Below, piece by piece: positions 1-64,000 of a DNA stretch of 64,000 nt; position 1 is the first letter of the stretch; every line of letters begins with the position of its first letter. The stretch comes from Scatophagus argus (lineage: Eukaryota; Chordata; Actinopteri; Scatophagidae). Position numbers and translations under genes: made by a program. The stretch spans positions 27,077,627 through 27,141,626 of the forward strand of contig NC_058495.1 in NCBI RefSeq assembly GCF_020382885.2. The letters run 5' to 3'. Below the pieces are notes generated by a model. The model was not told where the DNA came from. It saw only the letters and a list, made by a program, of their open reading frames with translations, and ran no database searches.

Positions 1-45
1 CTAATCCTGCCTGGGACTCATGGCTTTGTAATGCTAATGTGGGCC

Positions 46-52
46 TATAAAT
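46..52 (+). promoter_or_regulatory. TATA box of her copy A
   Basis: The sequence TATAAAT lies 71 bp before the ATG. The mirror copy B has the identical box. The RBPJ site that copy B carries just upstream would fall off the left edge of the window here. Confidence 0.75.
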
Positions 53-122
53 ACAGCAGAGGGATCCTGGCTCACATCACAGCTCACTCTGCTCTCCCTC
101 TGAAGCTCTGCTCTCCACCACA

Positions 123-693
123 ATGGCTCCAAGCAACACCAGAGACTCTCCCGTCTCCATGCTGTCCACCAAAGACAGACACAAAGTAAGTCCTGCTTCT
201 CGTTCAGTCTAATGAGTCTTGTGGCCCGCTCGGCTCCTTTTCTCTGTGGCTTGGCTTCGCCGGCTGTGTTGCTGACCGAGCTTCCTGTTGTGTCCACCAG
301 CTGAGGAAACCGGTCGTGGAGAAGATGCGGCGAGATCGCATCAACAGCTGCATCGAGCAGCTCAAGGTCCTGCTGGAGAAGGAGTTCCACAAGCAGGACC
401 CCAACGCCAAGCTGGAGAAGGCCGACGTGCTGGAGATGACCGTGGTGTTCCTGAAGCAGCAGCTGCAGCTTCGGAGCCCGGCGGCTCGCACGGCTCACGG
501 CGACGGCTACTCCCGCTGCTGGAAGGAGACGCTGCGCTTCCTGTCCGCCAGCTCCCTGAAGGAAGCCACGCTGCCCGACCTGCGCCGCCTCCAGGACGGC
601 GGCCCCACGCCGGCCCTCTGCTCCCACAGCCACAGCCAGGCCGCGGCCAAGCAGCCGCCCGCCGCCGACAGAGCCGTGTGGAGGCCGTGGTAG
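123..693 (+). CDS. her15: Hes5/Her15-like bHLH-Orange repressor, copy A (two exons)
   Basis: Predicted nuclear transcriptional repressor of the HES5/Her15 group, a Notch target that blocks proneural genes. Exon 1 is 123-185 (21 codons, MAPSNTRD start, donor gtaagt) and exon 2 is 301-693 (130 codons plus TAG), joined in phase 0 after a ccaccag acceptor; total 151 aa, normal for the family. The basic region KPVVEKMRRDRIN with the HES proline is followed by helix-loop-helix (about residues 22-75), an Orange region around YSRCWKETLRFLS, and the C-terminal WRPW that recruits Groucho/TLE. The start is the first ATG after a TATA box (46-52). It forms the left arm of a 739-bp inverted repeat whose right arm holds copy B. 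The Her15 name rests on remembered zebrafish sequence; hes5-like is certain, the exact orthologue is not. Confidence 0.93.
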
Positions 694-1052
694 AAGCTCC
701 ACAGCAGCACTGATGGATGTTCTCCGTCACTCAGCCTGTAGGAGTCTGACCTCCACATCTTTATTCAGCGGATGTTTCCTTTCTTCTCTGATCTCTCTGA
801 AGGTCGGCGTGGAAATGACTTTGAGCTTCTTCATGTTGAGGAAAATGTTCTTCGGCTTGCTGAGCCTCCTGAAGCCTCAGCATCAGAGCATCAGCCTGAG
901 AGTCTGAGGACCTTCAGGGTCCCTCAGCAGACGTTTCTGTGAAATGAGAGGTTGACACTGTGTGTTGTCCAGTTGTTACAGTCAGTGTGAAAACAAAAGT
1001 CTTTTCCTGTGGAAAATTAAACGCACTTGTATTCTCCAAAGAGAAATCTGAA

Positions 1053-1058
1053 AATAAA
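1053..1058 (+). terminator. Possible poly(A) signal of her copy A
   Basis: AATAAA lies about 360 bp after the stop codon, beyond the end of the inverted-repeat arm (739), so copies A and B would have unrelated distal 3' UTRs. Inferred from position only. Confidence 0.45.
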
Positions 1059-1167
1059 GAACTTTTACAAATCATCTTTTCTGTGTTTTCTTGTTTTCGA
1101 TCAACCGCTTCAGAGAATAAACGACTGATGGCAGACAAATTGATTGACTGATCGGGCTGATAACAGG

Positions 1168-1176
1168 AGGTGTGTG

Positions 1177-1209
<33 letters not shown>

Positions 1210-1210
1210 A
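1168..1210. repeat. (GT)n microsatellite
   Basis: About 20 GT units with one GC interruption. Confidence 0.95.
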
Positions 1211-1424
1211 AACCCATCCACTCTCACCTGGGAGGGACAGTCCTGTCCTGCAGCTCGCCTTGTGCCTGCTGACATCAGAGCAGGGCACAGAGTTCCCGCG
1301 CCGTCCCTCAAGTCACACTGCATAGTACACAGTTATACTGCAGTTACTGCTGTTTTCAAATAGAAACCTGCTGATGAGTGCAGTTTTTAACGTAAAAATG
1401 ATTTATTCATGATTCTTTGAAGTT

Positions 1425-1650
1425 TTCACTGATGAGAGAAGAACTCAAATCCCTCACTTGAGTAAATGTACTGGTGCAGTGACAGTACAAAGTACTCCGT
1501 TACAAGTCCTGCATCCAAAATCTTGCTTAGTTTATACTAATACTTCAGATAACAGCAGCCGATTACTGTGTAGTACTTCATAATACTTTTGACAGCAGGG
1601 CCTTTACACTGTTGTACTTCTACTAAAGTAAAGGATCTGAGTACTTCTTT
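1425..1650. repeat. Dispersed AAGTA/GTACT-rich teleost repeat
   Basis: Dense runs of AGTACT, AAAGTA and GTACTTC. Similar stretches occur at about 7308-7450, 13895-14160, 26480-26660 and 51725-51900, so this is a dispersed family; I cannot name it. Confidence 0.5.
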
Positions 1651-1811
1651 GTCTGCTTCATTTGTTCTCTTGTGGACAAAAACAATCACCAGTTTTTAAT
1701 GTCAGAACTCAAAGAAAATAGACTGCATTAAAAATGATCCTTCAGTAAAAGTATGTGAAAGTACTCGGTGCAGTAAACCATGTGTGTGAACTGTTTGGTA
1801 CTTTAATACTG

Positions 1812-2076
1812 TCAGTCGTGGATCAGCGGTTAGGGTGTCGGACCCGTAACCGGTGGATCGCTGGTTCGATTCCCCGTCCCGGTGTCCATGGCTGAGGTAC
1901 CCTTGAGCAAGGTACCTAACCCCCACTGCTCCCCGGGCGCTGCACGCGGTCGCCCACTGCCCCGGGTTTGCTGTGTGTGTGTGCACGTCACTTGGGTGGG
2001 TTAAATGCAGAGAACAAATTTCGTTGGAGTGAGTTCCCTCCAATGACAAGATATGTCACTTTCCTTTCCTTTCCTT
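1812..2076 (+). mobile_element. tRNA-derived SINE (V-SINE-like core)
   Basis: The 5' part is tRNA-like: A-box-like segment near 1819-1838 and a perfect B box GGTTCGATTCC at 1863-1873. It is followed by a conserved core resembling the V-SINE central domain (TTGAGCAAGG, then GGGTTAAATGCAGAGAACAA) and a TTTCC-repeat tail. It sits in the spacer between the two her copies. The family assignment is from memory. Confidence 0.75.
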
Positions 2077-2407
2077 TACTGTGTAAACTCAGCAGTAACT
2101 GAAGCTGTCAGGTGAAAGAAGTGCAGCGTCTCCCTCTGAGATGTACTGCAGTACCAGTGCCAAAAAAATGGTAAAAATACTTCAGTATATACTTCTCCTG
2201 ATTATTGAGGCCTGACAAACACGATGCAGATCCGCTCTGAGCCCGCTTTTCCCTCCAGATCAGGAGGCAGATTAGTGAGCAGAGGAAGGGGGGCAGCCAG
2301 CAGCCGGGTCAGGGTCTTTCTCACCATCACACTGAGTGTGTGTGCGGGTAATTTAACACGGCACACTTCCTTTGTCCTGGGGATGAAGGGGGAGTCGGGC
2401 TGAGGAC

Positions 2408-2417
2408 TGTGGGAAAG
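2408..2417 (+). promoter_or_regulatory. Isolated RBPJ/Su(H)-type site
   Basis: TGTGGGAAAG matches the RBPJ core (YRTGDGAA). The wider context resembles the promoter of the third her gene: both have a GGCACACTTC segment upstream and GGACTGTGGGAAAG. No her exon follows here. Confidence 0.4.
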
Positions 2418-2604
2418 CAGCACCGAGGCAGACTCCACACAGGGGAGACGCGCCCTGCAGCCAGGCAGGCAGCTGTTTGATGAAACCAGATCTGACAGAG
2501 TCCAGCGCCCGCCCGCCCGCCCGCCCGGGGGCCTCAGCACACAAAGCACGAGCACCTCGGACACACTCAGAGTGCGGTTCAACGCCCTCTGATGGAGGCT
2601 GCAC

Positions 2605-2650
2605 GTGTGACCTGCAGGACCTGCAGGACCTGCAGGACCAGGACCTGCAG
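2605..2650. repeat. 9-bp tandem repeat
   Basis: Five or so units of CAGGACCTG. Confidence 0.85.
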
Positions 2651-3363
2651 TCTGCTCTGAGCCTGAGAGGACACGCTGCTCATCTGTACAACATGTTTCA
2701 TACAGTAAATTAAGAGAATGGAGCTGTGAACAGCTTTGAACTCAATTCAGTCTGCTGCTGATCTGAGGACAGGGTCTGTTAGGACAGCCTGGTCCCTGTC
2801 CTCAGATAAGACATTAGACCTCGTGTCTTTGTGGAGTCACGGGGGCTTCAGGCTCATTTCTCTTCATGAGATCTGCAGGAGAAAGTGAGCACAACAGCAA
2901 AGTGAAGTAATAATACACCCAAAGACTCGTACATGTACACGGTGTCCAGTTTGTTCAGCAGTATTTTCAGAAGTACTCATGATATTATGTGATGATTAGA
3001 TCAGCTGTTGTTCAGATTTTCCTATTTGGGATCATTTTGGACTTTTGGTACTTGGACTACAGTTTTCTGTTAGCACTGACTGTTATTGGTGCTTTGATTT
3101 CATTAAACTTCTCAGTAGTACCTGAGCACAGAGGCAGTGTCACAGGTGGTACAGTACTGCAATACTGTGTACATGTACTAACAACCTGTCAGCAGTCCAA
3201 ATCATCTGCTTTGTTTCAGCTCACTTTCTAAACATTTGAGCCACACGATGACACAAACTGTCTCCTCTCGTCCGTCCTGCAGCCACAGGAAGACGATGGA
3301 CCAAACTTCTGGAGTGGAAGTGAAAAAGGAAAATAACTCAGAGATTTGAAGATGTAGAAGCAA

Positions 3364-3369
3364 TTTATT
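3364..3369 (-). terminator. Possible poly(A) signal of her copy B
   Basis: AATAAA on the - strand (TTTATT on +), about 290 bp past the copy B stop. Confidence 0.45.
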
Positions 3370-3659
3370 CAAACATCAGCAGGTGAACACAGCTGAGACT
3401 CAACGTCACAAAACCAAAAACACCTGACAGTTTTCCTTTATGAAAGGCTACAAGTCAAACAAGTCTTCACTTCACTGAAGACGAAACCCTGAGGAGGCGT
3501 CTCCTCGGCTGCACGACACTGATTCAGTGTAAGAATGTTCACAAGTCGACTCCACAGGAGCCAAACGGTCCAGAAACCGAAGCGACACAACAGGAAGTGC
3601 AGAAATATCCCATACAGGCTGAGTGACGGAGAACATCCATCAGTGCTGCTGTGGAGCTT

Positions 3660-4230
3660 CTACCACGGCCTCCACACGGCTCTGTCGGCGGCGGGCGGCT
3701 GCTTGGCCGCGGCCTGGCTGTGGCTGTGGGAGCAGAGGGCCGGCGTGGGGCCGGCGTCCTGGAGGCGGCGCAGGTCGGGCAGCGTGGCTTCCTTCAGGGA
3801 GTTGGCGGACAGGAAGCGCAGCGTCTCCTTCCAGCAGCGGGAGTAGCCGTCGCCGTGAGCCGTGCGAGCCGCCGGGCTCCGAAGCTGCAGCTGCTGCTTC
3901 AGGAACACCACGGTCATCTCCAGCACGTCGGCCTTTTCCAGCTTGGCGTTGGGGTCCTGCTTGTGGAACTCCTTCTCCAGCAGGACCTTGAGCTGCTCGA
4001 TGCAGCTGTTGATGCGATCTCGCCGCATCTTCTCCACGACCGGTTTCCTCAGCTGGTGGACACAACAGGAAGCTCGGTCAGCAACACAGCCGGCGAAGCC
4101 AAGCCACAGAGAAAAGGAGCCGAGCGGGCCACAAGACTCATTAGACTGAACGAGAAGCAGGACTTACTTTGTGTCTGTCTTTGGTGGACAGCATGGAGAC
4201 GGGAGAGTCTCTGGTGTTGCTTGGAGCCAT
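3660..4230 (-). CDS. her15: Hes5/Her15-like bHLH-Orange repressor, copy B (two exons)
   Basis: Mirror copy of the gene at 123-693. Exon 1 is 4230-4168 and exon 2 is 4052-3660 on the - strand, with the same phase-0 junction and the same 151-aa length. Relative to copy A the protein shows only two visible substitutions, SAS to SAN before SLKEATL and QDGGP to QDAGP. The bHLH, Orange region and WRPW are intact, so both copies look functional. Its TATA box (4301-4307) and RBPJ-type site (4354-4363) are inside the window. The two genes are convergent (tail to tail). Notch-responsive neural or presomitic expression is inferred from the family and the sites. Confidence 0.93.
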
Positions 4231-4300
4231 TGTGGTGGAGAGCAGAGCTTCAGAGGGAGAGCAGAGTGAGCTGTGATGTGAGCCAGGATCCCTCTGCTGT

Positions 4301-4307
4301 ATTTATA
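4301..4307 (-). promoter_or_regulatory. TATA box of her copy B
   Basis: TATAAAT on the - strand, 71 bp before the ATG at 4230. Confidence 0.75.
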
Positions 4308-4353
4308 GGCCCACATTAGCATTACAAAGCCATGAGTCCCAGGCAGGATTAGC

Positions 4354-4363
4354 TTTCCCACAC
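4354..4363 (-). promoter_or_regulatory. RBPJ/Su(H) site of her copy B
   Basis: On the - strand this reads GTGTGGGAAA, a good RBPJ core about 47 bp upstream of the TATA box. The third her gene has the same arrangement, and Hes5-type promoters are known direct targets of Notch/RBPJ. A second weaker TGTGGGC lies about 15-20 bp further upstream. Confidence 0.65.
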
Positions 4364-4469
4364 TCTGAGGCCAGTGGGCGAAGCCCACACAACAATAGGA
4401 GAGAGGCATCAATTATCTCATGGTTAACTGGCCTCGTGGCCTCAGTGGAGGGGGGGGAGGGGGAGTATG

Positions 4470-4500
4470 TGAAGCCACACACACACACACACACACACAC
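4470..4500. repeat. (CA)n microsatellite
   Basis: About 15 CA units. Confidence 0.9.
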
Positions 4501-6250
4501 TTTTATTACCTGGGAAGCTTCCTGCTGTCTGCTGCAGATGTGCAGCGGCTCCCACAGCCGCCTGATGAGGGACATAAAGACATAAAGATAAGACACAACA
4601 CGCTGACACCAGATCAGTTCACACGCACCACCTGACGGGGAAAACATCTCGTTTTACATCGAGGGTCTGGCAGGACCTGAGTGTTTGATATGATAGTACA
4701 CATAGTATCTGCAGTAGTTGTACTCAGTAAACACACGTGTGACCGTTGGAGCGTCCTGCTGTGTGTCCAACAGCCACAGTGAGGTGGTGTGGTGTGCTGA
4801 AAACACCACCAAATCAACCATTAAAATGGAATTTCACACTGAAATATTCGATCTAAAACACACAAATCTGTTAAAGTAAGCTGAGCTTCCAGTGTTTAAT
4901 GAAGAAAGGAAAATCGCTCCAAAGAGTTGACGGACCGAATGATGTCACAGGTCATGTGATGTGAAGACTTTGAGCTCTCAGATTCTGTGAGATGGTTTAT
5001 TTCAGTTTAATATTCTTGTGTTCCTGCACCTTGGAACCAAACGTTCACTGAAGCCCCAGAAAAGCTGCTGGAGAAAAGAAAAGTGCTTTGAAACTGCTTC
5101 CTCAGTCAGAAGTCAGTCAGGCTTCGTCGCCTTCACGTTTGTTTGATCGCAGCAGGAAACGAGACGTGACGCTGCTGCGTGATGTGCTGTGGAGTCGCTC
5201 TGCCGATGTGAAGTGAGTTCACGTATAAAGGGGTACTTTCATGTGTATAGTTGTGTACATGTACTGCATGTGTATTTTATTCTCTTTTTATGTGCCGTCA
5301 CGGGCTGCAAACGGTGTCACCGGCTCCGTTTCAGCGGCAGGAAGTGGAGACGCGTCCGCCATCTTTGTTCATGTCTGTCATCTCATTGGTCCTCCCTGCC
5401 AAAGTACAGGAAGCATAAAATAAAAAATGCTTGGACACACGCAGCAGGTAACGATGAGGAGCGGACGAACAACATGAGCGCCTGAACGTTTCATCTTGTG
5501 TGTGTTTCACTTCCTGTGATGAGGAGGTTTCACACACGTGATGTCATCAGACGGAGCAGCTGAGCTCTTGGTTGTGTGCGTGTGTCTCAGGGGAGACGGC
5601 ACACTTCCACACCTCCTCCTCCAACACCACCCACATCCACCAGCTCCTCCACAGCACCACAGAGCAGAACTACGTCACCACGCGTCACTTCACAACGTGA
5701 CGAAGCTCATCTCAGCGACTGAACGCACTGCTGGTCTTATTGATCCCATCATGTATTGATTGGTTTGTGTTCTGTGTTGTGAGTGGGTGGAGGAAGTACA
5801 GGAAACCTCAAGCAGCCTGCCACCACCTCAAAACCCACAGCCTCTCAAATTCAAATTCAAATCAACTTTATTAGCATGAACGTCCAGGCTCAGCTGTCGC
5901 CAAAGCACATGGTGTCACAGAAGCAGACTTGATAAGATCTGTTTGAACAGGAACATCAACTTCTCAGCTCTGACGGGCTCAGACGTCACCCGGGACGTCC
6001 CGCGGGGTGACGCGTGGAGCCCCCCCCCTCACACACACACACGCTGCCCCCCTGCAGCTCGCACACGTGACACGGTTTGTTTCTGAGGGCTTCACGTCCA
6101 GCAGCCTGCTTTGATCCTCTTCACGTTGTGGTTTTCCTGGCACGTCCCGCAGACGGCAGGTGGGCGGTGTGAGCGGCACACTTCAGCTCAGGAAGTGAAG
6201 GAGGTGCCGCAGACAGGACGCTGTTTGTAGTGCGGACTTTATGACAGGCT
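4501..6250. other. Intergenic region
   Basis: I see no supportable exon. A short AAATTCAAATTCAAATC segment followed by CTTTATT near 5840-5875 resembles a teleost repeat edge. Confidence 0.5.
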
Positions 6251-6256
6251 GCGGAC

Positions 6257-6266
6257 TGTGGGAAAG
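6257..6266 (+). promoter_or_regulatory. RBPJ/Su(H) site of third her gene
   Basis: TGTGGGAAAG lies 45 bp upstream of a TATA box (TATAAGT, 6311-6317) and about 105 bp upstream of the ATG. Confidence 0.65.
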
Positions 6267-6310
6267 TCTCAAGTGTGACATGTCCACGCACACGGAGCCC
6301 CTCCCGGACC

Positions 6311-6317
6311 TATAAGT
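6311..6317 (+). promoter_or_regulatory. TATA box of third her gene
   Basis: TATAAGT about 54 bp before the ATG at 6371. Confidence 0.65.
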
Positions 6318-6370
6318 ACCGCGGTGGACACTGGTTTTCCTCGGACTCCCGTGTGACTGAAGACTGTGAG

Positions 6371-6934
6371 ATGGCTCCCGTGACTCAGAGCAGACCTGAA
6401 GCCAAAGCTGCGGAGCACAGCAGCTCCAACAAGGTGAGACACCGACACAGCGCACAGACACCCCCCGTCCTGTCTCCCGTCTCTACGGGTCTAACGTGCC
6501 CCCCCCTCCTTCCTCAGCTGCGGAAACTCATGGTGGAGAAGGTGCGGCGGGACCGGATCAACCACAGCATCGAGCGGCTCAGGGCGCTCCTGACCCGCGC
6601 GGAGCCGAGCGGCGGGCAGCCCCCCTGCAGGCTGGAGAAGGCCGACATCCTGGAGCTGGCTGCGGGCCTCCTGAGGCAGCGGGCCCTGGTCCGCGTCGCC
6701 CCCAGTTACTCCCAGGGCTTCTCCCAGTGTCTGCAGGAGACCCTGCGCCACCTGTCGCTGCACGCCCCCCTGCGGCCCGCGGAGATGGAGGAAATCAAAC
6801 GCTTCTACGTGCTGCAGAGAGCCGCCCTGCAGAGGCACGTGTCCGGGGAGCAGAGCCGGCGGAGCGCGGCCCGGAAGCGCTCAGCCTCCCGCTCATCGGC
6901 GCGGTGTCACGGCTCGCTGTGGAGGCCGTGGTGA
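6371..6934 (+). CDS. Diverged Hes5/Her-type bHLH-Orange repressor (two exons)
   Basis: Third member of the local her cluster, likely a Notch-regulated nuclear repressor. Exon 1 is 6371-6433 (MAPVTQSR start, donor gtgaga) and exon 2 is 6518-6934 after a tcctcag acceptor; 159 aa. The intron position and phase match the her copies at 123 and 4230. The bHLH (about residues 22-75) starts LRKLMVEKVRRDRIN, the Orange region is around SQGFSQCLQETLRHLS, and the protein ends WRPW. Two oddities: the basic-region proline of HES proteins is replaced by leucine (RKLMV instead of RKPVV), and the loop is unusual and longer (AEPSGGQPPC). It may correspond to her2 or her12 of zebrafish, but I cannot decide from memory. 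Confidence 0.9.
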   Translation: MAPVTQSRPEAKAAEHSSSNKVRHRHSAQTPPVLSPVSTGLTCPPLLPQLRKLMVEKVRRDRINHSIERLRALLTRAEPSGGQPPCRLEKADILELAAGLLRQRALVRVAPSYSQGFSQCLQETLRHLSLHAPLRPAEMEEIKRFYVLQRAALQRHVSGEQSRRSAARKRSASRSSARCHGSLWRPW

Positions 6935-7990
6935 CCCTACACGGACACGCCCACAGACTGAGTGTGTGTGTTTTGCTGTGCAACATTTGCACGTTTACAC
7001 GCTTGTTTCAGTTTATCTACAGTGTAGAAAAACCGCAGAGCTCAGGCCGGATGTTGCCTTCTGTGAAGGCGTGAGGGCGGCCTGAAACACCTGCATGACG
7101 TCATTCCAGCTGTTCACTGACTGGTCTTTTCCCCCTCTGACGTGCCCGTTTGAAACACGTTTACTGCGGCTTCTCTGTGTCATGTCGTTGATGTGTTTCA
7201 GAAGAGCAAATCGTATTTATCACAGTTACAAAGTGCTTAACGACCAGACATCACACGCCACACCTGACAGGTAACAAAACAAACGTTCACTATGGAGGAC
7301 ACGCAGGGCGTGAGTACTCCCTCGAGAAGTACCCAGATCATGTACTTGTACTTAATTGCCACAGTGTAGAAGTATTGTGTTACAAGGAAAAGTCATGCAT
7401 TTTAATTAAAATACTAAAAGTAAAAGTACTCACTATGCAGAATAATGTGTATTATTGGCTTGTACTGACTGATGCATTTATGTGTTCATCACTTTAATGT
7501 TGAAAATGGTTTAACTACATACAGCTTATCTTCTGGTGATGGTTGCGATGCTGATCAATAAAGTTTTATTTTGTCAGTAATGTTACATCACAATTTATTT
7601 CTGAACACAAACGCATTCAAGGAGGACAAAGGAGGTAAAAGGCTGGCCGAGGAAATGCTGAGGAAAAAAAGTCCAGCAAGAAAGGACAAAATCAAAAAGC
7701 CCTAATAAAAGAACATTAAAATAAACTCTTATATTTAAACACACTGGCAACACTGTGGTGTTTCTGCTGCTGATCCTTTGGTGTGTTTTTATGAAGCTGC
7801 AGGAGGTCAATAATGCACTTACAACATGAGCATCAATACGAGCAGCCAGAAACTTCATCTCTGCTTCTGAACTAAAGTCCCACTAAGCAGCTCGAGGGGC
7901 TCGTGGCTGCAGGAGCTCAGTGCTTTGGCAGCTCAGAGCTGCACCGTCACCACTGAAAGATATTTTAAATATCAGTAAGAAATCAGTGAA
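6935..7990. other. 3' UTR of third her gene and intergenic DNA
   Basis: A poly(A)-type AATAAA occurs at 7557-7562. A dispersed AAGTA/GTACT-rich repeat covers about 7308-7450. No other exon is supported. Confidence 0.5.
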
Positions 7991-7993
7991 TAC

Positions 7994-8147
7994 AGGAAAG
8001 CTGTGGTTCTCTGATCCTGATACTAACACACACATACACACCTTCACACACACTTTCACTGACAGGATGTTTCCATTCATTGGCATTGTGCACAAACTGA
8101 AGATCTTACCAGTGAAGGTCTGTGTGACAGTGAAACAGAGCAGATAG
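7994..8147 (+). pseudogene. 3'-terminal fragment of a TRIM gene
   Basis: Encodes only the last roughly 50 residues of the TRIM PRY-SPRY domain seen in the genes at 9460 and 24735, from [10 protein letters not shown] through [11 protein letters not shown] to CVTVKQSR and TAG. The match starts abruptly at about 7994 with no upstream exon, so it cannot make a domain. The 500 bp downstream (to about 8653) matches the 3' flank of the - strand TRIM gene in reverse complement, whereas the neighbouring TRIM gene at 9460 does not share that flank. It is therefore a leftover tail of a duplicate related to the 24735 copy. Confidence 0.85.
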
Positions 8148-8653
8148 TCTTCATTTGAATTCAGTGATTGTTGAACAACTACTCACTTCTAATACGTGTC
8201 AGTAAATTTATTGATGTAGAGGAAGATAATAAATGAACAAACATTTACAGCAGCAAGCAGAAGGATTCAAAGAATCTAATATTAAATGTTAAAGTCGTAG
8301 TTAAATCAGAATCAAATTTGTTGGTGAACAATGTGAACCCAGAGACTCCAGGACAGCAGCGTTAAGGGAAAAATATCCATCAATATACATGAAGGTCGTG
8401 TTTTTATGGCGTCTGAGAGCTCAACAAGCTCTTCATCAGTGTGACAAGACGTGTGTGCAGCATTTAGGAAGCAAACACACACAACACAAGCAAACACAGA
8501 CACACTCTGTGTTTTCCAAACTTTTCCAAGACATTCAATGATTTTTAACGCAGCCTGATGTGCCTTCAAGGCTGAGTGCTGCGTCCTGCATGTTCATCGT
8601 TACGTTCCAGCTGCAGTGGGGTTCAAACTGTGGTGAGCAGGTACACACAGGTT
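7994..8653 (+). repeat. Inverted duplicate of the TRIM C 3' end and flank
   Basis: Matches the reverse complement of about 22095-23500, except that the right-hand copy holds about 730 bp of extra DNA (22189-22917). AATAAA at 8228-8233 corresponds to the poly(A) signal of the intact copy. Confidence 0.85.
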
Positions 8654-9170
8654 AATATCAATATAAAGCCCTAAATATTAGATATGAGCATTTGAAAGTA
8701 AAAAAAAGTACATTATCAGAATAATTTTGCACAACATCCAAAGGTATCATGAAAGTCCAGTGGGGCAACAGGAGTTGGACACAAATGCAGACAGGAAGCA
8801 GGATGATGCAGTTCACTGATCAAACTGGATGTGCATCAGCTTGCAGTTGAGAGAGAAATCCAAAATCCTGTCGCTCACACTGTTGAAATACAACTTCACA
8901 TATATAATATGACGTCATTGTAGTTCCTGCACTTTCTTCAGGTAAACTAACTGAAGGTCTTCAGGTGATTTAAAAGACAGAAAAAAAAGAAAATCAATTT
9001 GTTCTGATTGTGTTTTCTTTGTGCTTTTGACTGTTGACCAAATGACAAAGCAGCACGATGGATCGTAGTCATCATTCTTTTATCACCTGTTAACGACTCA
9101 TCAGTGGGCTGACAAAACTCCGCCCCCTACATGACATCATCTGACAGCAACCAGGAAACATTTTGTCACT
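8654..9170. other. Intergenic region upstream of TRIM B
   Basis: AT-rich; I see no exon or named repeat. Confidence 0.5.
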
Positions 9171-9215
9171 GTTCAGTGCTCACGGACAGGAGACAAGCCA
9201 ACGCTCAGACTGACG

Positions 9216-9442
9216 GTAAGATTTACCTTCATACCTTTACACTTCAGCTGAAGTAGGACAGGTACAGCACGGAATATTTCCCTACTGCAGTACTGAAGTA
9301 CTGATGTACTGCGGTAGGGAAATACTTCAAACTGCAGACTGAAAAATCACTCAAAGTGAAAGTATCTGATGCAACTTTCTACTGGAGGGAGGGGAAACTC
9401 ACCTGACTTCCTGTTTTAACCTGCTGTCTGCTGTGTTTTCAG
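9216..9442 (+). other. Predicted 5' UTR intron of TRIM B
   Basis: A strong donor (gacg then gtaaga) at 9216 and a ttttcag acceptor ending at 9442 define an intron just before the coding exon. It contains a hairpin-forming segment at 9273-9328. Confidence 0.6.
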
Positions 9443-9459
9443 CTTCATTCTGAGACAAA

Positions 9460-10836
9460 ATGGCTTCCAGATCAGAGGAGGATCTCTGCTGTCCCGTCTG
9501 TCAGGACATCTTTAGAGATCCTGTTGTTCTGTCATGTAGCCACAGCTTCTGTAAAGACTGTCTGGACATCTGGTGGAAAGAGAAACCAACACGTGAGTGT
9601 CCAGTCTGTAAGAAAAGATCTTCAAAGGAACATCCACCTTGTAACCTGGTGCTGAAGAACCTGTGTGAGGCCTTCTCGTTGGAGGAACATCAGAGAACTT
9701 CAGAGGGTCTCTGCAGTCTGCACTTTGAGAAACTCAGACTCTTCTGTCTGGACCATCAGCAGCCAGTGTGTCTCGTCTGCAGAGACTCAGAACAACACAC
9801 CAACCACACATTCAGACCCATCAATGAAGCTGCACAACAACACAAGAAGAAACTTCAGGAAACTCTGGAGCCCTTAAAGGAGAAGCTGAAGGTTCTTGAA
9901 CAAGTTAAAGTGAAGTTTGATCAAACAGCAGAACACATTAAGGTCCAGGCCCGACACACACAGAGGAGGATTCAGGATCAGTTTAAGAAGCTCCACCAGT
10001 TTCTGAAAGAGGAAGAGGAGGCCAGGATGGCTGCACTGAGGGAGGAAGAGGAGCAGAAGAGTCAGATGATGAAGGAGAAGATGGAGGCTCTGAGCAGACA
10101 GATAGCAGCTCTTTCAGACACAGTCAGAGCCACAGAGGACGAGCTGAGAGCTGAAGACGTCTCATTCCTGAACAACTACAAGGCTGCAGTGGAAAGAGTC
10201 CAGCAGCGCCCCCTGCTGGATGAGCCACAGCTGCTCCCAGGAGCTCTGATAGACGAGGCCAAACACCTGGGCAACCTGACCTTCAACATCTGGAACAAGA
10301 TGAAGGAGAAGGTCTCCTACACTCCTGTGGTTCTGGATCCAAACACTGCTGGTCCAAAATTCATCCTGTCTGAAGATCTGAGCAGCGTGAGATGGGGAGA
10401 GGAACAGCAGCTTCCTGACAATCCAGAGAGGTTTAAGTACTGGTTTGTTCTGGGCTCTGAGGGCTTTGACTCAGGGACTCACAGCTGGGATGTTGAGGTT
10501 GGAGACAGTCCAGACTGGACTCTGGGTGTGTGTTCAGAGTCTGTCCAGAGGAAAGGACACATACAGTCTGGACTGTGGATAATATGGTTCAAAGAAGATA
10601 AATACTTAGCATGGTCACCACCAGCTCCACACACTGATCTCGTAGTGCAGAAGAAGCTCCAGAGGATCAGAGTGAATCTGGACTGGAATGGAGGAAAGCT
10701 GTGGTTCTCTGATCCTGATACTAACACACACATACACACCTTCACACACACTTTCACTGACAGGATGTTTCCATTCATTTCCACTGTGCACAATCTGAAG
10801 ATCTTACCAGTGAAGGTCTGTGTGACAGTGAAGTAG
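9460..10836 (+). CDS. TRIM E3 ligase-like protein, RING / B-box / coiled coil / PRY-SPRY (copy B)
   Basis: Single coding exon of 458 codons, the layout of the large teleost TRIM35-like or zinc-binding protein A33-like family. RING C3HC4 spans about residues 11-50 (CPVC, CSHSFC, CPVC). B-box 2 spans about 85-116 (CSLH, CLDH, CLVC, HTNH), a long coiled coil about 123-250, and PRY-SPRY about 285-458 ([10 protein letters not shown], then [16 protein letters not shown]). Such proteins are cytoplasmic ubiquitin ligases and several act in antiviral signalling; that role here is inference. The start is the first ATG after a ttttcag acceptor. It stops three codons before its paralogue (AAG TAG instead of AAA CAG AGC AGA TAG). 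Possible poly(A) signal at 10944-10949. Confidence 0.92.
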
Positions 10837-10959
10837 AGCAGATAGTCTTCATTTGAAGTTGGTGATCGCTACGCAAATACTACTAAATTTTTGAATGTTA
10901 ATGTGTGTCCATATATTTATGTGGACGTATACATGTATAAGCTAATAAATGATAAAACT

Positions 10960-11785
10960 AGACATTAGACTAGACTTTATTGATCTCTGTTTGACAGTAA
11001 AGCAAAGTGAAACAGTGGATAAGGAAAATAAATAGTGCTGATGATGATACAGACTCTAAAAACAGAATCATCAACAATGGGTTTAAAGAAAATCATATCC
11101 CATTTATATCCTCACGTAGAGCACATCCATGTCATAAATTACAGGATTTCAAAAACCTGACACTGACAAAACTGTACAACTGCTCCAACTTGAGCCTTGT
11201 CTGTTTAGTCAGTGTCTGTTTACATTTGGTCAGGCTCCAATGTGTGCTGGATCAGCGGCTCGTGTTAGCGGCTGCTGTTAGCAGTGTAGCCATGCCTGTA
11301 CAGACAGCCATCAATGCATTACTGTGATACTACAGAAAAGCTACAAACAAGATGATTCTTCCCTCTCCACGGTTTGAGTGGATTTATGGACATTTGTTTT
11401 GGATGGACGTCCACAGGAAGTGGACTTGACACTGCATGATATCCATGTATGTTAACGTGCCTGCCAAGAAACAAAAACTAAATGATTGTAATAATGTAAT
11501 ATTTATGGTCAAAAATTAAGGTTTCAAATATCTAGTATCTAATAATACCCAAAATGCATATTCCAAATAGTAAATGAATGAATAATGAGGAACAAATCAT
11601 CTGGATTTTCGTTGAATATAGACAACATAATCCTCATCAATCATGTTACTCAAATCAAAGACTCAAACGAGCAGCAGAAATTAAAGTCATGAACTAACAG
11701 AACATAAGTAATTATTTTACATCCATTATTGCATTCTGTCCCTGTTTACGGACATCTTATTTTTACTATTTTACTATTGGGTTAA
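10960..11785. other. Intergenic AT-rich region
   Basis: A short TAGACTTTATTGATCTCTG segment near 10970 resembles a LINE/SINE 3' end in reverse. Nothing else is recognisable. Confidence 0.4.
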
Positions 11786-12665
11786 TCGTGGGGTTAATCT
11801 CCCACAACAAGGAGGAGGCCTACAGGAAGGAGGTCACCCACCTGGAGAGCTGGTGCCAGGAGAATAACCTCCAGCTGAACGTCAGCAAAACTAAGGAGCT
11901 GATTGTGGACTACAGGAGGAAGCAGCAGAAGGACATCCGTCCACTCTGCATCGGCAGGTCTGAGGTGGAGAGGGTGGACAATTTTAAATACCTCGGTGTG
12001 ACTATCACACGGGACCTGTCCTGGTCACTGCACATTCACAGGACTGTGAAGAAGGCCAGGCAGCGTCTGTTCCACCTCAGACGCCTCAGAGACTTCAGGC
12101 TCCCCCTCAAGGTGCTCAGGAACTTCTACACCTGCACCACTGAGAGCATCTTGAGTGGGAGCATCACCACATGGATGGGCAGCTGCACAAAGCAGGACCT
12201 CTCGGCCCTCAGGAGGGAAGTCCGCTCAGCTGAGAGGACGATCAGAACAACTCTACCCGACCTGCAGGACATTTACACCAAACGATGCAGGTCGAGAGCT
12301 GAGAAGATCCTCAGGCAGCCCCATCACCCCGGACACTCACTCTTCTTTCTCCCTGTTGCCATCAGGCCGTCGGTTCTGCTGCCTGAGAACCAACACTGAG
12401 AGGATGAGGAGAAGCTTCTTCCTCCAGGCCATCCGTCTGTTCAACAGTGAGCGTTAATCTGGACAATCCCACTCCCACCTGCACTACATGTAAATACTGT
12501 ACATTTTCACTTTTTTAATTTTAGTATTTTTATAAGCTTTCTATTTTACAATATTTAATTTTTACTTACCTATTTTTGGTAGCATACATAATTTCACTGC
12601 ACATTGTACCCTGTATGATTGTGTGTGTGACAAATAAACTAAATCTTGTATCTTGTATCTCTTGT
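11786..12665 (+). mobile_element. 5'-truncated L2/CR1-like LINE fragment
   Basis: Encodes the last roughly 220 residues of a non-LTR reverse transcriptase ORF: GLISHNKEEAYRKEV, then NLQLNVSKTKE, FKYLGVTITRDLSW and a C-terminal SGRRF...NTERMRRSFFLQA. The final part is in another frame: the reading shifts near 12340 between SLFFLP and LLPSGRRF, so it is decayed. It ends with AATAAA and a TTGTATC-repeat tail typical of L2/CR1-type LINEs. The organisation matches the longer LINE at 44255. Confidence 0.88.
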
Positions 12666-13334
12666 ATGTCTGTCCCTTTTCATGTTCATTGAGTTTTTTA
12701 ATGTTAATTCTCTATTTCCTCTTGTTGTTGTTGTCATTGTTCTGTTGTTTTTGGTTTATTAATAGTTCACGAATATAGCTGTATGAATGGCTAAAATTCT
12801 GATTAGAAAAGGTGCGAACTTGAGCGCTACGTGATGAGTGAAAGCTGAGAAGACGTAACCGAAAGTTCAAGAATGGGATCTCAAGCAGAGCTTCCTGCTG
12901 GCAGATCATATGTGGCCTGTGATTGGCTGATGATATTTTACTCATCGCTGAATGGCCATTCGCAGACGCGCCCGTGGAAGGTTCCATTTAACATGAGGAG
13001 GGAGGGTAGACTGTTCTTGACGGATATTTACGATCTACGATCTTCTGTCACTCATATTCAGAAAATTAAGTCGGCATTACTAAATTGTCGTTCAAGTGAG
13101 CAACAGTTAAAAAGCGTAAATTTGACTTCCAAAAATAGACGATCCCTGTTAATCGTTAGTGCAGTCCAGCTTGTAGTCAGTGGTCCAACCTGGGGCTAAC
13201 TGCCAGAACCAGTGGCGTAGCCCGACCAATACCGTCTAGCTTGTTTGCTATCAGATTTTGACCGCTGAGTCGGGTGTGTTAGAGGGTGTATCGACTCGTT
13301 TTGGGCTTCACTTTTGTCGACCTGTCACAGGAAG
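12666..13334. other. Intergenic region and ALDH4A1 promoter side
   Basis: No TATA box or recognisable exon. A CCAGTGGCGTAGCCCG segment at about 13209 resembles a hAT terminal repeat, but no partner end was found. Confidence 0.4.
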
Positions 13335-20710
<7,376 letters not shown>

Positions 20711-22094
20711 GTCCAGGTCCAGTCAGAGCCTCCGTCCCTCCCGCCCTCAGCTGATTCTCCAATCAAGACTGCTGTGAAATGAGTTTGCACCGAGCGTCTG
20801 AGAGCCAGCGAGCTGAGCGAACGTCTTCCTTCCATAAACCGTCACGCTGCAGCAGATCAGTTTCAGCCTTTGGCTGCTGGTTCGTCACTCACACCGAATC
20901 CTCTTGAATCCATCAGAACCTTCAGGATCCACAAACCAACAAACTGACATCCTGCTGCAAATACTTTTAGCCCTTTTTTTATTGGAATCAAACCAGATCT
21001 CAAACAGTTAATCGATTAGTCAGAATCATCTGCTGCAGGTTTGATAATCGATGAATGATTTAAGGCAGTTTTTAATCTCAGATGGTCCCACCTTCAGAAT
21101 TATGAATGTATTCCGTTTCAGTGATAATAAACTCAACATGTTTGAGTTTTAGAGGCACTTTTAGTCATCGTCCTGAACCTGCACATTAAGTAAAAATATT
21201 CTTTTAGGTCAAAATCAGAACAAGAGTTTGTGTGGGAGTGTGTTACAGCTCAGACCTGCACAGAGCTCGTTAACGTCTCAGTTCTAATAATCTAAATCGT
21301 TAGAGAGAAGAGCAGCTCTGCGTGTCAAACAGGTTTGTCCTGATTTGTTAGATTTTGTGTCTCATTAACATCCGTCTTGTGCTCTGCTGGCTTGGCAGAG
21401 GACGTGCAGTCACAGGACGTGTCCTCTGGTCCACGTTAGACGCCTGCTGTGAAACTAACTTGAAGAGCGAACGCGGACGACTTGAACGTCGAAGCTGCTG
21501 TGACTTCCTTCGTGCACTGATGAAAAGTCTTTTCCAAAGTGCTGATGACGTTCATAATGACTTCAGTTTCTGCTGCTTCGTCTTTTATCAAACAACATAT
21601 TTTGTGTTTTATGCACCTGATTTATTCTGTTTTCTGATTGTGCCTGTAACACTGTAGATTCACATTCATTTTTGACAATAAATGTTAAATTATTACAATC
21701 ATTTTCTGTGTGTGTTGGCTTCAGTTATCAGTGTGTGTGTGTGTGCGTTACAGCAGAGGGTTTCAAACGGCGAGCTGCCTCCACCACGTGTGCCTGACAG
21801 AAACGTGAACATGCAGCAGGACTTTAACTTGAAACGGAGTATTTTTACACGCGTTTGTCGTCTGAATACTTCAAACTCTGACTCGGCTGCCTGCTGCTGT
21901 CCTGGAAACACACCTGTCACACCTGCAGATTCTGAGGTGAGAATCAGTTCTGGTGTCGTGCGGATGAGATGACACAAAACTCAGGTTGTCTTTTATGGAT
22001 CCTTTACTGTTTGGAAGCACGAGCCACCGTCAGCATCACACAGATGTTCCTCCTCACCTCTGAGCCGACAGCAGGACACACATGACTTCACTCC
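20711..22094. other. ALDH4A1 3' UTR and intergenic DNA
   Basis: Holds two AATAAA signals. No other exon is supported. Confidence 0.5.
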
Positions 22095-23349
22095 AGGTGT
22101 CATTCAACCTGTGTGTACCTGCTCACCACAGTTTGAGCCCCACTGCAGCTGGAAGGTAACGATGAACATGCAGGACGCGTCTCCATCTGCTGTGATCATG
22201 TTAGCTTAGATTCCCCTCACGTTTGAGATTCTAAACTCTTCATTTTAACATGAACACAGCATCCTCACCGAGAGGCTGTTCATTTGTACACATGCATACT
22301 GCACATACAGCATTATCATTCCATATGTGTCCCATCACCGCCTTACAGTTTACACTCCACTTGTATGCACACATCGTGTGTTCTTGTTAATTGTTGCTGT
22401 TACAGAATTATTTACAGACTCCCATCAGCCACCACATGAAAACCTCCTGCCTGATATTTCGTAGGTCCCCCTTATGCTGCCACAGCAGCTCTGAGCTGTC
22501 AGGGGAAGGGACTCAGGACCTCTAGGGGGATTTTGTGGTTACAGCACGGGAATGTTGGATCCTTTGGGTCCTGAGTATTGAGGGTGGGGCCTCCAGGTGG
22601 GAGGACACCCGCCTCATGGCCCAGCTGTGGGTGGTGGGTGTCAAGGAACATCCACATGACTGGCAGAAGCCAAAGGTTCCCCTGCAGAACTCTGCAGTGA
22701 AGACAAACAGATGATTAATGTGATCCACTTCACCTGTCAGGGGGTTCATGTTGTGGCTGATTGGTTTGGAACAAAAACTACCTGGTTAGGCTCAGGAAGA
22801 GGAGTCGCTTTGGGTTAAACTGAGGACATTGACATGTTACACGTTACATAGACGTCTTTAATGTAATGAGGTAAACACGACAGTTTGCTGAAAAGCTCAG
22901 TTCCTGTTCTCATATCAGCACTCAGCCCTGAAGGCACATCAGACTGAGTTAAAAATCATTGAATGTCTTGGAAAAGTTTGGAAAACACAGAGTGTGTCTG
23001 TGTTTGCTTGTGTTGTGTGTGTTTGCTTCCTAAATGCTGCACACACGTCTTGTCACACTGATGAAGAGCTTGTTGAGCTCTCAGACGCCATAAAAACACG
23101 ACCTTCATGTATATTGATGGATATTTTTCCCTTAACGCTGCTGTCCTGGAGTCTCTGGGTTCACATTGTTCACCAACAAATTTGATTCTGATTTAACTAC
23201 GACTTTAACATTTAATATTAGATTCTTTGAATCCTTCTGCTTGCTGCTGTAAATGTTTGTTCATTTATTATCTTCCTCTACAACAATAAATTTACTGACA
23301 CGTATTAGAAGTGAGTAGTTGTTCAACAATCACTGAATTCAAATGAAGA
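22095..23349 (-). repeat. 3' flank of TRIM C, partner of 8148-8653
   Basis: Reverse-complement match to the flank of the TRIM fragment at 7994, interrupted by extra DNA at 22189-22917. Confidence 0.8.
22424..22775. mobile_element. Small element with terminal inverted repeats (MITE-like)
   Basis: The left end CCATCAGCCACCACATGAAA and the reverse complement of the right end, CCAATCAGCCACAACATGAA, are imperfect inverted repeats of about 28 bp around a 350-bp body without coding capacity. It lies inside a segment absent from the related flank at 8574-8586. The family is unknown to me. Confidence 0.6.
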
Positions 23350-24735
23350 CTATCTGCTCTGTTTCACTGTCACACAGACCTTCACTGGTAAGATCTTCAG
23401 ATTGCCCACACTGTAAATGAATGGAAACATCCTGTCAGTGAAAGTGTGTGTGAAGGTGTGTATGTGTGTGTTAGTATCAGGATCAGAGAACCACAGCTTT
23501 CCTCCATTCCAGTCCAGATTCACTCTGATCCTCTGGAGCTTCTTCTGCACTACGAGATCAGTGGGTGGAGCTGATGGTGACCGTGCTGAGTATTTATCTT
23601 TATTGAACCATATTATCCACAGTCCAGACTGTATGTGTCCTTTCCTCTGGACAGACTCTGTACACACACCCAGTGCCCAGTATGTTCTGTCTCCAACCTC
23701 AACATCCCAGCTGTGAGTCCCTGAGTCAAAGCCCTCAGAGCCCAGAACAAACAAGTACTTAAACCTCTCTGGATTGTCAGGAAGCTGCTGTCTCTCTCCT
23801 CGTCTCACGCTGCTCAGATCTTCAGACAGGATGAATTTTGGACCAGCAGTGTTTGGATCCAGAATCACAGGAGTGTAGGAGACCTTCTCCTTCATCTTGT
23901 TCCAGATGTTGAAGGTCAGGTTGCCCAGGTGTTTGGCCTCGTCTATCAGAGCTCCTGGGAGCAGCTGTGGCTCATCCAGCAGGGGGCGCTGCTGGACTCT
24001 TTCCACTGCAGCCTTGTAGTTGTTCAGGAATGAGACGTCTTCAGCTCTCAGCTCGTCCTCTGTGGCTCTGACTGTGTCTGAAAGAGCTGCTATCTGTCTG
24101 CTCAGAGCCTCCATCTTCTCCTTCATCATCTGACTCTTCTGCTCCTCTTCCTCCCTCAGTGCAGCCATCCTGGCCTCCTCTTCCTCTTTCAGAAACTGGT
24201 GGAGCTTCTTAAACTGATCCTGAATCCTCCTCTGTGTGTGTCGGGCCTGGACCTTAATGTGTTCTGCTGTTTGATCAAACTTCACTTTAACTTGTTCAAG
24301 AACCTTCAGCTTCTCCTTTAAGGGCTCCAGAGTTTCCTGAAGTTTCTTCTTGTGTTGTTGTGCAGCTTCATCGATGGGTCTGAATGTGTGGTTGGTGTGT
24401 CGTTCTGAGTCTCTGCAGACGAGACACACTGGCTGCTGATGGTCCAGACAGAAGAGTCTGAGTTTCTCAGAGTGCAGACTGCAGAAATACTCTGAAGCTC
24501 TCTGATGTCTCTCCAACAAGAAGGCCTCACACAGGTTCTTCAACACCAGGTTACAAGGTGGATGTTTCTTTGAAGACAACGTCTTACAAACTGGACACTC
24601 GCGTGTTGGTTTCTCTCTCCACCAGGTCTTCAGACAGTCTTTACAGAAGCTGTGGCTACATGACAGAACAACAGGATCTCTAAAGATCTCATGACAGACG
24701 GGACAGCAGAGATCCTCCTCTGATCTGGAAGCCAT
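23350..24735 (-). CDS. TRIM E3 ligase-like protein, RING / B-box / coiled coil / PRY-SPRY (copy C)
   Basis: Single coding exon of 461 codons, paralogue of the gene at 9460 but inverted. RING spans residues 11-50 (CPVC, CSHSFC, CPVC) and B-box 2 about 85-116; a coiled coil and a C-terminal PRY-SPRY ending CVTVKQSR follow. Residues 123-290 are identical to copy B while the parts on both sides differ at roughly one residue in eight to ten, including SPRY positions such as [13 protein letters not shown] against [14 protein letters not shown] 5' UTR intron is predicted at 24860-24753 (donor gtgagt, acceptor gttttcag). Poly(A)-type signal on the - strand at 23269-23264. It is divergent from RNF123. 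Function as a ubiquitin ligase is inferred from the domains. Confidence 0.92.
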
Positions 24736-24861
24736 TTTGTCTCAGAGTGAAGCTGAAAACACAGCAGACAGAAAGTCCAGTCAGTCATGACTTCCCTTCC
24801 TCCTCTATGACTTCACTGAAATTTACTTTCACTTTGAGTCGTGTCTTCAGTCAAACTCACC

Positions 24862-26807
24862 TTCAGTGTGTGGAGAGTCGGCAGGTTGAAGCAGCAGTCA
24901 TGAAGTTTTCCACGTTTCTCTCCTGGAGCTGAACTCACTCAGAGGAAGTCGTCAATTTGATCTGAAGGTGAATCAGATCGTCTGGTTTTCAGTCTGTGTG
25001 TCTCTTCAGTGAGGAAGAAAAGACAAAGTTTTTCCTGGTTTGTCTCGGGTGAGTCAGGTGAGGGGCGGAGCTTTGTCAGAACCAGTGGAATGCAGCTGGA
25101 AAACATGGAAGACCTGCCATGCAACGTTTCAGGTAAAGGCCACTGTGTACCATAAGGACTCTGTCAAGGACAACATGAAATATCTGAGGCAGAAGGTACA
25201 ATGGAGTTAGTACAATATTTTAAAGTTGTAATAAAGTATCATGGAATACTGTATGTAAGTGTCATGTAGAATATTCTTAGGTGTTCAATGTGTTCAATCC
25301 AAAGTCCAACAACAATATGTAGACATGTAGAACAAGATGGGAAACAAGAATCACTGAAAGGTTAAGTTGGTATGTGAAGGCTCCTGTGGATCTCTGCAGG
25401 AAGGAGAACAGCTCAGTGGGAATCATCAGGAGGCTAATTATTTTAAGAATAATCTGCATTAAAAACTTCATGTCAAAGGTCAAGAGAACAGTCATAGTCA
25501 CAGTTAGTGATTCAAAGGTGTGAACATTTTAAGCTTCCTAACATTAAAATGTTGTGCTGAATATGTGGAGCCAAATCCACGACCTCTGACCAGCTGCCTC
25601 TGAACGATAAATAAAGATTTGATGAAGTCCAGAAAGCTTAAAATGTTCTACAATAAAATGAGATAACGATAAAGTTTTAATCAGAGTTAATGAGAAAGTT
25701 TCTCATTAGGATGTCATTGGCCAAACAACAATCAGATGTCAATCCTGTTTTACTTTGAGATGAACCTGAAGTTCAGATTCAGATTTGCAAAACTATTTCT
25801 TCAGTAACCCGTCACAGATTCTGATCGATATTCTTCTTCTCCATTGATGAACTAAGCAGACTGTCAATCATTAACCTGTGAATGTGGTTTAAACCACAGC
25901 GGTACAAAAACGGAGAATCGGTCGTTAAATATAATCAGTTTACAAATGTTTTTGCTCTCGCGTTTTGCCATGTCACGGGACACATTTTTGTACCTACTGG
26001 CGCTCCGTAGCGTGAGAGGCGTTGACAAGAAGGCTGTTGTGGTGGAAATTAGCCGTTTAACTCACGACAGTAGCTTGTTTTACACATTTTATCTTCATCA
26101 GACTGAATAATACCACAGACGGGCGGATTTCGGCTGGAGGAGAGGCTCGGTGGAACAGACGGAAGCGGTCGGTGCTGCTGTCAGTTAGCTGTTAGCTGCT
26201 AGTAGTTAGCCGGTGCTTAGCAAACAGTGCCTGAGCCGTTAGCCAGCTAGCTGCGCCTGACATGTCAGACACCGCAGTGGAGCTCTGCGATGCTGTCACT
26301 TGTGACGGATGAGACGTGTAGTTTGAGAGCTTCACAGCCCGAGTGTTTCATACGAAGGAAACTTTATTTTACCGGTAAACGTAGCTAATCGCAGTTAGCT
26401 CACCCGCTGTGGTCTGATGTGGTTTAAGCTGCCGCACAGCGTTAGCTTGAGGGCTGTTTGCTAAAGACTGTGGTGGAACAAGTACTCCGAGCCTTTACTG
26501 ATGCACAGGCAAAGCTGGGTCAAAGTACTACAGGTTACGGTGCATTCTAAGCTTCAAGTAGTAAAAGTACACAAGTATTCTGAGCTTCGTGAAACCTTCT
26601 GCAGGACTTCCACGTCACATTTGTAATCCTAAACTGAAGTAGTGCTGAAGTATCAGATGATAATCGGTGTGTAAGCGTCACGTCTGCAGGTCCACAGACA
26701 GAAGATGAAGGTGGAGCAGCTCTGCCCGGAGCCTCTGCGCTGTCACTGGACTGACCGAGGTGTCTGTGCTTCTCAGCAGGTGGGCCAGGTGACTCCACAC
26801 AGACACG
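24862..26807. other. Divergent TRIM C / RNF123 upstream region
   Basis: Probably holds the 5' UTR and promoters. The stretch at about 25960-26460 is richer in CG and lies where an RNF123 promoter would be expected. A dispersed AAGTA/GTACT-rich repeat is at about 26480-26660. No coding exon is seen. Confidence 0.45.
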
Positions 26808-28743
26808 ATGAGCTCTAAAGGAGGCGGCACGGCTCTGACCCGCCGCAACTACAGACTGGCCTCGGACACAGACAAACCCAAAGCCACAGGTACGTCGTGC
26901 TCATGCAGTACTGTACAGTACACATGACAGTACTGATGGCTTCAGTGTCAGGTCTGCTCAGAGGTGACGGGGAGCCTGAGCTGAGCTGAATATCTCTGAC
27001 TTGTTTAACATTTAAGGACACTGATTGATATTTTTCACAATTTTCTGACTTTATGTTAACCAAACAACTCATTGATTAATTGAGCTTATTGAGGCTTGCT
27101 GCAGAGCCAAACACTCCTCAGGTTTTCACTCTGATTCTTCTGTATGTCAGACTTACTGATCCTAACAGTCAAAACGAAGACGTCCTTCAGTGATGGAGGA
27201 CGTATCTCCTCTGACTGTTGTCCTGTCATCACTGATCTCTGATCAGAATCAGAATCAGAATCAGAATTCCTTTATTAATCCCTGGAGGGAAATTCTTGAA
27301 TCAGATGACTGTGACTCCTGCAGGAGTTTCCTGTTGGAGTTGGTTGAACTGGGGCTCATTTTGACTGCAGCTGATGATTCTGATTCATCTGCTGATCATT
27401 AATAGAAGTGACTTAAATGATTACGGAATGAGCTGTCAGTTATTTCCCCGTTAATTGACCTGTTGATTAATTGCAGGTTTGGACCAGAGTTTCTGTTTTG
27501 GTGTCCTGGCAGATTTCAGTGTCTGACAAATGGGAGGAATTCTGCTCAGATATGATCTTCAGTGTGTCTCTCTCTGTCAGGTATAGTGAATGAGAAGCTG
27601 CTGAGTGACTACCTGCACCACGTGTTTCCTTCCACCAAACCGGGACCTGCACTGGCCTCGCTCAGGTAACGTCATGCAGTGTGAAAGGATTCTGGTCAGC
27701 CTGCAGGAACAGTTAGGATCATCTCTTTATCCAACAGCACAGCTGCTGAGTTTGCTTTGTGGCTGATTTACATCACAGAGACGAGGCGTGAGCGCAGCAT
27801 GGATGCTTCATCAGCTCTGAGTTGACTCAGTGAACTGCCTGACATTAGAATTCAGTCATGTTTGCTTCTGGTTTTTCACAGACCCACAGACTTTTCCCCC
27901 AAAGATGCTTTCTGTCGTTTCAGGTGGTTCTTATCAGGCTGATGTTTGTTCAAGTTATCAGTTTGGTTTTAATTATTAATTTGATGCTATATTTGATGCA
28001 CTGTGGTAGCCTCTGCTATTCAATACGCTGTGGTATGTTGGGGACCAGTGCAGTGTTCTATGGTCTAGTCCTCTTTCTTCCCTTATGAGGACTTGTATAT
28101 AGCTGTATGTTGTACTGTTTTTACTTACCGTGTAAATTGTGTTAAATTGTTTTTGCACACTCTTTTTTTGCACTCCTCTTCTGTCCTTGTGAGCTGCCAC
28201 AACAAGTGAATTTCCCCACTGCAGGATCAATAAAGTTCATCTTATCTTATCTTATCTTAAAAAGGCTCTGAAATGTCATGATTGACAGCTGAGCGCTGCT
28301 CCTGATTAGTTACTGTGGCTCCTCCTCCTCATCACTACTGCACAGACTCTGGCTCCAAATGACATCACCAGAACAAGATGGCAGCACTCGTATCAGGGAT
28401 GTTTTGACTTCCCTTTTGTGCAGTGGGAGGAAGTGGAGACACGTCGGCCATCTTTAGCACCAGAGTCTGACTCTGTTAAAAGTTTTACATTTGATCTGTC
28501 GCTGCGTATTCAAACTCAACATTAGTCATCTTAAAGTAAATCCTTCTAAATGTCAGCTGTTCAGGTGATCATCAGGCAGAGTAAAATTAGACGCAGCCAC
28601 AAGCTGAAAGATGAATCTTCTCACTGCCGCTCTAGCGCCACCAGGAGGATTTTAATGGATCATGTCAGTAGCTAATGTGTGGAGAACAGGTATACAGTTA
28701 AGTGTGTTGTCGTCAGTTTGATCTGAGGAGGAGGAGGCTCGGA

Positions 28744-28774
<31 letters not shown>

Positions 28775-31723
28775 TGTGTCCAGTGGACTAGTGTTACAGT
28801 GGCCTCTTCCTTAAGCCTGGCAGGTTCGTGTTACCTCCAGCAGATCTAAACATAGACACGTTCATATGAACTCGATCTGCTCTGATGTGACGTCAGTGTA
28901 ACCACAGGTGATTCGTCCACAGAAGAACAGTTTGTCAGCTCTTCCTCATGCCTGGCTCCCTGGAAGGGTTAATTATTGATCCGATGTTTGGCTCTGATGC
29001 AGCATCCTGTCTGTCTCCCTCACTGTCCCGCCCACAAAGCATTCTGATTGGTTACTCATCAGCCTGTCAACACTGAATAATCTGAATCTGCCAAGTGTCT
29101 GAGGTTATCATGTAAATGGGGTGGATCCGTTCAGATTGTGTGTGTTTTTTAATAGCAACATGTTTTTCAGGTCACTTTCAGATTGCAGGAGCAAAAATGT
29201 TGCTTGCAGATAAAATTGAAAAGAATATTTATGGATGGTTGATGAGAAAGCATCAGTCGGTTTTCTCCTGTTGGACAGGAAGCCTCTCGGTTTCCAGGAA
29301 CTTGGTGCTCACCTGGAGAGACTGTTGTCAGAGGGGGAACCTGCTGAGGACAGCAGAGGTAAACGTTTTCTCCTGAAGAGGACAGTAAAACACCTGAACT
29401 TGTTTCTGAGTGCAGTCGGCTTCACGTTGTTGAACTCTCTGACTCTTCGCTTTGCGTCTGAATGTGCAGATCAGGCTGCCGAAGGCCGCCTGGGCCCTCA
29501 GCCGGTCGTCCTGGACCACACCAGCGGCTTCGAAGGACTTCTGTTTGTGGATGACGATCTCCTGGGGGTGAGATGTTATGTGTTCTTACGTGTTCTTCAC
29601 TTCAGTCGGTTGTGGAGCTGATTCAGTCATCGAGTAATCGAGGAGTCACCAGCGATAGAAACTACAGTAATTAAGTACAATTTGCTCAAGTACTATACTT
29701 AAGTATGATTTTGTTAGTGGCGGGCCGTCAGGGCCAGCAAGGCCTTCTCTGCTGGCCTAAACACTGTCAGAAGCACTGAACTACATTTACAACTTAAATT
29801 CTAATATTTGTTCCATGAAGTTGTATTAAGGGTACCAAATGCACGGCCCGCCACTGGATTTTGTTACTTGTAGTTCAATTTGTATTTCACTTCCTTCAGT
29901 CGGCTTCATAACTTTCCAGATTCAGACTGTTAATACAAAAGATAAATGTTACTGATGGACTAAAGAAGCACAGACACAGATAATTAGAAACTTGCTGTAT
30001 GTCTTTCTGTTTCTGAAGTATTTTTTATGATTTTAGGTCATCGGCCACAGCAACTTCAGCTCCATCAGAGCCACCACGTGTGTTTACAAAGGTGAAGCTG
30101 CTCTGCCTCCACCCCAGCATGTGACACAAGGGGCTGAAACGTCATGATTGACAGCTGAGCGCTGCTCCTGATTAGTTACTGTGGCTCCCCCTCCTCATCA
30201 CTACTGCGCACACTCTGGCTCCAAATGACATCACCAGAACAAGATGGGAGCACTCGTATCAGGGATGTTTTGACTTCCCTTTTGTGCAGTGAGAGGAAGT
30301 GGAGACACGTCGGCCATCTTTAGCACCAGAGTCTGACTCTGTTAAAAGTTTTACATTTGATCTGTCGCTGGGTATTCAAACTCAACATTAGTCATCTTAA
30401 GGAAGTGAACACATTTCTGATGGATCCAGAGGGCAGCCTGCACCACATGACCTCATGTACACTTACTACACACCTCATGTGCCGACAAAGAATCTGATGA
30501 TAAACGAACTGTCAGTGTTGTGATGATGAATCGTCTTGGTTAAACGTGTGGCCGCCAGCCTGCGTCGGTTGTTTCACTTGAACGTGTGACTGAGACTGCA
30601 TGAGTCGTGACTGACTGAGCTGCTGCTGTCGACAGACGTCAGGAATCACAGCTGCTGAGTTCACGTCTGGTTTCTCTCTGCAGGGAAATGGGCCTACGAG
30701 GTGCTGATCTCCTCCCAGGGTCTGATGCAGATCGGCTGGTGTACGCTGAACTGTCGCTTCAACCAGGAGGTGCACACACACACACACACACACAGGACAT
30801 GTGCAGCGTGTGCGTGCGTGTGTGACGTAACTGGCGTTTCTGTGTGTTTCCCCATCAGGAGGGTGTGGGCGACACTCCTGACTCTTATGCTTACGATGGA
30901 AACAGAGTGAGAAAGTGGAACGTGACGACCACCAACTACGGGAAGGTGAGCGATGACAGGAATGAAATCTGATGTTGTAAAGGAAGTTGTGTGACTGCCG
31001 TGTTGGACGACGCTGATAGCAGTTTGTCTTCTGTCAGTCGTGGGCGGCTGGAGACATCGTCAGCTGCCTGATAGACCTGGACGAGGGAACCATCACGTTC
31101 TGCCTGTGAGTAACGTCTGGAACAGTTCGTGGTGTTTGCGAGTCCTTGTCTTTGTCCCTCTGGGTCACATGCTCACAGGTAAACCGTCTCACGTCTGTCA
31201 GCCAGCAGCTGCTTAGTTTAGCTTCACATAAAGACTAAAACGAGGGCAAAGACCAGACTGTCCCTGTCAAAGGGAACAGGGCGACCTGCACCTCCAAAGG
31301 GCCGACTCGGTCTGCAGGATTTTCTGGGTTTTTCAGTGTAAACTCGCGCTCAGCTGACGGTGAAAAGCGGTGGTTTGGGTCACGGTGTGGGTTCCCTGAC
31401 AGTGTCAGCATGGAGAGTGACTGAAGGGTTCGTCTGGAGTGGAAGATGATTTCATTAATAAATAGAGAGACAGACAGACAGCAGCTGTGGTCGAATGAAT
31501 GGAGGTTCTGATTGTTTCAACAATGAAACCAGGTGTGTGTGTGTTAATGAGGGATAGCGGTGGGTGTGAATACAGGACCTTGTTACTATTTGAGCCAATA
31601 TGGTGAACCATTTCCATCCTCAGGCCAGTTTGTGCATCCTCAGTACATCTAACATGTTACACAGTAAGTTAGCTGCTGTCAAGCAAGAGAGACGTGATTC
31701 AGTTCGTTTAACTTCCACTGTGG

Positions 31724-31765
<42 letters not shown>

Positions 31766-34700
31766 GTCCTCAGGAACGGCCAGTCTCTGGGCACAGCCTT
31801 CACCAACATCAAGATGGGTCCAGGTGTGGCTTACTTCCCTGCCATCAGTCTCTCCTTCAAAGAGTCGGTGGCTTTCAACTTTGGCAGCAGACCTCTCAGA
31901 TATCCTTCTCAGTCCACGCAGGACACACGTGTCTTAGCTTCAGTGTTTTCTTTCACTTTGTGTCCAGAACGTGTCCACACTAAACCCCCACCAAACTTTT
32001 ATTTTGACAGAGAGGGGAAATGTTTCCGTCCAGAAGCAACAAACTCAACTTTGGTGTGCATCTTCACTATGGAACAACAAAGTGTTTGCTATAAAACACT
32101 TTGACTTATCAAATGTTTATTCATTTGATTTCTGCGTCTGTAGAAATAAAAGAGAAACTAAATAAGAATTCAAAATGTATTAGAAAAGAAAAACCACCTG
32201 AAAATCAATATCTCACCTTCTGTCCATGGTTTGACAGTGTATGCGCTCATTGCTGTGGTCTCAGCTGGTTTGTGTGGACAGTTTGTCCTTAACGGCGTGT
32301 GACTCACGTATCCTGTGGACGGCTACCTGCCCCTCCAGAACCCCCCGACGGCAGACTTGATGAAAGCTCACAAACTGCTGGGCTACATCAAGAACGTGCT
32401 GTCCACTTCCATCGACCCTCAGGTACGCTCAGGTGACCAGGAACAGGACTCGGTCCTGACGAATCAGGCGGGTTTTTACATTTCTGTGCTGATCTGAAGA
32501 GTTTATGAAACAAATGGATATGAAACGGGTCAGACTGATTGGGATTGTTAGACAAAGACGCTTAATGAACTTTGTGTCCTTATGTTTGTGTTTCTGTTTG
32601 TCCCGCGTGGAGGTAAAGTCAGTTTAATTCTCGGTGTTTCTGAAGAGAACTTGCTGTCTTTGTGTCCTCGCTGCAGGAGGAGCGGCTGCTGGAGAAGGAC
32701 TGCGGCCTCTGGAGGCTTCATGGAGAGCCCACGGTCCTCATCACTCTGGCTCACATCTTCAACCACTTCGCTCCACTCATGGTGAGACCACCGTGTCCTG
32801 CCACGCCGTCATGTTGTTGTTTCTGCCACAGCCGTGAGAGAAGGTGTGACGTTCACGTGTTGTCAGGAAATGACAGCTCATGGAGACATCTGATATACCA
32901 AAGTCCCCTGTAGTTTAGTGTTCCAGTGATGGCGACCTGAAGGTAAAGGTGACATTACTGAGAAAACTGACTTTATGATCTGCAGATAAAATCAATTCAG
33001 TATTGATGTTGGGATCAACTTTGAATTCAGCATCGATCACCACATTATGTCAACAGCTGCAGCAGCAAAGTGTTTGGCTCTCGGGTATTTGTAGTGTTTA
33101 GAGAAGCTCCTTTTAGTGTAGGAAGGAACCTACCGAAGGTCCTTCGTCCCAGTGGCAGTCAGAGTCTACAACAGCAGGGACCACCTGAATCCTCAGACCA
33201 CCACCAACAAACCACCGTTTTGTACTTTTTGTTAACCTGTTCAGTATCTCTGCTGTACATATGTATAAATCTTCACTACAACTACTGCAACTGTATATTT
33301 GTTGTACTATAACATTGTATTTCTTTATTGTTATTTGTGAGGACCACATTTCCCTTCAGGGATCAATAAAGTCTCATCTTATCTTTAGTCAGACACAAAG
33401 TTTAAGTAATTCATGTGAGGATGATGATGATGATGATGATGGTTACATCAACCCAGGCACTTCAGAGTTTGGAGAAGTGGTTGTCAGGCCGGCCAACAGG
33501 ATCCAGTTCTAGTAGCACAACCTGTAAAACAAAAATGTGTTTATGTGTTTGTTTAGAGTCGTAAACTTTGGTGCCATCTGGTGGTCATCAGGAGAACAGC
33601 TGTCAGTCAAGGACACTGAGCTGAGAGGACAGTTTTCTGAAGGATTTTTTCATAAACAATATGTATAGCATTAAGTAGTTTACTGATATAATGCAATGTT
33701 ATAATGTTTATTTAAAGTCTCCTCTGAAGTGTGTTGTTCTTCTTGTTCCCCGTCTTTAAACAGCTGGAATGTGAGCTGCTGTTGTTGTTGTTGTTCTCAC
33801 TCAGATGAAGCTGGATAAAACATTTATTTTTCTGTAGTTGTCTGAAGGGCGTAGTTGACAGAGTTGTTGGTGATGATGGTGCTTGTCTCCGCAGTGTAAA
33901 GTGTACCTGGTGGAGGACGTGCTGATGAACTTCCTGTTGGGGATTCTGGAGGGAGGAGGTTCAGTCATTGAACACCCGCTGATACAGCAGCTTCTGGACC
34001 TGTTCTGGCTACTGATGGAGGTTAGCACACACACACACACGCACACACACGTACACACACACACACACAGAGGAAGAGGAGTCTGTTCATGTCTTCTACA
34101 GACAGCCCAACCTGGATTCATCTGCTCCCCTGTCTGTCTGCCTGTCTGTCTGCAGGACTACGAGGTGAACGAGTGTCTGAAGCAGCTGATGATGTCTCTG
34201 CTCAGGGCCTACCGTTTCTCCCCCATCATCCCTGACTTGGGCTTCCAGGTGGGACATTTTGTTGGTCAGACAAGAGAAGAAGAAATTTGAAGACACCAAC
34301 ACTAACAGTCATGAAAATAACCAGCAGATTGATTGATAATGAAAATGATCATTGATGATCATGTAAATCATTAGCTTTAATGAGGTTGATGAAATATCAG
34401 CTCCTCGTCTTCTCACTGAGGAAGAGCTCTGGTGTTTATACAAAGCAATGAAAAGGTCATTTAATGAATGTGTGTGAACGTTTGCAACATCAGGCCTGTT
34501 GTTGAGTTGGTAGCTTAGCTTCTTCAGTGACCAGACTTACCTGTGTAAAGGTATTGAGTGTAACCTTTCCCATCTGCCCAGTTATCCTCATCAGCCAGTT
34601 TGCCATTTCAGTAAGTACATAGGAATGTTTAGGCAAACAGATTATCAAAATGAAAATGGTAAAGAGTGTTGCTGTATGATGATCTGCTCCTGTGTTTCAG

Positions 34701-37179
34701 ATTCATTACCTGCGTCTGACCACAGCCATCCTGCACCACGAGAAGTCCAGGAAGTATCTGCTCAACAACGTCTTATATCCTTCTGTTAAACGTTGTTCAG
34801 GTGAAGCAGGTGTAAGCGAACGGTGCGAATGTTGAGCCAACGTTTGTGAAATATTCTCCTGAACAGAAGCTCACGTTTGACGTCCTGCGTTCAGTCGTGT
34901 TTTTTTACATCAAGACCCCTCTGAGAGTGAAGGAGGCGGGGCTAGAGGAGCTCATCCTGACCACCTGGTGGCCCACACACTTTGACAAGGAGGTAAAACC
35001 AGTTCGCCCAGTGCTGCTCGTGTCTCCTCCCACCACAGGTGACCAGAGAACTGATCAGCAGAACTCTCAGGTGATGCTGCCCGAACGCTTACACTCATTC
35101 ATGTGTGTGGCAGCCGCGTGTTGATTTCAGCCAGCTTTAACGTTAAAGTTACTGAGCCAATAAATGAATACAACAATCTGCCAAACTCTGCAGATTTTTA
35201 CTCTTTTTATTCTTGGCCTCTGCTGGTTTCGTCCTCAGTGGACTCGACAGTCCGAGTCCAGTCCACAGCACGCAGCAGGCCTGTGTGGTTTGCACCACAC
35301 GTCTGAGGCTCACACGTGATGACTGACAGCTGACGCTTCAGAGATGCAGAAACTTATCGTCCCAACACTTTTGGACACTTTCAGGCTCAATGCTGTTGTG
35401 TTGCAGATGAGCAGAAGAGTCGACTTGCTGCCGTCTGAGTGCCCTTTCAGTTTGTTTTTATTTCAGAGTTTCTGTTTTTATTGTCTGTCTGAGTTAATTC
35501 TTGTTAAATGACTAAATGTGTTGCTTTGCTGCAGTGAAAAACCAGCAGAGTTGATGTTTTTTCTGGCTCGTTGGAGAAATGGAAGAGACTTTGTCACACC
35601 TGTCAGTTCCTTTTCCCTCCTTTTGTGACTGTTGCCCACCTGGAGACTCGTGGTTTCACTGGCAGCAGTCTCACAGAGTGAAAGTGTGTTGATGACGGGT
35701 TTCTGATGTGGTCGTGTCCGTGTTGTCCTGTCAGGGGAAAGACGAACGGGAGCCGGCGGGCGAAAGCGCTGACGAGCGGCTGAGGCGGCGAGCGTACGAG
35801 AGAGGCTGTCAGAGACTCAAGAAGAGGATCGAAGGTCAGACTTCACTTTCACTCCTGTCCTGTTGGTCATGTTTCAGTGTGAAGCCTCTTTGTGGTTTAA
35901 GTTTAGTCACTGAAACGTTAACGGTTAAGATGAATAAGCCGAGCGACAAGTCGCTGGCAGCAGCAGGTTTAAACGACTCGCCACCATGTGTGTGAAATCT
36001 GAGCGGGAAAAGTGGCTTCTGCGTTTGTGTTTATCACAGTCGGTTTGACATCCAGCGAGAGCAAAGGAATTAAACTTTCATCTGCATCAGTATGACAATA
36101 ACACAAAGATTCTGTAGGTGAACGCGTTAAGAAAATGAGAGTCTGTAACAGCAGCCGACACAAATCTTTGTGTGTAACCTGATGATTAACAATACACAAA
36201 ATATATAATCTACTCAGTGTACTGACACACCAGCACAGTTTCATTACGTACACAACACACACCTTGTGTTGCCTGAGTGCTGTTGCTTTTGTGACCGTAA
36301 TCATTCTTACGTGCTCGTGCTTCAGGAACGTTTTTGGCGCATCAGAGTGTGTTTGCAGTGTGTTTTCTGTACGGACTTTGTGGATGATTAAAATGGTTCA
36401 TTTCTCCTGTCAGTGGTGGAAGAGCTGCAGGTTCAGATCCTGAAGCTGCTGCTGAACAACAAAGACAAAACTACGGTACGTACCGTCGACGGTCAGGCGG
36501 CAGGGACGAGCGAGTCCATCGTTATCTCCGTCTGTTAGCCACTCAGTCATCTGTTTCTAAACAAGTGGAAGATGTTTGTGACCTCACAGTTAGAGAGCTA
36601 TTCACAGAACACAGGAAGTCTTATCAGCTCCTTCATCATGAGCACTCTGATGACAGTACATCCTGTGGTTCAGCTGGGTACTCGCTCAGCCCCAACACAC
36701 AGCCAGCAGAACTGCAGTACATTTCATTTCTGTCTTTTCCTCTGTTAGTTTATCATTTCAGTTTTTTGATGTCTTTGGGACTTTTGATCTTGTGTGCTTT
36801 CCGATGAGGGACAGAAACCATTTAAATAAGACAAACACTATTAAGCAAACAAGTGAAATAATCTTTTCTTCATGTCAGTGAATTGTTGTGTCTGTGCTTG
36901 TTGGCAGTTCAGTTGTCTTGTCAGTGAGCAGCTGATAGAAAGTCTGCACTGTAGCGTGTTATTGGCTACGCTTGGTTTGCGGCTGTTTGATTAAAATACT
37001 GAATCAACAACTTTGCGATTGGGTTCAGTTAATGTGACTCCTCACGACGGGGACAGAAATCCTCACAGAACAGTTTGATCACATCGACCGTCTGTCACCG
37101 GATGTTTAATTAATGTTTGTCAGAGTCAAACTGCACTGGTAATGAACTCCTTCCTGCCTCGCTGTCTCCGTCCAGCTCA

Positions 37180-37213
<34 letters not shown>

Positions 37214-40200
37214 CAGGGCGAAGCCTCGCGGTACATTTTCCTGAATAAGTTCAGGAAGTTTCTCCAAGAAAACGCCAGCAACAGAGGGGTAAGAGGAAGT
37301 GGAGCACTGCAGCAGTCTGCGATGAGTCGCTTTGGTTTCATCCAATCAGGCTTTAAACTATGAGATAACAACTTCCCATATATGAATATTTCACTTTTCT
37401 GTGATCGTAAACTGAACCTTTTTAGGTTTTGGCCTGTTGGTCAGAAAAAGACGAGACTTTTGAATGTGTCACCTTGATGTTCAGGTTGGCCAGGATTCTG
37501 CTTCTTTTCTCAACTGCTCACTAAAGTCTGATTTTATTTATTCTTTTGATGTTCAACTTCAGAAGAAAGGAAAAGGTCAGCTGATGGTTTTGAGAAATAA
37601 AACATGATGTGTCACAGTTTGCTTCAGTCTCCTCTGTGGCCTCAGTGGCTGCAGAGTCAAGTGCGACCCCTAGTGGTAAAACCTGGTATTCCAGCCTGGT
37701 GCTTAAGTAAATATTGAACTGGTTTGAATAAACTGACCTCATCATTTCCTCCAGCGTCTGACTGCGCAGACACGTCCTTCCTGCCAGCCTCTGACCTGTG
37801 TGTGTTTTGTGTTTGGGAGCAGCACCCCACAGCTCTGTGCCCTCCGGAGTACATGGTGTGTTTCCTGCACCGCCTCATCACGGCTGTCAGGGCCTGCTGG
37901 GACGAGTCCAGCAGGAAGAGTCCAGGCAGCGTCAGCAGCGAAGGTAACCACACGGCCTCAGAGGACTCAGGCCTCCATCACACCTGTAATTACCTGCTCC
38001 TCCACTTTCACAGACAACAAGAAGAACTCCGTCCGATCAGGAGTTCAGTCGTAGTATCAAGGAGGGTTCAGGCCAAAGGAACAAGCCGACCAAGAAGTAA
38101 AATCTTGTACAGCAGATTTAATGGGAACAACTTGAGTGTTGTATTGTGAGAGCGTCAGATGTTAACCATCATGATGTAGTGCAGCAAGCAGAAGAAAAAG
38201 TTTAAAGGCTTCTCTTAACAAAAAAAAGTACCATAAAGTAGAGAATATCAGCACCAACATCAGAGCAGTCAGGTGATATCACAAACTCACTCACACACAC
38301 ACACAGGATGCACCAGCACTGGTTTCCTGTTTTCAGAGCAGGTTTAGTGTGCTTCAGGAGGGAGACGCTGGATTTTCCTCCTTTACGACACCACTTTGTG
38401 TTCGCTCTGACTCTCTCCTGTCGTCTCTCTGCAGAGGCTTACGTCCCTCCTCAGCTCTTCTACAACGGGAAGGTGGACTACTTTGACCTGCAGAGACTGG
38501 GCGGGCTCCTGTCCCACCTGAAGAAAACACTCAAAGGTTGGTACGTGTGTTTTCAGACACGTTTGTGCAGGCAGGGAAGCTCACCTGTGCAGTGAAGTGA
38601 TCTTCACCTCTGGCCTGTTTATTAAATGAACTGGTGGTCGATCTGAGAGGAGTGGGGACTCCTGGACGAGAGGTCCGAGTCCACAGGTGGTTTGTTTGTG
38701 ACGTGAAAACATCCACACGATTCTCTGACAGCATGAAGTCGGGCTGCTTTTTGATGTGTTGCTGAGGAGGCTGATGAAAACAAACTTGAGAATTAAAGCT
38801 TTAACGAGGCTGTTTTCAGCTTCATGGACTCACGAGTTTGATGAGGAGGAGGAGAACCGAAGCCTGCAGAGATGCTGAGCTCCACCAGAGGGAGGAATTA
38901 CTTTGTGTCATCACAAACTCACATTCAGAAATCCACTGACTGTTAAAAGAACAGTTTGACAAACTGTCACATTTTCTTTTGTTTTTGATTGGATTATTTT
39001 TATCTGTTTTGTATTTTTTTAAACAATCTGAACAGAGTTTAGTTTTGCTCTTCCACCTTACTAAGTTGTTTGAATGAGTCATGTCCTGGAGGCTGCCAGG
39101 TGGACTCTGGTGTCCTGTTAACATTAAATGAAGACAAATCCAAGCAGCAGCGTCTCAGAGGAAGCGGCGGCCTTCGGACGGGGGCTCTGCTGTGTGTGCT
39201 CGTCGCCATCAGCAGGTGTGTCATGTGGATTGATGTTCCCTCAGCAGAAACGCTGTGCGAGCAATACGCTGCTCGTTCAGTGTCGGAGGAGACCGAGCGG
39301 CTCGGCCGGGATCAATTACCCGCCACAGCCATCCATTCGTTGTGATTTTTCCTGAGAGGTGGAGCTGCTCTGATGGAGGAGGCTGGTTGATCACATGTCC
39401 TCCAGAGAGAAACAGCTGAGGACATGAAACAAGTTTGTCCTTCATCAGCTTCCTTTAAAGTCTCAGTCCAGACCAAAAAGTCTCAACCGTGTTCCCCTCG
39501 GGATGGACTGGAACAGCGTTGGTGATCTCATGCACCATCAGGCCATCGTCTCATGTCCAGTACTTTGGTTTATGACCAGATACTGCAGAACTGATGACAC
39601 TGAGATGCTGGCAGCCACAGTGGTGCCGTGAGCTAAAGCTGCGACCAGCTTCAGAAGTCTGACCGGTTCATGTGAAGATAATCAGTTGTGTCTCAGTGAT
39701 AAGTGAAAGGACACACAGAGGCTGAAGCTGATGTGAACGCAACCTTCATGACTCATGAAGGATTCGTGTTGAAAACAGTCATTTCTGATGGATCGGGTCT
39801 CTTAAATGTTTTCTTTGTTAAAGCTCCTTCACAGAACAAAGCTGATGTGTGTGGACATGAATGTTGTGGGGAAACACTTGATGTTCTGTCCAGGAGCTGC
39901 TGACACAGTTTAGGACGTTCTGAAAGGAGAGTTTTGTGCACAAAATCCTGAGAGCCTCATTACTGACTTTGAGGACTCGGAGTCAGCAACAGATGAGTCC
40001 AGAGAGACTCGTACAGAGCGCGACGGGCCATGTGGACGCATCCACTCGTCCTGATGACAACTCGGGATCAAACATGTCGGGAGGTCACACTGTGTGTGCG
40101 TTGGTGTGTCTTAAAGCTCTTTCCTGTCCAGGCTGCATCTCCCTGCCTGCAGTCAGGGTTGATTAACACCCCATCGTTTAGCTCTGTAAGTCAGCAGGCC

Positions 40201-42290
40201 ATTCATCTCCCACTGGCTGCTCTCATGATGTTGCGTCAACTGTTGTTAACTAAGTTCAATCTCAATTATTGATTAAGTCACTAATCAGTTTGATTGAGTG
40301 CCGGGCAGAGCTCTTCCATCTGCATAAAGTCCATGTGAGAGGAAGGGAACGTTTTACTGGGATGGAGTTTCCCTCATCGGTCAGGTGGAGCCACAGGGTC
40401 AGTAACAGACAAACTGAGAGTCTCACACATGTTCACATCATTCATACGCTTCCTGAGGACAGCATCTTCTCCATCATCATGTCCACACAGAACACATGCC
40501 CAGAAAGAAATCAGGAAAAAGCTGTTAAATATAAACACCTTAAGGTTCTCCCTGAAGTCCAAGTTAAAGTCCTTTACAGGAAGTTGGTTCCTTTGAATGA
40601 AAAACACCCTTTGAAGATGTCCTGATGTCTAAATGATTCAAACTCAGCAAAGTGTTGGCGAGCCAGCGGCCATCACACGACTGCAGCTTCATGCTTTGGG
40701 GAAATTTGGTCCACTGAAAGTGAGTTTTTGGCCAATCACAGGCTGAGATTGTCTGGCTGTTTGGAGAAGCACGTCTTTCCTCTGTTGACCAACAGCCGAA
40801 CGTGACGTCTGTTGATATGAGCTGGAACCTTAGAGTTTCATCTGTTTCTCTGTGCTTTTTCATGTGTTTTCTGTCACGTCCGCGTCTTCTTCCTGTGTTT
40901 TCCTTTGGAGACGTGATGATGAAATCGCGGCTCAGAGCTTCTCTGTCTGCTTTAGAAGAAGTCACGTTTGGCTTCTTCTTCACTCTGGGAGCTGATCTGT
41001 GAAGTGTGCAGACTGAGCTGCTGTTTTAATCTGTTCATCTGTTTGTCCACCAGACGATTTGGCGACGAAAGCCAACATTATCATCGACCCGGCGGAGATC
41101 CAGGCCGCGTCCATGGATGACCTGGATGAGGACGAGGAGAGCGGAGCAGCACAGGTGTGCTTTATCAGTAGCATTTAGTTTTCTCTCTGAGGAACATCTG
41201 AAGGCCGTGAATTAAACTGTGATTTTAAGGAAAGCAGAATAAAGTCACCATTTGCTTTGTGTTTGTAACACCAGAGGCCGTTTGGCGCTGTGGCGATGGG
41301 CGGAGCTCTGGCGAGGCCCAGCTGGTTGAGTTCGCCCACTCTGGGTCGAGCCAATCGTTTCCTGAGCACGGCCGCCGTCAGTCTCATGACTCCCAGACGG
41401 CCGCTGACGCAGCCCGAGAAGGTGAAAGTTCGCACCCTGGCCGTGGAGCAGAGGACTGAGGAGGACAGTGAGTAATGTCCTGAACGTCTCTGAGTGACAG
41501 TAGTGGAGCTCATGTCTGTGGCAGAGCTTCACCGACGCAGGAGGTTAAAATGTAGAATATTGTTCACGTGTCGTTTCACAGCTTTGTGAATTGCAGTGTG
41601 CGTATGAGCTGTGCCCTCAGAGAGAATAATGACTGATGTAGATAACAACTGAAGTTTAATGTTGGGCTGAACTGTTTCTTCAACATCCAGAAAAGATTCA
41701 TGAACGAATTAGCCGTTGTCAGATGTTCCTTTAGGAAGGCAGATTGATTTGCTGGACTCTGATTACTGCTGTCCTCGTCTCTGACAGCAGTAACTCAGCT
41801 GTCTCATGGGTGCTTCAGGCTGTTCCTGGGCACTAATTGAGGCGCTGACCGACTGTTCAGAGGAAAGAAAATCTGATGTTGTGAGAAGTCTGTCCGATGC
41901 CTCCAACATAATGACGTCCTTCTCAGCTCAGTGTCTCATTTAGCTGAAGTCTATGACCAGTGTGGTACCAGTCAGCCCACACCAGTGGACCAGAAGCCCT
42001 CCGGCTCCTCAGTTGGACCCACAGAACCTGCAGGCTCTCATTGTTTCTTTTCCTGTTTGTTGCTCTTCCACCTGAAGTTGAGGGAAGCCATGGTAACGAC
42101 GGCCTGTTGCTGGGGCGACCGCTTGAGGAGCCCGATCAGCCAATCGCAGACAAGTCCCTTCTGGAAATTGTTGACGGGATCGTGATGATGTACAACCTGA
42201 GTGTTCATCAGCAGCTGGGAAAGGTGAGCTTGTGTTCTGAAACCTGCTATCACATTCTGTGAGTGTCTCTCTCTCTCTCTCTCTCTCTCA

Positions 42291-42346
<56 letters not shown>

Positions 42347-45300
42347 TGTGTCTGCAGTCACAAAGAGTTTCCACTGCAGTCCCAGGGCACCGAGAACCTT
42401 TTCAGCAATTTTATTTTGCGTTTTATTTTATGAACAGTCAGACAAAAAGAAAACCAACAGATACTGAGCGTAATGATCTGAGTAATCTGAAGATTTTCTG
42501 AGCAGAAGAGTTTTATTATGTGAGCAGAAAGCTTAACGTTGTATGTTTTATTCACGTGATAAACGGCCCTCTGGTCCGTCAGAGTGGCTGAGGTGAAGCC
42601 AGGAGCTGCACGGTCCAGTAAAAACTCAGCCAGCCGCCGTGTGATTCCTGATGGCTGACGTGATGTGCCGAGTGCGGCGCTGGGCGGCGCAAGATCAACT
42701 GTTCCTCTCTTCTCTCCTCCAGCCAATCAGAGCTCTTAAAGCAGTCATTCTCAAGGGAACAGAATTCATGAATCTGCTCAGCGTTTTGAAGTTCACAGAA
42801 GAAACATGAGAGGTGTTCCTCTCATGTTTCTTCCTGCAGATGTTGATGAGCTCTGAGTGACTCCAGCAGACACTGAGCTGGTTTGTGATGATTCAGGTTC
42901 AGATCCAGACCTCGGCAGCAGGACTGAAGGATCCTGCATGAGCTGGATTCTGCTGAGATGACCTGATTGTAAAAAGTGAAGCTTTATTAATCCCCATGGG
43001 GCTCTTTGACCTCCTCATCTGAACCTTCCTGACTGCAGCCGTGTGGATGAATAATGAGTTTGCATACATCAGAAAGCGTCGGCTCTGCTGCCTGAACGCC
43101 TGCTGGATGTTTGTGATTTTTGTCTGTTTATTGTCGGCACGACGACGACACCTTCACCTTCAGCTTTCGGCTGTCGTCTGTGATGGTCTCATCTTTCTTA
43201 CTTTTCTACTCATCTCCCAGTAATCCTGCCGTTAAGTCAGAGTTGTTCTCTCTGTTATTGAAACGTAATTTAAAAATAAGTCGGCAGAGCTGGTGGCTTC
43301 ACCCTTCATAGCTCCAAAACACCATGTGATGATGAGCCTCGCCGTCTGATTTGACGGAGGGGATTGGTCATCGTCTCAGCACGCTGTTGTTGTGATCTCT
43401 CTCATAGTGCGACGTACACATCAGTAAAATCCATTCCGCCTCGGGCTCAGCAAAGGATTTTGATGATCTTAGTCCAGTGAGAAGGTTTCATAATGTTTGA
43501 GTAGAGACGTTGTGAGTTTTAATAAAGAAAAGCCGACACAGCCGCTCACCGATGGCTTCTGCTGCCTCCTCACACGTGTCCTGGTTGTAGAACATTGACA
43601 GCTTCAGGTGATACGATATCAACCAAACCTTCACTGATGCAGCTTCTGCCCTGTGTTTAAAAACCAAACGACACACCTTGGTGCATATCGAGTCTGAATA
43701 TTCAGAAACGAGTCTCAGTGATGAACATGTTACCATGTAAAAAAGCGAATATAAAGACCATTCATATGTCCAAACGGTAAGATTCAGGTGTGAGGAGAGA
43801 AGTCTGACGTGTTTCTTCTTCCAGATGGTGGTGGTTTCAGATGACGTCCATGAATACGCTGTCGCCCTGAAGGACACCGAGGAGAAGATCGCACGATGCC
43901 CCGCCAGAGTGAGTTCAGTCGTACTTCCTGTGTGGTCACATTTCACTCGGTTTGGGGTGGCGGGGATTCGGTGTGTAGTTCATGCCTCCGTATGTGTGTA
44001 TCAGTTTGTGTTACATCAGCTAAACTTAAATACAACCGGCTTCAGTTTCAGCTTTAGCAGTTTGTTGATAGTCGTGTTGTTTGTTGGTGCTCAGCTGAAG
44101 ATAATTGGCCCGAGCTGCAGTCAACACACCTGTCAGCCTGCTCTAATATCTCATCTCATTAGCAAACTTTACAGGCACAACCACAGTATCTGCAGACGTA
44201 ACCCAAACCGAACTGTCACCACCTCAGTGTCATGGAACACATCGTGTCTCTGCTTGTAAACCATTTTATTGTAAACCATTTTATTCACCGCGGGAGTTCT
44301 CCTCGTTCATCCTGGTCAGTGTTTACATTCCACCTCAGGCATGTGTAACGGAGGCGTTACAACACCTAGCTGACCAGGTATCAGACATGGAGGCTAAACA
44401 TCCAGACTCCCTGCTCATCATTCTTGGGGATTTTAACAGAGCAAACCTCAGCCAAGAACTCCCAAAATACAGACAACAGATAAGGTGTCCCACCAGGGAT
44501 GCTAACACACTGGACCACTGTTATACTGTTCTAAAGGACTCCTACCGCTCTGTTTCCCGTGCTGCTTTGGGACTCTCTGACCACTGCATGGTCCATCTCA
44601 TCCCAACCTACAGGCAGAAGTTAAAATCAGCAAAGCCTGTAGTGAGGACAATTAAGAGATGGACAGCTGAGTCAAAGCTGGAGTTACAGGCCTGCTTTGA
44701 CTGCACTGACTGGAGTGTCTTCGAGGCTGCAGCCACAGACCTGGATGAACTGACCGACACTGTGACATCCTACATCAGTTTTTGTGAGGACTCATGTGTG
44801 CAGACCAAAACCTTCTGCACATACAACAACAACAAACCATGGTTCACCAATAAACTCAGGAAGCTGCGCCAGGCTAAGGAGGAGGCCCACAGAAGTGGGG
44901 ACAGGGCCCTGTACAAGCAGGCCAGGAACACACTGACGAGGGAGATCAGAGCTGCAAAGAGGTGCTACTCTGAGAAGCTGAAAAACAGGTTTTCAGCCAA
45001 CAACCCTACTTCAGTGTGGAAAGGCCTGAGAGACATCACCAACTACAGGAGCCCATCCCCCCACCCTGTGGGTAACAAAGGACTGGCAGAGGAGCTGAAC
45101 AGCTTCTACTGCCGCTTTTCACACCCTCCTCCCACCCCATCCACAACACTCAACCTCTGTGCCATACCTGACACCTCACCCTCCCCCCTCAACTCAGACC
45201 TCCTACCAGCACTGAAGGTCAATGTGGAGGAGGTGCATCGGCTCTTCCAGAGGCAGAAGACCAGGAAGGCTCCAGGACCTGACGGAGTGTCCCCCTCCTG

Positions 45301-46654
45301 CCTGAGAATCTGCGCTGACCAGCTGGCACCCATCTTCACCCTGATCTTCAACAGATCTCTGGAGCTGTGTGAAGTACCCTCCTGCTTCAAACGTTCCACC
45401 ATCATCCCAGTCCCCAAAAAACCCACCATCACGGGGTTGAATGACTACAGACCCGTCGCCCTGACGTCTGTGGTCATGAAATCCTTTGAGAGGCTGGTGC
45501 TGAACCACCTGAAGTTCATCACAGGCCCCCGGCTTGACCCCCTGCAGTTTGCCTACCGGGCAAACCGGTCGGTGGATGACGCAGTCAACATGGGACTGCA
45601 CTTCATCCTCCATCACCTCGACACCCCAGGGACATATGCCAGGATCCTGTTTGTGGACTTCAGCTCTGCATTCAACACCATCATCCCAGAAATCCTCCGC
45701 CAGAAGCTCTCACAGCTCACAGTGCCGACCTCCACCTCTCAGTGGATCTACAACTTCCTCACTGACAGGAGGCAGCAGGTGAGGCTGGGGAGCATCACCT
45801 CCAGCACCAGAACCATCAGTACTGGCGCCCCCCAGGGGTGTGTTCTTTCCCCGCTGCTCTTCTCCCTATACACTAACGACTGCTCCTCAGGGGACCCGTC
45901 CGTAAAACTACTTAAGTTTGCGGACGACACAACTGTAGTCGGCCTCATCAAGGATGGTGATGAGGCTGCCTACAGACGTGAAGTAGACCAGCTGGTCCTC
46001 TGGTGTGGTCAGAACAACCTGGAGCTTAACCCGCTCAAGACTGTGGAGATGACAGTGGACTTTAGGAAGAACCCACCCACCGTACCTCCTCTTACCATTC
46101 TCAACAACACAGTGTCTACTGTGGACTCCTTTAAGTTCCTGGGAACTACAATCGCCCGGGATCTCAAGTGGAAGTCCCACGTAGACCTAATCAGAAAAAA
46201 GGCCCAGCAGAGGTTGTATTTTCTGCGACAGCTGAAAAAGTTCAACCTGCCTCAGGAGCTGCTGACCATCTTCTACACCTCCATCGTCCAGTCTGTTCTC
46301 TGCACTTCCATCACTGTCTGGTTTGGATCGGCCACCAAACAGGACAGAAACAGACTGCAACGGACAATCAGGTCTGCAGAAAAAATCATCGGGGCCGACC
46401 TGCCCTCCATCCAGGACTTATACCAGTCCAGGGTCAAAAAACGGGCAGGAAGCATCACTGCAGACCCCTCACACCCTGCACACAAACTGTTTGATCTGCT
46501 TCCCTCTGGTAGGCGTTACAGAGCTCTGTATGCCAAGACCACCAGACACAAAAACAGTTTCTTCTCCCAGGCTGTCTCCCTGATCTCCCCATAAACCACC
46601 TGCCATTGTGTGAACCATCACACTGTTTGCACTACCTCATTCCACCGTTTGCAC

Positions 46655-46693
<39 letters not shown>

Positions 46694-48267
46694 CTTGTAA
46701 ATATTTTATTCTTCTTTTTATTATTATTATTGCTTTTTTGTATTTTGTATGGTGCACAGGACAGAGAAAAATCCGGAGTCAAATTCCTTGTATGGTCACA
46801 CATACTTGGCAAATAAAGCTGATTCTGATTCTGATTCTGATTCTGATTCACTTCATAATTAAATGCTTCGAAGTCCATTTAAAGTAAAATGTGAGGATTT
46901 GCTTTAGAAAAATATTCAGAAAACACGATCAGCGAAGGCTTTAGTCAGATCCAAATCTGGAACCTGTTATGAGTCATGATAAGACACAAGTGTTTATTTA
47001 AGTGTTTACTTCCTCGCACTGACGTGTGGAGGTGAGGAGACACACTGAGCTGCCTGCGGTATCGTCAGACTTTAATAACATAACAAGTTTGTAAAGATGA
47101 CAGCCATGAAGACCCCCCACCCTCCTGGTAACAGGACCGACGCTGTGCTTTCTGTCTCTCAGAGACCAGACATCCTGGAGGAGCTCCAGAAAAGCCAGAA
47201 GGTTTTTGCAGAGAAGCTGAACCACCTGAGCAGGAGACTCGCCTGGATCAACGCCACCATCTACTCCAAGGTGATCCAGCTGCTCAGTGTGTGTGTTCGG
47301 TGTGTGGACCGTTCGTCCTTGTCTTTTCTCATCTGTTTATCACTTTGTCTCACTCTCATCCAGGACAAGATGCTGGATGTGTACTGGCTGCTGTGTGTTT
47401 GCATTCGGACCATCGAACACGCGGACAGCACAAGCTCTTTGTTCGCCTTTACACCAGAGTTCTACCTCAATGTGGCCATGAATGCATACAGCGCCCTGAA
47501 GAACTACTTCAGCCCTGTAAACACCATGGATGAACTGCCAGGTAGAACACAGTTAATACTTAGTTTACTGCAAACCTCTGTGAAAACATGAATTTCCCTG
47601 TTGTGTCTTGACTGCTATTTGGGGTTTATGTCTTCCTGTTTTCCTAACTACATTCAGGAAAAATTCCTACCTCATAGATGAGGTAGGAATTTGAATTCTG
47701 AATGGATGGGGATGGATGGGGATTAGTCTGTTACAGGACAGTCCTGACTTAAGAATTATTGTTATATTATTATGGTGATGACAGTGAGGATGGGAGCAAC
47801 ATGGACAAGCTAATGCTTAGGTTAGCCTGTTAGCTTTAAATTTCCCTGACCCTGTATCGCTAACAGGAACTGCTAACAGGAGCAGCTAATAGGAACTGCT
47901 AACAGGAGCAGCTAATAGGAGCAGCTAATATGAGGTGCTAACAGCTGTTAACAGTAACACAAGGGCTGTCCATTCAGTCCACTTTGGACCGTGTTGTCTC
48001 AGCATTGAGGTGGGGGCTGCGTGCTGCATTAAAATGTATGAAAGGGGCCTTGCAGAAATTGATTTATCGATCAGGTTGTGTTGAAGTGGCTCTTTTCAGG
48101 TTGTCAGCACATGCTCAGGCTGACGTCACCTGTGGGTCACATGCAGCCAGCTGAACATCAGCTTCATGCACGTGTGTTTTCACCCCCAGGCTACGAGGAC
48201 ACCTTGACTCAGCTTGCTGCTATCCTGGCCAAGCACTTTGCAGACCCACGTATAGTTGGAACAGGTG

Positions 48268-48347
<80 letters not shown>

Positions 48348-49574
48348 ACACACTCACACACACTCACACAGATTAAGACAGCTGACGTAATAACAGAAGC
48401 AAACTGATGTTTGTTATCCTGCGAAGTGGAGCAGAAGCACTTCTGTAAAGTGTCACATGATCTTCAGCGTCACCACCTGTTCAATAAAAAATGTTTGCTG
48501 CATTTGTATTGGTTGTTGTATTGAAAACTCTCCATGGTCTTCCTCTCAGATATCAAAGACTCTCTGATGCAGGCCCTGGCCAGCTACGTCTGTTACCCAC
48601 AATCCCTCAGGGCCGTGGAGAGGATCCCCGAGGAGCAGTGAGTGTTCGGACTCTCCTCAGTTCTCTTGCTGAGCAGGATAGGGGGAATCTTTACTGTTTT
48701 TTCCTTTCAGACGTTTCTTCTCTCTTCTGAAAACGTGTGTGCAAAGCAAATGGAAAACAGTCACAGAGAGATTCAACACGCACTGCACCAGATTTGCACC
48801 ATGGCGTCCCTCAGGGCTCCATGCTCGGCCCCTTTGGAGATTTTAGATTTAAAGATTTAGATTTTGATGAATCTAAGATAAACACATTACGTCAGTGTCT
48901 CACTCCTGTTTTGTGTTATTTGAGTACAGCTGAAGGGGATCTATTGATCCACAGAAAAATAATTTTTTAAAAACACAAATAACAAATTGTCTCTTGTTTT
49001 TTATCTGTGAATGTTTTCTTGTTGTCTGAACATATCTGGACATTTGAAGACGTTACTTTGTGCTCAGGGAAATAAGAGAACAAGCAGATGATTTCAATTC
49101 AGTTCAATTCAGTTTTATTTAAAGTGCCAATTCATAACACAGTTAGAGAGAAAAAGGAGATGATGGGGGGACAGGAGACAGGGAGGATAGAGAGAACAGT
49201 GCAGAGCAGGAACAAGAGCAGCAGGATCTGGGCAGGGCCATGGAGAGGGTTCTGGATCCAGCAGCAGTATCAGTGCAATAGGCAGATAAAGGGATGATAA
49301 AGTCTAATGGATTACTGAAAGCCCTGAAGTTAGAGTTTGACATTTTAAGAGCTTTTTTTTACCCCGTCGCTCCTCCTCAGATTTCTCTTCTAACATTTCA
49401 ACGAGATCAGTTTCCCCTCAAATTGTATTCTTTTTCGTGGTTTGTGATGTGATGTGCGTTTGTGTCACTCCAGACGTGTTGCCATGATGAAAAACCTGCT
49501 GGCTCCGTATGAACAGAGACCCTGGGCTCAGACCAACTGGATACTGGTCAGACTGTGGAGGGTGAGAGAGCGTG

Positions 49575-49614
<40 letters not shown>

Positions 49615-52600
49615 TTAACATGGCGTGACGGCTTCCATGCTTCCATCCACAATGAAAATTTCTCATCTGGCTCATCAACCACAGAAGTTTCCCACTTTCT
49701 GTGTTGCACAGCACACTGCACGTGCTCAGTACACTTTACTTTGTGACGATGTCACATACATAGCAAACAACTTTTCAAGTGTTGGTAAACTTTTTGGAAT
49801 AGAAGACTTTGTGGTTAAACAAACAGTAGAAGCTGAGCAGTTGGAGGCTTCCTGTCTGTGCTAAAAACCTTCTGATGTTAGCATTTAGCTCAGCCAAAGT
49901 ATAATTACAGGTCATATAAATTACCCAGCAGTATGTAAGACTCATTACTGTTAGTAGTTTTGCTGAAGGATGTGAATACTTGTTGCAGTACTACTTGCGT
50001 GTACCTGCGTGTGAGCTCTGTGTGTTGTTGTGTTTCAGGGTTGTGGCTTTGGCTACAGATACACTCGCCTTCCTCACCTCCTGAAGACCAAACCTGAGGA
50101 CGCCAACCTCCCCAGTCTGCAGAGTAGGTGGTCTCCCTCTGTTTTCGCTTCATCTGTCTGTGGGCTGCATGCAGGCAGCGGGAGGCCGGGCAGTCGGTGT
50201 GGCTGCCAGCAGTCCGGGGAGTCTCCAGACTTTTCGGTCCCTGAGATCATTTCCAGCCCTAAAACAGAATTAAGATTTACTTTTGCTTCACTCACTTTCT
50301 CCTGCTGTTTGTCTGCTTCCATCTCTTTTTTTCTCTTTTTGCACATCCCCATCTATCAGTTTTGTTCTTTTCCTGAATGTGTCAGTTCCTGGTTCAGGTT
50401 CGACTCCCTGCTTTCTTTCATGGATTTCCATAAATAAATTGAGGCCACGACCGCCTGTCGGTCTGCACACCAGGTTTATTTTTACTGCATCTCTGTTTGA
50501 TTTATGGCTTTAATTATCTGTGTGTGTGTGTGTGTGTGAGAGAGACGTATGAAATGATGTGTGGAGGAAATAGAAGTGAATCAGTGAAATTAGGAATGAC
50601 TTTTATGTGCGCACACACAGACCATAATGTCATTTCTTTCTTTATTTTTTGAAGAATGAAGTGAAATCACAGCAGTAACAAACCACATGTCAGTTTTCTG
50701 TAGTGTCTACATTCGTTCATCTGTGGTATTGTGGCCAGGTTAGCTGGTTCCTCTTGCTTCCAGTCTTTGACTCCTCCTTTCATGTTTATGCTAATGTAGC
50801 GCAGCTTCATCTCCCAGTGACGCCTCCTGCGGTCTTTAGCCGCTGAATCAGTTTCCACCAGTTTAATTCTCACACGACAGAAATCCTTATTGGTCCCCAA
50901 CATAACGACACGTTTCACTTGTTGTGCGGGTGCAGTATGCAAAATGACGACGATGCTAACAGGCTGGTGTCTCTGTTTAGCATATTAGCATGCTAAGGCT
51001 GATGCGATTGGTTCATTTGACAAAGGCCAGAGAGCCACTTCAGCATGTGCTTGGACAACATGAAATTTGTTTAATGTTGTTAGCAGACATATTTCTTCTT
51101 CCCTCCTTCCTTGTGTTTCTGTGCTAAGCTAGGCTAACCAGCCCCTAACCTGAGCCGTTGGCTAAGATATATTGACTTCATCTGACTGTGGAAGTTAGCT
51201 GATGGTATTTCCTTTAATGGCGCCGTGTCATTGCCCTCTTTGTTTTTCTGCTCCTCTGTTAATCGTGATTTTCTGCTTCCTGCATGATAATTGACTTTGG
51301 TCTGTGTGCCTTCTCATTTGCATGTCTTTCAGGGGATCTGTCCATTGCTAGTTTCCAAAGTAAGTTCTTTTCCATCACCCTCAGTTTTGCTCTTCTGCCT
51401 TCATTTACTTCCAGCTGTTTCACAGTCTTAAAGCTCCCAGGACTGGTTGGCTAGCTGCTGGATGCAGACTGTCCTCAGGTCCGGTGATCCCAGTTAGTGC
51501 ATGTTAGGATGTGACACTTCCAGTCTGTTTGTCCCTCTGGATGAATCCTAAACATTCATTACCTGACAGGTTGTGTCAGCTGCAGTCAGTGTTAATTGAA
51601 AAAGTGACTCTGCTGCAGGATGTTTGTCGTCTGCTTTTCTTGGATCTGATTGAGTTAGATAAGATGAGATAAGCTTTTATTGACCCCACAGGATGAATTT
51701 GTTATGCAGCAACACAAAGACAGACACCCTCACAGTACTGATGACCAGAGCTGTACTTGAGCTAACACTTCAGTACTGTCTCCAGGTACTGATGCAGTAC
51801 TGTGATTAGTGGCAGTGAAGTACATGTAAGTGTAATCTACTGCAACAAAAACAAGTATATTATGATGACATTAGGGTTAACATAAAGTAAAATATGCAGC
51901 AAACAACCACCTGAACCTTACAAACAATGGTCTCTGATCCTCCTCCACCCACAGCAGGGTGGAGGACTCAGCTAAACAGACAGTTTGTTGCAAACAGCTT
52001 CTTTATGTTAAACCATAAGCCTCCGTGAAAGCCTGCTGCTCTCACACTGATGCTGCAGAGTGAACGATCTGCTGCTCAAATACGTCGTAACACTTCAGTC
52101 ACGCGACTAATGTACCGCACCTGTACACACAAAACTGATAAAACTTCTGTCTAAGCAGTACTTTGAACTTCTGCAGGACTTGGAGAAGAAAGTGTCAGTC
52201 ATAGCAGAAAATCAAGTTGCTTGTTTTTATTCTGCAACAGTAAAGAAATAAATGAAAGGAATAATCTGTAGTGCAACTAAAGTACAGTATGTCCCCCTGA
52301 GATGTAGTGAAGCACAAGTATACACAGGGTCACTGGTGTCAGTATTGGTCCTCCTCTGGGTGATGAAGCGTCTTTCAGGCCCCATGTGGACAGATGCGAT
52401 CCTGTGGGGTGCAGCAGAGTCGGAGGACACAGAGGACAGACTGGGATTATTAGACTTAATGAACACTTGACCCCAGTGTTCCCATCACGTCTCCCACAGG
52501 AGAGATTTTCCTCATCTTCTCCACAGCGCACCACCCTCCTCCTCCTCCTCCTCCTCCTGCTCCTCCCCTCCCCCATGTGTGTTCACTTCCTCCTCCTCCT

Positions 52601-55600
52601 GTTAGTCTTTTCCTTGACTTTCCCTTGTTTTAACCTCATTTTCTGCCTCCTTTTTTTCTTGTGTTGAAGGTAGTTGCATGTGTTTAAGACGTGACATCCA
52701 CTGTGAATCCTCCTCCTTCATCTTCCTCCTCTGGTCTGTCAGGTTGTGTATTTAAAGGAATAGCTTTGTTTACAGTGTAACTACACCCACAAGTCTTTTT
52801 AATATTGTTGATTAGTTTCTTGGTTTCTGACTCGATGTGTGCCGGTCGAGGAAATTCAAAGTGATCGATGATGATGTTGAAGTGTCTTTGCGGTCCAGAG
52901 TGAAGGAGACGACGGCTGAACTCAGATTTCTGAAGGTGTTGATAGAATCGAGATGTGCTGAAATGTGTTTCCTTCCGTCATGGCTGTGAGCCCTCTATTC
53001 TTCTTCTGTGGTGGTAAACGCAACATGAGCAGCTGGAGAACATATTCACACTCTGAGTTTTCTAACTTAAACAATAAGTTTTGATTTATGTTTTATGAGA
53101 AAAGATTTCAAATGTACTTTTTGTGTATTATAAGAAAACCTCTCTGCTGGGGATTAATTTCCTCCTTCAGCCTTGTTTCGTTAGCTTCCTGGTTGAAAAG
53201 CAGCTCACAGCTGAGGCTGCAGCTCCACCGCAGCTCTGAGGAAGGTCAACATGCTGTTAAAGTCTTTGTCTTTGCCTCGTGTGATTGGTTTAGAGCCGTG
53301 TCCATCGCTGCTGCTGCAGAGACACATGGCGGAGCTGCTGAGTATGGACAAAGACATGGCCGCCTCCTTCCTCAACAGCGTCCTGAACCAGCTCAACTGG
53401 GCCTTCTCCGAGTTCATCGGCATGATCCAAGAGGTGAGCCGCCTGGTTCCTCTTCATGTGTTGTGCCTTATTAAAGTGAGGAAAAACACTCCAGTGACAC
53501 TTACAGCTCAGAGAAAAAACCCTGAAAGTCCTCCAGCTTAACCAGGCAGAATATTTTGACAAAGCAGTCGACCGCCCAAGAACCAGCAGCGACAGTTAGC
53601 TTCATGCCGTCACGCGGCTTGTGAGACGAACCTCAACATGACGGGTCGCTTTTTATAAGTCTGCAAAGTAATGCTGGCCCCTCCCGAGCCGAACGGCGTT
53701 TCTGCTCAGTCAGGGAGTCATTAAGTGTCTGAAGTGAAACCAGCAGCGGGTTGGGAAGCACATTTAAAACCAGAGCAGCACTTTGCTGGGTGGTGTCATT
53801 TAAAGACGCCTTCAGCGGCTCCTTCATCCGTCACTGTTAATATCAGAGCAGGACACTTTTAAAAATAGCCTAAAGTGTTTTGTTTGTTTCCCTATAACGA
53901 GATTATGTGAGATAATTCCTCAGTAATGTGCTGTGAATCATCGCACCGAGCACCACTTTGTATTCTGCTCCATCGCCTTCCTGCAGGAGCAGCAGATGTT
54001 CTCAGCACAGCTGCACACTCACACTGCGAGAGGTGCAGCTTTGTTTTTTGTCCGTTCGTCCACCTCTGAAACGTCTCCTCCAGAGGTCGAGTGAGAGCGG
54101 ATTCACCCCCTCAGTTCTGATAGCTCCTAACATCCAGCAGCAATGAGTCAGTGTGGGCGACTCTTCTCCTTCTGCCTGCCTCTGATCTCAGCAGCTGCTG
54201 GACGGACTGTGATGAATTGCGGTTCAGAGATGTGATTCAAAAGACGAAGCCCCTAAACGTCCTTACTGTCACCTGCAGACAGGTGTGGAGTTTTGTGCTC
54301 AGCCGTCGACAGACACACCTCGTGCTGTGTGTCTGCGCTCGCTGCTCACACCAGCTGACGGCTGGTGCAGTTTTAAGTGATGAAGGTTAGTTAGTCAGCA
54401 CGTTTGATTGGATGAATTAAGTGACAGTCATTCAAAGTTCAAAGTGATTCTTAGAGTAATATTTTAGGATTTACAGGAAACTGAGTGGATGTCGTATCGT
54501 GCAGGTGTTTGTGTTTCGGCGCAGGTTTAGAGCTGTGAAGCTTTGTAATGTCGGTGTGTGTGGAGCGTCGGCCTCAGTCGAAGCTGCGTGTCAAAGTGGA
54601 ATGAGTGTGTTCAGAGCATTGTTTCGTTGTTTCCCCCCTTTGTCCTTGTCTCTCTCAGATCCAGCAGGCTGCGGAGCGTCCAGAGAGAAACTTTGTGGAC
54701 ACTCGTCAGCTGAAGGTAACCACACACCTGTCACACACCTGTGAGCCCATAAAGCACCTGCGACCTCAGGTGTGTCATCTGTCTGCGGTTCTGTTCAGAG
54801 AAACGCTGCAGAGGCGTGTGTTTCCTGTGAATGAGAAAAACTAAATGTTCTCTCTTTTCTATTGCAGTGAATTGAATTTCTCTGACTTTCAGACAAATGA
54901 AACTATGTGATGTGTTCTCAGGCTGTGAACGGGTCTGTTTGTTGTATTGTTTTGTGTGGACTCACCGGACATGTATACTGATGATGTGAACCTGGTTCCA
55001 GGTGTGCGCGACCTGCTTCGACCTGTCGGTCAGCCTGCTGCGAGTGCTGGAGATGACGGTCACTCTGGTCCCAGAGATCTTCCTGGACTGGTCCCGTCCC
55101 TCTGCAGAGCTGCTCCTCAGACGACTCGCTCAGGTGATTCAAACCTGCCACAGGGCCAAAAGCATCTCGGCTCCGGGCTGAGGGAGCTGTTAGCCACACA
55201 GTCCCGGCACAAGTGGGCCAACCCACGACTTGGATTAGCCCCTGAAACCCACCAAACTCAGGGCTAAAAGGTGCCTGGTTGTTCCAGTGGACATTTAACT
55301 CAGAGCTAATAGAAGCACAGTGTGAATCATGTCGCTTCAGGCTTCAGTTGACCCTGGGTTAACAGTAGGCCCAGGACTAACCTTAGATCCAGGGCTAACC
55401 TTAGACCAGTGCTAACCTCAGACCCAGAGCTAACCTTAGCCAGTGCTAACCTCAGACCCAGGGCTAACCTAACCACAACTGTGGATAAACAAAAAAATAT
55501 TACTCTTGCAAACCTAACCTCAGACCCAGGGCTAACCTCAGACCCAGGGCTAACCTTAGACCCAGGGCTAACCTCAGACCCAGGGTTAACCTGAGCGCAG

Positions 55601-56179
55601 GGCCACACAGCTCACACTGCACTTCCTCGGACTCTGAGTTTAATGTTTACTGAACCATGTGACCAATACTTATGATCTGCGACTTTCTCGATTTGACTCA
55701 GTTTCACACGTTTTATCCTGGTGTTAATCCGTCTGAGTCGATATGCTCCTTGTCGGCGTGGTGGAGGTTTTAAATGTGGAGTCTGGAGCTCCGATGGGGA
55801 TGAGTCAGTGTTTTACTGTAACATCACGTCTGTGTGTCTGCTCACCTGCAGACAGCTGCAGGAAGTGTGTGTGTGTGTGTGTGTGCTGGTCTGAAGTCAG
55901 CGTTTTATGTGTGAGATGCTGTGAGCAGGTTTTAGGAAGCGTCAGGAAGCCCATCATAAAAACTGAACCACTGCAGAGGAAATTGCAGGCTAACTGGACC
56001 TGAAGCTGAAGTTCACTGTTCTGTCTCTTGATGAGGGCCTCAGGTGTGATGATCACAGCCTGCAGGTGAAGGCTGAAGGTGTTTGATTTCTGTCCTCCTG
56101 CAGCTGCTGAACCAGGTGTTAAACAGAGTGACAGCAGAGAAGAACCTGTTTGATCGGGTCGTCAACCTGAGACTGCCAG

Positions 56180-56217
<38 letters not shown>

Positions 56218-56404
56218 TCACACTCACACCCAGTCTCACAGACAGACACACACACTTACTCACTTACACACACACTCACTCACTCACTCACTCACACACA
56301 CACACACACACACAGTGTATTGAGCTAATAAACTACTATTTTGTTCATCCAGTTTGCCATAAACACGCTGGAACCTGCAAGATAAAGCAGGTTCATCTTA
56401 ATAT

Positions 56405-56454
<50 letters not shown>

Positions 56455-56545
56455 TCACAGGGCTGGAGAGTGTAGACCACTACCCCATCCTTGTAGCTGT
56501 TACCGGCATCCTGGTTCGGATCCTTGTGGACGGACACCGACAGGG
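26808..56545 (+). CDS. rnf123: RNF123 (KPC1) E3 ubiquitin ligase, partial (RING exons beyond window)
   Basis: Catalytic subunit of the cytoplasmic KPC ubiquitin ligase, which with UBAC1 targets p27Kip1 in G1 and also acts on NF-kB p105. The protein starts [17 protein letters not shown] and can be followed over 35 exons for 1163 codons plus 2 nt without a break. The SPRY domain is in exons 4-9 ([18 protein letters not shown] to FNFGSRPLR, about residues 90-255). The long conserved middle includes [20 protein letters not shown] and [13 protein letters not shown], and the last exon seen is [19 protein letters not shown]. Human RNF123 has 1314 residues with the RING near its C-terminus, so about 150 residues including the RING are missing here; I scanned 56546-64000 and found no matching exon. 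Two introns are AT-AC, and one 27-nt cassette exon is predicted. Confidence 0.96.
28090..28260 (+). mobile_element. LINE/SINE 3' tail with CTTAT repeats
   Basis: Ends AATTTCCCCACTGCAGGATC, then AATAAAG and repeated CTTAT units, the tail style of teleost LINEs. No coding part is visible. Confidence 0.6.
28265..28535 (+). repeat. 270-bp direct duplicate, copy 1 (RNF123 intron 2)
   Basis: Starts near TGAAATGTCATGATTGACAG and ends near ATTAGTCATCTTAA. It matches 30134-30401 with only a few differences (for example CTCCTCCTC against CCCCCTCCTC). Confidence 0.9.
28743..28770. repeat. (GT)n in RNF123 intron 2
   Basis: About 14 GT units. Confidence 0.9.
29715..29856. mobile_element. 142-bp hAT-like MITE with 8-bp target-site duplication
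   Basis: The ends AGTGGCGGGCCGT and ACGGCCCGCCACT are perfect 13-bp inverted repeats of hAT style (CAGTGGCG...). GATTTTGT occurs immediately on both sides (29707-29714 and 29857-29864), the 8-bp duplication expected of hAT transposition. It lies in RNF123 intron 4. Confidence 0.88.
30134..30401 (+). repeat. 270-bp direct duplicate, copy 2 (RNF123 intron 5)
   Basis: Same orientation and near-identical to 28265-28535. A short part (GGAAGTGGAGACGCGTC, CGCCATCTTTG) also resembles 5338-5368, so it may be a dispersed element. Confidence 0.9.
30773..30793. repeat. (CA)n at the donor of RNF123 intron 6
   Basis: Begins 4 nt after the exon 6 donor; the same 89-bp intron has a GT-rich stretch at 30806-30823 before its acceptor. 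Confidence 0.9.
31725..31763. repeat. (GT)n at the acceptor of RNF123 intron 8
   Basis: Ends 10 nt before the exon 9 acceptor. Confidence 0.9.
31900..32307 (+). other. rnf123: U12-type AT-AC intron 9 of RNF123
   Basis: The donor ATATCCTT at 31900-31907 is the U12 AT-AC consensus. The branch motif TCCTTAAC at 32286-32293 lies about 15 nt before an AC acceptor (gactcac, ending 32307). Splicing here gives CTC AG + G TAT CCT, that is FGSRPLR then YPVDGY, matching human RPLRYPVAGY. No GT-AG choice gives this join. Confidence 0.92.
33115..33386 (+). mobile_element. LINE 3'-end fragment in RNF123 intron 11
   Basis: Contains a decayed LINE ORF end (TTCGTCCCAGTGGCAGTCAG, AGAGTCTACAACAGC) and 3' UTR ending ACATTTCCCTTCAGGGATCA, then AATAAAG and CTTAT units. 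Confidence 0.65.
34026..34069. repeat. (CA)n at the donor of RNF123 intron 12
   Basis: Begins 5 nt after the exon 12 donor, with CG and GT interruptions. Confidence 0.9.
34775..34874 (+). other. rnf123: U12-type AT-AC intron 14 of RNF123
   Basis: The donor is again ATATCCTT (34775-34782). The branch-like CTCCTGAAC at 34856-34864 is about 11 nt before the AC acceptor (gctcac, ending 34874). The 100-bp intron joins GTC TT + G TTT GAC to give [17 protein letters not shown], as in the human protein. Confidence 0.9.
37182..37211. repeat. (GT)n at the acceptor of RNF123 intron 17
   Basis: Runs directly into the tttcag acceptor of exon 18, replacing a normal pyrimidine tract. Confidence 0.9.
42264..42343. 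repeat. (CT)n(CA)n compound microsatellite
   Basis: About 12 CT units then over 20 CA units, 40 nt after the exon 23 donor. Confidence 0.95.
44387..46594 (+). CDS. LINE endonuclease (C-terminal part) / reverse transcriptase ORF
   Basis: Open frame of 735 codons from the first ATG with no stop; the same frame is open upstream to about 44255 ([10 protein letters not shown]...), so the true protein was longer. It would nick target DNA and copy LINE RNA, but the missing APE N-terminal catalytic residues make retrotransposition unlikely. Reverse transcriptase motifs run from about residue 290 ([13 protein letters not shown]) to 560, with FADD near 507. The undamaged frame implies a recent insertion. 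It is not a host gene. Confidence 0.9.
46660..46685. repeat. (TA)n in the LINE 3' UTR
   Basis: About 12 TA units. Confidence 0.9.
47850..47945. repeat. GCTAACAGGA / GCTAATAGGA tandem repeat
   Basis: Imperfect 16-bp units of the form AGGAACTGCTAACAGG in RNF123 intron 26. Confidence 0.75.
48269..48333. repeat. Poly(C) run of about 65 bases
   Basis: An uninterrupted C run starts four bases into RNF123 intron 27 (donor gtga) and is followed by (CA)n to 48369. The exact length may be an assembly estimate. Confidence 0.9.
49098..49345. repeat. Teleost dispersed repeat (TTCAATTCAGTTTTATTT type)
   Basis: Starts with the widespread TTCAATTCAGTTTTATTTAA motif followed by a purine-rich GACAGGAGACAGGGAGGA body. 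Lies in RNF123 intron 28. Confidence 0.6.
49574..49610. repeat. (CA)n near the donor of RNF123 intron 29
   Basis: Begins 12 nt after the exon 29 donor. Confidence 0.9.
51333..51359 (+). other. rnf123: Candidate 27-nt cassette microexon of RNF123
   Basis: The bases between a gtctttcag acceptor (ending 51332) and a gtaagt donor (51360) are 27 nt, phase 1 at both ends, exactly fitting the flanking exons 30 and 31. Inclusion would turn LPSLQ-KPCPS into [19 protein letters not shown] with no stop. A TGC lies about 13 nt upstream of the acceptor, a feature of SRRM4-dependent neural microexons. Human RNF123 as I remember it goes directly from SLQ to KPCPS. Expression is not shown. Confidence 0.7.
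52538..52560. repeat. (CTC)n tract
   Basis: About seven CTC units within a wider pyrimidine-rich stretch (52530-52610) in RNF123 intron 30. Confidence 0.85.
55360..55595. repeat. 18-19-bp minisatellite in RNF123 intron 33
   Basis: About ten imperfect units of GGCTAACCTCAGACCCAG with some AC-rich and A-rich insertions. Confidence 0.9.
56182..56213. repeat. (AC)n at the donor of RNF123 intron 34
   Basis: Starts two bases into the intron (gtacac...). Confidence 0.95.
56413..56452. repeat. (GT)n at the acceptor of RNF123 intron 34
   Basis: About 20 units ending 8 nt before the acceptor of exon 35. Confidence 0.95.
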
Positions 56546-59500
56546 GTAAGATGTTGCTCTGGATTTTTACCCACGATGCAGTTTAACAGAATATCATCAT
56601 CATTTGACTGGGCTTTAACTGATGCTCGTCCAGTGATGCTCTGAATGACTGTGAAGGTCTGTGGATCAGCGTGAAATGGCGGCGTTTGGGACCAGGACCC
56701 CTTCAGGCCACCGGACTTTAAAGTGTGTCCGCTGCGGTGCTGTGTGAAGGATTAATTCAATCCTGATGTGGCTGAAGGCGGCTTGTGTCTGGTTTAACTG
56801 GATCTTTATGAATCAGTCGTACACAGCAGCAGATGTGGAGACGATAAAAACATTCAGAGGCTGCATGTGGAATTGATTAAAATACCAAGAAATACATGAA
56901 GAAATAAGATTAAGTCGGTTGTTTTTCATTTTGGCATCAATGTCCTCCTCAAAGAAGAAACTGCAGCTCTTTGTGAAAATGTCTTTAATTCCTCTGATGT
57001 GCAGTGAGAGCGACAGTTTGACTCATGAAAACATGGAGGACATGTCAGCTCTGCAGAGTGAAGCCAACACCTGCGGTCGCCCCCTGGTGGCTGGCTGCAG
57101 TACAGTACAGTTAACAGGTGGGACATGAGCCCCAACATGGTTTCTGTCTTCTGTTCTTATGCTGACGTGGTCCATGTTTACAGAGAGAGCCTGGACTTAC
57201 GTTGAAGGACTCAGCTCACATGCACATTTACACTGTTGTCCACGTAATGAGGCCACAGTGAGGCTTCTCACACGGCGCTGATGGGCTGCAGTGTGGAGGA
57301 AATCCAATGAGCACATGATAAAAGCTTTGCCGTTCTTCACTCATCACGTGACTGATTTGTTAATTACACAACTAAATCTGATCAGTTTGACCTTAAATGT
57401 GCCTGAACATCAGCTGTTTGTCCTGCGGTCTTTGAACGCTCACTCATTTTTAACCTGTTGAAGCAGTTCAGGGAGCGTTTGTGTTGTTGTTTGTTTGTTT
57501 TTGCTTTGTGCTGAACTGAGCACTGAACTGCTCCTGATGATCATTTTGATGCTGGCAGCAGTACGATGTGTCTGTCAGGTTATCAGCCTTTCACTGGTTT
57601 CCTCCGTCAGCTGCTCTGCTCCACCATGTGACCCCGCCTGTTTAATATTCTGGTGTGGTCTGCTGCCGGCGCAGCAGCAAACTGACTGATTGTCTCTGGC
57701 TGGTTAATATGTGTGACTCTGCAGTTTGTTCTGTCCTTACGTTTCATTCGGCCTTATCATCAGCGAGTCACAGCTTAACGAGTGTGAGGCATGTGAATGT
57801 GATGGTCTGCCCCGCTGCTCGTTTGCCAGCAGTCCTGCAGGGACTTCACCGGAAACATTTCTTATGGGCTATGTGAGACTTGAAACACCCGCTACTCACG
57901 CTGAGCACTCAGACGTTTAACCACAGCATTATAAACTCTGATTTACTGTTAAGATGCTTCCATCAGTGGATGTTTTTATGAGCCTGGTGTATCAATGACG
58001 CCGCGTCTCTCAGCTGAATCTGCAGCTCCACAGTGACTTTGTGTTCATCTGTTCAGACTAAAGCTCACTGCTGTGGTCCACTCTCAGCGCTCTCACAGAG
58101 AAAAGGCTGGAAACACACCATCCAGACACACTGCGACACCACAGCTGACACAAACGCGAGTCCTCGTGAACCCCGTGTTGATCTGTGCGTGATTTCAGGT
58201 TTGTCAGTGTTGTGATGACTGAGCCGCTCCTGAAGTTCATCTGATTAGTCCCTCGAGTTCACACGTGTGATGTTAAAGCTGTTAAAGCAGTTTCCTTCCT
58301 GTTGTGTCTCACCTCTTTCTGTCATCCCTCCTTCATCTGTCTTGTATGTCTTGTATTAGACAGCCAGTGGATTTCATGATGAGGGGTTCTCGTCTGAACG
58401 TCCCATCTGATCTCATTTATTTGAGTGTAGGTGGTTCCAAGCTGTCAGCAGCTTTGAGATTAGATTAGATTATTGTATACAATTTTGCAATTACACATTT
58501 ACGTTGTTTATAAAAAGGTGAAGCAGTTAGCTGACTTGAGACTTGCTGGGACTTGTTGGTCTTGACTCTGGATTTGATCTTGAACCTACACAATAATAAT
58601 AATAAATCAAGAGTGAACAGAGAGCTTCAATAAAAACTGTGCTCAGGTTTGTTTTTTTGTTTGGCTGCTGCTGATTTGTTCTAGTTGTTTACATTTCTGA
58701 AAAGCTCTTAGATCTGAATGCAGTGAAAGTACAGTATTCTGTCTGTGCTATACGCATATCAACCATGTACTGTATCCAGTACATAATGGTGTCCAGGAAA
58801 GACTTAGTGAAGGGGTTCTCCCTGCCGGAGGAGCCGTGCCTGTCTGCCTGGAAGCAGAATAAATGGTTTGAGATGGAGGATGTTTGGGGAGTGCTGAGTG
58901 TCGGGCAGCAGTACAACAGAGTACTGCAGTGATGGGATACCACAGGAAGGCTTAGTGCCCATTAATGGACTCCGTTTGACCAGTAACGTCATTGTTGAAA
59001 TGAATAAAGGCATTAGTGTCAGGCTGAACTGGCTGCTGTGCTGTGAGGCGAAGAGAAACGCTGGATATTCCCTGTTTGTTTAAACACAACAAAACCAATC
59101 AGTTCTTACTACAGACGGTGATCGGGACACACAGTGATCACTGCAGCAGGTGAGAGTAACTGCAGTGTAGCATGGAGATGAAGAGCCTCAAATGTCTCAT
59201 CTGTCGGGCCTCTGCTCTGCAGATAGAAATATTCATCTCCTGAATGATCAGACGGATCCACGTCACACACTGATATCAAGGCTGATTACTGAATTACTTT
59301 ACAGAAAGCGAATGGCCAACTATTTTAATAACTGATGACTGATTAGAAGGTCATTCTGTGCCCTGAAGTTCCAGCTTCTGTTAGTCTCACAGAGCAAACA
59401 CTTTGATCGTATCACATTTAAATGAGATTAAATCCTGACAAAATGTAAATATTGGTTTGAGTGGATAAGTAGGTTGAAGCAAAAGTTCAACATTTAGTGA

Positions 59501-62500
59501 AATATTCTTGTGTTTCTCTCTGCTAAACATCTGCAGTTATGAGACAGAAAAATTTTAAAAACAGTTTATTAGCTTTGACGTTTGCATGGAAACGTTGTCA
59601 GTATTACATTCAGTTTTTCATTAGATGTCTCATTGTGCATGAACGGGGCAAAGTTAGCGATTGGTTCATCATCTAGCGTCTGTTGAACAGCAGGCCACCG
59701 TCTGTGAAGCATCAACTTACTAACTGTTGGACTGCTGCACCAGTTACACACTGAACCTGCACCTAAAGCAGATTGAGGCTAAAGCTAACACACTGAGGCT
59801 TACCCAGCATTCAATTTATGCTCATAAGTCGTAACTCCGGACTTGTAGTGAGATCACAGCCATTAAAAACCACTTTGGATGCGTTCTATTTGCCACGACA
59901 CAAGACAGCTCGTTTGTAACGTTATTTAGCCATCGTTGCCGTAGCAAAATGAACCGGTTACAAGCAGCACCAGTTGATAAATTACATGGCATTTCACGTC
60001 TAACAAAACCATAGCTGTATGTCCATAGGCAGCAGTGAGACAGTGTTGTATTTACGACTTACTAAATTGGACACAAGAAAGACAAGAAGCACTAAAAACA
60101 TGCAAAACCACAGCCTTTATTTACAGTCGGTGCTCTGGGCAGCCATTTTGATTTGCGGACTCCATGTCCTCTGAGGACAACTGAGCTGTTGAGTTGGAGT
60201 TCTGGCTTCGGGTGGGCGTTTGATTTGTCACTTCCGCCTTTGTAAATGGCTGAAGCTAAAGCTAACAGGCTCAGGCTAAAGCTGGTATATAGTTAACAGC
60301 AGCTGAAATGTAAAATGCAACCAAGCAGGACAAAGTGCTAACTTTAGCCTAAACTCTGATCATCTATGATGAAATACTACCAGCACTGGTTGTGCATGGA
60401 GCTTTCCTCCTCTAGTTAGCTAAAGATTATGCTCTTTGACCTGTTAATTATTGCTATAGATAGTAAGCTATGCAGCTACATGTGCTGACTATGGAAGTTT
60501 ATGTTGGTGCCGATAAACACACTGTTAAATCCATTCACTGGGCTGTGCTGTCTTCCACCTGTTCAGAGCACAAGATAAAACATGGCAGCATCTCATTCAG
60601 TTCTCAATGTTCTTTGTTTAACAGCTGAGAAGTTTAAATAAATTTGACTCCGCAAAGGCAGACTGAGTTCTTGACATTTAGCTGTTGTAGCATTAATGTG
60701 TTTTGGTAGTTAACTCAGTTCTGTCTCCAGCCACAGAGCTGCACACTGTGAGGCCGTTTGTCAAACTGGACGTCTCTCTGTCCCTCTGTGCCAATGAACG
60801 GCACTCTTCAGGACTTTACAGCCCACGATGTGCTTTTCTCATATGTAAATTTGTTCTGTACCACTTTGGGTTTTTTTCTTCAAAGTGAAATATCACTAAA
60901 GGTGACCTGATTCCCAAACTGCGATCTGCTACAAACTTGTCTGTGTGCTTAAACTTAATACTTGAAATCCTTGTGAAATCCTCTTCTTCCCTTTCTTCCT
61001 GCGAGTTGCATGTTCAGATTGATACCACTCTGATGTTACTTTGTTAGTTAGTTAGCTTAGCATAAAGGCTAGAAACAGTGGGAGACAGTTAGCTTGACTC
61101 TCTTAAAACAACAGACTGACAAAGTGTGTTAGCCTGTGGGCTTTAGAGGTGCAGGTTGGTGGATTTTAGAGCACAGCCCTGCTAGCTGTTGCCCTCTGTT
61201 TCCAGTCTGTGTGCTAAGCTAAGCTAACCAGTTGTTAGCTGAGGTGTGCAGACATGAGGGTGGATTCGATCTGAAAATGTGGCTGTTGGAGAGACAGAGA
61301 AGAGGAGGGTTTCAGTAAATGTTGATCTGTAAATACCAAGCATTGTTTCTTGCTGCAAACAAAGTCCTCTGCTAGAACTTTTTGAATAAATTTCATTTTC
61401 TTCAACTCACAAGACAGTTGGCAGAGCCATCAGAGCATATGAAGATACTGACCTGATGAGCTTTTGATTCAGAGATGACAAAGTGCCAGAACAAGCAGAT
61501 GAAGACTTTGTGTCTCCTTCACTTTGCTTCACAGTGAAGGGAAACCTCAGTTTGTGGGCTTCAAGTGATAAAAGCATTATTCTTTATGGGCTTGACCTCA
61601 GATTGTGTCGGGCTCACAGAGAACACGGCGAACAGTCATTAGGTCTAATCTGTCCACCCGAGATCGAATTCCATCAAGGACTCTTCTTTAGTCTCTCCTG
61701 CACCTTATTGCTCCCATTAGGGCACCCTTACATAATGGTCTTTATTGACCAGTGGGTGCAGAATACATCAGCATCGTGTTGATGGGATCGACATGCTGCT
61801 TGTTCAAGTCGTGCTCCTTAAATACCTTTTCATCGGTCCTGTTGGCTTTACAAGGGACGCAGACGTTTTGATTTTATACTTAGATTCACACTCGCTCACA
61901 TGTAATGATGTTTGATGATGTTTAATGATGTTTATTCAGCTTTTTTACGGTGTTTGTACATTTTGGTGTTACAGAGAAAAGCACAAGCTTGACCTCAGCC
62001 TGCGATGATGCTTTGTTATGTTCTGTTGTTATGCTTCTGTGACAGTAAATCACATGCTAACGTGATATGGAATTAAGAAGTGGCTCACCCTTTATTAGCA
62101 CAGTTAGCTTTGCTTTCCCAGTGTGCACTGCTGGGCCCATTCATCACTTCATTCATTCATCCGCTCATCCACAGCACCCAGTGTGTCGTCCGTCACACCT
62201 CGTCTCGCCCTCCTTACAGCCAGCGTTTGGTTCGTCTGCTCTGGACTGCTGTAGAGACATGATGGACGTCGCCATTAAATAGAAATAAAAGGCTCATTAC
62301 AGGGTAACAAAAACACAACAAGTTCTTAGTTTTAGATGATGTTGCACTCATGAAAACATCAGGATGAATACTTTCTGGATTATTTATGGAAAATATGTAT
62401 GAAAAAGAGAAGTAGTGAATGTAAACTGTAACATGAGCTCTAGAAGTGCCTCCTACATGGACATGAAGTAGAGTAATTATAATTAGTTTAATAACTGATG

Positions 62501-64000
62501 AGTACTTCTGCTGCTGACTGGGCAGCAGCGTTTAAACGACTGACCTGCTAATAGTGCCCTTCCCACGTCAGAATTTCACTTTTAAACGTTTTCGCTCAGA
62601 AATCTGTCCAGAAGATCCTGTTGTAGTTTTTCATGTTGAAAATCTGGTCATCAAATGCTACTAAAGCAATTTAAATAAGAAACATGTAAACAGAACTGAG
62701 TGCAGATTGGACTGGTGATGCAGTTTGATGATATAAATCAGCGACTCTGTTGAAGCACTTTGACATCCAGACTGCTGAGGTCGGACAGGAGTCTGTGTCG
62801 TCGTTAATTTCATGGTTAAAGAGTGAATAACTTCCACATTCACACACACGACCTTCGTTTGTCCAGAGTGATCAACACAAACACCCTCAGTGTGAACGTG
62901 TTGAGCTCGTAGTGACGCCGCCAGGCAACTGAACGCTTTTAAGACCCGCTTCAAACATAAGACAACAATTTCACTGACAAACATTTCAATTACATGTGTT
63001 GCGTTTTTAATTATTATAACCAACAAAAATGTCTCATGTTGAAGCCAGACTGGCTGCAGTGAGATGCGAGGAATTCATTTTTAATGGCTCCGTATAGGAA
63101 CTTCATGCAGAGCAGCACGCAGACTCGCTGTGGTCCTGGACTTGAGTTGTTGCTGTTTTTCTTCATTGTTTCTCCGTGTGCCGCCGAGCTGCTGGCTGAT
63201 TAATTGAATGCGAGAGCACTCGTCCTCTGAACAGCCCCAAGCTGTGTTCTGAACTCATTTCATGTCCAAATGCAGCTCACATGCAGCCTGTTTTACTAAT
63301 AGGTTTTGGCCACTCGTGGGTGTTGAAGTGTTTGCATGTAATAAATCAGAGAGGCGATGCTCCAGTTATGTGGAGCTCCGCTAATCCTGCACATCCAGCT
63401 GGATCCACGGGGGAAGCGTCTGTAGGGGGTGTGAGGGTCAGCCACGAAGTCCTGAAAAAAGCTGGCCTCACTACAGATTCTAATCTCTTTTTTTGTTGGA
63501 GCGCAACAGAAAAGTTTAAAGGTCACCTAAACACTGGATTTTAATTAAAGTGAAATCATTTAGCGTCATGAAAAGGGTGAAACGAGGCGACAAACTGAAG
63601 AGATGTGGTGCAGACCAAAAGCAACAAAGACTTGGTCTGCTCTCAAAGTGCAGACCAGCTCAGTATGACAACGCAATAGACAGAAAGAGTCTTTACTGAA
63701 GCTGAAGGCCCAAAGCAGATCAGGAGGACACCTTGCACCCGCGTCAGTGCTCGGGACAGACTGTGGACTGCAGACACAGTGGATCAGAGGACAGAAGTGA
63801 TGAGCTCCTGAGGGATGTTAAACGTTAGCATGCGACAGGTCTGGTCTGTCTCGTTCTCATCGGCTCCACTTCAGCCGTCCAGCGCGTCACATTTATGTTC
63901 CTGATCTGACAGCTGAACTCAGAGTTTACGTGACCTCATCGGTGCTACTCTGATGCTCCTCAGTGGACACAGGACGTCAGGAGGGATCGCACGCCGCCGC
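56546..64000 (+). other. rnf123: RNF123 intron 35 (open at window edge)
   Basis: At least 7.4 kb without a supportable exon. I looked for codons of the conserved LLADPCFQLRSICYLLG segment and of the RING and did not find them. One dispersed repeat (61012-61262) was seen. Short GCTAA-rich stretches occur at 60250-60300. Confidence 0.65.
61012..61262. repeat. GTTAGCTTAGC-type teleost dispersed repeat
   Basis: Contains GATTGATACCACTCTGATGT, then TTAGCTTAGCATAAAGGCTA and GCTAAGCTAAGCTAACC, hallmarks of a very common teleost repeat that I cannot name. A shorter relative is near 51118-51165. Confidence 0.6.

Follow-up and report, generated by a model that had tools for sequence, protein, structure and literature searches.

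Gene content and host gene of the candidate exon

The window analysed here is a 64,000-nt stretch of the 570-Mb Scatophagus argus genome (48 contigs), and it contains coding exons of rnf123 (KPC1), the host gene of a 27-nt block that is a candidate cassette microexon. The joined rnf123 exons match the Pfam domain TPR_RNF123 (E 4.5e-59 with the 27-nt insert included; E 8.6e-60 for a shorter piece of the gene without it), and they include a SPRY stretch with matches to chains of the ryanodine receptor, DDX1, and ASH2. KPC1, a subunit of an E3 ligase, is reported to bind p105 by way of 968-WILVRLW-974 (excerpt of PMC10100387), and the same heptapeptide is encoded by rnf123 in the window. A second copy of the gene was not seen in the genome, as a 74-aa query returned two matches, which are the gene's own two exons. 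A search of 56545-64000 (+) with a few short motifs did not recognise the RING, no Rfam match was found in 50000-53500, and no solved structure was found for the region encoded by the exon at 53294..53433. The main features of the locus are listed below; here and throughout, splice sites were scored with simple position matrices built from general vertebrate values, not with MaxEnt.

49538..49558 (+): WILVRLW, through which KPC1/RNF123 is reported to bind p105
50039..50123 (+): upstream constitutive rnf123 coding exon (GCGFGYRY...LPSLQ plus one base), followed by a weak gtaggt donor (4.4)
51331..51332 (+): AG of the candidate acceptor (tttcag), matrix score 9.6
51333..51359 (+): candidate 27-nt microexon, phase 1-1, adding RDLSIASFQ
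51360..51365 (+): candidate donor gtaagt, matrix score 8.8
53294..53433 (+): downstream constitutive exon (KPCPS...), with a weak gtttag acceptor (3.4) and a strong donor (10.2)

Two further features of rnf123 were observed. An intron of the gene carries the open frame of a non-LTR retrotransposon (44339-46508, +), which is reverse-transcriptase-like by eye. The gene finder also called a 13-nt exon (KKGK) at 37563-37575 (+), which is not a multiple of three and is probably false.

Anatomy and reading frame

The intron lying between 50123 and 53294 is 3,170 nt long, and the candidate divides it into introns of 1.2 and 1.9 kb. Skipping would give LPSLQ-KPCPS and inclusion would place RDLSIASFQ between these two pentapeptides. 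The block lies within the 3-27 nt size range, is a multiple of three, has symmetric phases equal to those of its flanks, and contains no stop, and the joined frame is free of stops in both the skipped and the included form. The initial annotation had placed exactly 27 nt, at 51333..51359, between a good acceptor and a consensus gtaagt donor, and its coordinates proved exact; its statements that the phases match the flanks and that RDLSIASFQ is added between LPSLQ and KPCPS also held, as both joins keep the frame.

The gene finder was used only for listing exon borders. Its call of 51333-51359 was not counted as evidence because low intron penalties chain many false exons, and with a high intron penalty (20) it skipped both the 27-nt block and the upstream exon. 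Folded as RNA, 51260-51420 is predicted to be less stable than its shuffled versions (z +1.41). The search for conserved relatives in IMG/VR gave no match to an exact 25-mer, and the 74-aa query yielded 6 pattern-matching stretches in IMG/VR and 126 in GTDB, none of which was confirmed.

Acceptor region and UGCAUG elements

The sequence before the candidate acceptor combines a long AG-free stretch, a branch-point-like motif, and UGCAUG elements of the Rbfox type, with a further UGCAUG in the following intron.

51199..51330 (+): AG-free stretch leading up to the acceptor, with 134 nt from AG to AG and a pyrimidine fraction of 0.69 across -134..-1
51281..51286 (+): UGCAUG of the Rbfox type, 52 nt upstream of the exon
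51291..51295 (+): branch-point-like TTGAC, with the A at -39
51319..51324 (+): UGCAUG within the polypyrimidine tract, containing the UGC at -14
51498..51503 (+): third UGCAUG, which begins 139 nt inside the downstream intron

The frequencies given here and below refer to a background consisting of the window and twenty 10-kb segments of the same genome, read on both strands (528,000 strand-counted bases), in which the window and the candidate are themselves included. An AG distance of at least 134 nt occurs at 16 of 35,837 AGs and at 4 of the 909 acceptors scoring at least 8 (candidate included), and only one of 924 strong acceptors, the candidate, has two UGCAUG in -60..-1; both the AG-distance and the UGCAUG tests were selected after the region had been viewed. 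Three UGCAUG within 260 nt were present in 4 of 51,708 overlapping windows, some of which may lie outside the candidate locus. The downstream UGCAUG is weak evidence when taken alone because such an element follows 83 of the 924 strong acceptors at no more than 200 nt. The upstream UGC claimed in the initial annotation is indeed there, at -14 and -26, and is likewise weak alone, as 285 of the 924 strong acceptors also carry a UGC at a comparable position. The AG-free stretch and the UGCAUG cluster, on the other hand, lay outside the criteria by which the candidate had originally been selected, and each is rare.

Apart from the A at -39, matches to yUnAy place an A at -131, -116, -71, and -17. 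The tract is pyrimidine-rich (0.69), but over 140 nt its UC repeat is limited to a single TCTC and a pair of CTCT.

Control microexons and ordinary exons in the same genome

Control microexons were sought with query sequences for SRC and ITSN1. The loci read were the src-type genes L025, L026/L027 (two loci of one gene), and L029 and the itsn-type genes L030 and L031, each out to only some 1.5 kb on from its matched exon; L024, L028, and L032-L035 were left out. Three of these five control genes (L025, L026/L027, and L031) have a microexon; the portions of src-type L029 and itsn-type L030 that were read showed none. The mammalian SRC N1 microexon encodes RKVDVR. One src-type gene (L026/L027) has an 18-nt exon encoding RKVNCR between NNT and EGDWW with an AG distance of 161 nt, and a second (L025) has an 18-nt in-frame block encoding KKYSFR with an AG distance of 129 nt, a less sure copy given its divergence from RKVDVR. 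These divergent N1-type microexons thus both follow very long AG-free stretches. In the itsn gene, the VKGEW exon, GTGAAGGGGGAATGG, has an AG distance of 108 nt and a donor, gtaagttct, like that of the candidate.

By comparison, 31 ordinary rnf123 exons have AG distances of 5-82 nt; these exons were picked by eye from the gene-finder list by likeness to the known RNF123 sequence, and their borders may be partly off, the two shortest distances being 5 and 15 nt. The acceptor scores of the three controls are 8.8, 7.6, and 1.1, against 9.6 for the candidate. A loose in-frame filter that all three controls pass, set after the controls had been seen, is passed at 5 places in the 528,000 bases, and among these the candidate has the best summed splice sites.

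Comparison with known classes of microexons

The properties of known classes given here are taken from excerpts of the cited papers. In flies, eMIC-dependent exons are marked by long AG exclusion zones, strong branch points, UCUC-rich tracts, and a UGC close to the 3' site; of the fly features, only the weak 5' site and the branch point lying downstream are not shared by mammalian eMIC targets (PMC8797185). The fly exons are further described as having 3' sites that are very weak and an upstream donor that is strong, in a passage that separates flies from mammals at least partly (PMC8797185); the candidate has neither a weak 3' site (9.6) nor a strong upstream donor (4.4). In zebrafish, a UGC combined with a UC repeat is the canonical microexon layout, found in 42 of 95 conserved microexons, with a similar layout in 44 more (PMC12626420). 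The candidate resembles the Srrm3/4 (eMIC) neural microexons, such as SRC N1 and the VKGEW exon of ITSN1, in its shortness, frame, UGC near the 3' site, and long AG-free stretch; it differs in having a weak UC repeat and an acceptor stronger than those of the three controls, and its neural use and Srrm dependence are putative.

A second class to be compared is that of micro-exons regulated by Rbfox. Alternative micro-exons show an enrichment of UGCAUG on their downstream side, and those regulated by Rbfox lean towards weaker splice sites, a population tendency and not a strict rule (PMC4317164). The candidate is like this class in carrying a UGCAUG in the downstream intron, its flanking introns being 1.2 and 1.9 kb long, and unlike it in having two further UGCAUG upstream and splice sites that are not weak (9.6 and 8.8). 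The candidate has most in common with the Srrm3/4 (eMIC) neural class, and Rbfox is a likely second input whose sign is not readable from the sequence. Neural use is plausible because the acceptor region resembles those of Srrm3/4 (eMIC) targets. The reading that we prefer, with a probability of roughly 0.6, is that the block is a neural, Srrm3/4-type, alternatively used cassette microexon of rnf123 with Rbfox input.

UGCAUG located upstream of an exon, including within the polypyrimidine tract, is classically linked to repression. The candidate has two such elements, one of them inside the tract, and they could equally well mean repression by Rbfox; this would fit a real microexon under other regulation, whether repressed by Rbfox where that protein is abundant (neurons, muscle) and included in other tissues, regulated in muscle, or included almost constantly in S. 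argus. The fairly high strength of its splice sites points in the same direction, as does the use of some zebrafish neural microexons also in endocrine, muscle, and immune tissue (excerpt of PMC12626424). Nevertheless, the long AG-free stretch is typical of eMIC-dependent exons (excerpt of PMC8797185) and of the three neural-type controls, and one UGCAUG lies downstream, the position enriched around alternative micro-exons (excerpt of PMC4317164), which makes regulation of another kind, or constant use, rather unlikely.

Splice-site strength and the possibility of chance

A long pyrimidine-rich intron may contain strong-looking splice sites that are never used, and the candidate could be a pseudo-exon of this kind. 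Pairs in which both sites are at least as strong as those of the candidate number 3 at 3-51 nt and 2 at 3-27 nt in the 528 kb, and only the candidate itself is an in-frame pair of 3-27 nt. By summed score the candidate is less exceptional, as 7 in-frame pairs of 3-27 nt, the candidate among them, are equal or better, and looser pairs (3-51 nt, with scores from 8 upwards for the acceptor and from 7 upwards for the donor) are frequent, with 56 in the 528 kb. About 1.7 pairs at the summed score of the candidate are expected per 64-kb window on both strands; therefore, site strength alone is not decisive. As the initial annotation had scanned the whole 64-kb window, about one such find is expected by site strength, and the case made there was not yet strong. 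Within the rnf123 intron, however, only about 0.04 pairs at this summed score are expected, and the AG-free stretch and the UGCAUG cluster, neither of which had entered the original selection, argue against chance. We regard it as unlikely that the 27-nt block is a chance product.

That the block belongs to an alternative exon of greater length or with other boundaries, or is an exonised repeat, is very improbable: acceptor-like sites do occur at 51385 and 51415, but there is no further AG for more than 130 nt upstream, the next downstream donor scoring above 6 is only at 51826, the 301-bp stretch around the microexon has a single match in the 570-Mb genome, itself (very common words skipped), and the one direct-repeat pair in the intron (78%) touches only 51259-51281.

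Overall, the block is probably a real microexon, whether of the neural Srrm3/4 type or under other regulation or constant use. The initial claim of an in-frame cassette microexon is now well supported by the AG-free stretch, the UGCAUG cluster, and the control microexons of the same genome. If the microexon is real, this also suggests that the length of the AG-free stretch and the clustering of UGCAUG can together single out a regulated microexon in a lone raw genome, with control microexons of that genome as a check.

Microexons of this kind are known, and no report of an rnf123 microexon or cassette exon was found in the paper texts searched. The gene is not named in the main text of PMC12626424, PMC12626420, or PMC7821500, although the exon may already be listed in the supplementary tables of those papers.

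Position of the insert in KPC1 and possible consequences

In the encoded protein, 29 residues separate WILVRLW from the insert and 23 separate the insert from the start of the TPR-domain match. The insert thus falls between the substrate motif and the domain, and therefore the linker between them would be lengthened on inclusion. The leucine and glutamine at the end of the upstream exon join the first residues of the insert to form LQRDLS, and the skipped form has no such motif there. The pattern of basophilic kinases is [L/I/V/M]-x-R-x-x-[S/T], and LQRDLS fits it; being a short motif, this putative kinase site is only a lead. Human RNF123 presumably runs LPSLQ-KPCPS with no insert, and an insert-containing form of RNF123 was not found in the literature searched. 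The suggestion in the initial annotation that the insert may be a modification or partner site could be made specific enough for testing because the insert lies near the reported p105-binding motif and would create the LQRDLS motif.

Under the preferred reading of a neural Srrm3/4-type microexon, the spliceosome would skip the exon by default because an exon of 27 nt is hard to define. Inclusion would depend on Srrm3/4 acting at the acceptor region, with its UGC and its long AG-free stretch, most likely in neurons, and Rbfox would modulate it through the UGCAUG elements. RDLSIASFQ would then enter the linker between the p105-binding motif WILVRLW and the TPR-like domain, creating the basophilic-kinase-like LQRDLS, and the binding of substrates or partners might be tuned by this site or by the length of the linker. 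A neuron-restricted KPC1 switch, in which kinase control of LQRDLS alters the processing of p105 to p50 or the turnover of other KPC1 substrates, is a highly speculative extension and would seem quite improbable. If the microexon is real, a broadly used E3 ligase joins the genes altered by the microexon program, and a direct test of the two isoforms would be possible because the microexon lies near a mapped substrate-binding motif.

Other features of the window

Several other coding regions were observed in the window. A coding exon of a bHLH protein, hes/her-like by eye, is located at 6518-6930 (+), and a gene for an aldehyde dehydrogenase, ALDH4A1-like by eye, extends over about 15390-20508 (+). 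In the gene-finder translations, two nearly identical coiled-coil, TRIM-like coding stretches lie in opposite orientation at about 9760-10815 (+) and 23809-24435 (-), and this pair may have come from a finTRIM-like gene by inverted duplication.
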